Below are positions 1 to 64,000 of a stretch of DNA of 64,000 nucleotides, piece by piece (the first letter of the stretch is position 1; every line of letters begins with the position of its first letter). The notes beneath the pieces are model-generated. The model worked only from the letters and a program-made list of their open reading frames with translations, ran no database searches and was not told the DNA's origin. Origin of the DNA: an uncultured Bacteroidales bacterium (GTDB lineage Bacteria > Bacteroidota > Bacteroidia > Bacteroidales > FEN-979). Both the position numbers and the translations under genes were made by a program. The stretch covers positions 1 through 64,000 of the forward strand of contig CAIYJU010000076.1 of NCBI GenBank assembly GCA_903926565.1, written 5' to 3'.

Positions 1-25
1 CTGTCGGGGTGGTACACCCCGACAG
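1..25. terminator. Perfect hairpin CTGTCGGGGTG-gta-CACCCCGACAG downstream of hsp20 (possible terminator)
   Basis: 11-bp perfect inverted repeat with 3-nt loop at the window edge, 34 bp past the hsp20 stop; any T-tract on the minus strand would lie outside the window. Confidence 0.6.
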
Positions 26-58
26 GGTCTGAATTCGCACGGAACCCAGAGATTCAGA

Positions 59-484
59 TTACGAAATCCGGATCTCCTTTTTGATATCAACTTTAGCCTC
101 TTCCTTTTTCGGAAGTGCAATCTTGAGGATGCCGCTCTCATAGTCGGCCTTTATTTTTTCAAGATCGATGGTTTTTGGCAGGGTAAATGACCTGCTGAAG
201 GAGCCGTAATAAAACTCCTTTCTTGAGTAATTTTTACCTTCTTCCCGCTTCTGATCTTCCACTTCAACAGAAATGGTGAGGATGTTATTTTCCAGGTTGA
301 TTTTGAAATCATCCTTGACCATCCCGGGAGCGGCAATTTCCAAATGGAAGGCGTCGGTGTTTTCAATGATATTGGCTGCAGGATCGCTGTACCGCTTACC
401 GAAAAAGTCACCAAGGTCATTGTCGAAAATGTTGTTAACCATATCCGATAAAGGATTTCTGTGTTGCCATTTGATAAGTGTCAT
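59..484 (-). CDS. Hsp20/alpha-crystallin family small heat shock protein
   Basis: 141 aa; alpha-crystallin core (FHLEIAAPGMVKDDFKINLENNILTISVE...; GILKIALPKKE). Confidence 0.93.
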   Translation of the reverse strand: MTLIKWQHRNPLSDMVNNIFDNDLGDFFGKRYSDPAANIIENTDAFHLEIAAPGMVKDDFKINLENNILTISVEVEDQKREEGKNYSRKEFYYGSFSRSFTLPKTIDLEKIKADYESGILKIALPKKEEAKVDIKKEIRIS

Positions 485-691
485 GGTTTTAATCTCCTAT
501 TTTAAAGTGTTAGAATTTTGTTTGTTTCCCGGAAAAAGTCAAACAGTATACCAGTGGAAAAAAAACACGGAGCAAGTGACAAAACGGCACGTTTGCAGGG
601 TTGATACATGTCATAATAGCATGTTCGGGGTGCGAAACCAACCTTTCGGGAATGCTTTTACTTAACACTTAAACACTTAACACTTAACACC

Positions 692-1723
692 TCACTCTTC
701 CCTTCCCTTCCCATATTGCCTCCATTTCTCTATTGCCGCAGCAAGGTCGGGAGGATAGTCGGAGTCAAAATGAACAAACTGCTTTGTGGTCGGGTGAATA
801 AATCCCAGCGATTTGGCATGCAATGCCTGGCGGGGCAACAGGGTAAAACAATTGTTCACAAACTGCTTGTATTTTGTGAATGTAGTCCCTTTCAGGATCT
901 CAGACCCACCATAACTTTCATCATTGAACAGGGTGTGTCCGATGTGCTTGAAATGGATCCTGATCTGGTGAGTGCGTCCGGTCTCAAGTCTGCATTCAAC
1001 AAGGGTTACATAACCAAACCGCTCGAGAACATGGTAGTGGGTTACCGCGTGCCGGCCTTTCTCAGGATCATCATAAACCGCCTGGACAAGGCGGTTCCGG
1101 ATATCCCTGCCAATGTTGGCATCGATGGTTCCTTCATCATGGTCAATGTTGCCCCAGACAAGGGCGATGTAGGTGCGGTCGATGGTGTGGTCGAAAAATT
1201 GCTTAGCGATCCTTGACTGTGCCAGTTCATTTTTTGCAATCAGCATGATCCCGCTGGTATCTTTGTCGATCCGGTGGACGAGAAAAGGTTTTGCCTCCGC
1301 ATCGCCCGGATTGCTTTGCTGCAGATGATATAGAAGTGCATTCTGCAGTGTTCCGGTAAAGTTTCCATGCCCGGGATGTACCACCATTCCGGGTGCCTTG
1401 TTGATGACGATGATATCACGGTCTTCATAAACAATGGAAATCGGGAGGTTTTCAGGATATACCTCAGTATCGCGCGGCGGATAAGCCAGTACAATGGTAA
1501 TTATATCCAGGGGCTTTACTTTGTGGTTCGGCTTAACTATCAGATCATTCACAAGGATATTGCCGGCATGAGCAGAGTTCTGGATTCGATTCCGTGACGC
1601 GTTTTCGATCTTTGCCATCAGGTACCTGTCGATGCGAAGGGGATTCTGCCCCCTGTCAACCACAAAACGGAAATGCTCATACAGTTCACCGGATTCTTCA
1701 GGAATGTCAGGTTTATCTTCCAT
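692..1723 (-). CDS. rluD: RluA/RluD family pseudouridine synthase (S4 domain plus catalytic HRIDKDTSG motif)
   Basis: HRIDKDTSGIMLIAKN and GRTHQIRIHFKHIGH motifs with an N-terminal S4-like region. Confidence 0.9.
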   Translation of the reverse strand: MEDKPDIPEESGELYEHFRFVVDRGQNPLRIDRYLMAKIENASRNRIQNSAHAGNILVNDLIVKPNHKVKPLDIITIVLAYPPRDTEVYPENLPISIVYEDRDIIVINKAPGMVVHPGHGNFTGTLQNALLYHLQQSNPGDAEAKPFLVHRIDKDTSGIMLIAKNELAQSRIAKQFFDHTIDRTYIALVWGNIDHDEGTIDANIGRDIRNRLVQAVYDDPEKGRHAVTHYHVLERFGYVTLVECRLETGRTHQIRIHFKHIGHTLFNDESYGGSEILKGTTFTKYKQFVNNCFTLLPRQALHAKSLGFIHPTTKQFVHFDSDYPPDLAAAIEKWRQYGKGREE

Positions 1724-1779
1724 GGTTTTTTTTTACCCGAAGGTTGGCAGTGTTGCCATGAATGTTTTAGTTTACGTAC

Positions 1780-3753
1780 TTACCGGGAAATTATGAATTT
1801 CACAACGCCGGCGTGTTTGCCTGATTGATCTTTCAACTCCAGGAAATAGAGCCCATTGCCAAGGGAACTGACATCAATCTTTTCCTGGTATGCGGTTCGG
1901 ATTCGAATATGGCCAATAAGATCAGTGATGACAAGAGTGCCGCCACTGGTGATCTTGTTTTGTTCACTGTATCCTGTGATTCGAAGCGACAATATACCGG
2001 TATTGCATGGGTTTGGATAAACCCCGATCTTCAGATCGGGGCTCGTCAGATCTCCGATTCCAAGTGGTATTGGTTTCCCCAGAACCGGCCGGATCATCAG
2101 CGATCCTGCAAAGGATGAACTCTTCCAGCTTCCGGTATTGTTGTAGAATATTTCACTCTGGCTGTTGTTATAACGGTCAAATCCGATCGAAAGATTGTCG
2201 TCGGTCGTTTGGATCATCCCCACATAAAATGTCCCTGTAACTGCCAGCGGAGGGATGATGTGGTATGTTACAAATTTGTTGATGCTGTCGGCATATCTGG
2301 GTAAAACAAGATCGGAGTAAACAGTCTTACCGGGTTTGCCCGCATTGTCGTTCCAGACACAAAGATTAAAAAACTGTTGACTCACATTGCCCAGCGTCTT
2401 GTTGAAATAGATCCTGATGGCCCGTAAAGTATCAGGAGATCTGCTAAGGCTGAAACGATATGCAAGCTGGGAGCCGGCAGGGGTGAGTCCGTAACTTACC
2501 TCCGGGGTGCCGTCGTCATATGCATAATAGTTGAAAAATTTCTGGTAGGCCTGCATGGTATCACCCAGATTCGATCCCGGCGCTGAAGCCGTCACAATAT
2601 GTTTCATCAGAAACGTCGCACTGTCGGCCTCACTTATTGGGATCAGGAAAGTCACTAAAGGATGCGCGAATTTCTGGTAGGTTACATAGGGATCTGTATT
2701 GTATGGCTGTATATTGTAACTTCCGCCACTGTAAGTTTTTGAAAAACTGGTGACAGGGCTGGTAACCGAATAACCATAGGTTGACATCTGCGGAGCAATA
2801 TCCCGGTTGGTTATGAGGATGTCAATGGTATCCTTGATTGCGTTCGTCGGGTCATCACAGTACTGAGGATAAGGCATTGATTCATAGCGCTTGAGAAGAG
2901 AAGGGGGGCGGTAAACAAACCGTAATTCAGGATAAATGGTGTCGTATCTGTTGCGGCCAATGTTGAGATAAACGTTGTCCAGGTTCCATTGGGCTGTGTT
3001 ACTCGCCCAGCTTGGCTCTGCTGTACTGGCCAGGCTTACATAATTGAAAAATCTGAACCTGAATTTGTTTTTTAAAAAGAGAGGATCTGTCACGGGAACC
3101 ATTACCTGGGCAAACCACTTGTTGTATTTTAAATTGAAAGTGTCAAGAGACATCCCGTTGGCAAACCACATTTTTCGCCAAAGGTCAGGAATTGGGATCG
3201 TATCGCCCGGTATAATGCTGTCATGGGCAGGTGTCACAAGGAATTCCAGTACCAGTGAATCATTCTTTTGCGGTGCTTTCCCTCTGCCCTGGGGCTGGTA
3301 AAAGAAACTGAGGTATACAGAGTCAGCCGGGGTCAGTGCTTTCGGAACAGGTGTAAATACAGAATCCAGCCTGATGTATCGGGAGGTAAGGTGGTCTGCA
3401 ATAAATACAGCAGGGCCGGGAACGGCGGCAGGATACATGTTGCCGGAGTCATTAATCGCATCGAGGGTCATTGCCCCCAGGTTGATCGGGTAAACCGGCA
3501 TGTCGTCATTCTCAAATGCGAAATGGTCGATCCAACGCTGATCCGAAGGAAAGACATCGTTGGCCGAAAAATCATCGAAAAAAGGTATTGATACCGGAAT
3601 GGTATCGAGCCCTGCATTCAGATAGTCCATCCGGGTGTGTTCGATAACCCTGGCTTTGACTGCAGGGTTAAACTGCAAGCCGGTGAGAATCTCCTGGGCA
3701 AACCCGGCCACTCCGAGGTATAAGGAGATGAAAATAATTAAATGAAAACGCAT
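1780..3753 (-). CDS. Secreted protein with T9SS type A C-terminal sorting domain
   Basis: Signal peptide; C-terminal VYPNPCNTGILSLRITG...GLYFLELKDQSGKHAGVVKFIISR. Confidence 0.85.
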   Translation of the reverse strand: MRFHLIIFISLYLGVAGFAQEILTGLQFNPAVKARVIEHTRMDYLNAGLDTIPVSIPFFDDFSANDVFPSDQRWIDHFAFENDDMPVYPINLGAMTLDAINDSGNMYPAAVPGPAVFIADHLTSRYIRLDSVFTPVPKALTPADSVYLSFFYQPQGRGKAPQKNDSLVLEFLVTPAHDSIIPGDTIPIPDLWRKMWFANGMSLDTFNLKYNKWFAQVMVPVTDPLFLKNKFRFRFFNYVSLASTAEPSWASNTAQWNLDNVYLNIGRNRYDTIYPELRFVYRPPSLLKRYESMPYPQYCDDPTNAIKDTIDILITNRDIAPQMSTYGYSVTSPVTSFSKTYSGGSYNIQPYNTDPYVTYQKFAHPLVTFLIPISEADSATFLMKHIVTASAPGSNLGDTMQAYQKFFNYYAYDDGTPEVSYGLTPAGSQLAYRFSLSRSPDTLRAIRIYFNKTLGNVSQQFFNLCVWNDNAGKPGKTVYSDLVLPRYADSINKFVTYHIIPPLAVTGTFYVGMIQTTDDNLSIGFDRYNNSQSEIFYNNTGSWKSSSFAGSLMIRPVLGKPIPLGIGDLTSPDLKIGVYPNPCNTGILSLRITGYSEQNKITSGGTLVITDLIGHIRIRTAYQEKIDVSSLGNGLYFLELKDQSGKHAGVVKFIISR

Positions 3754-3797
3754 TTTAAAATCAGTTAAGTATAATTACTATCGCACCCGTCCTCCTG

Positions 3798-4382
3798 TTA
3801 TTCCAGGCTATCCACTCTCACCGAATCCACCATTGCCTTTGCACCCATTCCAACAGTAAGGTTAATAACCGAGCCTTTGTCAAGCTGAGTCCCTGCTTTA
3901 ATAACCTTACCGTTAAAAAGCTGGTTTTGAACAGCATCTTCATCAAATGATTTGATATAGGACAACCTTCCAAGTTTCAGGCCTGCAGATTCAAGCATAG
4001 ACTGAGCCTGGCGTAAGGTAAGATCACGTAACTCAGGCATGGTGGTCTTTTCCGGAACCATCGAGGTGACAGTTAAGTAAACCATCCGGTTTTTCTTGAC
4101 TTTGGCCCCCGGGTAAGGATCCTGAGACAGAACAGATCCCTTCGGCTTGTCTGCATCAAAAATAGAATCAATTACATTGAACTGGTAACTGCTGTTTTCG
4201 GTGTTTGATTTTACATCAGAAAAATACAACCCGCGGAACTCAGGAACAATGATGTAATCGTTATGCTTGGTGTACCATGCGAGAGACTGGAGAATCAGCC
4301 ATATCAAAACGAAGCTGACTCCAATCGCAAGGAGTAGATGCTTAAAAAATTTTTTTGAAAAGAGAAATCGTAAAAAATCCAT
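3798..4382 (-). CDS. PASTA domain-containing membrane-anchored protein
   Basis: N-terminal TM segment and PASTA-like repeats (VPEFRGLYFSDVKS..., MPELRDLTLRQAQSMLESAGLKLG). Confidence 0.85.
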   Translation of the reverse strand: MDFLRFLFSKKFFKHLLLAIGVSFVLIWLILQSLAWYTKHNDYIIVPEFRGLYFSDVKSNTENSSYQFNVIDSIFDADKPKGSVLSQDPYPGAKVKKNRMVYLTVTSMVPEKTTMPELRDLTLRQAQSMLESAGLKLGRLSYIKSFDEDAVQNQLFNGKVIKAGTQLDKGSVINLTVGMGAKAMVDSVRVDSLE

Positions 4383-4462
4383 CCGCAGCTTTATCTGTTA
4401 ACCTGAAAAGGTCAGTTTTATTGTGTTTTCTTAATAAAATACAAACTTACGCAAAAATTGAA

Positions 4463-4498
4463 TTTTGCACAAGGAGCAAAATATTTGTGCTACTTTTG
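4463..4498 (+). promoter_or_regulatory. Bacteroidota-type promoter (TTTTG ... TACTTTTG) for ddl
   Basis: -7 element TACTTTTG (TAnnTTTG) at 4491-4498 and upstream TTG, 20 bp before the ATG at 4518. Confidence 0.65.
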
Positions 4499-4517
4499 TG
4501 TCATAAAAACACCGAAT

Positions 4518-5486
4518 ATGTTAAATGTCGCCATTGTAGCAGGAGGTGATTCCCGGGAGTACGGAATCTCAGTCAAAAGCGCTAAACAGGTTGAACTTCA
4601 TATTGACCGTGAACTGTTCAATCCATACCTTATCCTGATTAAAGGAGAAAAATGGTATTACCGTATCGGGTTGAAAAAATTCCCCATCGATAAAAACGAT
4701 TTCAGCCTGACCATCGGCCGGAAAAAAATCAGGTTTGACCTGGTGTTTGTTGCCATTCATGGCACACCTGGTGAAAATGGCAAATTACAGGGATACTTCG
4801 ACTTGCTTCGCATTCCATACACCTCCAGTGATGTAACAACATCTGCAATTACGTTTAACAAGAGTTTTTGCAAGGATGTAGTGCGTTCCTGCGGAATTAA
4901 TACGGCGAAATCAATCCACCTGTTCCGCGAAGGGTTAAATCTGGAATCGGATATATTAAGCCAGCTGGCGCTTCCGGTATTCGTAAAGCCAAACAACGGG
5001 GGGTCAAGTGTAGGGATGACCAAAGTCAACCACAAAAGCGAGTTGGGTGCTGCACTGGCAAAGGCGTTTCACGAAGATTCAGAAGTGCTTGCTGAAGAAT
5101 TCATCAAGGGGCGCGAACTTACCTGTGGGGTGTTACGAACGGAAGGCAGGATCATTGCCTTCCCGGTAACCGAGATAATTCCAAAAACGGAATATTTCGA
5201 TTATGATGCGAAATATAAGAAAGGCATGGCCGAAGAAGTCGTTCCTGCAGAAATTCCCGGAGAGCTCTCCCAGCAATGCCAGGGCATTTCCCGGCTCCTG
5301 TATGAAAAGTTAAATTGCAAAGGTGTCGTCCGCTTTGATTATATCTTTACCGGTTCGGCGTTCTGGTTCCTGGAGGTAAATACGGTGCCGGGGATGAGCA
5401 CTGCAAGCATTGTTCCAAAGATGGCACGCGCCCATGGCTGGAGTTTCGGGGAACTCATTACCCGTTTAATCATGGAAATAAAGTAA
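4518..5486 (+). CDS. ddl: D-alanine--D-alanine ligase
   Basis: ATP-grasp Ddl signature (FVKPNNGGSSVGMTKV, EEFIKGRELTCGV, FLEVNTVPGMS); start moved to 4518 because the promoter lies inside the longer ORF. Confidence 0.93.
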   Translation: MLNVAIVAGGDSREYGISVKSAKQVELHIDRELFNPYLILIKGEKWYYRIGLKKFPIDKNDFSLTIGRKKIRFDLVFVAIHGTPGENGKLQGYFDLLRIPYTSSDVTTSAITFNKSFCKDVVRSCGINTAKSIHLFREGLNLESDILSQLALPVFVKPNNGGSSVGMTKVNHKSELGAALAKAFHEDSEVLAEEFIKGRELTCGVLRTEGRIIAFPVTEIIPKTEYFDYDAKYKKGMAEEVVPAEIPGELSQQCQGISRLLYEKLNCKGVVRFDYIFTGSAFWFLEVNTVPGMSTASIVPKMARAHGWSFGELITRLIMEIK

Positions 5487-5515
5487 CTGCAAACCAATTG
5501 CCCACTCTTCAAATT

Positions 5516-6106
5516 ATGATGCCCAACTTGCTTTTCGCGACCAACAACCTCCATAAACTCCAGGAAGTACGGGAGATCCTGGGAAATCAGTTTAATGTAC
5601 TCAGTCTCAAAGATGTGAATCTTGATGTCGATATCCCTGAAACACAGGAGACCATTGAAGGAAACGCCAGGCAGAAGGCAAGGTTTATCTTTGATCAGAC
5701 CGGGCAAAATTGTTTTGCCGATGATACCGGACTTGAAATTGATTCGCTTGGAGGACGTCCGGGCGTCTATTCAGCGCGCTATGCGGGAGAGGGATGCAGT
5801 TTTGATGATAACATCGATAAAATTCTCGGGGAACTCTCAGGCATGGAGAACAGGAAAGCTTGTTTCCGTTGTGTGATCTGTTTGATTATTAATGGGGAGG
5901 AGCACTTATTTGAAGGACGGATTGACGGGGTGATAGTTACTGAAAGACATGGTTCAGATGGCTTCGGTTATGACCCGGTGTTTCTCCCCGACGGACAGCG
6001 GCAAACCTTTGCCGAGATGCCTGCATATCTCAAGAACGGGATCAGCCATAGGGGTAAAGCCACAGATAAAATGATGAAATGGCTGAAAAGCAAAATGGCG
6101 AAATAA
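5516..6106 (+). CDS. rdgB: RdgB/HAM1 family non-canonical purine NTP pyrophosphatase
   Basis: LLFATNNLHKLQEV...; FADDTGLEIDSLGGRPGVYSARYAG; GSDGFGYDPVF. Confidence 0.95.
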   Translation: MMPNLLFATNNLHKLQEVREILGNQFNVLSLKDVNLDVDIPETQETIEGNARQKARFIFDQTGQNCFADDTGLEIDSLGGRPGVYSARYAGEGCSFDDNIDKILGELSGMENRKACFRCVICLIINGEEHLFEGRIDGVIVTERHGSDGFGYDPVFLPDGQRQTFAEMPAYLKNGISHRGKATDKMMKWLKSKMAK

Positions 6107-6123
6107 TAACTATTTCGCCATTT
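6093..6123. terminator. Bidirectional hairpin between convergent rdgB and GDSL genes
   Basis: AAATGGCGAAATA-ataac-TATTTCGCCATTT, perfect 13-bp stem that contains the rdgB stop codon. Confidence 0.6.
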
Positions 6124-6145
6124 CAGATTTCAGAATTCAGATTTG

Positions 6146-7546
6146 TTACGGGAACGTCAGTCCGGGATAATTGGTGACATTGGCCTGTGGAATCGTACTT
6201 CCGTATTTGGAATTGATTGCCTGGATGAAGAAGTTTGCAGTCACGCAATTGCCACGGGGATTCAGGTGTACTCCGTCAGTTGAAAACAACCCACCCGATA
6301 CAAATGCAGTGCTCATCTTGATACCATCGAATACCATGCCGCTGGCAAATTGTTTGAGGTACCCATTCATGTCGGCAATTGCTAAGTTGTTTTCCGTCGC
6401 AACTTTGTATATGGTCGCATTGAACTCGTCTGTGCGTGCCTTGAGGTTTGCCTGTTCTGATTTGTCAAGTACATATTTACCTGGAATCGGGTAAATGTAT
6501 GGCATCGGGTGCTTTGTTGTATCGGCAATCCCCATTCCCCTGCATTTGATGGAATCTGTCGGCAAGGTCAATAAAAAGAGGTCACCTTCCTGCAACTGGG
6601 CAAGGGTGCCATCTTCCTTTTTATAGACAAAAGGATTCAAACCGGCTTTCCACACGATTTCGGGATGTCCCTGCAATGCATATAATCCATTAAGCTGGGC
6701 AGCCTGTGTGGCATCAAGTGGAACACCGTTCCATGGCAGTTTTTGTGAGATGGTTGTAAAGAAAGGAATGCTTGTCACGTAAGGAAGATTTGCAATTACA
6801 CCTTTTGGTTTTTTAGCAGAAGCCATCAAAGCACCGGCAGCCATCGGGTAGTATTTTGCAAATGTATCTGCTGGTGTCATCATCTGGTCAGTACCGGCAA
6901 GCGCTGATGCAAGTACATCGTTGTTCCCGATCCACAGGTAGAAGAAGGATGGTTGCTGAGCAATGGCATCAGCAAGGATCGTTGTTCCCGGCGATGTTGC
7001 AAAACGCGTAAAATACGGGTTTCCATATTGTGAGCCATATCCGGGCATGAACAATGTTTGAAGCGTAGCTCCCGGAACGCCCATGTTGTTGTAAGGGCCC
7101 GTTACAGTGGAAGGTGCAAACAATTGCTGCAGCAAAGTGGCCTGGTCTGGATTGGAGACAAAACCTGGTTTAATCGACTTGATTTCAGGGACTACGGGAT
7201 TTCCATAACAATCCTTATCCACAGTATAATACAGCACTCTTTTTGTATAGCAATAAAGCCCGCCGGGAATCGGCTGAAATCCAACTCCATCGTTGGTGCC
7301 GATCAGAGGTTGTTTGAATGTTCCGCCGCCAACGGTTTTGAATTGGGTGGCCATGATGTTCGGAATTGAATTTTCCTGGCCCGACGTGTACAATGCACCG
7401 TCAGCATAACCGGCTGTGAGCGAATTCCCAACCGAAACAAAGTTCGAGAAGTCGAGCCCGTTGGCTGACGCATTGAATTCGTCAATCTTCCGCTCACAGG
7501 CTGTCAGGACCGCAAGTGACAATATGATGAAAAGAATTTTTTTCAT
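6146..7546 (-). CDS. SGNH/GDSL hydrolase family lipoprotein
   Basis: Lipoprotein signal (LAVLTACE), FVSVGNSLTAGYADG (GDS-like block), WIGNNDV, DGVHLNPRGN. Confidence 0.88.
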   Translation of the reverse strand: MKKILFIILSLAVLTACERKIDEFNASANGLDFSNFVSVGNSLTAGYADGALYTSGQENSIPNIMATQFKTVGGGTFKQPLIGTNDGVGFQPIPGGLYCYTKRVLYYTVDKDCYGNPVVPEIKSIKPGFVSNPDQATLLQQLFAPSTVTGPYNNMGVPGATLQTLFMPGYGSQYGNPYFTRFATSPGTTILADAIAQQPSFFYLWIGNNDVLASALAGTDQMMTPADTFAKYYPMAAGALMASAKKPKGVIANLPYVTSIPFFTTISQKLPWNGVPLDATQAAQLNGLYALQGHPEIVWKAGLNPFVYKKEDGTLAQLQEGDLFLLTLPTDSIKCRGMGIADTTKHPMPYIYPIPGKYVLDKSEQANLKARTDEFNATIYKVATENNLAIADMNGYLKQFASGMVFDGIKMSTAFVSGGLFSTDGVHLNPRGNCVTANFFIQAINSKYGSTIPQANVTNYPGLTFP

Positions 7547-7565
7547 GATCTATATGTATTTAAAG

Positions 7566-8810
7566 TTAAAAACTGTAAGATAAACCAATTCCCGGAATGC
7601 TGAACCCTGTGCGGTAAGTACCGGCAAAATTGTCGGGAGAATAGGTTCCGTCCCGTTTGGCACCCATCAGGTAAAGGAAGGCTGCATCGATGCTGAATCC
7701 CTTGAAAGGAGTAACTGACAGTCCGCAGGTAACGCCAATTTCGGTAAGGCTTGGGGTTTGCGGGTTCAGGTAATCATTTTTCACCGGGGATGGATCATAA
7801 TAACCACCAGCTCTTAAGGTAATTGCTTTACTCACTTTGTACTGAGCGCCGACACGTACAATCAGCTGGTCTGTATACAATGCAGGTGTTGCAATGTGTG
7901 TAGCTCCATTAACCGGCTCTTGAAAATCGAATGCAAGGGAGTCATAAGTACTCCAAAACACATAACACAAATTCAACCCGATCATCCATTGGTTGCTCTT
8001 GCCAAATTCATAGGAAACTCCAAGGTCAAGATTGGCAGGCAGGGGCAACATCACATCCGCTTTATTAGTGGCCGGAAATTTGTCACTTACCGATTGAGGA
8101 ACAGCAAATGTAGCGTCGGCACCCTTTACATTCATTTCAATTTTGGAACGGTAATCAAGGCCGATGCTCCAGCCTTTGTCGGGATGAACCATGATCCCGG
8201 CATTGAAACCGAAATTGCTTGTGCTTCCTTTAACGTTCATAGTACCATCACCAGTGGCCCCCTGAATAGGAATTGATTTATTCATATCAACAGTTCCTGT
8301 TGAATATACGAGTCCAACACCAATTCCTACAACGTTTTTGAATTTGTAAGAAATCGTTGGCTGGTATGTAATTGCTTTGAAGGAGATGTCCTTAATAAGG
8401 TATCTTCCTTTCCAGTCATCCCCTTCAGTATCGTTCCAGGCAAGCCTGTTGCCATAAGGAGTGTTCACTGCAAGGCCAATGCTGAGATTCTTGGTGGGTT
8501 TGAAAGCGGCATAAAAATAAAACGGGGTATTCAGTTCATGCTTGATGGTAGCCTGGTAGTTGACATCTTTTGCCTGGTAGGTTCCCCTGGCAAAAATCAA
8601 ACTGACACCAGCCGAAAAACTCCATTTGTCGCTGACAAAAGCAGCGCCGCCCGGGTTGTAAAATAAACTGCTTGCATCGTTGCTCAGCGAGGTTCCGATA
8701 AGGCCCATTCCGGTGTTGCGTACACTGTGCAAACCAACCTGGTACCCACCTCCAAACGATGTGGTTGCTGCTAAGCATAAGAAAAGCAGCAGAGTTGTAA
8801 ATCTCCTCAT
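7566..8810 (-). CDS. OmpP1/FadL/TodX family outer membrane transport protein
   Basis: Signal peptide, GGYQVGLHSVRNTGMGLIGTSLSNDASSLFYNPGGAAF (FadL N-terminus), beta-barrel pattern ending in SF. Confidence 0.9.
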   Translation of the reverse strand: MRRFTTLLLFLCLAATTSFGGGYQVGLHSVRNTGMGLIGTSLSNDASSLFYNPGGAAFVSDKWSFSAGVSLIFARGTYQAKDVNYQATIKHELNTPFYFYAAFKPTKNLSIGLAVNTPYGNRLAWNDTEGDDWKGRYLIKDISFKAITYQPTISYKFKNVVGIGVGLVYSTGTVDMNKSIPIQGATGDGTMNVKGSTSNFGFNAGIMVHPDKGWSIGLDYRSKIEMNVKGADATFAVPQSVSDKFPATNKADVMLPLPANLDLGVSYEFGKSNQWMIGLNLCYVFWSTYDSLAFDFQEPVNGATHIATPALYTDQLIVRVGAQYKVSKAITLRAGGYYDPSPVKNDYLNPQTPSLTEIGVTCGLSVTPFKGFSIDAAFLYLMGAKRDGTYSPDNFAGTYRTGFSIPGIGLSYSF

Positions 8811-9017
8811 AATGACGTTTTTTTGGTTAATAATGGGCGCAAGTTACATTTTTTTTTTATATTCAAAATTCATCATGTTTGATAAGGGTCATTACTGCTT
8901 GATTATGAGTGGTTGAGGGAAATTTCATGGTTGGCCGGGTGAACGGATAAACTGGTAAGAAGGGAAGCGGATACTTCCAATTGAAGGGCCTGGCAAATCC
9001 TTTCGCAAAATATAATC

Positions 9018-9025
9018 TACCTTTG
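9018..9025 (+). promoter_or_regulatory. Bacteroidota -7 element TACCTTTG upstream of the DUF2027/Smr gene
   Basis: TAnnTTTG match 56 bp before the ATG. Confidence 0.5.
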
Positions 9026-9080
9026 CAAAAACCAAAGTCTTCTCCAGCAAGTAAACCTGTTTACCCATAAAACTAAAATT

Positions 9081-10145
9081 ATGAGCACCCTCAAGGTCGG
9101 CGATAAAGTAAAGTTTCTGAATGCATCCGGTGGAGGCATCATTGCGAAAGTCATAGACAGCCGGATGGTGAGTATTATGATTGAGGATGGCTTTGAGATT
9201 CCAACCATGATCAGCGAACTGATAAAAATTGATCCGAAAGAACCTGCTGCACACTTTTTTGACGAACATTTCGATGTTGTCCTGCCGGATCAGCCAGCTG
9301 ATGCGGCTGAAACAGGGGAGGAGAGGTTAACTGACCTGCCTGCTCACCTGGCCTCTGACCGTAAGGCTGAAGAGCTCTACCTGGCGTTTGTCCCGCATGA
9401 TCAGAAGTGGCTTGTCACCGGGCAACTGGACGTCTTTCTGGTAAACAACAGCTCTTACGACATCCTTTATAACATTTTCAGTAAAACACCTACGGGTCAT
9501 TACAACGGGGTTGACTATGGAAGTATCTTTCCCGATTCCAAAATAGTGATCGCCACCATCAACAGGGAACAGGTAACGAACTGGACTGACGGAATCATGC
9601 AATTTCTTTTTCATAAGGAACAAGTCAAATCACTTCTTCCCCCATTCAATTCCGAATTCCGTATCGAAGGAAAGAAGTTTTTTAAGGAAGGAAATTACCG
9701 GTATCATTCAGCCATACAGGCAAAAGGAATTGTTATAAAGGTAATTTCGCTTACTGAATATTTTCTTTCGGAAGCTGCTGATGTTCGGGATTCCGGTTCC
9801 GGTGACCAGGTCCAGGCCAAAGTTCCGCCACTGATTGCAAAATATCAGGTTGCCCCTCGCGAGGCAGTTGTCGACCTCCATATCCATGAGCTGGTTGACG
9901 ATCCGGCAAACCTGGAGAAATCTGAAATTCTGGAGTTTCAGAAAAACTTTTTTCTTAAATGTCTCAACAGCGCTCTTGCATCCCATTTTATCAAAGTCGT
10001 TTTCATCCATGGGGTTGGGAATGGAGTGCTTCGGGCCAGTCTCATCGAGTTACTTAAAATGCAAAAGGGCATCGAGTTCTTCGATGCCCCAATGTCAAAG
10101 TTTGGTATCGGGGCCCTCGAGGTGAGGATCCCACATAACGATTAA
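9081..10145 (+). CDS. DUF2027 domain-containing protein with C-terminal Smr domain
   Basis: N-terminal GDKVKFLNASGGGIIAKVIDSRMVSIMIEDGFEIP; C-terminal VDLHIHEL...VFIHGVGNGVLR (Smr). Confidence 0.88.
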   Translation: MSTLKVGDKVKFLNASGGGIIAKVIDSRMVSIMIEDGFEIPTMISELIKIDPKEPAAHFFDEHFDVVLPDQPADAAETGEERLTDLPAHLASDRKAEELYLAFVPHDQKWLVTGQLDVFLVNNSSYDILYNIFSKTPTGHYNGVDYGSIFPDSKIVIATINREQVTNWTDGIMQFLFHKEQVKSLLPPFNSEFRIEGKKFFKEGNYRYHSAIQAKGIVIKVISLTEYFLSEAADVRDSGSGDQVQAKVPPLIAKYQVAPREAVVDLHIHELVDDPANLEKSEILEFQKNFFLKCLNSALASHFIKVVFIHGVGNGVLRASLIELLKMQKGIEFFDAPMSKFGIGALEVRIPHND

Positions 10146-10146
10146 G

Positions 10147-11841
10147 TTACTGTAAAACAGAAACTTTTCTCGAAAACACTTCCGAGCCTGTTTTCAGTTG
10201 AAGGATATAAACTCCTTGTTTTAATGCTTGCCCGTCAAGCAAAGTCTCATGTTGCCCGGCGTTGAGGTACCCGAGAGTCCACGATTTGACCAGCTGCCCG
10301 AATGCACTGTAAAGGATCATCTGTACCTCGCTGCTGCTCTGAAGATAGAATGATACCTTTGATGAACCATCAACCGGATTCGGATAGACAATTAATGGAT
10401 TGCTGTTACCGGCTTCAGGAAGGCCAACCTGGGCTTCATACCAGAATTCGCATGACTCTGAATAACCAAATGAACCTCCCTGTTTGATCAGGGATCCATT
10501 GGATGAAACTTCATACCCGCCATTTCCATTGCTGCAGCAAATTCCATTGCCGCCTGTGTCGGTGATGATGAACGAGTAACAATCAGGCTGAGGCATGGTG
10601 TATGTTTGCTGGTAAAGCTTGTTGGCTTCAGGATACGGACCACCGGTGGCGACAACTACATTCAACGAATTTCTGATCTCCCACGTTGTTTCAGCCGGAG
10701 TATTGTCGGTTCTGAGGGCAACTTTGATCTGATTGGTGGAGACAGGAGATGTGGTGAAGTTGAATTTGAGTGTGTCGTTTTTCGGGTATTGATCTGCGAT
10801 GTTGTTCGGACTCGTTGAAAAAACGGTCAGTGTATTCTGATCCAGCAAATCGAATGCATACTCAGGAAGCAGAACAGAAGTTTTCTGCATGCTTGTCAGC
10901 GACCCGTTCCAGGTATAACTACTGATGTTTCCATTGTTTATCTTATATTTAATGGTCATGCTCGTTATTGGATTGTTTCCATTATTCCTGATTCTTACCG
11001 TTGGTGAAAGTTTGTTTTTACATGTTTTGGCAAGCACATTGCCAACCTCCAGTACCTGTAAATCAGTGTTGTACGGTAAAATAAGGGGGCTTTCTGAACT
11101 TTTAGCTGTCTGGTAAATCTCTTTGGTGCCTTTATCCTGAACAAACCCGACTGAGGCAATTTGGGTGAAGTCGTAAACCAGGCCGGCTTTCCATACACCT
11201 TCGAGAATGATATAGTCTCCCGTTGCCATGCTGTTTGGCAATGTAGTTCCGGTAGATCCCGGGATCATCTTTTTCATGACATTATAGAAGTCACGCTCAC
11301 CGTTTGAACTGGCACAGGGCGCCGAGTTAAAGTGGATCCACTTCTCGATGATGACATTGTGGGCGGTCATGCTTGCAGTAGTGTTTTGCGTACATTTAAT
11401 GAGCATGGTTGAGAAAACCGAATCCTGGGCAGTCGAAACCCTGTGCTGCACCTGGATCTCAAAAGGGGAGGGAACCGCATACCTGTTGTTGACGTTGGTC
11501 ATCGTCCATCCGCCGGCACTTCCATTGTAATAGTTCCCATCGAGTACCGAATATGGAACGTACATGTTTGTCGGGCTCATGTAATAGCTTACCCGGGCAG
11601 CTGTCTCCCCGGGATTGGCCAGGTTCATCGGATCACCGGCAGCAGGCCAGTTTACATGGTAATAAATTGAGGTAAATTTGTCAGGGTTCTGCAGTTCCCA
11701 GGTGTGGAAAAGGGAGTTTTTGCTGACACACGGGCCGCAGGTAGCTGAGGTGAACTCCTCCAGCATCACCAGGCGCTGTGACTGGCTGTATCCTGAAATC
11801 AGGAGGGAGAAGAAGGTGAAAATAAGTAATAATTTTTTCAT
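10147..11841 (-). CDS. Omp28-like/T9SS type A sorting domain secreted protein
   Basis: LEEFTSATCGPCVSKN thioredoxin-like block and a C-terminal T9SS sorting domain (VYPNPVDGSSKVSF...GVYILQLKTGSEVFSRKVSVLQ). Confidence 0.85.
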   Translation of the reverse strand: MKKLLLIFTFFSLLISGYSQSQRLVMLEEFTSATCGPCVSKNSLFHTWELQNPDKFTSIYYHVNWPAAGDPMNLANPGETAARVSYYMSPTNMYVPYSVLDGNYYNGSAGGWTMTNVNNRYAVPSPFEIQVQHRVSTAQDSVFSTMLIKCTQNTTASMTAHNVIIEKWIHFNSAPCASSNGERDFYNVMKKMIPGSTGTTLPNSMATGDYIILEGVWKAGLVYDFTQIASVGFVQDKGTKEIYQTAKSSESPLILPYNTDLQVLEVGNVLAKTCKNKLSPTVRIRNNGNNPITSMTIKYKINNGNISSYTWNGSLTSMQKTSVLLPEYAFDLLDQNTLTVFSTSPNNIADQYPKNDTLKFNFTTSPVSTNQIKVALRTDNTPAETTWEIRNSLNVVVATGGPYPEANKLYQQTYTMPQPDCYSFIITDTGGNGICCSNGNGGYEVSSNGSLIKQGGSFGYSESCEFWYEAQVGLPEAGNSNPLIVYPNPVDGSSKVSFYLQSSSEVQMILYSAFGQLVKSWTLGYLNAGQHETLLDGQALKQGVYILQLKTGSEVFSRKVSVLQ

Positions 11842-11959
11842 GTGTTCAGTTTTAAGTTTTTAACCCTTACAAAAATAATAAAGATTAAGTTCATTCTCAA
11901 CCACTAATTAAAAAAAGTTGTAAATTTGCTGAATAACTTTTAACATTAAAAAAACGGTT

Positions 11960-12706
11960 ATGAAAAGACTTTTACTTTCTGCGTTGTTATTCTCAGTTTT
12001 TGCATTATATGGCTATTCACAGAGCCTTTCCCTCTCAGACAGCCATGGACCAATCGCCCCAAACTCTTTCATTGTTCAGGCTGGCACACCTGACAGTTCC
12101 ACCCTTGTGACCTATCTTAATGTCACGAATACCAGCAGCAATAACATTGATGTCCTTGTAAAAAAAGTCGAATTGAGCCTTGCCGATTCAACAGAGGTGA
12201 CGATGTGCTGGGCCGGAGGCTGTACCGGAGCTGCTACCTATGTGTCTCCGGCAGCTCAGCCGTTTACACCTGGCCAGGTTGTCACTGAGTTTTCAGGCCA
12301 TTATACCGCATTGACTTCATCCTATTATTTTAACCCCGGGGAAAGTGTTGTTCGCTGGGTATTCTTTGACAGGGCAAATGCAAATGATTCTGTTAGTATC
12401 ACTGTGAAATATACCTCCTTTGGAGTTGGTATGGCCGAAGCAATCGGACGCCAGGGTGTTCTTTCCAATATTTATCCAAATCCTGTTTCAACAGAAGCAT
12501 GGTGCACCTATTCATTGCCTGCCGGAGCACAGGGAACCCTTGTAATCCGCGATCTCCTTGGTTCTTCAGTCCAGGCAATGGTTTTGCCGGCCTCCGGCGG
12601 AAAGGCAACGATCAACGGCACCGGCTTGAATAACGGGATTTATTTCTGCTCACTCCTGGTTGACGGGAAAATAAGCCAAACCAAAAAGCTGATCGTAAAA
12701 CATTAA
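11960..12706 (+). CDS. Small secreted T9SS type A sorting domain protein
   Basis: Signal peptide; SNIYPNPVSTEAWCTYSLP...GIYFCSLLVDGKISQTKKLIVKH; TAAATTTG promoter element at 11921-11928. Confidence 0.85.
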   Translation: MKRLLLSALLFSVFALYGYSQSLSLSDSHGPIAPNSFIVQAGTPDSSTLVTYLNVTNTSSNNIDVLVKKVELSLADSTEVTMCWAGGCTGAATYVSPAAQPFTPGQVVTEFSGHYTALTSSYYFNPGESVVRWVFFDRANANDSVSITVKYTSFGVGMAEAIGRQGVLSNIYPNPVSTEAWCTYSLPAGAQGTLVIRDLLGSSVQAMVLPASGGKATINGTGLNNGIYFCSLLVDGKISQTKKLIVKH

Positions 12707-12722
12707 CAGCATTTGGTTAAAA

Positions 12723-13658
12723 TCAGTTTAACCGGATTGACCGGCCTGAAACCCAGCCACGGATAAAAGTGGGCAACTTGTCTGTCTCATAGAGTATCGA
12801 AGCCGAAGGAGTTGTTGAAGGCGAAATCTCTACAAAGAACCAGTCATTCCCTTTCCCGTTTGATTTATATGCAAGTGCCTGGCCTTTCACCTGGGTCCTG
12901 AATTTTGCAATAATGTTGCCAAATGAATCCAGTTGTGGTATAAAGGGTTCGTTCTGAAGGGCTGCCGACGCCCGCAGCATGAGGGTGTCAGATTTGGATG
13001 TAAATGGAATTGGCAGGGGGTAATACTTAAAAGGCTCTTCGGTATGTTTATAGGAAACAACCTGCTTCCCCCGGATGAAAATCGGATTGCCTGCTTCCTG
13101 TTCAACCCGGTAATCGCGTGTAAAATATAGGTAGCTGGTGTCGGTGCCAACATCACATATCTGAATCTCCAGCATTTTTTTCTCAGCTCTTTTAATTCCA
13201 GAAATGTACTGGCAGTCCTCAAAAACGAGTTCAAAGCTGTCCCTGCGATTTATCCAGATCTGCACGATTTCTGATTTCCAGTCGTTGTACCCGCTAAAGA
13301 TCATATCGGGCAGGTTGTCGCCATTGATATCTGCAGGATTAAGACACTTCCTCAGATCCTTTAAGGTGAAGCGGGGTGCTGTATCACTGAGGTAAACGGG
13401 AAATTGGCTAAGATGACGGGCAAGAAATGAATCGATCTTTTTGCCGGGCTGAGAAACCGAAAACCGCTTCAGGTTGACCCTCTGCGGTTTCGGTATCTGG
13501 ATATATCGTTTCCAGTAAAAAGTATCGGTGGCTGTGGTATAGCGCTGAATATCAATCTGTGCACTTCCTGAAAATGAAAGGAATGCCAGTACCAGAAGAA
13601 GAAAAAACTTGTTTGTCTTAAAGTTTAATGTCAAATTCTTTCCTGACTTTATCGGCAT
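12723..13658 (-). CDS. Hypothetical exported protein
   Basis: Signal-peptide-like N-terminus ([17 protein letters not shown]), [17 protein letters not shown] motif; start overlaps the metK 3' end, so the exact start is uncertain. Confidence 0.65.
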
Positions 13659-14967
13659 AATCAAGTTTTTCCCATCCGAAGAAATCGACTTTTTTAGTGT
13701 ACACATCTTTCCCGCTTCCATTAACTCTCTTGGGTTTTGAGCCTTTTACAGGATAAAAAACTTCGACTTCGCCATTGAAATAATCACGGCCGAAATGGCC
13801 ATAAGATGCTGTTGGCTGGTAGATCGGATTCTTCAGGCCAAAGCGTTCAACGATGGCATAGGGGCGCATATCGAATATCTTGTTGATCTTTTCAGCAATT
13901 GCACCATCTGAAAGGATATTGCCTTTTTTATCTTTCACCTTTGCAGTTCCAAATGTGTTGACATAAAGTCCGACAGGTTGTGCAACGCCAATGGCATACG
14001 CAACCTGGATCAGTACCTGGTCGGCAACACCTGCAGCCACCATGTTTTTCGCAATATGACGGGCAGCATAAGCGGCTGAACGGTCAACTTTAGAGGGATC
14101 TTTGCCGGAGAAAGCCCCGCCTCCATGTGCGCCATGACCGCCGTAAGTGTCAACAATGATCTTGCGCCCGGTAAGGCCTGTATCTCCATGAGGACCTCCG
14201 ATCACGAATTTTCCGGTCGGGTTCACGTGAAGTTTAAAATCTCCCTGGAAAAGCTTCTGGATCTTTGCAGGAAGTGTCTTTTTAACCCGGGGAATCAGGA
14301 TTTTCTGCACATCTTCCCTGATTTTATCCTGCATGGCCTTTTCAGCGGCTTTGTCAGCCTTGGCGGTTGCATCGGCAGGCTGGATAAAATCGTCATGCTG
14401 GGTGCTTACAACAATGGTGTCAATACGCATGGGTTTTCCAAGGTCGTCATACTCAATGGTGACCTGTGATTTGCTGTCGGGGCGAAGATACTTCATCTGC
14501 TTGCCCTCTTTGCGGATTGCTGCCAGCTCCTGCAGAAAAATATGGGCCAGCTCCACCGACATCGGCATGAGGTTTTCCATTTCATTACAGGCATAGCCAA
14601 ACATCATCCCCTGGTCGCCGGCACCCTGGTCTTCTTTCTTCTCACGCTCAACGCCCTGGTTGATATCTGCCGACTGCTCATGGATGGTAGAAATGACACC
14701 GCAGGAATCTCCATCGAAACGGTATTCAGCTTTGGTATAGCCAATCTGCCGGATCACGCGGCGCGCTGTCTCCTGAACATCCACCCATCCCTGGGTTCTT
14801 ACTTCACCTCCGCAAACAACAAGACCTGTTGTAACAAAGGTTTCACATGCCACCTTAGATTCAGGATCCCATTTCATGAACTCATCAAGCAATGCATCCG
14901 ATATCTGATCGGCCACTTTATCCGGATGTCCTTCTGATACCGACTCCGATGTAAATAAATATCCCAT
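13618..14967 (-). CDS. metK: S-adenosylmethionine synthase
   Basis: [53 protein letters not shown]. Confidence 0.98.
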
Positions 14968-15163
14968 ACGAAAAGAATTACGATTTATGAATTACGGTTT
15001 ACGAATGAATAAAATGAAGTTGATTTGCGATTGAAGGGAGGAAATTGTGTTTTAGCATTTTTTTCCAGTGGTTGCAATCAATCAAATCTTTCCACTTTTG
15101 CGGCCACAAAAATACTAAAATTTCTGATTAGAAAAAAAAGATACATATCCGGGATTCGCCTGC

Positions 15164-16075
15164 TTATGTTCTTGTCAATTCCTGGAATACCTCCTCGAGT
15201 TTTTGTTCTTCACGGTGCAGGGAAAGCACAGTGTATTTATGCTCAACGGCAAACTGAAACACATCTGCCCGGATATCTGTACCAGGGGATGAGGTGAGGT
15301 GCCAGAGGTTGGAGGCTGCAGATGAAACATCAAGAACTCCGGGTATCAGTTTGAGTAATTTGCCATCGACCGGGGTGTTGAATTCAACTTTGATGATTAC
15401 TTTTGATGTAGCCAGGTGCTGAAGGTTCGATGTAGAGTCATCTGCGATGATGTGCCCCTTGTGAATGATGATGGCCCGGTTGCAGATGGCTTCCACCTCC
15501 TGCATAATATGTGTTGACATTATTACTGTTTTGGTTTTGCCAACTTCCGTGATCAGATGCCTGATTTCAAGCAACTGGTTCGGGTCAAGCCCGGATGTAG
15601 GCTCATCCAGGATCAATACCTCCGGGTCGTGAATCATGGCCTGGGCAAGGCCCACACGCTGCCTGTAACCCTTCGACAGCGCCCCGATTTTCTTATGCTG
15701 CTCGGTCTGAAGTCCGGTCATTTCAACCATTTCAGCAACCCGTTTGGGGATGTTTCCGTTAAGCTGTCGTGTGCCCGCAATAAAGCCAAGGAACTCCCTG
15801 ACATAAAGGTCAAGGTAGAGCGGGTTGTTTTCAGGCAGGTATCCAACCTTTTTTCTTACTTCGATGGACTGTTCCAGGATGTCAAATCCGCACACAGAGG
15901 CATCCCCTGATGTAGGAGGAATGAAGCAGCTGAGGATTTTCATCAGGGTGCTTTTGCCGGCGCCGTTCGGGCCAAGAAGTCCTGTGATTCCACCAGGCTT
16001 GATTTCAAGGGAGATGGCGTCCAGCGCTTTCTGGGTGCCATATGTTTTGGTGAGGTTTACAACGCTGATCGACAT
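15164..16075 (-). CDS. gldA: Gliding motility-associated ABC transporter ATP-binding protein GldA
   Basis: Walker A GLLGPNGAGKSTLMK, LSKGYRQRVGLAQAMIHDPEVLILDEPTSGLDPNQ; GldA-like length and C-terminus. Confidence 0.85.
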   Translation of the reverse strand: MSISVVNLTKTYGTQKALDAISLEIKPGGITGLLGPNGAGKSTLMKILSCFIPPTSGDASVCGFDILEQSIEVRKKVGYLPENNPLYLDLYVREFLGFIAGTRQLNGNIPKRVAEMVEMTGLQTEQHKKIGALSKGYRQRVGLAQAMIHDPEVLILDEPTSGLDPNQLLEIRHLITEVGKTKTVIMSTHIMQEVEAICNRAIIIHKGHIIADDSTSNLQHLATSKVIIKVEFNTPVDGKLLKLIPGVLDVSSAASNLWHLTSSPGTDIRADVFQFAVEHKYTVLSLHREEQKLEEVFQELTRT

Positions 16076-16117
16076 AATCCGGAATGAGTGAAAACGGTGC
16101 GCAAAGGTAGGAAATTT

Positions 16118-17468
16118 TCATCCTTCCACATATTTTCTGAACCCGCCAAGATGTTCCCTGATCTTACCGGCAAGGAAATAAGGGAGGCTCAGGAGATAAT
16201 ATTTTTTGTTTCTGAGGGTCAGGGATTGCTGAATGCCGGGTTTGCCGGCGTAAAGCCTCACCGCAAAAGGATGTGGCGATTCGTCGATGAACTGGTGCAA
16301 CGAACGTAACCTCCCGGCTTCCCCCAGAGCGCACCAGAACAGGAATGAGCATGCCGTCGAATGGAATCACGAAATCTACCATGGCTGAGGATTGTGCTTT
16401 ATTTCTGACCCAGAAATCCGGTCCCTCGGTTTCATGCATGGTTGCCAGGATCTCCTGTCCAACTACCTGCCGTGCAATCTGGCCTTCGAAAATGGCATTC
16501 ATGTCATGCGACTGGAACAGGGGTTTTTGTATTCCGGAAAAATAATTAACCAGCCCGGTGTCGAGCAGCTGGAGCCGGGGGAATTTCGAAATATCGGGTA
16601 ACGTTGGAAGGGTGGTTGAGGTAACCGGGTAGATCAAACGAATGAAGAAAGTTTGCTCAAGCGCTTTAAAAACCTGGCTGATCTCCCTGCTGCCCTTTTC
16701 CAGGTTCCCGAACCGGTTGAAACTGATACGGGTCGCGGCATAAGGATAGGTGTTCTGGAGAACTTCCAGGGCCAGGTTCCGGCTTCTGATTCCCGGGGTA
16801 ACATGAGGCAGGCTTTGTATAAACCGTTCTTCTATGTGCCCGTAAATTTTTTTCAGTCCCGAAAGATTGTGGTTTGCTGCGTATTCACTGGTAATCTCCG
16901 GCATCCCGCCAATCAGCGAGTAGAGATGAAAATAGTTAAGCAGTTTTTCATAGGCATAATATGGAACCGGCACCTCCCGGAAAGCTTCCAGTGCGGCTGT
17001 ATCGTCCATCACCAGCAGAAACTCTTCAAAGGAAAATGGATGAAGATATTGTACGCCCATTGATCCGGATTCAGGATCGGTAAGCACCCTGAGCTCTTTT
17101 GTCATAATTGACGAAACCCCGGCAATGAAAGGCCTGTCCTCCCGTCCACCTGTTGTCCTCCCGCTTAGCTGTCCTCCCGCCCACCTGATCGCCTCCGGAC
17201 ACTGCCCGAGTTCATCAAGAACGATCAGGGTTCCGTTTCCGCGAATCTCTTTTCCCTTTAAAAAACTGATTGCTCTGAGTATCTCCTCATGTGACCCTTC
17301 CTGTGTGAAGATTTCACGATCAGCCGCGGTTTCCAGGTCAACCCGGATATAATTGCTGAATTTGTCCGCAAAATCCCTGATGAGTGTTGTCTTTCCAACC
17401 GCCCTTGCTCCCAGGATACAGAATGGTTTGTTACGGGAAAGCTTGTTAATGAGCAGCCTTTGGTACAT
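16118..17468 (-). pseudogene. AAA family ATPase with DUF4143-like C-terminus, frameshifted near its 3' end
   Basis: ORF 16164..17468 carries the Walker A GARAVGKTTLIRDF; the expected C-terminus (RSLHQFIDESPHPFAVRLYAGKPGIQQSLTLRNKKYYLLSLPYFLAGKIREHL) lies in another frame (16118..~16325). The frame break is at a G5 run (C5 at 16321-16325). Confidence 0.75.
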
Positions 17469-19668
17469 GGCTTACAGATGTTTTACGAGAACTTTTTTTT
17501 ACCTTCTTTTCAACAACCGGAATCTCAACCTGGGGCGAAACTATGTCATAATCAATGCAATAGCTTTTTATAAGATCAATTATTTCCTCACCGAATTTGT
17601 TGATTTTCGCCTGTCCGATTCCTTTGATGCTCTTCAGCGCCTGCAGATTAACCGGTAATTTTTGTACAAGTTCCAGGATCGATTTTTGAGGTAATACCAT
17701 GTAAACCGGTAAGTTATGCTCACCTGCAAGGTTGTCACGCCATTTTTTCAGCTCCTGGTACAGCACCGGGTGGGTGATGTTTTTTGAGTAGGATGGCTGT
17801 TCCTGTGATTTTTGTTTATTCGTCGGTCTGAAATCTACTTCCGAATTCGACCTTGTTTTGATGAATGTATTTGTTTCCAGTCCGTTTCTGCAACTTTCAA
17901 GACACGAAATCTTAATATAGACATCTTTCTGTAATTTTTCCAATGCTTCGGACAGCAGCTTGCCCACAGCTTTATTATCGGTATCAATACTCACTTTTTC
18001 CAGGTAAGGAGAGAGATTTGATTTGATACTGGCACAGAAATAGGTTACAGCTTGTTTTACCCTTCCCTGCAGAGCTTCATTCTCTTCCGGCAGAGTTGCC
18101 GGCTGCATTAAATTTGACATCTGAAATTTGAATTTCTCAGCAATTTGAAATATTGTTGAGTCACACAGGTCCGTCGTTGCCTGTAGTTCAGTCAGTAATG
18201 AGCCGTTCAGAATGCCGTGGTTTTCCTGAATGAGTTTATGCAACGCATCAATTCTGTATTTGGTTGATTTAAAATCAAATAGTTCAAAAAACAAATCTTT
18301 TTGGTAGATGTATTTGGATTCAAAAAGTTTATCGGAACCGGGCTCCTGCTGTTGAGAATCATTGGAATAATTCTGAACCACAGAATCAGTTTTAATACCT
18401 GAAGATGAGATGGGAGTGCTTAATACGATCCCTTCAAAGGTTCGGCAGCGGCTCAAAGCTACATAGACCTGTCCAAATGCGAAGGCGGCATTGGCATCAA
18501 TGATTACTTTGTCAAACGTAAGACCCTGGCTTTTGTGAATTGTGATGGCCCATGCCAGTTTGAGCGGAATCTGGGTAAAGCTGCCGACTACATCTTCCCT
18601 GATCTCCTTTGTGTCATCCTGCAGTGAATACCTGACACGTTCCCAGGTGAGCGGTTTTACTTTTATTTCAGATTCGTCACCCGGACATTTTACAAACACG
18701 GATTCATCGTCCATCCGGGTAATAACTCCGATCTTCCCGTTGTAAAATTGTTTTTCAGATGACAAATCATTTTTAATAAACATGACCTGGGCCTGCAGTT
18801 TTAATCCAAGTTCTCCTTCTGTCGGGAAATCACCGGAAGGGAAATCGCCGTCTGTTACTGCGGAGAACACCTGCGCGACCCCTGGAATGGCTTCCAGTTT
18901 GATTCTGTTGGTTTCAAATGCAGTGGCGTTGTGCGTGGTAAGTGTGATAAACCCCGCTTCATCCCCCGGGTTAAAACCAGGGATAAAGCGTGTATTCAGT
19001 TCCTTAATTGTTGATTCTTCAATTGCATTTGCCCGGACCTTGTTGAGAAGGTTGATAAAATGAGTATCCGATTGCCGGAAAATCTCTTTTAACTCTATGG
19101 TGACCGGATCTGTTTTTTTCAGTGCCTGGCTGTCAAAAAAATAGGGACTTTTATAAAAGGGACGCAGGATAGCCCATTCAGCCTCTTTGACGACCGGTGA
19201 AAGCTGATGCAAATCGCCAATCATCAGCAGCTGAACTCCTCCAAATGGTTTGTAACGGTTCCGGTACCTGCGCAGGACCTCGTCAATTGAATCCAGAACA
19301 TCTGCCCGGACCATGCTGATTTCATCGATGACCAGCACATCAATACACTTGATAAGCCTGATCTTTTCACGGTTAAACTTTTTCTGAAACCCCTGATCTT
19401 TTTGACCAGGGGTCGCTGGCTGCGCCGACCCGGGGATGGCAGGACCAAACCCCAGCTGAAAGAACGAATGAATCGTGACCCCTCCTGCATTAATAGCTGC
19501 CACGCCGGTGGGAGCAACAACCACCATCCTCTTTGGGGTGATTCTCCTGAGGTTATGCAGAAAAGTTGTTTTACCCGTTCCGGCTTTTCCGGTTAAAAAG
19601 ATATTTTTGTTCGTGAACTGAACAAATTCAGTTGCCAGGAGCAGCTGTTCATTTTGACGGTATTCCAT
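17446..19668 (-). CDS. PIF1/RecD-like helicase with C-terminal HRDC domain
   Basis: NIFLTGKAGTGKTTFLHNLR, VLVIDEISMVRADVLD, AWAITIHKSQGLTFDKVIIDANAAFAFGQVYVALSRCR; HRDC-like LYQELKKWRDNLAGEHNLPVYMVLPQKSILELVQKLP. Confidence 0.9.
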   Translation of the reverse strand: MEYRQNEQLLLATEFVQFTNKNIFLTGKAGTGKTTFLHNLRRITPKRMVVVAPTGVAAINAGGVTIHSFFQLGFGPAIPGSAQPATPGQKDQGFQKKFNREKIRLIKCIDVLVIDEISMVRADVLDSIDEVLRRYRNRYKPFGGVQLLMIGDLHQLSPVVKEAEWAILRPFYKSPYFFDSQALKKTDPVTIELKEIFRQSDTHFINLLNKVRANAIEESTIKELNTRFIPGFNPGDEAGFITLTTHNATAFETNRIKLEAIPGVAQVFSAVTDGDFPSGDFPTEGELGLKLQAQVMFIKNDLSSEKQFYNGKIGVITRMDDESVFVKCPGDESEIKVKPLTWERVRYSLQDDTKEIREDVVGSFTQIPLKLAWAITIHKSQGLTFDKVIIDANAAFAFGQVYVALSRCRTFEGIVLSTPISSSGIKTDSVVQNYSNDSQQQEPGSDKLFESKYIYQKDLFFELFDFKSTKYRIDALHKLIQENHGILNGSLLTELQATTDLCDSTIFQIAEKFKFQMSNLMQPATLPEENEALQGRVKQAVTYFCASIKSNLSPYLEKVSIDTDNKAVGKLLSEALEKLQKDVYIKISCLESCRNGLETNTFIKTRSNSEVDFRPTNKQKSQEQPSYSKNITHPVLYQELKKWRDNLAGEHNLPVYMVLPQKSILELVQKLPVNLQALKSIKGIGQAKINKFGEEIIDLIKSYCIDYDIVSPQVEIPVVEKKVKKSSRKTSVSHVPKAAH

Positions 19669-19949
19669 CTTGAAGATATTTAAGTACAGGAAAATTCAAA
19701 TTAGTATTTCACTTGTTTAATCGGTTTTAACATATAAAGGTGATACGGTTAAGCGGATTATTTTCACTTTTTCGATAAGAAAATTTGTAAAGTGCAGAAA
19801 ATCAGATGGAAAAATTTCTCGCAGATTTGAGCCCTTATCTGCGAAAATTTGCGAGAAACACTTTATATTGACATAAAATAAGGCATATAATAATAAATAA
19901 GTGTTATAAAATAAAGGATAATGCAAAAATATATCATTTTAAACAACTA

Positions 19950-19985
19950 TTGGCATTGCGGGAAAGAAAATTAAGAATATCTTTG
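19950..19985 (+). promoter_or_regulatory. Bacteroidota-type promoter (TTG ... TATCTTTG) for the rplM-rpsI-rpsB-tsf cluster
   Basis: TATCTTTG at 19978-19985 with TTG motifs 19-25 bp upstream; 52 bp before the rplM ATG at 20037. Confidence 0.7.
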
Positions 19986-20036
19986 CACCCCCTTTTGGAA
20001 GAAAAAGGTTCATTGTTTAAAATAATTGGAAGAAGC

Positions 20037-20492
20037 ATGAATACGTTAAGTTACAAGACCATAAGCGCCAACGCGGCTACCGTGACAAAAGATTGGGTGC
20101 TTATCGATGCCGAAGGTCAGGTTCTTGGCCGACTGGCAGCCAAAGTGGCCATGTTGCTGAAAGGCAAAACAAAGACCAACTACACACCGCACGTCGATTG
20201 TGGTGACAATGTTGTCATCATCAATGCTGAAAAAATTCAGCTGACCGGCAAAAAAATGGAGGATAAAATTTACCTCAGCCATACAGGTTTTCCTGGAGGA
20301 CAGAGGGAAGTGACCCCCATTAAACTGCTTGCCAAGAAACCGACAGCCGTTATTGAAAAAGCCATCAAGGGCATGCTGCCGAAGAATCGCCTGGGTCGCG
20401 AATTGTTTCGCAACCTTTACGTTTACGCGGGCACAGAGCATCTGCACAAGGCACAGCAACCGAAACCAATGAAATTAACCTCAATCAAGTAA
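20037..20492 (+). CDS. rplM: 50S ribosomal protein L13
   Basis: WVLIDAEGQVLGRLAAKVAMLLKGKTKTNYTPHVDCGDNVVIINA; start set at 20037, downstream of the promoter. Confidence 0.97.
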   Translation: MNTLSYKTISANAATVTKDWVLIDAEGQVLGRLAAKVAMLLKGKTKTNYTPHVDCGDNVVIINAEKIQLTGKKMEDKIYLSHTGFPGGQREVTPIKLLAKKPTAVIEKAIKGMLPKNRLGRELFRNLYVYAGTEHLHKAQQPKPMKLTSIK

Positions 20493-20493
20493 C

Positions 20494-20880
20494 ATGGAAG
20501 TGATTAACACCCTCGGCAGAAGAAAAACTGCCGTCGCACGAGTCTATCTGAAAGAAGGCCAGGGCATCATTACGGTGAATGGCCGTGAATTCAAGAATTA
20601 TTTTCCCACACCAATCCTCCAGTTCAAGGTTACTGAACCTTTTGAGGTGACAAACAACCAGGGCAAATACGATGTCAAGGTAAACCTTGATGGAGGTGGA
20701 ATCCGTGGTCAGGCAGAAGCACTGGCAATGGCCATTGCACGCGCACTTTGCGAAGTGAGTGAAGAACACCGGCCGGCATTAAAGGCCAAGGGACTCATGA
20801 TGCGCGACCCCCGTATGGTGGAGCGTAAGAAATTCGGCCAGAAAAAAGCCCGTAAGAGATTCCAGTTTAGTAAACGTTAG
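20494..20880 (+). CDS. rpsI: 30S ribosomal protein S9
   Basis: TLGRRKTAVARVYLKEGQGIITVNGR...KKFGQKKARKRFQFSKR. Confidence 0.98.
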   Translation: MEVINTLGRRKTAVARVYLKEGQGIITVNGREFKNYFPTPILQFKVTEPFEVTNNQGKYDVKVNLDGGGIRGQAEALAMAIARALCEVSEEHRPALKAKGLMMRDPRMVERKKFGQKKARKRFQFSKR

Positions 20881-20906
20881 TATTTTAGAATTCTTAGAAT
20901 TATTAT

Positions 20907-21833
20907 ATGTCAAGAACGAATTTTGATGCATTACTGGATGCCGGTGTCCATTTTGGTCACCTGCGCCGCAAATGGAACCCTGCGATGGCTCCCTACATCT
21001 TTATGGAACGCAATGGCATCCATATCATTGACCTTTACAAAACCATGGCCAAAGTCGATGAAGCTGCCGCAGCCATGAAACAGATTGCCAAGGCCGGTAA
21101 AAAGGTGCTTTTTGTCGCGACAAAAAAACAAGCCAAAGACATCGTTGCCGAACATGTCAAGAGAATTAACATGCCATATGTAACTGAGCGCTGGCCCGGT
21201 GGTATGCTTACAAACTTCGCCACCATTCGTAAGGCTGTTCGCAAAATGATCTCCATCGACAAGCTGATGAGCTCCCCTTCCTATACCAACCTTTCGAAAA
21301 AGGAGCGGCTTACAATCACCCGTGAACGCGCCAAACTGGAGAAGAACTTAGGTTCCATCGCCGATTTGAACCGCCTGCCTTCGGCAATCTTTATAGTTGA
21401 TATCCTGAAAGAGCATATCGCACTCGCAGAAGCAAAAAAACTGAATATTCCTACTTTCGCAATCGTAGATACGAATTCAGACCCCAGGACCGTAGATTTT
21501 CCGATTCCGGCAAATGACGATGCGTCCAAATCGATCTCCCTCATCGTTGACACAATGGTAAGGGCCATGGAAGAAGGGCTGATGGAACGTAAACTCGACC
21601 GCGATAAGAAAGAGGCCAGCGACGAACGTGGCGAAGGCGATGAACTCGAAGGCAGAATGTCGAATTTTGATGCAGATGAAGATGAAGTTGATGAAGATGG
21701 CATCAAGATCGTTAAGAAGGATTTTGTTGACACCAAGGTAGCCAAGATGAAAGGATTGGAACCTGCTCCGGATGACAACAAACCCGCCAGGAAGCGAATT
21801 TCCAAACCTGCCGGAAAAAGCAATAAAAAATAA
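20907..21833 (+). CDS. rpsB: 30S ribosomal protein S2 with extended charged C-terminus
   Basis: LLDAGVHFGHLRRKWNPAMAPYIFMERNGIHIIDLYKT; 308 aa with acidic/basic tail. Confidence 0.97.
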   Translation: MSRTNFDALLDAGVHFGHLRRKWNPAMAPYIFMERNGIHIIDLYKTMAKVDEAAAAMKQIAKAGKKVLFVATKKQAKDIVAEHVKRINMPYVTERWPGGMLTNFATIRKAVRKMISIDKLMSSPSYTNLSKKERLTITRERAKLEKNLGSIADLNRLPSAIFIVDILKEHIALAEAKKLNIPTFAIVDTNSDPRTVDFPIPANDDASKSISLIVDTMVRAMEEGLMERKLDRDKKEASDERGEGDELEGRMSNFDADEDEVDEDGIKIVKKDFVDTKVAKMKGLEPAPDDNKPARKRISKPAGKSNKK

Positions 21834-21840
21834 ATCATTC

Positions 21841-21890
21841 AGTGAATGGGAAATAGCGGAATTCAGATTTCGCTATTTTACCATTTCACT
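21841..21890 (+). promoter_or_regulatory. Imperfect hairpin in the rpsB-tsf spacer (partial terminator/attenuator candidate)
   Basis: AGTGAATGGGAAATAGCG ... CGCTATTTTACCATTTCACT complementary arms. Confidence 0.4.
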
Positions 21891-21931
21891 AACTCACCAT
21901 TTTGTTCCTAACACACAAAAAAGATTAATAT

Positions 21932-22765
21932 ATGAATATTACCGCTGCTGATGTTAATAAGTTGCGCCAGATGTCCGGTGCAGGGATGATGGATTGCAAA
22001 AAGGCCCTGCAGGAGACAGAAGGCGATTTTGATAAAGCAATCGATTATCTGCGTAAGAAAGGTCAGAAAGTTGCCGGAAAAAGAGCAGACCGTGATGCCA
22101 ATCAGGGGTTTGTTATTGCAAAAACATCAGATGATCATGCTTATGGAGCTGTCATCATGGTCAATTGTGAAACCGATTTCGTCGGAAAAACAGAGGAATT
22201 TATCAAATTTGCAAAGGATCTTCTGGATCTCGGAGTAAATAACCGTATCCATTCTGCCGCCGAACTGATGCCCATGTCTTTAGGCACAACCACTGTTGAA
22301 GAGAAATTGAATGAACTCCTTGGCAAAACAGGTGAAAAGATTCAGATCGCCCATTTTGAAGTAATCGAATCTTCTGTTGTTTTTGCCTATAACCATTTTG
22401 GTAACCGTCTTGCAACCGTCATCGGATTAAGCAATAAGGATGCAAAGAACATTTCTGAAATTGGTCATGAACTGGCCATGCAGGTTGCTGCCATGAGTCC
22501 TGTTGCCGTTGATAAGGAAAATGTAACGCAGGATGTTATTGATCGCGAGATTGAGATCGGAAAAGATATGGCACGCCAGGAGGGAAAACCTGAGGATATG
22601 GTTGAAAAAATCGCCCAGGGAAAACTGCAGAAGTTCTTTAAAGAGATGACCCTGCTCAACCAGGATTTTATCAAAGACGGAAAGAAGACCGTACGTCAGT
22701 ATATTGCTGAAAATGATAAGGATCTTACCGTAACCGGATTTAAACGCCTTCAATTGGGAGTTTAG
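21932..22765 (+). CDS. tsf: Translation elongation factor Ts
   Basis: ADVNKLRQMSGAGMMDCKKALQETEGDFDKAIDYLRKKG. Confidence 0.98.
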   Translation: MNITAADVNKLRQMSGAGMMDCKKALQETEGDFDKAIDYLRKKGQKVAGKRADRDANQGFVIAKTSDDHAYGAVIMVNCETDFVGKTEEFIKFAKDLLDLGVNNRIHSAAELMPMSLGTTTVEEKLNELLGKTGEKIQIAHFEVIESSVVFAYNHFGNRLATVIGLSNKDAKNISEIGHELAMQVAAMSPVAVDKENVTQDVIDREIEIGKDMARQEGKPEDMVEKIAQGKLQKFFKEMTLLNQDFIKDGKKTVRQYIAENDKDLTVTGFKRLQLGV

Positions 22766-22779
22766 TCTCTCTGTTTGTG

Positions 22780-22817
22780 AAAAAGGGATTATCCGGAACC
22801 CTGGATAATCCCTTTTT
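22780..22817 (+). terminator. Rho-independent terminator of tsf
   Basis: AAAAAGGGATTATCC-ggaaccct-GGATAATCCCTTTTT(T), ~15-bp perfect stem with T-run. Confidence 0.93.
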
Positions 22818-22823
22818 TATTAG

Positions 22824-22874
22824 CCTCATCCCCTGCACCCCTTCTCCTTCAGGAGAAGGGGACGGGGGTTGAGG
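22824..22874. repeat. REP-like palindromic element
   Basis: CCTCATCCCC..CCCCTTCTCCT-tc-AGGAGAAGGGG..GGGGTTGAGG; inner 11-bp perfect stem and outer ~10-bp stem with one mismatch. Confidence 0.75.
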
Positions 22875-22915
22875 TGAGTTGGTTAACTTTTGACTTTGAC
22901 TTTTGACATTCCAAT

Positions 22916-23617
22916 ATGAGTGAACCTTCAAAAAAGGAACAGGTTCGGGTGATGTTTGATGATATCTCCCATAGATATGATTTTCTCAACCATTTTCTTT
23001 CCTTAGGGATTGATAAGATCTGGCGAAGGAAACTGGTGCGCATACTGAGCAGCCATAATCCTTCCAGCGTTCTTGATGTCGCAACAGGTACAGGCGATCT
23101 GGCTATCCAGATATCTTCCATTAAGCCGAAAAAAATTATCGGAATTGATATTTCTGAGAAGATGCTTGAAATCGGCCGGCAGAAATTGATTGAAAAGGGA
23201 TTGGATCAGCTCATTACACTTAAAACGGCAGATGCGGAGAAAATCCCGTTTTCCGACAATTGTTTTGATGCTATTACAGTGGCATTTGGCGTGCGGAACT
23301 ATGAAAACCTGGAACTGGGCCTGACCGAAATGGGTCGGGTGCTCCGACCAAAAGGGATCATGCTGATTCTGGAATTTTCGCATCCGGCATCCTTCCCGAT
23401 GAAACAATTCTACGGACTCTATTCGCGTTATGTCATTCCTTTAATGGGACGCATGATATCCGGTAACAGTAAGGCATACACCTATTTGCCGGAATCGGTT
23501 GCTGCATTCCCGTCCGGAAGGAATTTTATTGAAATCCTTGATAAACTGGGATTTAAAAACACCAGGCAGGTCGTACTCAGCATGGGGATTGCCTCCATCT
23601 ATCTTGCTGAAAAATAA
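22916..23617 (+). CDS. ubiE: Demethylmenaquinone methyltransferase
   Basis: VRVMFDDISHRYDFLNHFLSLGIDKIWRRKLV; VLDVATGTGDLAI; AFGVRNYENLELGLTEMGRVLRPKG. Confidence 0.95.
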   Translation: MSEPSKKEQVRVMFDDISHRYDFLNHFLSLGIDKIWRRKLVRILSSHNPSSVLDVATGTGDLAIQISSIKPKKIIGIDISEKMLEIGRQKLIEKGLDQLITLKTADAEKIPFSDNCFDAITVAFGVRNYENLELGLTEMGRVLRPKGIMLILEFSHPASFPMKQFYGLYSRYVIPLMGRMISGNSKAYTYLPESVAAFPSGRNFIEILDKLGFKNTRQVVLSMGIASIYLAEK

Positions 23618-23665
23618 ATTTCATTATCCGTCGTTATTCTCTATCACTAACTTCACTGCGAATCA

Positions 23666-24466
23666 TTGAAGATCAATCGTATTTTTGTCGCAACCCTGCT
23701 AATTGCCGCTTTCTGCCTTCCATTCATTGGAATGAGCCAGCGGATGGTGGTTCTGAATATGCCCAGCTATGATGAGGAGAGCCTGTTCCATTTCGGATTC
23801 GTCCTTGGCGTAAACCAGAGTTTAGTGACTGTAAAACCGATCAATGATTTGAACAGGCATATGTTTGATTCAACCTATATTCCTGATATACTTCCATTAC
23901 CGGATTCAGCCAGGGTTCTTTCACTCAATTCTGATCCCATACCGGGATTCGTGATCAGCATTGTCGGTAACATGCAGATGGGAAAGCATTTTGAGTTGCA
24001 GTTTGTACCATCATTGTCATTTGGCGACCGTTCGATCATTTATGAACTTGAAACTTACCGGTACAGACCCGGAGCACCAGACCCGGTACAACGAGTGACC
24101 GTAACCAAGAAGATTCCCTCTACCTATATTAATTTTCCAATCGAAATCAAATATAAATCAGTCCGGTATAATAATTTCCGGCCATACCTCCTCGCGGGGG
24201 CGCAATATTCCCTCGACCTTGCATCACAGGCCAAGAAAAGAGAGCAGAAAAACAAGGCGGAAAAGATCGTTAAATTCAATCAGAACGACATTTATATTGA
24301 GGCAGGCGTAGGCTTTGATTTTTACAACGAGTGGTTTAAATTCGGTCTGGAATTAAAAATGATGTATGGCCTGATGGATGTGCTCAAGCGTGAAAACAAC
24401 ATCTATACCGAATCGATAGACCGTGTTAATTCGAAAATATTCCAGGTCTCATTTACCTTTGAATAA
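23666..24466 (+). CDS. porT: PorT-family outer membrane beta-barrel protein (type IX secretion)
   Basis: Position directly after ubiE, signal peptide, ~266-aa barrel pattern with HFGFVLGVNQS start and SKIFQVSFTFE end. Confidence 0.75.
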   Translation: MKINRIFVATLLIAAFCLPFIGMSQRMVVLNMPSYDEESLFHFGFVLGVNQSLVTVKPINDLNRHMFDSTYIPDILPLPDSARVLSLNSDPIPGFVISIVGNMQMGKHFELQFVPSLSFGDRSIIYELETYRYRPGAPDPVQRVTVTKKIPSTYINFPIEIKYKSVRYNNFRPYLLAGAQYSLDLASQAKKREQKNKAEKIVKFNQNDIYIEAGVGFDFYNEWFKFGLELKMMYGLMDVLKRENNIYTESIDRVNSKIFQVSFTFE

Positions 24467-24468
24467 CC

Positions 24469-24497
24469 TTGTAATCCACCTGTTTTTCTTATCTTTG
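24469..24497 (+). promoter_or_regulatory. Bacteroidota-type promoter (TTG-18 bp-TATCTTTG) for coaD
   Basis: TATCTTTG at 24490-24497, 20 bp before the ATG. Confidence 0.65.
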
Positions 24498-24517
24498 CTG
24501 GTTCAAACGAATAACAC

Positions 24518-24976
24518 ATGCAAAGAATTGCAGTCTTCCCCGGCTCCTTTGATCCAATAACCAGGGGCCATGAATCTGTAATTAAAAGAGCACTGCCCCT
24601 CTTTGACCGGCTTATCGTCGCAGTCGGTGAAAATGGAGAGAAAAAATCGTTCTTTTCCCTGGAGACCAGGCTGAAGTGGCTGAATTTAATTTTTGGCAAC
24701 GATCCCGGGATCAGGGTTACAACCTATAGTGGCCTTACCATTGATTTTTGCCGCGCCGAAAACGCAACGTTTATTTTACGCGGACTGCGTACCTCGGCTG
24801 ATTTTGAGTTTGAGCGCGGCATTGGACAGATGAACAAAATGATGTACCCCGACATTGAAACTGTGTTCCTTCTTTGCGAACCCGAATATGCGGCGCTGAG
24901 TTCCTCTATCGTCAGGGATATTATCCGCAATGGAGGGGATGTGAGGCAGTTTGTGCCCGTTGGAGTAACTTTTTAA
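24518..24976 (+). CDS. coaD: Phosphopantetheine adenylyltransferase
   Basis: AVFPGSFDPITRGHESVIKRALPLFDRLIVAVGENG; ALSSSIVRDIIRNGGDV. Confidence 0.97.
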   Translation: MQRIAVFPGSFDPITRGHESVIKRALPLFDRLIVAVGENGEKKSFFSLETRLKWLNLIFGNDPGIRVTTYSGLTIDFCRAENATFILRGLRTSADFEFERGIGQMNKMMYPDIETVFLLCEPEYAALSSSIVRDIIRNGGDVRQFVPVGVTF

Positions 24977-24999
24977 TTACGAATTTCGAAATTATAATC

Positions 25000-26433
25000 A
25001 TGAATTACCGATTGCGGATTTTAATGAAACAGGGACTAATGAAGTATGCAGGGATATTTGCATTTGTTGCCATTTTTTCCCTGATATCAAATGCTCAGAA
25101 AACAGTGCTTTCTGGTTTTGCCCCCGGTGCCGAGCGTAAGATCATCCGGATCACCACAGCAGGCGATCTGATTACTTTCTGGGAGAAACCGCTGGCAATG
25201 GCAACCGTTGATTCTACAGGTCATTTCTCATTTTCACTGAGTGTTGAGAAAACAGTCAACATCACTGTTTCCATCGATTTTCATAAAACCGAGATGTTCC
25301 TGGAGCCTTCCAGGACGTATGAAGTGCGCATCGCTCCAATGAAATATGACGAATATACGGAAGTGAACCCATTTATTCAGTCGCAAAACCTGGAGCTCGA
25401 AATCGTTGAAAAGGATCCGCAGGAACTCAATACCCTGATAGGTGAATTCAACACGATTTACAGCGGGTTCCTGATGCAGAATTTCAATGCGCTCTATCGC
25501 GAGCGCAGGAAGATTTTACTTGACACGTTTCGTTTGCAGCTCAACCAGCATTTTGGTTCGGTTAAAAATGACTTTTTTATTGATTATGCTTCCTATAAAA
25601 TTGCCTCACTGGAGCAGCTTACACAGTATTACAGCCAGGCACAGCTTGCCAGAAAATATTTCACAGAGAAGCCGATACTCTATAATAACCCCGAGTACAT
25701 GGAGTTCTTCAACAGTTTCTTTTCAAAATTCATCACTGCATCATCCAATATACTGCGAAAGGTTGATTTTAACCCGTTGTTAAAAAGTCCCGATCCCTGC
25801 AAGTCGATTATGAAAGCAATGGCGGTTGACACAATTCTCAAAAATGAACAGTTCCGTGAGCTGGTGATGCTGAAGGGACTGCTGGAGCTGTCAGGCAATG
25901 CAAATTACAGCCAGGATGACATACTTCCTGTTATCAATGGGGTAAAGGAGAAAAGTAAATTTTCCGAAAACAGGGTCATCGCAGAAGACATGATGAGTCT
26001 GCTAACTAAATTAAAACCAGGGACTAAGGCTCCTGAATTCACCTTGCTCAACCGTGACCAAAAAATGTTTTCATTAAAAAGTCTTCTGGGAAAACCGGTG
26101 GTTCTCTGTTTCTGGACCACTTATTGTGAAGGCTGCCTCTCTGAAATGGACCTGATCAGACCTTTATATGACAAATACCAGGAGAATGTTCATTTTGTCT
26201 GTGTTTCAGCAGATAAGTACTTTAGCAAAATGTTGTACTTCATTAACCTGAAGAAGGATTATGTCTGGACCTTTGTGAACATCGGCGATCAATCCGATGT
26301 ACTGAAGGATTATGATGTGCGCACCTACCCCTTGTTTGTGCTGATCGACAAGGATGGCAGGATTAATAAATATCCGGCCGGGCAACCGGGCAACGGATTG
26401 GAAACAGATTTACAAAATATACTGCAGAAATAA
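25000..26433 (+). CDS. TlpA-like thioredoxin-fold protein (redoxin domain)
   Basis: C-terminal GTKAPEFTLLNRDQKMFSLKSLLGKPVVLCFWTTYCEGCLSEMDLIRPLYDKY; start at 25000 or 25024. Confidence 0.85.
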   Translation: MNYRLRILMKQGLMKYAGIFAFVAIFSLISNAQKTVLSGFAPGAERKIIRITTAGDLITFWEKPLAMATVDSTGHFSFSLSVEKTVNITVSIDFHKTEMFLEPSRTYEVRIAPMKYDEYTEVNPFIQSQNLELEIVEKDPQELNTLIGEFNTIYSGFLMQNFNALYRERRKILLDTFRLQLNQHFGSVKNDFFIDYASYKIASLEQLTQYYSQAQLARKYFTEKPILYNNPEYMEFFNSFFSKFITASSNILRKVDFNPLLKSPDPCKSIMKAMAVDTILKNEQFRELVMLKGLLELSGNANYSQDDILPVINGVKEKSKFSENRVIAEDMMSLLTKLKPGTKAPEFTLLNRDQKMFSLKSLLGKPVVLCFWTTYCEGCLSEMDLIRPLYDKYQENVHFVCVSADKYFSKMLYFINLKKDYVWTFVNIGDQSDVLKDYDVRTYPLFVLIDKDGRINKYPAGQPGNGLETDLQNILQK

Positions 26434-26442
26434 AACCATTAT

Positions 26443-29730
<3,288 letters not shown>

Positions 29731-29756
29731 AACCGGAATTCATAATACTGTCTTGT

Positions 29757-30464
29757 ATGTTGAAATACAAAAGAATTTTATTAAAACTCTCCGGAGAGGC
29801 CCTGGAAGGCAATCAGGGTTATGGCATTGATCCTGCAAGGTTAGCCGATTATGCCGGGGAAATCAAGGAAGTGGCCGATGCAGGTGTGGAAGTTGCAGTA
29901 GTTATCGGCGGTGGAAATATTTTCAGGGGATTGCAGGGAACAAGCGAGGGGATGGATCGTGTGCAGGGTGACTACATGGGGATGCTTGCAACGGTGATCA
30001 ACAGCATGGCACTCCAGGCAGCGCTTGAAAAAGTCGGGATGCAGGTTAAACTTCTGTCCGGGTTGGCCATTGAGCCAATCTGTCAGGCCATGAGCCGGAG
30101 CAAGGCCATTGGCTGCCTGAATAAGGGACAAGTGGTTATCATTGCAGCCGGAACAGGCAATCCTTACTTTACAACCGACAGTGCTTCTGCTCTCAGGGCC
30201 ATTGAAATACAGGCAGATGCCATTTTTAAAGGAACCAGGGTTGATGGTGTTTATACCGCCGACCCTGAGAAAGACAAGACGGCAGTAAAATATACTACGC
30301 TAACCTTTGATGAAGCTTACCAGAAAGGATTGAAAATCATGGACCTCACCGCATTTACATTATGCCGTGAAAATAACATGCCGATTGTGGTATTTGATAT
30401 GAACCAGAAAGGGAACCTGATAAAACTCATCAATGGAGAGACTGTAGGAACCATTGTCAGCTGA
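29757..30464 (+). CDS. pyrH: UMP kinase
   Basis: KRILLKLSGEALEGNQGYGIDPARL; GGGNIFRG; AAGTGNPYFTTDSASALRA. Confidence 0.97.
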   Translation: MLKYKRILLKLSGEALEGNQGYGIDPARLADYAGEIKEVADAGVEVAVVIGGGNIFRGLQGTSEGMDRVQGDYMGMLATVINSMALQAALEKVGMQVKLLSGLAIEPICQAMSRSKAIGCLNKGQVVIIAAGTGNPYFTTDSASALRAIEIQADAIFKGTRVDGVYTADPEKDKTAVKYTTLTFDEAYQKGLKIMDLTAFTLCRENNMPIVVFDMNQKGNLIKLINGETVGTIVS

Positions 30465-30502
30465 TTTTTATTTGTATTTACCAATCTTAATTCTCACTCT
30501 TT

Positions 30503-31066
30503 ATGAACGAAGAAATAGAATTTACGCTTGCTGAGGCCAATGAAGGAATGTTACTGGCAGTTCAGCATCTGGAAAAGGAACTTCAGAAGTTGCGAGCCGG
30601 AAAAGCCAGTGTTCAGATGCTGGATGGCGTAAAAATTGATTATTATGGTGCCATGACGCCCATTGACCAGGCAGCCAATATCAGTACGCCTGACGGACGG
30701 CAGATCATCGTCCAGCCATGGGATAAAAGCGTTCTCGGTCTTATCGACAAAGCAATTCAGGCTGCCAACCTGGGCTTTAATCCCAAAAATGAGGGCGAAA
30801 TACTAAGGATCAGTGTTCCGCCATTGACCGAAGAACGTAGACGCGACCTGGTAAAAAAGGCCAAAGCTGAATCTGAAACCGCCAAGATCAGCATCCGAAA
30901 CATCCGGAGACTGGCCAACGAAACGGCTAAAAAGCTGAAGAAAGATGGCGTTCCTGAAGATGAAGTTGATAAGCTGGAGATTGATATCCAGAAACTTACC
31001 GATGAGCACATCGCCAAAACTGATCGTATATTTGAGGTTAAAGAGAAAGATATCATGACTGTTTAG
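30503..31066 (+). CDS. frr: Ribosome recycling factor
   Basis: LRAGKASVQMLDGVKIDYYGAMTPIDQAANISTPDGR; RISVPPLTEERRRDLVKKAK. Confidence 0.97.
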   Translation: MNEEIEFTLAEANEGMLLAVQHLEKELQKLRAGKASVQMLDGVKIDYYGAMTPIDQAANISTPDGRQIIVQPWDKSVLGLIDKAIQAANLGFNPKNEGEILRISVPPLTEERRRDLVKKAKAESETAKISIRNIRRLANETAKKLKKDGVPEDEVDKLEIDIQKLTDEHIAKTDRIFEVKEKDIMTV

Positions 31067-31196
31067 GAGTTTTCCTGGCCCTTAAACGTTCTTCGGCAGG
31101 GACATGCACCCAGGGATAGTCATCCGACGGTTTATTTAATTATTTGTCAGGTTGGCAAAAAGTGATATTTTTACACAATATTCTAAATCTGTTCCC

Positions 31197-32588
31197 ATGA
31201 AAAAGAGCATTACAATTTTAATTGTATTGGTTTTTATTGCCTTTTCAGTGAAGGCTCAAAACCCCCTTCATTGTGAAATTACAGCTGACTCGAAAGCATG
31301 TGTAAACCAGGAAGTACAGGTGGTTGATACCGGTGGTTTCGGAGTAAATGCAACCTATTTGTGGAATTTTGAAGGGGCAGTCATCATTTCCGGTTCCGGC
31401 TGCGGAACATATTATGTGAAATGGGAGACCCCGGGAGAGAAACATATCACATTAAATGTCACTTTGGGCGCATATACCTGTACTGCCACGAAAGCAGTCC
31501 TGATCGTTGCACAGCCTGGTATATTTAACATGACGGGTGGCGGTGTGATTTTTCCGGGTAATCCCGGCGTCAATGTCGGACTTTCAGGCTCAAATCCAGG
31601 GATCATATACAGGCTCAGATTCAATGGCAGTTTTACTTCCAATGTGGTGACAGGGACAGGGCAAAGCATCTCCTTCGGGTTGCAAACAGTGGCAGGTGAT
31701 TACACTTGCATCGCAAAGGTTGATGGATCCGACTGTATGCGTGAAATGGAAGGTGCTGCAATTGTAACTTCAGGGGCCTATCAGAATATCTGCATGGTAA
31801 CTTTTGACACGACATTGAGTAAAAACAAGATTATCTGGAATAAGTACCCCGGGTTTAATGTTTCTCACTTTAATATATATAAAGAGACCTATCAGAACAA
31901 TGTATTTGCAAAGATCGGCGAGGTCCCTTATTCTAGCATGAGTGTGTATGTTGACCCTACATCGGACCCGTTGGTAAAATCGGATAAATTCCGCATTTCA
32001 GCATCCTACACCACGGGAATTGAAGGAGAAAAGAGTCCTTATCACAAGACAATCCATCTGAACATCAACCCGGGAATTTCAGGGTTCAACCTGATCTGGA
32101 ACCATTATGAAGGCTTTGATTTTCTGACATACAGAATTCACCGGAAGCATTCTGAAGGTGCCTGGGAGGTCATTGATTCGGTTGCCAGCAATGTTGATTC
32201 ATATACAGATGCTTATTCAAATGCAGGTATTACCACATATTATATTGAAGTTTTAAGGCTCGAGTCCTGTCACCCATCTTTAAAAAGCGATGAAGTGCTT
32301 AGTGTCATATCAAATACGGCTGCAGCAGCACCCCTGGGAATCGGGGAAACTGGCCGGCCGGATGTCCTGACCTATCCAAACCCTGTACATGATATAGTTA
32401 ACATTGTCCTGCCGGGAAATTCTGCTTACCAGGTTGAGCTATTCAGGCCTGATGGCGTGGCTGTCTTTAAAACAACGATTACCGGCCCAAAGGCTGAAAT
32501 AAATGTATCGGGTCTTCCCAACGCCATGTATCTGCTTAAAGTTACCGGTGAAAATATAGTTTCGGTCCGTAAATTTGTGAAGAACTAA
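31197..32588 (+). CDS. Secreted protein with PKD/FN3-like regions and T9SS sorting domain
   Basis: Signal peptide (MKKSITILIVLVFIAFSVKAQ); C-terminal TYPNPVHDIVNIVLPG...MYLLKVTGENIVSVRKFVKN. Confidence 0.82.
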   Translation: MKKSITILIVLVFIAFSVKAQNPLHCEITADSKACVNQEVQVVDTGGFGVNATYLWNFEGAVIISGSGCGTYYVKWETPGEKHITLNVTLGAYTCTATKAVLIVAQPGIFNMTGGGVIFPGNPGVNVGLSGSNPGIIYRLRFNGSFTSNVVTGTGQSISFGLQTVAGDYTCIAKVDGSDCMREMEGAAIVTSGAYQNICMVTFDTTLSKNKIIWNKYPGFNVSHFNIYKETYQNNVFAKIGEVPYSSMSVYVDPTSDPLVKSDKFRISASYTTGIEGEKSPYHKTIHLNINPGISGFNLIWNHYEGFDFLTYRIHRKHSEGAWEVIDSVASNVDSYTDAYSNAGITTYYIEVLRLESCHPSLKSDEVLSVISNTAAAAPLGIGETGRPDVLTYPNPVHDIVNIVLPGNSAYQVELFRPDGVAVFKTTITGPKAEINVSGLPNAMYLLKVTGENIVSVRKFVKN

Positions 32589-34948
32589 TAGACGACAATT
32601 TCATCTGCAAACAACCAGCACGGCTGACCAGCACCTTCGTGCCATGGCGGACATACGCCCGGATTTTTTGCCTTCACCCTGACATACCTTGCTTTTGAAT
32701 TTGGCATGAATTGAAAATTAAATGGCTGAATAATTGCCTGGTTTTCCTTTGGTGAGATGTTATTTCTTACTTCATTGAAAGAGTGGTATTTTTTTCCGTC
32801 GGAGGACAAGGAGTACTCCACAATAACCGGCAGGAATATCCAGCTCCGCTGATTTTGAAGAAAGTTGGCTTGTACAGAATTAACAGGCTTCTCCTGGCCA
32901 AGGTCGATGATCACATCGAGGTCGTTACCCATAAAACCTTGCCAGAGCCCGTCCCTGTGACTGATTGAACCACGCAAACCGTCAGTAAGGGCAGTGTTTC
33001 CGGCTGCCGGATACCGTTCAGAATAAGCCGCAAGATAGTTTACCTGTTTTCCGATCGCAAGGTGATAAATAAAGGGCATCTCGATTGCTTTTTCTTTTAA
33101 CCTGCCATCGGCAAACAACCCTGCCTTGATCACTCCGTTTGCCTTTATTTCAATGGGGCCGGCATAAACAGGCGATGCCGATGTTACATCATTCCCGTCA
33201 AGGGTGTATCTGATGGGAACATCCGGCTGTTCAGAATCAAGGATAACCCTGACAGCATGCGTGCTTTTATCATAGCTGGTATTTACTTCTGCTTTGAAGG
33301 ATCCTTTGCTGTAATTTATCTGCATCTTACCCAGGCGTATGAACTGTTCTTTCATCCGGTGACGGAAATCGCCCCAGTTCCTTGATTTTTTCGGCGACCA
33401 CACAACCTCGGAGAGTGCAATCATGCGTGGTACCGCCATATACTCAACATGTGATGTGGTGGCGATATATTCCGCCCAAACGTTGCCCTGGGCACCAAGG
33501 ATGTGCCTGGCTTCACTGGCAGTCAATTCAGCTGGTGTGGGTTCATACAGGTAAACTTTTTTTAATGTTGTAAATCCTCCGATTGCTTTTGGCTCGGTTG
33601 CCGGATCAGCCTGGTAATGATCGAAATAGCAATGCGAACCTGGTGTCATGATTGCATCATGGCCCAGTCTTGCTGCCGCTATTCCTCCTTCAATACCGCG
33701 CCACGACATAACCGTTGCTTCAGGAGCAAGCCCGCCTTCCAGAATCTCGTCCCATCCGATTATTTTACGATTTTTCGAGACAATGAATTTTTCGATCCGT
33801 TTGATGAAGTAGCTTTGTAACTCTTTATCATCTTTCAATCCCACGGTTTTGATCCGTTCCAGGCATTTCGGGCATTTCTTCCAGTTGGTTTTATCCGCCT
33901 CATCACCACCAATATGAATATACCGGGATGGGAACAGTGCCATGACCTCGGTTAATACGTCTTCCAGGAAAGTGAATACGGAATCATTGCCGGCACAAAG
34001 GATGTCGATGTTGGGCCAATAACTGCCGGGAGGAACGGTGAATGGCCCTCCTGTGCAGGAAAACTGCGGATAGGCAGCAAGTACTTCAGCAGAATGGGCA
34101 GGCATCTCGATTTCCGGAATAATGGCGACATAGCGATCGGCTGCATATTGAACGATTTCACGTATTTCATCCTGGGAGTAATATCCTCCATAGGTTGCCT
34201 TTTCGCCTGGTTGCTGCGCAGGGCGTTCATCCCATGGTTTATCTTCATGGTCAACATGCCATGCTCCGATCTGCATCAGTTTCGGGTATTTTTTGATTTC
34301 GATTCTCCAGCCATTGTCATCGGTGAGGTGCCAGTGAAAAGTATTCATCTTATACATGGCGATCAGATCAATGTACTTTTTGATGAACTCTTTGGGAAAG
34401 AAATGGCGGGAAACATCGAGGTGCATGCCACGGTATGGATATCTCGGGTAATCCGTAATCCTGACCACCGGCAATTCCCAGACCTTATACGTCAGGGGCG
34501 GGTTGTGTTTCGATATTTCCGACGGCAGCAGTTGAAAAAGTGTTTGAACCCCATGGAAGAGACCTGCACCGGTTTTTGCGGTGAGAACCACTTTTTTTGA
34601 AGTGATGTTAAGTTCATAACCCTCATCCGGCAGGGATGATCGCTGCAATTCCTTTCCAAAGATAACGGCCGGAACATTTTTATCCGCTTTTGTCATCTCC
34701 CTGACTTCAAATAACGGGCCTCCGGAATACCTGATCCGGTCGGCAAAAAATTTCGCAATCTTAGCCACCTCCTCGTCGTTGCCCTGGACCAGGATCAGGG
34801 TAAACCGGGTGATTTCAAAGTGCCCGGTACCTGATTTCATCATCACAGGCTTGGGAACAATGGAGATTGATGCTGAATCAGGAAGGGTGTTTGCCTGAAA
34901 TATAATGGGCAACAGCACCAGGAAAACGGAGAAGAACAGACGGTTCAT
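32585..34948 (-). CDS. Family GH20 beta-N-acetylhexosaminidase
   Basis: YRGMHLDVSRHFFPKEFIKKYIDLIAMYKMNTFHWHLTDDNGWRIEI; YIHIGGDEADKTNW catalytic DE; C-terminal discoidin-like region. Confidence 0.95.
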   Translation of the reverse strand: MNRLFFSVFLVLLPIIFQANTLPDSASISIVPKPVMMKSGTGHFEITRFTLILVQGNDEEVAKIAKFFADRIRYSGGPLFEVREMTKADKNVPAVIFGKELQRSSLPDEGYELNITSKKVVLTAKTGAGLFHGVQTLFQLLPSEISKHNPPLTYKVWELPVVRITDYPRYPYRGMHLDVSRHFFPKEFIKKYIDLIAMYKMNTFHWHLTDDNGWRIEIKKYPKLMQIGAWHVDHEDKPWDERPAQQPGEKATYGGYYSQDEIREIVQYAADRYVAIIPEIEMPAHSAEVLAAYPQFSCTGGPFTVPPGSYWPNIDILCAGNDSVFTFLEDVLTEVMALFPSRYIHIGGDEADKTNWKKCPKCLERIKTVGLKDDKELQSYFIKRIEKFIVSKNRKIIGWDEILEGGLAPEATVMSWRGIEGGIAAARLGHDAIMTPGSHCYFDHYQADPATEPKAIGGFTTLKKVYLYEPTPAELTASEARHILGAQGNVWAEYIATTSHVEYMAVPRMIALSEVVWSPKKSRNWGDFRHRMKEQFIRLGKMQINYSKGSFKAEVNTSYDKSTHAVRVILDSEQPDVPIRYTLDGNDVTSASPVYAGPIEIKANGVIKAGLFADGRLKEKAIEMPFIYHLAIGKQVNYLAAYSERYPAAGNTALTDGLRGSISHRDGLWQGFMGNDLDVIIDLGQEKPVNSVQANFLQNQRSWIFLPVIVEYSLSSDGKKYHSFNEVRNNISPKENQAIIQPFNFQFMPNSKARYVRVKAKNPGVCPPWHEGAGQPCWLFADEIVVY

Positions 34949-34994
34949 GACAATGGGGGTTAAATCAGTAAGTGATGCAAAATAAATAATAAAA

Positions 34995-36098
34995 TCAGTG
35001 TTTTTGATAAGTTATCGCATGAATGATCTCCTGCATTTCTGCATAATGATGTTCCATGCACTGCAATAGCCGGAATTGAGCCCGGGCCCGCTGCAGGTTA
35101 TGACCCGGAAAGTAGGTTTTGAAATAGTGATCGCCGTTAAGGTGATCTGTCAGAAAACGCAATCCAATAATATAGGTCATGAATTTAGCTGAAAACACAA
35201 GATGTCGGGTTTCTGTATCATTCAGGAAATTATGGGCCATAGCGAGATAACCCCGGGAATAGGCCTTGAAAAGCGCCAGGTCGATATTGATCCTTGAAAG
35301 ATCTGCCTCATCCTCTTTGCCTGTGGATGCCCCGGTACGTATCGCATCACCAAAGTCGAATAAAACATAGCCCGGCATCACCGTGTCAAGATCAACAACA
35401 GAGATGGCCTTCATGCCGGGGTTGAAAAGGATGTTGTTGAATTTCGTGTCATTATGTGTTACATGCAGCGGTATCAGGCCTTGTTCGCCCAGCTGCACGA
35501 TGGTGTGCATTTCTGCACACCTGGCCTCAATGAAAGCGATTTCTTCCCGGGCCTGTTTAACCCGGCCGGCCGGATCCTCCGATACAATTGACCGGAATGT
35601 CGCAAGGCGTATTGCAATGTTGTGAAACCCGGGAAGGATTTCATAAAGTGAGGAGGCGTCCATATCGGACGCAAGATGTTGAAAAAGCCCAAAAGCTTTG
35701 CCGCCTTCGAAGGCCATATTTTTCGTTCCAACAATATCGTAGCTTTGACTGTTACGGATATGGGTGTACATCCGCCAGTAATTTCCATCCTGGCTGTGAA
35801 AATAATACGTGCCTTCATTTGTCCGTATCAGCCGGGTGATTTCAAATCCGTTGAAATCGCCTGGCTGGTGCTGGAGTTTCGCATTGATGTGATTTGTTAC
35901 CCTGAGGATGTTGCTGATCAGTTCGGGGACATTCGTAAAAATGTGGTGATTGATCCGCTGAAGCACGTAATCCTGCGCGGTATCAGGGTGTGTTATGACC
36001 AGGTAGGAGTCGTTGATATGGCCTGAACCGAGGGGTTCAATTCTTTGTACCCAGCCTTCGGTGTTAAACTGACTGACAATATTATCCAGGTTGTTCAT
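34995..36098 (-). CDS. Phosphotransferase (aminoglycoside phosphotransferase fold), possible N-acetylhexosamine kinase
   Basis: LGSGHINDSYLV; LHVTHNDTKFNNILFN (Brenner motif); VVDLDTVMPGYVLFDFGDAIRTGAST; adjacent to GH20. Confidence 0.8.
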   Translation of the reverse strand: MNNLDNIVSQFNTEGWVQRIEPLGSGHINDSYLVITHPDTAQDYVLQRINHHIFTNVPELISNILRVTNHINAKLQHQPGDFNGFEITRLIRTNEGTYYFHSQDGNYWRMYTHIRNSQSYDIVGTKNMAFEGGKAFGLFQHLASDMDASSLYEILPGFHNIAIRLATFRSIVSEDPAGRVKQAREEIAFIEARCAEMHTIVQLGEQGLIPLHVTHNDTKFNNILFNPGMKAISVVDLDTVMPGYVLFDFGDAIRTGASTGKEDEADLSRINIDLALFKAYSRGYLAMAHNFLNDTETRHLVFSAKFMTYIIGLRFLTDHLNGDHYFKTYFPGHNLQRARAQFRLLQCMEHHYAEMQEIIHAITYQKH

Positions 36099-36328
36099 CT
36101 GTGTATGGGCCTTCTGTTTTGAGTTTTTTTTCACCACAATAGGCACAATAGGACACATGAGAAATTCACATTAGTAATATTTATATAATTCTCTATTGTG
36201 CCTTCTTTTGTGATCTACGGTGTCCATTGTGGTTTAATTCCATATTATGTTAGCCAGGAATAGTATTGGCATTCAAAATTACATAGATTTTTTTCGGTAT
36301 TTTCGCAAAAATTGTTTGAACCTGAAAT

Positions 36329-37618
36329 ATGACAAAATCTGCCTCTTTAAAAAGCCTTTCTTCATTTCCAAAGAATTTTTGGACTGCCGTCTCCATGGAG
36401 TTTTTTGAACGTGGATCTTATTATGGGGTCATGTCGGTGTTGTCAGTTTATCTTGTGCTGTCGAAAAATGAGGGTGGAATGGGCTTTTCAAAAGAGAGCG
36501 TGGGGGTTATTAAAAGCACAATCACGCCGTTGCTCTATTTTCTTCCTATTTTGTCCGGGGCAATAGGAGACAGGTTTGGCTACCGGAAGGTGCTCTTTTT
36601 TGCATTTTTTACCATGAGTGTCGGGTATGGTCTGGCAGGCATTTCAACTACCTATGTGACAGTTTTCAGCAGCCTTATCCTTGTTGCCCTGGGTGCAGGT
36701 TTTTTCAAACCCATGATTTCAGGAACCATAGCAAGGGTAACGGATGAATCAAATTCTTCGCTTGGGTTTGGCATATATTACTGGTCGATTAACCTGGGGG
36801 CTTTCCTGTTTCCACTGATACTGGTGCCATACCTTAAGTCAATCTCCTATAATTATATTTTTTATATGGCCGCAATCGGCACAGGCTGGCTATTACTGCT
36901 GAATTTTTTTGTGTACCAGGAGCCTGCCGGAATGAGGGCGGTTAAATCACTTCGGCAGGTTTTTACCGAGATGCTCACCGTGTTGCGCGATTACCGGTTT
37001 ATCCTGATGATCCTCATCTATTCCGGTTTCTGGATCATGTATTTCCAGGTGTACGATTCGGTTTTGTGGTATTTGGGGGAAAAAGTTGATATGTCGGGGT
37101 TCAACAGGCTTGTCAATGGTTTTTTATCATTTTTTATTGCTCATCCTGCCTGGAAGTTCGATGCTGAACATGTCACGGTAATGAATGCCGGTGCCATTAT
37201 TCTCCTTCAACTCCTTGTTTCCAGTTTGGTTCGCAATACCAAAGCCCTGCCAACCATGATTTTCGGAATATCACTCGGTTCAATCGGGATGGGGATGCTC
37301 GCTATTTCTCCAAATGGCTGGGTATTTCTGGCTTCCATGTTCGTGTTTACCTTAGGCGAAATGATTGCTCATCCAAAATTCATTGCTTATGTAGGTTTAA
37401 TTGCACCCCACGATAAGAAAGCACTATACCAGGGATGGTCATTCATGTACGGGGTGATCGGGAGTGGGGTAGGAGGTGTTCTGGGTGCAGCACTCTATGT
37501 TCACTTTGTGGAGAGGATGAACCAGCCTTCACTGTTATGGCTGACCTTTAGCATGATCGGGGTTGTCACGATCATTGGTTTACTGCTGTTTAACCGATTT
37601 CTGGCTCCGAAAAATTAG
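36329..37618 (+). CDS. MFS transporter (POT/PTR2-like)
   Basis: ~12 TM segments; EFFERGSYYGVMSVLSVYLVLS N-terminus; GDRFGYRKVLF loop. Confidence 0.85.
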   Translation: MTKSASLKSLSSFPKNFWTAVSMEFFERGSYYGVMSVLSVYLVLSKNEGGMGFSKESVGVIKSTITPLLYFLPILSGAIGDRFGYRKVLFFAFFTMSVGYGLAGISTTYVTVFSSLILVALGAGFFKPMISGTIARVTDESNSSLGFGIYYWSINLGAFLFPLILVPYLKSISYNYIFYMAAIGTGWLLLLNFFVYQEPAGMRAVKSLRQVFTEMLTVLRDYRFILMILIYSGFWIMYFQVYDSVLWYLGEKVDMSGFNRLVNGFLSFFIAHPAWKFDAEHVTVMNAGAIILLQLLVSSLVRNTKALPTMIFGISLGSIGMGMLAISPNGWVFLASMFVFTLGEMIAHPKFIAYVGLIAPHDKKALYQGWSFMYGVIGSGVGGVLGAALYVHFVERMNQPSLLWLTFSMIGVVTIIGLLLFNRFLAPKN

Positions 37619-37853
37619 TATATTCCGCCATTACAGTCATCCTTTTGCTTTTGCGTTGATCCGCTTGTCTTTGCAAGTGCTTTTTTTCGGAATGAAAAAG
37701 TATTCTGAGGCAATGATTCCTCTTTTTCAGCTGATCCCATATAATTTACTGCACGCCAATTTAAAGATGTCACCAGCTGATATCTAGTGCGCTGCAATTT
37801 GGCGATCATTTTCTATACCGTTTTCCCATAAAAATTTTTACGGTTAAACCCAA

Positions 37854-37884
37854 TTGACAATCAATTCTATACACTGTATTTTTG
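37854..37884 (+). promoter_or_regulatory. Bacteroidota-type promoter (TTG-20 bp-TATTTTTG)
   Basis: TATTTTTG at 37877-37884 with TTG at 37854-37856; no convincing ORF for ~440 bp downstream. Confidence 0.55.
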
Positions 37885-38324
37885 TAGGTAATGGAAAATC
37901 AAGGCCAAAAGACAGTGAATGCATAAGGCAAATTATTAACAGGATGCTAATCGATGAACATAACATTTTTAACGTTTTTTTAAAGATTATTAATATGGGG
38001 ATTTATGAGTTTTCTGATATTTTTTTTTTCAGTGAAATGAAACCCAAAATATAATTTGTAGTAAAACATCACAGTATCAGGCTTTATAGATTGGTTTTCG
38101 GCGGTCAATTTTATTCTTGTTCTTTAAATTCCTGGTTTCTCAGCCTGTCAGGCAACAAAAGGTTACCTAACAATAATGCAAAAAATTGTTGTTATGGAAT
38201 GCAGTGGTGCGATAAGTGGTTGATAGTCATTTCGATAGAAAAAAGGATAACAAGATCTGTAAATATTTGAAAATACGAATCAGCCAGTGGTGTAAAAACC
38301 TTCAAACATAAAAAACCATTTACA

Positions 38325-41300
38325 ATGAAAAAGCAAGTCTTACTCTCCTGTTTAATAGCATTAGTGATTTTTATTACGAATGGCGTGTATGCTCAGGTAG
38401 GTATTAATGCAGATGGGAGTCAGCCAGATCCTTCCGCCATGCTTGATGTAAAGTCAACAGTTAAAGGATTCCTGCCACCGCGCGTGGCATTGTCATCCAG
38501 TAACTTGGCGGCGCCCGTTGCTACGCCTGTCGCGGTTGGTTTGCTTGTTTATAATACAGTAATTGCAGGTGGGGCGGAAGATAAGGTTTTGCCGGGTTAT
38601 TACTTTTGGAGTGGCGTGAAATGGGTTGCTGTTACAACACCCCAGGGTGTCAATAAAGGTGATATGCTTTTCTGGAATGGGTGGTCCTGGGTGACCATTC
38701 CCCCGGGTGCTCACGGACAGCAACTCTCGTTTTGCAATGGGCAGCCCACCTGGGGAGGTTGTGAGGCACTTGTGTCAACTACTCCCTGTTCATCATGTAC
38801 CCAGAGCACGATTAACACTGGCGGGATTGTAATCGATGAAGGTGGTACGCCGGTAATTCAACGTGGTGTGTGCTGGAGTACGCATCAAAATCCGACCATT
38901 GAGGACGACACACTTGTTGAGGGCGATGGACCTGGTGCTTTTTCCAGCCAGATTACCGGGCTTAGTCCCAGTACAGTTTATTACGTCAGAGCTTATGCAA
39001 CCAATGAATCCAAAACCGGCTACGGCGAACAAATTGCTGACACAACAAAAGAATACTCCGGAGCCCCGGTCACTTCAATGCCGTTATTAACCATATGTCC
39101 GAATTCAACTGTATTGGCGCCGGTCAAAGTTTCCGGTTTTAACAACATCGGTTCAATGACATTGATGATCCATTATAATTCCACCGCACTTTCATACTCG
39201 CTTGCCACCAATACATCCGGTTTTCCGGGGCTGACATTCGATGGCACCGTTCCCGGTGAAATTACCATCACCGGCGCTGCAACGGCGGGTATTTCATATC
39301 CCGATAACTCTGTGCTTTTTACAATCGAATTCACTTATGCAGGAGGTGCAGCAGATCTGACATGGTTTGATAACGGGACATCCTGTCAGTATACTGACGG
39401 GAACCAGCTTGTGCTGAATGATATGCCGATACCTGATTTTTATCTCCCCGGTCATATTACGGAGAAATCAACAGTAGGTTCACCGATATTTGACATCGGG
39501 TCAACATCGTCACATTGCATGGGCATCGGGTCAGTTACCTATCATGCCACTGCTTCCAATTCCACTGCGATTATTTACAGCCTTGATCCAATCAGTGTTG
39601 CTGCAGAAAACAGCATCGATATCAATACGGGAACAGTAAGCTATTCGTCTTCCTGGTTTGGTACCTCTGTGATTACGGCCAGTGCCGAAGGATGCAATGG
39701 TCCAAAGACCTCCGTCCATACGGTGACAATTACTCCACAGGTACCCGTTTCTGTTACCATTGTTTCCTCAATTGATACAGTTTGTGCCGGAACCATGGTC
39801 ACATTTACCGCTACCATTATCAATGGAGGTCAGTTGCCCTTGTATCAGTGGAAATTGAATGGAGCCGATATCCCGGGCGCAACGAATCCCACATACAGCT
39901 ATATTCCTGCAGACGGTCAGTCCATTTCATGTAAAGGAACATCTGATATTCTTTGTACAACAGGAAACCCGGCACTTTCGAATTCAAAGCCCATCATCGT
40001 GCACCCAGTTCTTCCGGTAAGTGTGACCATTGCAGCATCTGCCAATCCGGTTTGTCCGGGAACAAACGTTGTCTTTACGGCAACACCCGTAAACGGAGGT
40101 TTGTCTCCTGCATATCAATGGAATATTAATGGCACGGATGTTCAGGGTGCAACAAATGCGACTTATTACAATGTACCTGCCCAGGGTGACCTGGTAAAAT
40201 GTGGCATGTTATCCATTGCGCCCTGCGCAACCGGGAACCCTGCAACATCGAATACCGTGACCATGGGCATTCTTCCCCAGAATCCGGTTGGCGTTACTGT
40301 TGTTGCATCAGAGAATCCTACCTGCGCGGGACAAAGTGTTGTTTTTACTGCAACTCCCGCAAACGGAGGGACTTTTCCCGCATACCAATGGCAGGTTAAT
40401 GGAAGTGATGTGCAGGGAGCGACCACTGCGACCTATAGCTATGCTCCTTTACAGGGTGATCTGATCACTTGCGTACTGACTTCCAGTGCTGCATGTGTTA
40501 CCGGCAATCCTGCAACATCAGGTGCAGTTTCCATGCAGGTTTCACCATCGAATCAGGTCTCTGTGACAATTACTGCGTCAGAGGATACAGTGTGTTCAGG
40601 CGAGAATGTAGTCTTTACTGCGATCCCGGTAAACGGAGGGACAGCACCTTTGTACCAATGGAAAGTGAATGGTTTCGACGTGCAGGGTGCAACAAATGCA
40701 ACATACAACTCTATTCCGTCTAGTGAGGAGATCGTAACGTGCCGGTTAACTTCAGATGTCTCCTGTGCTGCCGGCAGTCCTGCTGTATCCGAACCGATCA
40801 TAATAAAAGTTAACCCGCTATTGAATGCCAGTGTAGGTATATCCACTCCGGTAAATCCGGTCTGTGCAGGTAGCCTGGTCCCATTTTTGGCCATTCCTGT
40901 TAATGGAGGTAATGCACCGCTGTATCAATGGCAATTGAATGGAACTGACATAACCGGTGCTACCGATGCAACGTATTCTTTTACTGCAGTTAATTTTGCA
41001 GATATAGCCTGTAGATTAATCTCCGACGCATTATGTGCAACTGGAAACCCGGCCATCTCTGATGTAACTCATCTTGGGGTTAATCCATTGCTTCCTGTAA
41101 GTATTTTGGTCTCTCCATCAGCGAACCCAGTATGCCTGGGAACTTCTGTGACTTTTTCTTCGGCAATTACAAATGGCGGTACCAACCCTGCATATCAGTG
41201 GAAAGTAAACGGAAACGATGTTCCGGGTGCGACAAATGCCACTTATAGCTATGTGCCGGCTGCGAATGACGCTGTAAACTGTGTGCTCACTTCGGTTGCC

Positions 41301-43634
41301 CTTTGTGCATATGGAAACCCTGCTCCCTCGAATGTGGTAGAAATGGGAGTAACCGCCACTCTTATGGTTGGTTCAATCAGTGGTGACCAGGTGGTCTACC
41401 CGAACATGACCCCTGCTGAACTGGTTGGGATTCCCCCATCCAATGGAACGACTCCCACGTATCAGATGCAGCAATCATCTGACAATAGCGTTTTTACCGA
41501 CATTGAAGGCGCCACCACGCTCAATTACCAGCCTGGTATGCTCACGCAAACCACCTATTACAGGCAGATGCAAAATGCGACAGGGCCCTGCGGGGGACCA
41601 ATGCCTACCAATGTGGTAACCATCGCGGTTAACTCAGCATTGTCGGCCGGTGTAACGATCACTGCCAATCCATCGGCAACTGTATGTGGAGGAACAGAAG
41701 TGACCTATACTGCAACTCCGGAGAATGGCGGAACATCTCCTTTTTACCACTGGATGGTGAATGGTATGACGGCAGGTACAAACAGCCCGACCTTTTCATA
41801 CATTCCATTACAAGGTGATGCCGTTTCGTGCACGATGACATCGAACCTGCCTTATGTGATCAACAATCCTGCACCGTCGAATGTAATAGATATGACCGTG
41901 AATCCTGTTTTGACAGCAGGTTTGTCAATGACAATTGATCCTGCCGGACCAATCTGCGCAGGCACCCTGGTTTCCTTCACCGCGATACCGGTTAACGGCG
42001 GCACTTCCCCGGCCTATCAATGGATGATGAATGGAAGTCCCATCTTCGGTGCAACAAATTCATCCTACTCTTCTCCAACGCTTGGCAATGGAACGATGAT
42101 CTCTGTAATGATGACCTCGAATGCAGCGCCTTGTCTTGAAGGATCACCTGTTACCACACCCCAGGTTGCCATGGTGGTTAATCCTGTGATTCCTGTCAGC
42201 GTCACGATTGCAGATGTTCCAACCGGAGCTGTTTGTGAAGGAACGTCAGTCACTTTCACGGCTACCCCGGTAAATGGTGGAACGGCCCCCGCTTATCAGT
42301 GGAAGGATGGCGTTAATGCAATTTCCGGTGCAACCGGAGCAACTTATACCACAATAATGGGAGCCAGTGCTTCAATCAGTGTGGAGATGGTTTCAAATGA
42401 AGGGCCGTGTCTGAGCAGTTCACCAGCTACTTCAAATGTAATTGAAAAAACGGTCAATCCAATGGTGCCTGCAACCATCACCATTTCAGAATCGGTAAAT
42501 AATGTTTGTTCCGGAACGGGTGTTACGTTTACTGCTGCTATTGAGAATGGCGGTACAAACCCATTATATCAATGGAAACTGAATGGTACTAATATCACAG
42601 GAGCCACCGGTTCCACTTACCTTTATGCTCCTTTAAATGGGGCCATGTTATCATGTGTTCTTACTTCAACTGCAGCCTGTGTCACCGGAAGTCCTGCTAC
42701 TTCGGACGTGGTGACTATGACTGTGATCCCGAAAGTTTACGTGAAAACCACAATTGTGTCCACTACCTATGCCATGATGCCCGGAACACAGGTGACTTTG
42801 ACTGCCGCTGTTGAGAATGGCGGGACTGCCCCTGTTTACCAATGGAAAGTAAACAATATTGTGGTAGGCACCAACAGTTCAACCCACTCCTATACTCCTT
42901 TGAATTTGGATAAGGTAACCTGCACGGTCACCTCAAACAGCACTGCTGCCTGCCTTTCAAACAATCCGGCCAAATCGACCACGCTTTCAATGATTGTCTA
43001 TGTGGCAGGATCTGCCTGTACAGCAGCACCGACTGTGTTATATGGCGGAAAAACATATAATACCGTTCAGATTGGCACACAGTGCTGGATGCGTGAGAAC
43101 ATGAACATTGGAACACAAGTCCCGATAACCACCACGCAAACCAACAATGCAGTAATCGAGAAGTATTGTTATAACGATTCAACCTACGATTGTGATGTTT
43201 ACGGAGGTTTGTACCAGTGGAATGAGATGATGCAATACTCAGCAACGCCTGGTGCCCAGGGGATCTGCCCAACCGGCTGGCATGTACCGACTGAAGCGGA
43301 AGCTATAACATTGGCGACCTATGTTGGAGGGGCTCCGGCAGCTGGTGGAAAGCTGAAAGAGGCCGGAACAGGTCATTTCAGGAGCCCGAACACCGGTGCA
43401 ACAAACGAATTTGGGTTCACCATGCTCGCGACCGGTTACAGTTACGTTCCTGCTACCCTCCCCTCCATCCCTTACTACAGCAATATGTTCCAGAATGGCT
43501 ACTTCCATACTTCAACTGATTATGCTCTTCCGAACGGACCCGTATTTCGCAGCGGTTCACTCTCAAATGCCACGCTTGGAACCTTTTTTAATGCAAAAAC
43601 AACCGGGCATCCGGTACGTTGTCTTAAAAACTAA
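38325..43634 (+). CDS. Giant secreted FISUMP-domain protein with a cohesin-like domain and 12 Ig-like repeats
   Basis: 1769 aa: signal peptide; cohesin-like block (VKVSGFNNIGSMTLMIHYNSTALSYS...WFDNGTSCQYTD); ~90-aa repeats (VSVTIxxSxNPVCxGTxVTFTATPVNGGxxPxYQWKxNGxDxxGATNATY); C-terminal FISUMP domain. Confidence 0.88.
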   Translation: MKKQVLLSCLIALVIFITNGVYAQVGINADGSQPDPSAMLDVKSTVKGFLPPRVALSSSNLAAPVATPVAVGLLVYNTVIAGGAEDKVLPGYYFWSGVKWVAVTTPQGVNKGDMLFWNGWSWVTIPPGAHGQQLSFCNGQPTWGGCEALVSTTPCSSCTQSTINTGGIVIDEGGTPVIQRGVCWSTHQNPTIEDDTLVEGDGPGAFSSQITGLSPSTVYYVRAYATNESKTGYGEQIADTTKEYSGAPVTSMPLLTICPNSTVLAPVKVSGFNNIGSMTLMIHYNSTALSYSLATNTSGFPGLTFDGTVPGEITITGAATAGISYPDNSVLFTIEFTYAGGAADLTWFDNGTSCQYTDGNQLVLNDMPIPDFYLPGHITEKSTVGSPIFDIGSTSSHCMGIGSVTYHATASNSTAIIYSLDPISVAAENSIDINTGTVSYSSSWFGTSVITASAEGCNGPKTSVHTVTITPQVPVSVTIVSSIDTVCAGTMVTFTATIINGGQLPLYQWKLNGADIPGATNPTYSYIPADGQSISCKGTSDILCTTGNPALSNSKPIIVHPVLPVSVTIAASANPVCPGTNVVFTATPVNGGLSPAYQWNINGTDVQGATNATYYNVPAQGDLVKCGMLSIAPCATGNPATSNTVTMGILPQNPVGVTVVASENPTCAGQSVVFTATPANGGTFPAYQWQVNGSDVQGATTATYSYAPLQGDLITCVLTSSAACVTGNPATSGAVSMQVSPSNQVSVTITASEDTVCSGENVVFTAIPVNGGTAPLYQWKVNGFDVQGATNATYNSIPSSEEIVTCRLTSDVSCAAGSPAVSEPIIIKVNPLLNASVGISTPVNPVCAGSLVPFLAIPVNGGNAPLYQWQLNGTDITGATDATYSFTAVNFADIACRLISDALCATGNPAISDVTHLGVNPLLPVSILVSPSANPVCLGTSVTFSSAITNGGTNPAYQWKVNGNDVPGATNATYSYVPAANDAVNCVLTSVALCAYGNPAPSNVVEMGVTATLMVGSISGDQVVYPNMTPAELVGIPPSNGTTPTYQMQQSSDNSVFTDIEGATTLNYQPGMLTQTTYYRQMQNATGPCGGPMPTNVVTIAVNSALSAGVTITANPSATVCGGTEVTYTATPENGGTSPFYHWMVNGMTAGTNSPTFSYIPLQGDAVSCTMTSNLPYVINNPAPSNVIDMTVNPVLTAGLSMTIDPAGPICAGTLVSFTAIPVNGGTSPAYQWMMNGSPIFGATNSSYSSPTLGNGTMISVMMTSNAAPCLEGSPVTTPQVAMVVNPVIPVSVTIADVPTGAVCEGTSVTFTATPVNGGTAPAYQWKDGVNAISGATGATYTTIMGASASISVEMVSNEGPCLSSSPATSNVIEKTVNPMVPATITISESVNNVCSGTGVTFTAAIENGGTNPLYQWKLNGTNITGATGSTYLYAPLNGAMLSCVLTSTAACVTGSPATSDVVTMTVIPKVYVKTTIVSTTYAMMPGTQVTLTAAVENGGTAPVYQWKVNNIVVGTNSSTHSYTPLNLDKVTCTVTSNSTAACLSNNPAKSTTLSMIVYVAGSACTAAPTVLYGGKTYNTVQIGTQCWMRENMNIGTQVPITTTQTNNAVIEKYCYNDSTYDCDVYGGLYQWNEMMQYSATPGAQGICPTGWHVPTEAEAITLATYVGGAPAAGGKLKEAGTGHFRSPNTGATNEFGFTMLATGYSYVPATLPSIPYYSNMFQNGYFHTSTDYALPNGPVFRSGSLSNATLGTFFNAKTTGHPVRCLKN
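39747..43010 (+). repeat. 12 tandem ~90-aa (mostly exactly 270-bp) Ig-like repeat units
   Basis: Unit starts at 39747, 40017, 40287, 40557, 40827, 41097, 41367 (divergent), 41646, 41916, 42195, 42471, 42741. Confidence 0.88.
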
Positions 43635-43687
43635 CACGGGATCGTGAAAACCTGATCAGTCTTCCGACAACAATGCCATCGGATAAA

Positions 43688-43719
43688 AGCCCCCGCTCAT
43701 CGTTGAGCGGGGGCTTTTT
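43688..43719 (+). terminator. Rho-independent terminator of the FISUMP giant
   Basis: AGCCCCCGCTCA-tcgt-TGAGCGGGGGCT followed by TTTT; perfect 12-bp stem. Confidence 0.93.
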
Positions 43720-43772
43720 GCTTAGATGCACCGATTTTTTTTCTAATCGTTAATCTGATTTTTTTTTATGTG

Positions 43773-43780
43773 TAAATTTG
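43773..43780 (+). promoter_or_regulatory. Bacteroidota -7 element TAAATTTG upstream of the short FISUMP gene
   Basis: TAnnTTTG match ~98 bp before the ATG. Confidence 0.45.
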
Positions 43781-43877
43781 TCCCTTAGGGAAATTTTTCG
43801 GACATGGATGAAATAGTTCTCCGGGAGATTTTCTTCATTAAAGAAAGAGATTGTCAGATATTTAAAGTAAATGTGTC

Positions 43878-44582
43878 ATGAATAAATCTGTTTTTTTTCT
43901 TCTGTTTTACATCGCACTGGCAGTTCAGGCCGGGGCTCAGCAAAAAGAAACCGGAACCACAAAGCATCCGTTTATTTGCGGAGATACGTTAAAGGATATA
44001 CGCGACGGGAAAGGCTATGCCACTGTGCTGATCGGCAGCCAGTGCTGGATGAAGGAGAACCTCAATACAGGAATCCGCATCAAGGGAAGCATAGAGCAAA
44101 CCAACAATGGCATCCCGGAGAAGTACTGTTATGATAACCTTGAAGAGAATTGCAATATTTATGGCGGTCTCTATCAATGGAATGAGGTGATGCAGTATGC
44201 ATCCTCACAGAAGGGGCAGGGTATCTGCCCCGGGGGCTGGCATATTCCTGCAGATGAAGAATGGGAAGTTCTGGTTGCTTTTCTCGGTGGAGATATCAAA
44301 GCAGGCCATGAGATGAAAGAGTCCGGAGTTGCTCATTATCAATCTCCCAATGTCGGTGCCAACAATAAAAGCGGATTCAGTTCATTGCCCGGAGGATTCA
44401 GTTATGCCACAGGCAGCTGTTTTTTTGATAAAATAAGCAGGGTTGGTTACTTTTGGTCTTCAACTCCTGAAAATGATACTGATGTCTGGATGCGTACCCT
44501 GGGCAATGCCATTGAGAAAGTTGGCCGGCACCTGAATTATAAAAGTACCGGTATCTCGGTCCGGTGTGTTGAGAATCAATAA
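43878..44582 (+). CDS. Stand-alone FISUMP-domain secreted protein
   Basis: 234 aa; GSQCWMKENLNTG...EKYCYDNLEENCNIYGGLYQWNEVMQYASSQKGQGICPGGWHIP; clear paralogue of the C-terminus of 38325..43634. Confidence 0.88.
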   Translation: MNKSVFFLLFYIALAVQAGAQQKETGTTKHPFICGDTLKDIRDGKGYATVLIGSQCWMKENLNTGIRIKGSIEQTNNGIPEKYCYDNLEENCNIYGGLYQWNEVMQYASSQKGQGICPGGWHIPADEEWEVLVAFLGGDIKAGHEMKESGVAHYQSPNVGANNKSGFSSLPGGFSYATGSCFFDKISRVGYFWSSTPENDTDVWMRTLGNAIEKVGRHLNYKSTGISVRCVENQ

Positions 44583-45065
44583 GTAAGGTTGTCAATCCGC
44601 GGAATATTAGCAAAAACTCCGTGAAGTATAAAATAATCCGAATCGGGATCAGGTATTACTTGTTTGTGCTTTTTTCCTGTCTGTCTTTATCTCCCTGAGA
44701 TTTTTTTGGCACAAATCAGAAACCGAAGATTACGAGATAACATTACTCTAATTAATTTTGAACAATTTTTACTGTTGCGAAGTTGTATCTGATATAAAAA
44801 TGTTATATTAGTCAAAAATAAAAAGTGGCTGTGAAAAGAAATATTGTCTTTTCCTGTTGCTTGTTCCAGACAATTAATGGCAAATTTAATTGTATGATAT
44901 CATGCGAATAACTTACTGTTTTCAAGGCAATCCGGATTTATTGTATAAACTGGCAGGAGTTTTCAGCTGTACAATATTTTTAATTTATTGGGGACCATGA
45001 TTATATGGTTTGACATTTAATTGAAAAATAGAAGAAATATATTAGGATTATTAAAATGCATGCTA

Positions 45066-45073
45066 TATCTTTG
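45066..45073 (+). promoter_or_regulatory. Bacteroidota -7 element TATCTTTG upstream of 45160..49026
   Basis: TAnnTTTG match with an 86-bp leader to the ATG. Confidence 0.5.
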
Positions 45074-45159
45074 TAGCAATCAAAATCATAAAACTTCGAC
45101 TTTTATTCGCGTTTTTAATTCAACAGGTCAGTGTGCAATAACTTAAAAAACAACTAATT

Positions 45160-48100
45160 ATGAAAAGGAAATTATCTATTTTAGTACTGCTGCTTTTTGC
45201 AACACTGATCTCTCAAGCGGCCACATGGCATGTTGATCCTTTGGGAACTGATGACTTATCGCATGGTACCGGCACCGGCATCAATGCATTCAAAACGATT
45301 CAATATGCAATCGATTTTGCCAGCGTGGTGAACGGAGATGTCATAAACGTGGCTTCCGGCACCTATGTTGAGTCAAATATTCTGGTCCATAAAAGCTTAA
45401 CTATCCGCGGTGTTGGTGCAACCCGGGATGCGGTTGTGATTGTTCCGACAGGTACAGATGCAAACGTTGACAATGCTTTCGGCAGTGGTGCCCTCAACGG
45501 GTTCATCATCAAGGCACAATCGGTCACGATCAGGAAGCTGACAATAAACGGAAATCCTGCCGCTATCCCCGGAATCTTCAATTTCCGTGCGGGTATTGTC
45601 ACCCTGGATGCCAGCCAGCCTGGCGGTGGTGTATGGAACAACCTACATGTGGACAATGTTGTCATCAAAAATACCTGGAGAAGGGGTATTTCCGTTTTCC
45701 CGAGGACGGTTGCAGGAACTGTAATTGAAAGATCGAGCATAGAAAACGTTGCCTTCAACCAGGGCATGTACCTTGCCGGACACAGCCTTGTTTTGAATAA
45801 TACGGTAAAACATTGCTTCCAGGGAATTGTTCTGAATCCTGATGCAACAACACCCACCGGTCTTTTTAAAATAAATGGCAACACTGTTACCGAGATCGGA
45901 AACTTTCCGGGTTGCTTCTCATATCCGAACGGTCAGCCACGTGCTATTCAATTCGATCCGGTTGACCCTACATTCAGGGCAATTGAGATTAAAAATAACG
46001 TAGTAAACGACAATGGATCTGTTGGCCTTATTGGCACTGTTGGCATCTATACCCGCAGAGCCAATTCAATTTCAACCGTGGAAAGCAATACCATCACCCT
46101 TTCTTCAGGTGCATCTTTGGCGTCAGGAACACAATCGGTCGGATTGCTTTTGGGTTGGTCTTATGCAAGAGCATTTACTGCGAAATTAAACTATGTGACC
46201 ACAACCGCTTCCGGAATAGGTATCATGCTGGTTGATGTTGGAACTGCTGACATGCCGATGGTCCTTGAAGGCAACGTGCTGAACAGTTCAGGCAGCACAC
46301 ATGGCGCAACCGGTGACGGAACAGGTATCTATATTGCAAACCAATACCTGTTCAATGCAACAGATAAAGCAGAAGCTTTTGTTAAGATACAGAACTACAA
46401 CAGAATAAGAGGCTTTGCAAGAGGAATCGATGTTGAAAAAATCGTCACCTCGACATTGCCACTGACAGTCATCGTGCATAACAACTTAATATTTGGAAAT
46501 ACTCTCGGATTTGATGCGTCAACGCTTACTGCACCGGTAGATGCCACGAATAACTGGTGGGGAGATTGCACAGGCCCGAATCATGCAACCAACCCAGGCG
46601 GGCTTGGTAATGCTGTTACAAATAATGTCTCCTTCATGCCATGGTGGTGTAACCCGGGAATGACTACAACCGGACCGTTTCTCACTCCAGGTATGTTGAT
46701 TAGAAATACAAGTACAGGTGCAGAATATACATCTGCCCAGCTTGCAGATGCATTCACTGCTGCTGCAAGCGGTCAAACACTTTACGTTGCTCCGGGTTTG
46801 GTAAATGCTGCTTCCTATAATTATCCGGGAAAAACAGTTTATATGGTTGGTACTGGTATACCAGGACAATCCATCATTGACGGACCATTCACGGTCGATG
46901 CCGGAAATTTATTCGTTCTCAACGGAATGAGATTCATCAACTCGGTAAATAACCCTACCATCCTTGTCAATGGTGGGATCCTTACCCTCCGTAACAGCAT
47001 TGTTCACGGAACTACAGGTGGCGTGCAGGCTTGCCTTGAAGTCACAGGTGGCTCTGTGGATGCAGGAACCCTGGTGGATAAAGGAAATAATCAATTTCTG
47101 GCAGCCTTGTTGGGTTCAGCGATTAACAATGTTCCCGAAATCGGGCTGAAGGCAATTGGCAATGATTGGGGGAGCCTGACCGGACCTACTGTTGCCTCCA
47201 ATCCCGCGGGTACTGGCGGTGCAATTATCGGCACTGGTCTTGATTCTGTATACTATGCGCCATTTATTGGTGGTCCCGTTACAACGATTGCTTCTGTTTT
47301 TGCCTGCGCGGGCGTCACAAGCGTTGATATTCCGGTTACTGCAACCAATTTCAACAATATAGGTAGCCTTGCGCTCACCTTCGGATTTACACCGGCCCAG
47401 TTGACAAATCCTCAGATCGTTTACACGAATCCTGCTTTTAGCCCATGGGGATCCTTTACTGTAACCACAGATCTCGGATTACTTGCAGCGGGAACCTTTA
47501 AAGTTTCTGGTTTTGCATTGCTTCCGGCTGACGGAGTCACCCTCGCAGGCGGATCAATCCTGTTCACCCTGAGATTTGATATCCTTCCGAATGCAGGAAC
47601 TAACAGCACTGCTGCGGTATTCTTTAATGAAAACCCACAGGGAACCGACTGTGAGTATGCCACCCCGGCTCCCTATATTACATTGGGAGATATGCCATAC
47701 AACGACTATTATATTAATGGTGGCGTTACTTTACACCAACTCCAGAGAATCAGTGGTGCGTTCACCTATTATAATGCAGCCAATGTTATCCTGACTGATG
47801 AAGATATTACTGTGAAATTATACAAATCAAGTGATGTCACACACTCAAACCTGCTTGGTACATGCATTACAAATGCATCCGGGTATTATGAATTCGAAGA
47901 TTACTGTTCGGGTGAAACGTATGACCTTGTAGCTACTTCAACCCACACGACAGACGGCAGTGTCAACACGACCGATGCTGCTCAGGTGAATTTCTGGCCG
48001 ATTTCACCAACTTCCATTGAGAAAGTCAGGTTCTATGCAGGTGATGTTGGAACAGTTACTTTGCCGCGCGATTGGTTTCTTTCCGCAACCGATGCCCAGA

Positions 48101-49026
48101 GAATTCAGCAGAATTTTGTCAATGGTGTTGCTTTTGACAGACCCTGGACTTTCTGGAAAGCAGGACAGTTTATTGCAGCCAATCCGGTTGTCCCTGCTGC
48201 AGCATTTCCAAGTGTGAGCCTGATTTCTGGTAGCGATGTTACAGCAAACATGTATGGCTTATGCACAGGTGACTTTAACCGCAGTTTCAATCCGTTATTA
48301 AAGAAATCAGCCAGCAAAAATCTGACCCTTATTTATGGCAGATCGATGCAGGTAAACATCAACCAGGAATTTGACCTGCCTATTCATGTGGTTCATGCCT
48401 GCAGCGTGGGAGCTGTCTCCCTTATCATTAATTTCCCATCTGATCTGGTTGAGGTGAAGGATGTCCGTATAAACAGCGTTCACGGTGAACTGGACTGGGC
48501 TGTTAATGGAAACGAATTGAGAATTGGCTGGAATTCAATTAACGCTGCCGACCTTGCAGCATTCGATGACCTCCTTACCCTCAGGCTCTTAACCAAAGAG
48601 ACTTTTGTAAAAGGCTCTTCAGTAAAACTAACGCTTGCAGCAGATCTGCTGAATGAACTTGCGAACGCCAGCTATGATGTTATTGGCGATGCAATTCTAA
48701 GCGTTGATGTTCTTGAAGCAACACCCAACGGAATCGGTGATCTGACCACAAATGGTACAATCGCTCTTTCTAACTATCCTAATCCATTTACAGCCAGGAC
48801 GACTATTTCTTATTCTCTTCCATTTAATGGGGATGTCACAATTGAAATCCGTAACTCATTCGGCGTAACAGTGGATATTCCTGTAAATGAAAAGCAGACA
48901 GCAGGCAACCATTCATTGGTTTTTGATGGATCCAGCCTTGCAGCCGGTGTTTATACTGCAACGATCAAATTGAATCAAAACTCAAATGTTGCTTCTGGTA
49001 CGATCAAACTTGTAATAACTAAGTAA
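45160..49026 (+). CDS. Secreted right-handed beta-helix protein with cohesin-like domain, dockerin-like segment and T9SS sorting domain
   Basis: 1288 aa: beta-helix N-terminal half (FKTIQYAIDFASVVNGDVINVASGTY); cohesin-like VDIPVTATNFNNIGSLALTFGF; DGSVNTTDAAQVNFW...LSATDAQRIQQNFV...CTGDFNRSF; C-terminal LSNYPNPFTARTTISYSLP. Confidence 0.85.
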   Translation: MKRKLSILVLLLFATLISQAATWHVDPLGTDDLSHGTGTGINAFKTIQYAIDFASVVNGDVINVASGTYVESNILVHKSLTIRGVGATRDAVVIVPTGTDANVDNAFGSGALNGFIIKAQSVTIRKLTINGNPAAIPGIFNFRAGIVTLDASQPGGGVWNNLHVDNVVIKNTWRRGISVFPRTVAGTVIERSSIENVAFNQGMYLAGHSLVLNNTVKHCFQGIVLNPDATTPTGLFKINGNTVTEIGNFPGCFSYPNGQPRAIQFDPVDPTFRAIEIKNNVVNDNGSVGLIGTVGIYTRRANSISTVESNTITLSSGASLASGTQSVGLLLGWSYARAFTAKLNYVTTTASGIGIMLVDVGTADMPMVLEGNVLNSSGSTHGATGDGTGIYIANQYLFNATDKAEAFVKIQNYNRIRGFARGIDVEKIVTSTLPLTVIVHNNLIFGNTLGFDASTLTAPVDATNNWWGDCTGPNHATNPGGLGNAVTNNVSFMPWWCNPGMTTTGPFLTPGMLIRNTSTGAEYTSAQLADAFTAAASGQTLYVAPGLVNAASYNYPGKTVYMVGTGIPGQSIIDGPFTVDAGNLFVLNGMRFINSVNNPTILVNGGILTLRNSIVHGTTGGVQACLEVTGGSVDAGTLVDKGNNQFLAALLGSAINNVPEIGLKAIGNDWGSLTGPTVASNPAGTGGAIIGTGLDSVYYAPFIGGPVTTIASVFACAGVTSVDIPVTATNFNNIGSLALTFGFTPAQLTNPQIVYTNPAFSPWGSFTVTTDLGLLAAGTFKVSGFALLPADGVTLAGGSILFTLRFDILPNAGTNSTAAVFFNENPQGTDCEYATPAPYITLGDMPYNDYYINGGVTLHQLQRISGAFTYYNAANVILTDEDITVKLYKSSDVTHSNLLGTCITNASGYYEFEDYCSGETYDLVATSTHTTDGSVNTTDAAQVNFWPISPTSIEKVRFYAGDVGTVTLPRDWFLSATDAQRIQQNFVNGVAFDRPWTFWKAGQFIAANPVVPAAAFPSVSLISGSDVTANMYGLCTGDFNRSFNPLLKKSASKNLTLIYGRSMQVNINQEFDLPIHVVHACSVGAVSLIINFPSDLVEVKDVRINSVHGELDWAVNGNELRIGWNSINAADLAAFDDLLTLRLLTKETFVKGSSVKLTLAADLLNELANASYDVIGDAILSVDVLEATPNGIGDLTTNGTIALSNYPNPFTARTTISYSLPFNGDVTIEIRNSFGVTVDIPVNEKQTAGNHSLVFDGSSLAAGVYTATIKLNQNSNVASGTIKLVITK

Positions 49027-49088
49027 TCGTCTATATGTTGAAGGGGAGTGCGGAAGTACTCCCCTTTTTTTATGTAAGTTTATTGAGG

Positions 49089-50351
49089 ATGAACAGCATC
49101 ATGCAATTGAAAAAGGTACCCTGTATTTTTGTTTTACTTATTGCATTTTATTCAACAAGGCTCTTTGGTGCTGATGCTCCCATCACTTATGCACCGGTGC
49201 TCACTGTCATGGCTACCGGCCCGGTGGCCGTTCCTGTTACAGTAACTGGCTTTGCAGGTGTCGGATCAATGACCCTCTCCCTGGAATATGATCCATCCAT
49301 CATGTCTTATGTCAGCTTTATTAAAAACCCTGCATTCGGATCATCTTTCCTGGTCGGGAATAACCCGGGAGTTGGTGGCAAAATGATCATACTTATCCAA
49401 TGGTTTGGCACCCCGGTAACACTGGCCAGCGGGTCAACCATCTGTACCCTGAATTTTAATTATACTGCATCCAACAGCAATGGCACACTGCTTAAGTGGT
49501 TCGATAACGGCCCCTCCTGTCAGTATACTGATGCCAATACGGCCGTACTTAATGATATACCCGGAACTTATTTTTACCACAACGGGTCCGTTGCCCCGCC
49601 CCTGGTTGCGGTGTCGATTTCTCCTTCAGCAAATCCTGTATGTTCAGGTTCAACAGTTAATTTTGCGGCGACACCTGTAAACGGAGGAATAACACCTTCT
49701 TATCAATGGAAAATTAATGGAGTCAATGCAGGTACCAACAATCAGTATTTTAGCTTTATACCGGCAAACAACGATGTAGTTTCTTGTGTCCTGACCTCAA
49801 GTGCCTCATTTGTTTCCGGTAATCCGGCTGTCTCCAACCTGGTAGTCATGACAACCATTCCTTTGGTGGTTGCCAATTTCTCAGCAGATAATTTAACTCC
49901 GGCTAAAAATGATACAGTTTCTTTTACAGATATAAGCACCGGCGGAGTAACCTCATGGACCTGGAGTTTTGACAAACCCGGTTTCCTGTTCGTGGATGGA
50001 ACCACTAACCATTCACAAAACCCTCATGTTAAATTTTCGGATGGAGGGTATTGGTCAGTTACCCTTGAGACGAATAACAGCTGTTTCAGTCATTCATTGG
50101 TGAAATCCGGATATATCCTTGTCGGCCTTCCCGGCCTTTGGCTGGGAACCGCCTCCCCGGAATGGAGCAATGGTTCGAATTGGGATAATACGCTTGTTCC
50201 AGGCAGTGTTACCAGCGTCGTAATTCCTTCTTCTGCTGCAAACTGGCCGGTTTTTAACGGGGACCTGACCATTGGCATCCAATGCAGTCGCCTTACCCTC
50301 AACGGTACAACAAGCAGGATGACCATTACAGGAAATCTGATCATTCCATAA
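49089..50351 (+). CDS. Secreted protein: cohesin-like domain, one Ig-like repeat and a PKD domain
   Basis: VPVTVTGFAGVGSMTLSLEYD; VAVSISPSANPVCSGSTVNFAATPVNGG; PKD SFTDISTGGVTSWTWSFDKPG; no T9SS C-terminal domain visible. Confidence 0.82.
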   Translation: MNSIMQLKKVPCIFVLLIAFYSTRLFGADAPITYAPVLTVMATGPVAVPVTVTGFAGVGSMTLSLEYDPSIMSYVSFIKNPAFGSSFLVGNNPGVGGKMIILIQWFGTPVTLASGSTICTLNFNYTASNSNGTLLKWFDNGPSCQYTDANTAVLNDIPGTYFYHNGSVAPPLVAVSISPSANPVCSGSTVNFAATPVNGGITPSYQWKINGVNAGTNNQYFSFIPANNDVVSCVLTSSASFVSGNPAVSNLVVMTTIPLVVANFSADNLTPAKNDTVSFTDISTGGVTSWTWSFDKPGFLFVDGTTNHSQNPHVKFSDGGYWSVTLETNNSCFSHSLVKSGYILVGLPGLWLGTASPEWSNGSNWDNTLVPGSVTSVVIPSSAANWPVFNGDLTIGIQCSRLTLNGTTSRMTITGNLIIP

Positions 50352-50360
50352 TTATTGCTC

Positions 50361-52367
50361 ATGAAAAGGAACCAATTCCGGGTATTTCTCCGTACACTTT
50401 TCATGATTATTGTCTGCCTCTTTCTGTTGTCAGGGTTTTCTGTCACAGGGCAAAATGCGCCTGTCACCACACTGGCCACTGTCGGAAATGTTGTTCCCGG
50501 TCAGGTGGAGGTGCCAATTATGGTCACAGGTTTCAATAACATTGGCGCAATTTCCTTATCTTTTGATTATCAATATGCAGGCCTGCATTTCGTGCAGGGT
50601 GTTCCCAATGCCATGCTTGATGGGTTTGCCATTGGTGACCATGATCTCGGAAACGGCAAGCATCGTATCACCATGGGCTGGTTTGGTTCCGGGACATCAC
50701 TTGGCAACGGTGAAGTAATCATGATGGTTACGTTTACATTTCTGGGAGGGATCACCGCACTGGAATTTTACGACAACGGGCCCTCATGCGAGTATGCTGA
50801 TGCGAACTACAATGTTTTGAATGATCTTCCGCAAAGCACCTATTATATCGATGGTCTGGTATGCGGGAATATTCCTAATCCGGGTCTCATCACTGGTGAT
50901 CCTGCCGTATGCCGCGGACAAACAGGGGTAGGGTATGGGGTTGCTCCGGTGCCCAATGCAACAAGTTACCAATGGGTGCTGCCTGCCGGTGCAGCAATCG
51001 TAAGTGGCATTAACACGAATGCAATATCGGTTGATTTTTCCCCGACAGCCGTTTCCGGCAATATCACCGTTCATGGTGTGAATGGATGCGGAAACGGTTC
51101 TCCATCACAGCTTGCCGTTACAGTAAGCCCATTACCTGTTGCAAACGCCGGGACGGATGTTACAATTCCTTATGGTACAAGTACTACGCTCCATGCTGCT
51201 TCCGGTGGCACTGGTTCATTTAGTTACCATTGGTCGCCCGAATCGTTGCTTGTAAATCCGAACCTGCAGAATCCGCAAACTGTGAACCTGACAGTCACCT
51301 CTGTTTTTACACTGGCAGTAACCAACCTGGCAACGCTTTGCAATGATTCTGACGAGGTTGTGGTTACCATCTCAGGAGGGCCTCTCAATGCAAATCCGGT
51401 TTCGATTCCTGGCGCCATCTGCAGAGGCACATCAGCCCAGTTATTTGCAAATGCAGGAGGAGGCTCTGGAAATTATACATACACATGGAGTTGTACTCCG
51501 CCGGGAAGCCCTCCATGGAGTTCGAGCCAGCCAAGTCCGATGGTCTCCCCGGATTCATCAAAAGTATATCAGTTGTCACTTTTCGACGGTTTCAATACAA
51601 TCGTTCGTTCAACTTCGCTGACAGTTTACCAGTTGCCTTCAGCAACAATTTCCGGAGGAGATACCCTCTGCGGGACTGGCAATTCCACTGTTCTCACTGT
51701 TGGACTGACCGGTACGCCGCCGTGGACATTTTATTATTCAAATGGGATCAGCACATGGCTTGTATCCGCTCAATACACAACCCCGTATTCAATTGTTGCA
51801 ACCGAAGCAGGAAATTATACCATTTTAGCCATGACAGACGACAGATGTACTGGTACGACTGCCGGTTCTGCCATTGTCGGAGTTTTTCCGATACCTCCTG
51901 TACCAGTCATATCAGTTAACGGGACGGAGTTATTCTCCTCGGGCTGTTGCGGCAACCAGTGGTATAAAAACGGTATCATGATCCCGGGAGCGACTTCACA
52001 GGTTTACGAACCCCTGGTAACCGCGCATTATTTTGACATCGTTACTGTAAATGGGTGTAAATCTGATACATCAAATGAGATTTACTATTTCATGACAGGG
52101 GTTGGTAAATATGCCAAATCTGGTTTAAAGGTGGAACCGATCCCGGCAAGGGACTACCTTCATGTAAAATTATCAGGAATTGTACAACAGGTCTCGCAGA
52201 TAGATATATACTCCATCACCGGTCGACTTGAAGAAAGATTGTCATACCATCCACAGGTTTCCCCGGATGAACTTCTTGTCAACATTCAGCATCTTTCACC
52301 CGGGATGTACCTTCTTTCCGTTATTTCCGACACAGGAAAGACAGTATTGAAATTTATTGTACAATAA
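50361..52367 (+). CDS. Secreted protein with cohesin-like domain, PKD/Ig-like domains and T9SS sorting domain
   Basis: VEVPIMVTGFNNIGAISLSFDYQ...FYDNGPSCEYADANYNVLNDLPQSTYYIDG; C-terminal KVEPIPARDYLHVKLSG...GMYLLSVISDTGKTVLKFIVQ. Confidence 0.82.
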   Translation: MKRNQFRVFLRTLFMIIVCLFLLSGFSVTGQNAPVTTLATVGNVVPGQVEVPIMVTGFNNIGAISLSFDYQYAGLHFVQGVPNAMLDGFAIGDHDLGNGKHRITMGWFGSGTSLGNGEVIMMVTFTFLGGITALEFYDNGPSCEYADANYNVLNDLPQSTYYIDGLVCGNIPNPGLITGDPAVCRGQTGVGYGVAPVPNATSYQWVLPAGAAIVSGINTNAISVDFSPTAVSGNITVHGVNGCGNGSPSQLAVTVSPLPVANAGTDVTIPYGTSTTLHAASGGTGSFSYHWSPESLLVNPNLQNPQTVNLTVTSVFTLAVTNLATLCNDSDEVVVTISGGPLNANPVSIPGAICRGTSAQLFANAGGGSGNYTYTWSCTPPGSPPWSSSQPSPMVSPDSSKVYQLSLFDGFNTIVRSTSLTVYQLPSATISGGDTLCGTGNSTVLTVGLTGTPPWTFYYSNGISTWLVSAQYTTPYSIVATEAGNYTILAMTDDRCTGTTAGSAIVGVFPIPPVPVISVNGTELFSSGCCGNQWYKNGIMIPGATSQVYEPLVTAHYFDIVTVNGCKSDTSNEIYYFMTGVGKYAKSGLKVEPIPARDYLHVKLSGIVQQVSQIDIYSITGRLEERLSYHPQVSPDELLVNIQHLSPGMYLLSVISDTGKTVLKFIVQ

Positions 52368-52592
52368 TAAGGTAACCCTTATTGTTTTTCCCGGTTCCCA
52401 CGTCCATCCCGTGTTTACCTCACACTAACCATACCTTCAAACAGCGCTGTTAGTTACTTTACATCAGAGCTGGATCTGTTTATGATGCTGGAATTGTGTG
52501 TTAAGTTAATGGATAACAGTTAGGTTTTGTTTATTTCATTTCGAAAAATCCTATTTAAAGATTATTGGAAATTGTTAAAAAAAATTAATTAT

Positions 52593-52623
52593 TTGGAATT
52601 GGTATAAATAAATATTAGGTTTG
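52593..52623 (+). promoter_or_regulatory. Bacteroidota-type promoter (TTG-20 bp-TAGGTTTG) for the giant repeat gene
   Basis: TAGGTTTG at 52616-52623, 110 bp before the ATG at 52733. Confidence 0.55.
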
Positions 52624-52732
52624 CAGACTTTTTTCATACTCTGAATGAGTTTGTGCTGACGGGTAAAAATGGTGTTTAGAAAAATGAGCAAAGGCAAATC
52701 GATTTTGTTTTACTTCCTTTAAATTAAAGAAC

Positions 52733-55700
52733 ATGCAACATATTTTATACAAACTGTACAAGACTGCGGGAGCGCTGATGTACGCATCATCAAGAATTTT
52801 ATCGATCATTGCCCTCGGTTTCTTTCTGGGTAACGGCAATTCCAATGCACAAACTACATTGGTTGGGTCAGAAAAGTTAAACCCGGGACAAAGCCGGTCG
52901 TTTGTTCAACCTGAAAAGGAGTTGGAACAGCGGGTCAGGGAAACACTCAAGACGAATGGAGAGACACTCAGGTTCATGGAGAACCTCGGGCAGATACCGA
53001 ATGCTGCCGTTCTCTATTATCTTGAAAGTAAAAATGGTTCGGTTTACATTGAGAAGAACAGGATCCGTTTTGTAGCTGTTGATGAGATTCTTGTCCCACA
53101 GTCTGCTGCATTGGATGAAACTGCTGATGCTTCATCCCGTAAAATGAAAAGTGAGATTAAGGGCACACATACCTTCACGCTTTACCTGGATGGAGCGAAT
53201 CCCGGTTCAATGTTGCAGCTGGGAGAATCATTCACGACAAAATATAACTATTTTCAGAGCGAAGACTCAAAAGGATGGTTTAAAGGAGTAAAAGCTGCAA
53301 AAGATTTGACAATAAAAGATATATATCAGGGTGTTGATCTGAGGTTATACAGCAACCAGGATGGTTCCCTTGAATTCGACTGGATTATGAAACCAGGGGC
53401 GGATTTCGGCCAGGTAAAAATGCATTTTGAAGGACAGGATGACCTTGATGTTGACAACCTTGGAAATCTGAAGGTAGGATTGCGTTTTACAGATATGAAC
53501 TTCAACATCCCTGAGTCCTACCAGGTTACAGAAAAAGGTAAAGTGTCGGTTACCCTTGCGTTTAATAAACTGAACGGCAATACGATCAATTTTGTTTCAC
53601 AATCAATAATTGACGCAAGATATCCGCTGGTTATTGACCCGGTGTTAAACTGGGGAACTTTTATGGATGGCAACCTTTCCAATTTCGACCAGTACCTCTT
53701 CGCCATCCAGATCAATCCCGCTGACGGAAACGTTTATTGTGCAGGAAGTTCAAACCAGAATATTCCAACAGGGGCGGCACCATACACTGCCAACGGTTAT
53801 CTGAACAGTGTAGCCGGATTTTCCAATAACTCCAACGGTGTACACGTTGCATGTCTTTATAGGGTGAATAGTTCTGGTACACAGCTTGTTGACCTTACGT
53901 TGTTCGGACCCGCCTCAGTAAGCGGAGTGACGAATGGATTATCTGCCTATGCGTTAAGCCTCTCGCCGACAAGGGTTTTTGTTGGCGGATTCACTGAGGT
54001 AAACATCCCTGCTGCTGGAACCCAGTTTGATAATACACGCAATGGTACAGATGGTTTTGTTGCAGTTTTCAGCCGCGACCTGGGAACCCTTGTTTATTCA
54101 ACATACCTGGGAAGTACAGGAAATGAGACCAGGGGTGTCACCTCCATCCGGGCGCTAGGAGATGACTCATTTGCAGTTGGACTCACTGCTGTGGCGGCTT
54201 TACCTGCAAGTTACATCAGCGCTGGCGTTGCAGATAACACCTTTGCAGGAAGTGAAATGTACATCGCGAAATTCAGCACACTGAATACACTGGCCTGGGG
54301 AACCTATGTTGGTGGAACCGGCAACGACGTGTTTAATGATATCGAAGTTCTTGCAGATGGCAGAGTTGCCTTTGCCGGATATGGAAATGCTGCGATTACG
54401 GAAGTAAACAGCGCAGCTGCCGCTTCTGCAGGAACCGACAATGATGGCATCATCGGAGTTTTGAACAGTTCAGGTACTGCTTTTAACTATCTTGATAAAA
54501 TTGGGGGTGACGCAGCAGACCAGATTCTCGATGTAGAAGTTGTAGGGAATACCTTGTTCTGGACAGGATCGGCAACAAGAGGGTCATCTGTGCCCAATGA
54601 ATTTCCTACGACTTCGGGCTCTTATGATACATCCTCCAATGGAGGAACTGATGTTGTTGTCGGATCAGTCAGTACTGCCGGAGGTGCCGGCAGTTATAAG
54701 GCTACTTTTTACGGCGGTGGCGGCAATGACATCGGAAGCTGCTTAAGGCTGGTAACCCAAACCGGGTGCGGAGGAGTATCAAACTCCTTTTTACTGGTTT
54801 TTGGAACATCCTATTCATCCGGAGCTCTGCTGCCAACACTTAACCTTAACAATGAAGCGTTCTATAATGCTACAAACAGGGGCGGAGCTGATATTTTCTT
54901 TGCAGGTTTCAGTGAAGATATGGCATCTTTAACCTATGCAACCCTGATTGGCGGAACAGGCGACGATTATCTTGGTGAAACAGGATCGCCACGCGGAGCC
55001 AACCACTTGTTTGTGAATGGTGCAAATATCTATTGCGGAACAACAACACACAGTGCAACACATTTCCCGACCATTGTTGCCGGGGGATTTGATCTTTCCA
55101 AATCAAACAGCACGAACGACTCACATATCCTTTTTGCAATTCAGTTTGCATCCATACTCACTTCTGATTATGGAGATGCACCTGCAAGTTATGGTTCACC
55201 GTCGCACACCCTCAGTTGTTCAACAATCAGGATCGGTGCCCTTCTCGACAGTGAACAGGCTCCAATCCCCACCACCCAGGCCAATGGCGATGACCTGAAC
55301 AATACTGATGATGAAGACGGGATCAGTACGCTTCCCATATTTTCTACCGGTGGACCGCAAAATATCAGTGTGACCGTCAACAACCTTTTGAATTCCACTG
55401 GGAGTTCTGCCAATCTGTATGGATGGATCGATCTCAACAGTGACGGACAGTTTTCAGGCAATGAATTCACTTCAGTTACCGTGGCGAATGGTTTTACCGG
55501 TTCAAAGACGCTTACATGGAGTGGTGTCACAGTGAGTGGCTCTCAAACAGCGCATTTTCTCAGAATCCGGCTGACCACCAACGTGCTGAACGACAATGCA
55601 GGTACAGCTTCAGTTGATGAGCGTTCCACCGCCGCTGCCTCAGACGGGGAAGTTGAAGATTACCTTACCGTTCTTGTACCTGCCGTTCCAACGTGGACCT

Positions 55701-58700
55701 TGGCCAAAACAAGCACTACAAACCCGAACCAGTACAGTGCAGTCGGCAATATTCTTACCTATTCCATTGTAATTCAAAATACAGGAAATGTGTCGATCAG
55801 CGGTGTAACAGTCACTGACCCCGGAGCAAACCCGGGAAGCATCACCTATCTTTCAGGAGATGTAAACAGCAATAATATAATGGAGGTAACGGAAACCTGG
55901 ACCTACAGTGCAGCACATACCGTTACACAGGCCAACATGGATGCAGGTTTCTATACCAATACGGCGACAGTTACGGGAACTCCCACAGGCGGGACCCTCA
56001 GCCCGGCCACAGATAATGAAACAATTCCATCTACCGGTGCAAACCCGGCCATATCACTGGCCAAAACAGGTACGCCACACTTTGGTCCTGACGGCATCCC
56101 ACAGGCAGGGGAAACAATAACTTATGCCTTTGTGGTGACCAATACCGGCAACTTAACACTGACGAATGTTACGATCATTGACCCGAACGCGGCGATTTCC
56201 GGAGGGCCGATTGCATCATTGACACCCGGAGCATCAAACAGCAGTACCTTCACCGGGTTACATACGCTGACCCAGGCTGAAATCAATTCCGGTACCTTTA
56301 CCAATGTGGCTACTGTTTCCGGCACACCCCCATTTGGAGGGGCAGTGACAGGTACGGATGGTGATACTCAGCCCCTGCCAGCCTCTTCATCCATTTCAAT
56401 GACCAAGACCGGGACGCTTCATACAGATGTAGTTGCTCCGGCTGGAATTGCCAACCCGGGTGATCAGATTACCTATGTTTTTACGGTAACCAACACCGGA
56501 AATACTACCCTGACCAATATTACAATCAGTGATCCGCAGGCAACAATTTCCGGTGGCCCGGTTGCCACGCTTGCGCCGGGTGCTTCCAACAGCAGCACTT
56601 TCACGGCAACCTATACCCTTACCCAGGCCAATGTCAATGCTGGTACTTTTACAAATACCGCGACTGCCTCCGGTTTACCTCCCAGCGGTCCTGCAGTGAC
56701 CGGAGCAGATGGAGACACCCAGGCATTAACTGCATTTCCCGGTATAGATCTTGTCAAGAACGGGACGCCGAATTTCGGTGCAGACGGACTTGCCCAGGCC
56801 GGTGAAACAATCACCTATTCTTTCACCATTACCAATACCGGCAATGTCACCCTGACCAATGTAACACTCAGCGACCCCATTGTGACCATTATTGGCGGGC
56901 CGATTGCCTCACTTGCCCCCGGAGCCGTCAACAATTCGACATTTACTGCCACATATTTCCTTACGCAGGCAGATATCAACGCCGGTTCCTTTACCAATAC
57001 CGCGATTGCTACGGGGAAAGATCCTCAAAATCACGATATCACAGGAGCTGACAGTCATACCCAACCCTTAAATCAGTCTGTCAGCATTGACCTTAACAAA
57101 ACAGGCAACCCGAATTTCGGGCCCGACGGAATTCCCCAGGCTGGCGAAACAATTACTTACACATTTACCATCACCAACAACAGCAACGTAACGCTGACCA
57201 ATGTCACGCTGAGTGATCTGCAGGTTAACATTACCGGAGGCCCGATCGCCTCAATGGCACCTGGTGCATCCGACAACACAACCTTCAGTGCAACATATAC
57301 ATTGACCCAGGCCAACATCGATGCAGGGGTGTTTGTAAACACGGCTACAGTCAGTGCAAAGGATCCGGGTAATAACGATGTTACCCATACCGACAGTCAT
57401 ACACAGCCACTGCCTGCTGCCTCTTCCATCTCAATGGCAAAGACCGGAACATTGAACATGAATGTTGTTGCACCGAATGGTGTGCCCAACCCTGGTGACC
57501 AGATAACATACTCTTTCACCGTAACCAACACAGGAAACACCACCCTCACCAATGTGACCATTTCCGACCCTCAGGTCAGTGTTACAGGTGGCCCCATTGC
57601 AATACTTGCCCCGGGTGCCACCAACAGCAGCACGTTCACTGCAATACACATATTGTCCCAGGCAGACATTGATGCAGGAACGTATACAAATACTGCAACG
57701 GCAACGGGTACACCACCGTCTGGTCCTGTTGTAACAGGAACCGATGATGATACACGAATCTTGCCTGCTTCTTCCTCTGTTTCGTTGACCAAGACAGGAA
57801 CACTGCACATGGATGTTGTTGCACCGAATGGTGTTGCCAATGCCGGTGACCAGGTTACCTACACATTCACGGTTACCAACACCGGGAATACTACCCTGAC
57901 CAACCTGACTGTAACAGATCCGCTTGCGGTTATCTCAGGTGGCCCGATTGCCTCACTGGCGCCGGGTGCAACAAACAGCAGTACCTTCACCGGTACGCAC
58001 ACACTGACCCAGGCAGAGATCGATGCCGGTACATTTACCAACCTGGCAACAGCTTCAGGGACACCTCCATCGGGCCCCGCTATTACAGGAACTGATGATG
58101 ACACACAGACCATTCCCGCTGTTTCATCACTTGCACTGACCAAAACAGGTACTGTTCATGATGATGTAATAGCTCCCAATGGCATTGCCAATGCCGGCGA
58201 CCAGATCACTTATGCTTTTGCTGTCACCAACACAGGCAACACAACGCTCACAAATATTACGATCACTGACCTGCAGGTAACACTGTCCGGCGGACCGATC
58301 ACCTCTCTTGCTCCCGGTGCAACAGACAACAGCACCTTTACCGCCACTCATGTTCTAACCCAGGCTGATATTGATGCCGGTACTTATTCAAATACTGCAA
58401 CCGCATCAGGTACACCACCATCTGGTCCGCCAGTAACCGGAACAGATGACGATACCCGTCTGCTCCCTTCGGCTTCGTCCATATCAATGACAAAGACTGG
58501 CACACTTCACACGGACGTTGTTGCACCAAATGGAGTTGCGAATGCCGGTGACCAGATTACCTATGCATTCACGGTTACGAATACAGGGAATACAACCCTG
58601 ACCAATGTGACAATCGCGGATCCCCAGGCTGTAATGTCAGGAGGTCCGATTGCTTCACTGGCTCCTGGAGCATCGAACAGCACAACCTTCACCGGTATTC

Positions 58701-61700
58701 ACACCCTGACCCAGTCCGAGATCAATGCAGGCACATTCACCAACATAGCCTCAGTTTCAGGGACTCCACCATCCGGCCCGGAAGTGACAGGTACAGATGA
58801 TGACACCCAGGCCCTGCCGGCTGCATCTTCCATTTCGATGACCAAAACCGGAACACTTCATGTTGATGTTGTTGCTCCCAATGGCATTGCCAACGCCGGT
58901 GATCAGATCACTTATGCTTTCACGGTGACCAATACCGGCAATACCACGCTTACGGATGTTATCATAACCGATCCAAATGCCGTTGTGTCCGGAAGCCCCA
59001 TCGCATCCCTGGCCCCGGGCGCAACCAACAGCAGTGCATTCACGGCAATTTACACACTGACCCAGGCAGATATTGATGCCGGCACCTTTACCAATGTGGC
59101 CACAGTTGAAGGTACACCTCCAACCGGCCCGGATGTAACCGGAACGGATGATGATACACAGTCATTGCCGAAAACAGCAGGTATTGACCTCGTTAAGATG
59201 GGAACCCCTCATTTCGGCCCCGATGGCCTTGCCCAGGCCGGAGAGACCATTACGTATGCCTTTACCATCACCAACACCGGCAATGTGACCCTAACTAATA
59301 TCATACTCAACGACCCTGTCGTTACAGTTATCGGTGGCCCGATTGCATCACTGGCCCCCGGAGCAGTTGACAACAGCACCTTTACCGCAACTTACACGTT
59401 GACCCAGGCAGATATCAATGCCGGCTTTTTCACAAATACAGCCATTGTTACCGGAAAAGATCCGCAAAATCAGGATGTAATTGGAACAGACAGTCATACG
59501 CAGCCACTTGATCAGGCTGTCAGCATCGATCTGGATAAAACCGGGGTTCCTGATTTTGGAGCTGATGGCATTCCCCAGGCAGGCGAAACCGTTTCCTATA
59601 CTTTCACGGTGACCAATAACAGCAATGTCACGCTGACCAATATAACGATCAACGATCCCCAGGTAGCTGTGTCCGGCGGGCCAATTGCATCTCTGGCTCC
59701 CGGTTTATCAGACAATACGACCTTCACTGCGGTATATCTCCTGACCCAGGCGAATATTGATGCAGGTGTTTTTGTCAACACGGCCACTGTAACAGGTAAA
59801 GACCCGAATAGCAACGACGTAACTCATACCGACAGCCACTCACAACCATTGCAGACAGTATCGTCAATCTCACTGACCAAAACAGGTACTGTTCATGATG
59901 ATGTAATAGCTCCCAATGGCATTGCCAATGCCGGCGACCAGATCACCTATGCTTTTGCTGTCACCAACACAGGCAACACAACACTCACGAATGTGACCAT
60001 AACCGACCTTCTGGCCGGTGTGACCGGTGGACCGATTGCTTCGCTGGCTCCAGGTGCAACTGACAACAGCACCTTCACTGCAACACACATTTTGACACAG
60101 GCTGATATTGATGCAGGGTCCTATACAAACTCTGCAACCGCTTCAGGTACACCACCATCTGGTCCGCCAGTTAGCGGAACGGATGACGACACGCGTCCGT
60201 TGCCTTCAGCTTCATCCATTTCGATGACAAAGACAGGGACACTCCACACAGATGTTGTTGCACCTGCAAGTGTTCCCAATGCAGGTGATCAGATCACCTA
60301 TGTCTTCACGGTGACAAATACAGGCAATACAACACTCACAAATGTTGGCATCACTGATACCCAGGTAGCGGTTTCCGGGAACCTCATTGCACTTTTAGCC
60401 CCGGGAGAGAGCAACAACAGTAGTTTTACGGCAATCTATACCCTCACGCAGGCGGATATTGATGCAGGTACCTTTACCAATGTCGCTTATGCCAATGGAA
60501 CTCCGCCATCAGGTCCTGATGTGTCCGGAACAGATGACGATACCCAGACCTTGCAGGCAGTCTCTTCCATTTCCATGACCAAAACAGGAACACTGCATGT
60601 TGATGTTGTGGCTCCCAATGGCATTGCCAACGCCGGCGATCAGATCACTTATGCTTTCACGGTGACCAATACCGGCAATACTACTCTCACGGATATCACC
60701 ATTACCGACCTTCAGGCCGGAATGTCCGGTGGGCCGATTTTATCACTTGCACCCGGTGCAACGAACAGCAGTACATTCACCGCAATTTATACACTGACCC
60801 AGGCCGACATCAACGCTGGTACCTTTACCAACCTGGCCACAGTTTCGGGTACGCCGCCAAGCGGCCCGGCTGTCACAGGGACGGATGATGACACACAGAC
60901 ATTGGTAAAATCATCAGGTATTGACCTTGTAAAGATCGGAACTCCCAATTTTGGAGTCGATGGTCTTGCCCAGGCCGGAGAGACCATCACCTATTCCTTT
61001 ACTGTCACCAATACCGGGAATGTTACCCTGACCAATATTACGCTCATTGACCCTGTTGTCACAGTGATTGGTGGCCCGATTGCTTCCCTGGCCCCCGGCG
61101 CAGCAGACAACAGCACCTTTACCGCGACCTATACAGTAACCCAGGGTGATATCAATGCAGGCTCGTTCACCAATACAGCCACGGTAACCGGAAAAGATCC
61201 GCAAAACCAGGATGTAATCGGCACAGACAGTCATACACAGCCATTGGATCAGTCTGTCAGCATCGATCTGGATAAAACCGGGGTTCCTGATTTTGGCGCT
61301 GATGGCATTCCCCAGGCAGGCGAAACCGTTTCCTATACTTTCACGGTGACCAATAACAGCAATGTCACGTTGACCAATATAACGATCAACGATCCCCAGG
61401 TAGCTGTGTCCGGCGGGCCAATTGCATCTCTGGCTCCCGGTTTATCAGACAATACGACTTTCACTGCAGTTTATACCCTGACCCAGGCGAATATTGATGC
61501 AGGCGCATTTGTCAACACGGCCACTGTTACAGGGAAAGACCCCAATAACAATGACGTAACTCATACCGACAGCCACTCACAACCATTGCCAGCTGCTTCG
61601 TCTATATCAATGACCAAGACCGGAACTGTTCATAGCGATGTTGTGATGCCTGATGGTATTGTCAATGCCGGTGACCAGATTAGTTATACCTTTTCGGTCA

Positions 61701-64000
61701 CCAATACCGGGAATACCACCCTTGGCAATGTCATGATCTCCGACCCACAGGTTGTTGTTACCGGCGGTGCGATTGCATCATTAGCTCCCGGTGAGACAAA
61801 CACCAATGCTTTTACAGCAACTTACACCTTGACACAGGCTGATATTGATGCCGGTACATATACAAACACTGCGACTGCATCCGGTGCGCCTCCTTCTGGT
61901 CCGGCAGTGACAGGAACAGATGATGATACCCAGTCATTTGGAATTGAAGCGTCGGTCAACCTGCTTAAAACAGGATCACCGAACTTTGGTCCTGACGGTA
62001 TTCCGCAGGCCGGAGAGACAATCTCCTATTCGTTTGTGGTTACCAATACAGGAAATGTTACACTTTCAAACCTGTATATTACTGACCCTCTGGTAACAGT
62101 TTCAGGAGGCCCTGTTTCATCATTGGCTCCAGGGGTGACGGACAACACAACCTTTACTGCAGTGTATTCACTTACCCAGGCAGACATTGATGCAGGCACG
62201 TTTATCAATACGGCCTCTGTGTTTGGAACAACCCCGTTTAATGAGGGAGTTTCAGATGATGATGATGATACACAGGTGCTAACACAACAGCCACAATGGA
62301 CGTTACAAAAAGTAGCATCGGAAGCATCATATCATGTAATTGGTGATGTACTGCATTATTCCTTGTCTGTTTCCAATACCGGGAATGTAAGCATCAGCAA
62401 TGTTGTTTTAACCGATCCGGGAGCAGATGCCGGAAGTATACATTTTATCTCCGGAGATACTGGAAACGACCTGATTCTCAGTCCGGGTGAAATCTGGATT
62501 TACCATGCATCCCATACAATCGTACTGGCAAACCTGACTGAAGGACATTATTTTAACACGGCTACAGTCAATGGAATCCCTGCTGGCGGAGTCCTGATTC
62601 CTGCATCCGGCACTGCTGATGTTCCTGCTATTCCTAACCCCATCGTTGCCAACGACGACGATGCAAGTCTGACCCCGGTAAACGGTTATACAGGCGGCAC
62701 CGCAGTGAACAACGTGCTTGACAACGACCTGCTCAACGGTGTTGCTGTCATTCCTTCCGAGGTTGTGATCAGTGCCTTGAGCGATCCTGCCGACGGCGTA
62801 ACCCTGGACATTTTAACAGGAGCAGTTACCGTTGCCCCGGGCACCCCGGCTGGTACTTATTATATTGAATACCAGATCTGCGAAGTGCTCAACCCGACCA
62901 ACTGCGATCCGGCACTGGTTACTGTTGTGGTTTCTGCAACTCCGATTGTTGCCAACGATGACGATGCCAGTCTTACTCCGGTAAACGGCTATACAGGCGG
63001 CACCGCAGTGAACAACGTGCTTGATAATGACCTGCTCAACGGCGTTGCTGTCATTCCTTCCGAGGTTGTGATCAGTGCGCTGAACGATCCTGCTGATGGC
63101 GTAACCCTGGATATTTTAACAGGAGAAGTCAGCGTTGCCCCGGGCACCCCTGCTGGTACTTATTTTATTGAATACCAGATCTGCGAAGTACTCAACCCGA
63201 CCAACTGCGATCCTGCACTGGTAACGGTGGTAGTGTATGAATGTCCGACAATCCTGACGGAACCATCAGGAACGGCTATATGTGCAAATGGTACGCATAC
63301 CATGAATGTTATTGCAAACAGTGGCAGCGGAACGATCTCTTATCAATGGCAGATCTCTTCATCAGGTTGTGGAACCGGGTTTAATGATATCTCCGGTGCA
63401 ACAAACAGTGCATATACGACACCACCATTAACGGTCACTTCTTATTACCGCTGCCTGATTTATTCAACTCTTCAATATTGTCCTCCGGTTCAGTCATCAT
63501 GTGCAACAGTGGTTGTAAATCCGCTACCGACTGCAATAATTACACCGAATGGCCCGACAACATTCTGCCAGGGCGGTTCTGTGGTCCTTACCGCTTCAGG
63601 CGGGACTGGCTACCTGTGGTCTAATGCAGCAACCACTGCAGCGATCACGGTATCCGCAAGCGGAACATACACCGTAACAGTGACCAATGCCAATGGTTGC
63701 AGCGATGTTGCCAGTGTGCCGGTAACAGTGAGTCCGTTACCAATTAGTTTTAATGTCACCGGGACAGGTAGTTATTGTATTGGTCAGCCAGGTTTGGTGG
63801 TTGGCTTGTCAGGATCCCAAACCGGTGTTGAATATACACTGGTACCTGGTGGCGCAGTGCTGACAGGAACCGGATCTGCCATCTATTTTAATGCACAGCC
63901 GGCTGGTGTTTATACGATTACAGCAAGAAACCTGGCAACGAACTGCACGAGTTTCATGAGTGGATCTGCAACGGTAACTACCAACCCCAAACCAAGCCTT
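52733..64000 (+). CDS. Giant secreted repeat protein, 3' truncated by the window (DUF7948/SBBP-like N-terminus, GEVED domain, tandem DUF11/DUF7507-like repeats, PKD/Ig-like repeats)
   Basis: Starts [40 protein letters not shown]; frame stays consistent at every point checked (55261, 57428, 62642, 63962); 3756 codons to the window edge; missing from the supplied ORF list because it has no stop. Confidence 0.9.
   Translation, partial: [3756 protein letters not shown]
55694..56050 (+). repeat. N-terminal cap-type DUF11-like repeat (R0)
   Basis: [56 protein letters not shown]; 119 aa. Confidence 0.8.
56051..62296 (+). repeat. 18 tandem DUF11/DUF7507-like repeats of exactly 342 or 351 bp
   Basis: Unit starts 56051, 56393, 56744, 57086, 57428, 57779, 58130, 58481, 58832, 59183, 59525, 59867, 60218, 60569, 60920, 61262, 61604, 61955; core [23 protein letters not shown]...[11 protein letters not shown]...[17 protein letters not shown]. 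Confidence 0.92.
62297..62641 (+). repeat. C-terminal cap-type DUF11-like repeat (R19), homologous to R0
   Basis: [54 protein letters not shown] mirrors R0. Confidence 0.8.
62642..63244 (+). repeat. Two near-identical ~303-bp repeats (101 aa)
   Basis: [97 protein letters not shown] at 62642 and 62945. Confidence 0.9.

Follow-up and report, generated by a model that had tools for sequence, protein, structure and literature searches.

A divergent, putatively circularly permuted dockerin in a T9SS-tailed cohesin protein of Bacteroidota

Introduction

Dockerins are the calcium-dependent plugs of cellulosomes, and cohesins are their sockets. Type I dockerins (PF00404; 1ohz, 4dh2) are built in the contiguous order loop 1, helix, linker, loop 2, helix, and their calcium ligands occupy loop positions 1, 3, 5, 9 and 12 (PMC5748583). 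In clostridial scaffoldins (CipA, 2b59, 3kcp; 4wi0, 4u3s), a beta-sandwich, the X module, lies directly ahead of a type II dockerin. Cohesin–dockerin systems with a C-terminal surface domain have also been described in Cloacimonadota (PMC8542988). As for Bacteroidetes, their genomes have been said to be without cellulosomal components (PMC5831590), and dockerins have been reported in Bacteroidetes genome bins (PMC6071333).

The window analyzed here is a stretch of 64,000 nucleotides from an uncultured Bacteroidales bacterium (contig CAIYJU010000076.1, positions 1 to 64,000). One of its proteins carries what we consider, with a probability of about 70%, to be a divergent, circularly permuted dockerin which forms, together with a CnaB-like companion, an X-dockerin-like pair in a T9SS-exported surface adaptor that would bind a cohesin encoded next to it.

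Domain Architecture of the Window Protein

The C-terminal part of the protein comprises, in this order, a first cohesin-like domain, a CnaB-like domain, the dockerin-like module, a second cohesin-like domain and a T9SS tail (Table 1). The N-terminal part has a beta-helix-like appearance, and the product gave no significant match to any beta-helix family. The initial annotation had placed a dockerin-like segment after a cohesin-like block, as is indeed the case, and the residues it quoted lie where it put them: TTDGSVNTTDA from residue 930 (nucleotide 47947), RDWFLSATDA from residue 970 (48067), GSDVTANMYG from residue 1024 (48229) and TGDFNRSFNP from residue 1036 (48265). Its proposal that cohesin and dockerin-like modules share one polypeptide also holds, with two cohesins instead of one. 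The CnaB-like domain before the module, the second cohesin after it and the T9SS tail had gone unmentioned.

Table 1. Features of the window protein, candidate partner cohesins and free-standing relatives.
Feature	Position (nt)	Strand	Residues	Basis or remark
Cohesin-like domain in ORF 38325-43634	39057-39461	+		Candidate partner
Carrier ORF, 1288 aa	45160-49026	+		ORF list
Putative beta-helix-like region		+	N-terminal ~700 aa	Judged by eye
Cohesin-like domain 1	47269-47730	+		Profile built from the window's four such domains
CnaB/SdrD_B-like domain	47749-47946	+	864-929	SdrD_B in 46/47 cassette members, PDB profile matches, AF2 strands
Putatively permuted dockerin-like module	47947-48294	+	930-1045	Conservation, Dockerin_1 matches, PDB profile, rotation test
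Repeat 1: second half of putative calcium loop 1 and helix 1, GSVNTTDAAQVNFW	47956-47997	+	933-946 (N936, D939)	Helix at model residues 80-88; D12 in 124/124 modules
Repeat 2: loop 2 and helix 3	48040-48126	+	961-989	Helix at model residues 119-131; conservation
Displaced first half of putative calcium loop 1, GDFNRSFNP	48268-48294	+	1037-1045 (D1038, N1040, S1042)	Conservation; rotation test
Cohesin-like domain 2	about 48307-48729	+	about 1050-1190	AF2 and Foldseek; profile match to 2xdh
T9SS type A sorting tail	48775-48990	+	1206-1277	PF18962, TIGR04183
Adjacent gene: cohesin (49170-49595) and PKD, no T9SS tail	49035-50351	+		Candidate partner
Next gene: cohesin (50454-50861), PKD domains, T9SS tail	50355-52367	+		Candidate partner
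Free-standing C-terminal modules, no T9SS tail	L187:4108-6822; L183:7516-10146; L190:9064-11100; L194:4011-6572			Putatively permuted dockerins on, in this order, lysyl oxidase, alpha-amylase, endonuclease I and FG-GAP plus cohesin

The T9SS tail scores above the cut-offs of both families (30.9 bits for PF18962, cut-off 27; 26.5 for TIGR04183, cut-off 23). A domain related to cohesin-like domain 1, located in the adjacent gene product, matches PF00963. Cohesin-like domain 2 belongs to the same family: in a Foldseek search of its predicted structure it fell among cohesins with a probability of 1.00, the cassette profile matched the cohesin 2xdh (E 2.5e-9), and 16 of 47 aligned cassettes match PF00963.

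The CnaB/SdrD_B-like domain is best described as an X-module-like companion of the dockerin. As in the clostridial X module–type II dockerin pairs, a beta-sandwich directly precedes the dockerin and the family profile aligns over both parts; in addition, proteins with four cohesins which end in such a pair recall CipA. Here, however, the sandwich is of the CnaB/SdrD_B type, the dockerin appears permuted, the setting is that of a Gram-negative T9SS, and no carbohydrate-binding module has been seen.

Dockerin Homology

The window protein alone gave no dockerin match in Pfam, NCBIfam or PDB sequence searches. In its natural order it misses the PF00404 cut-off, while relatives pass it with scores of up to 43.7 bits, reached by a free-standing member. 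Relatives of the region spanning residues 862-1045 occur in 21 of the 61 genomes searched, the window's own counted in; a tblastn search of plasmids and a search of viral contigs returned none. When 47 cassettes were aligned, 24 of them matched Dockerin_1 singly (best E 8.7e-8), 46 SdrD_B and 16 Cohesin. The cassette profile further matched solved structures in the PDB, namely the dockerins 4dh2 and 1ohz and the X module–dockerin chains 4wi0, 4u3s and 2b59, some of these weakly. The resemblance to dockerins first pointed out in the initial annotation thus reflects homology. Within 24 sequences sharing 25-72% identity with the window, the N, T, D and A of GSVNTTDA, the D of GDV, the A of the second TDA and the G, D, N and S of GDFNRS are invariant.

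A Putative Calcium Loop Divided Between Both Ends of the Module

In the relatives, a full-length Dockerin_1 match typically starts at profile position 8-10 and so lacks the first half of calcium loop 1. The GDxNxS motif has the sequence of this missing half (D1-x-N3-x-S5) and sits tens of residues past helix 3, where the module ends. The two halves read GSVNTTDA (residues 933-940) and GDFNRS (residues 1037-1042) in the window copy. Free-standing modules terminate a few residues beyond GDVNxS, and the half-loop has been kept at the end in the seven distant matches inspected across the phylum.

Rotation of the module was assessed by joining the C-terminal piece in silico to the module front and rescoring with Dockerin_1, shuffled or reversed pieces serving as controls. 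Scores rose from 34.8 to 44.7, from 30.2 to 42.9 and from 25.1 to 37.7 (27.9 with the reversed piece for the last one). The window sequence went from no match to 17.8 bits (reversed control 12.6), which is under the cut-off of 22.9. In eight of ten further modules, the rotated version scored 9.6 bits or more above the shuffled control, a missing match being set to zero. Overall, most of the 14 modules gained about 10-15 bits, and no such gain was obtained with shuffled or reversed pieces. In rotated modules that score well, matches are gapless or nearly so and start at profile position 1-2.

Among 124 non-redundant modules, the composite loop 1 shows D1 in 124, N3 in 117, S5 in 116, N9 in 90 and D12 in 124 of them; the figures for loop 2 are 121 for D1, 79 for N3 and 122 for D12. 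The composite loop of the window copy reads D, N, S, N, D, that is, all five ligand types, while its loop 2 is degenerate: it bears an insertion, and of the ligands only D1 and D12 (D962 and D978) are left. The calcium loop had initially been called partly degenerate. This description fits loop 2 but not loop 1, which looks permuted rather than degenerate because all ligands are present once the two halves are joined.

A circular permutation with the calcium loop completed by both module ends is the simplest reading of these sequences, and it is also what appears to have kept the window protein from matching any dockerin family in Pfam. The clasp which holds head and tail together in a clostridial dockerin (PMC4728124) makes such a permutation plausible. 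Calcium loop 1 would then be formed jointly by the initial GxVNxTD and the terminal GDxNxS, closing the module with its two loop–helix repeats head to tail.

The module shares with type I dockerins the two loop–helix repeats, the D-x-N-x-S...N..D loop pattern, three helices according to the predicted model and candidate partner cohesins in the same genome. It differs by the first half of loop 1 being found at the opposite module end and by 40-60 residues inserted past helix 3 and, in the window copy, by a degenerate loop 2 and a natural order that goes unscored. Since the contiguous order is broken by the C-terminal location of the first half of loop 1 and the score stays under the profile cut-off, the window copy is kept out of the canonical type I dockerins.

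Distribution and Genomic Context

Relatives fall into two classes. The CnaB–dockerin–cohesin–T9SS cassette stands at a near-constant distance from the C-terminus, with about 227-250 residues following the module in complete copies, on proteins of widely differing lengths (up to about 6200 residues). In the second class, which has neither cohesin 2 nor T9SS tail, the module is at the extreme C-terminus. Its carriers include a lysyl oxidase, an alpha-amylase, an endonuclease I and a cohesin-bearing FG-GAP protein. Cellulosomes unite dockerin-bearing enzymes for plant cell walls with a carbohydrate-binding scaffold; in the few cargo proteins scanned here, neither a cellulase nor a carbohydrate-binding module was seen. 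Four-cohesin proteins of ~720 residues likewise end in a free-standing module.

Matches to the module are found in 19 of 19 genomes of the genus, in 15 of 17 genomes of another family and in 34 of 396 sampled Bacteroidota, with up to 26 copies in one 2-Mb genome. A cohesin gene is located directly downstream, on the same strand, in 36 of the 55 cassette genes that have enough flanking sequence; in the window, this position is taken by 49035-50351. Such gene order lends contextual support to the assembly with neighbouring cohesin proteins that the initial annotation had put forward. Proteins with the module seem to constitute a large and apparently undescribed family which is secreted by Bacteroidota and whose genes usually lie beside those of cohesins. 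In another Bacteroidia family, whose genomes measure 1-3 Mb and have up to 26 copies, free-standing dockerin genes form tandem pairs or triplets (L183, L184, L185, L186).

A locus conserved in the genus combines the gene of a large cassette protein with those of at least one single-cohesin protein of 340-390 residues with a T9SS tail and of a four-cohesin protein, a set which resembles an anchor and its scaffoldin. This locus was seen at L069, L199, L200, L201, L202 and L066, and most of the ~720-residue four-cohesin proteins there have a C-terminal, putatively permuted dockerin. The Cloacimonadota cellulosome-like proteins are similar in that enzymes bear dockerins and a cohesin scaffoldin has a C-terminal surface-attachment domain; they differ by their ordinary InterPro dockerin domains and by belonging to another phylum, and permutation is not described for them (PMC8542988).

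Proposed Function and Competing Readings

The picture that we consider most likely is that of an adaptor. The T9SS exports cargo, and a C-terminal tail fixes this cargo at the surface. From its C-terminal cassette, the window protein would be exported by this route and held at the outer surface. The partner of its dockerin would be a cohesin carried by another protein, an adjacent gene product being the most plausible candidate, and its own cohesins would take up other dockerins.

The structure predicted for this cassette bears on the strongest alternative. AlphaFold2, run on residues 858-1192 with an alignment of 24 sequences, returned a CnaB–dockerin–cohesin 2 model with a pLDDT of 91.3 and a pTM of 0.88 in which the linker is poorly predicted. 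Consistent with a dockerin, it shows helices spanning model residues 80-88, 98-104 and 119-131. Folded alone, the dockerin module gave a pLDDT of 46 and no fold. The Foldseek matches listed for the model are cohesins and pilins, so that the dockerin fold itself is without confirmation by structure search. The high pTM, obtained despite the poor linker, suggests that the three domains adopt a fixed arrangement, and the model is thereby also compatible with a dockerin packed against cohesin 2 of its own chain. The permuted dockerin would then help to build a rigid stem ahead of the T9SS tail and recruit no other proteins, a reading consistent with the presence of a following cohesin 2 in 82 of 95 copies. 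Nevertheless, free-standing modules without cohesin 2 occur on enzymes and on four-cohesin proteins, the cassette shows linkage to cohesin-only genes, and the mutual information shared by dockerin and cohesin 2 does not rise above background, subfamily signals being dominant (90 sequences, effective number about 57). We therefore regard such a stem as unlikely, while granting it some weight.

The window copy could also be a decayed dockerin, which has lost its binding and serves as a spacer. An insertion interrupts its loop 2, as it does in its two close orthologues, and N3 and S5 are missing there. Yet the dockerin region is 71-76% identical to these two orthologues and the composite loop 1 is fully conserved, which makes decay quite improbable. 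Slightly less credible still is a module that has not been permuted at all, but is a truncated dockerin of one full and one half repeat, GDxNxS being a boundary motif in its own right or a metal site of its own. The two modules that showed zero gain upon rotation (L183 and L066) agree with this, and loop closure in the permutation reading is deduced from sequence. In contrast, the other modules gain gaplessly and in register, D1 and D12 are jointly invariant, and the motif is retained at the extreme C-terminus of free-standing modules, all of which argues for a permuted dockerin. Finally, a chance likeness to EF-hand loops within an unrelated fold, to which the lack of any dockerin match for the window protein alone might point, was rejected as highly implausible, since homologues with the same cassette reach 43.7 bits for Dockerin_1 and the family profile matches solved dockerins.

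Implications

If a calcium loop is truly split over both dockerin ends, this topology is new to a well-studied interaction family, and profile searches would under-detect modules of this kind. Our literature search, which left most subscription journals outside and is thus no proof of absence, retrieved nothing relevant on permuted dockerins. The putatively permuted X-dockerins may also offer a new binding pair for protein engineering.

As the family is frequent in Bacteroidota and linked to cohesin genes, the phylum may own T9SS-coupled cohesin–dockerin surface assemblies. A more speculative extension, which we hold to be improbable at present, is that such assemblies of cohesins and circularly permuted X-dockerins are phylum-wide and that, in them, partners devoid of their own T9SS tail, such as free-standing dockerin enzymes and cohesin-only proteins, are retained by T9SS-tagged adaptors or even brought across the outer membrane by them.

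Canonical-Order Dockerins and Other Features of the Locus

Canonical-order dockerins coexist with the putatively permuted ones in the same genome. A close counterpart of the window protein there (L070:5591-11638) has a beta-helix, a dockerin, a cohesin and a T9SS tail in identical order, but its dockerin is canonical (profile positions 2-56) and it has no CnaB match. In this genome, canonical-order dockerins are also located at the extreme C-terminus of an M14 zinc carboxypeptidase (L071:3204-6833) and of a protein with four cohesins (L067).

In the window itself, the product of the adjacent gene (49035-50351) has a C-terminal domain that is common to several relatives and ends in GNLIIP or similar at the stop codon. 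Further downstream, an ORF still open at the window end (52733-64000) encodes more than 3756 residues with many near-identical repeats of ~120 residues, which are DUF11-like by appearance.
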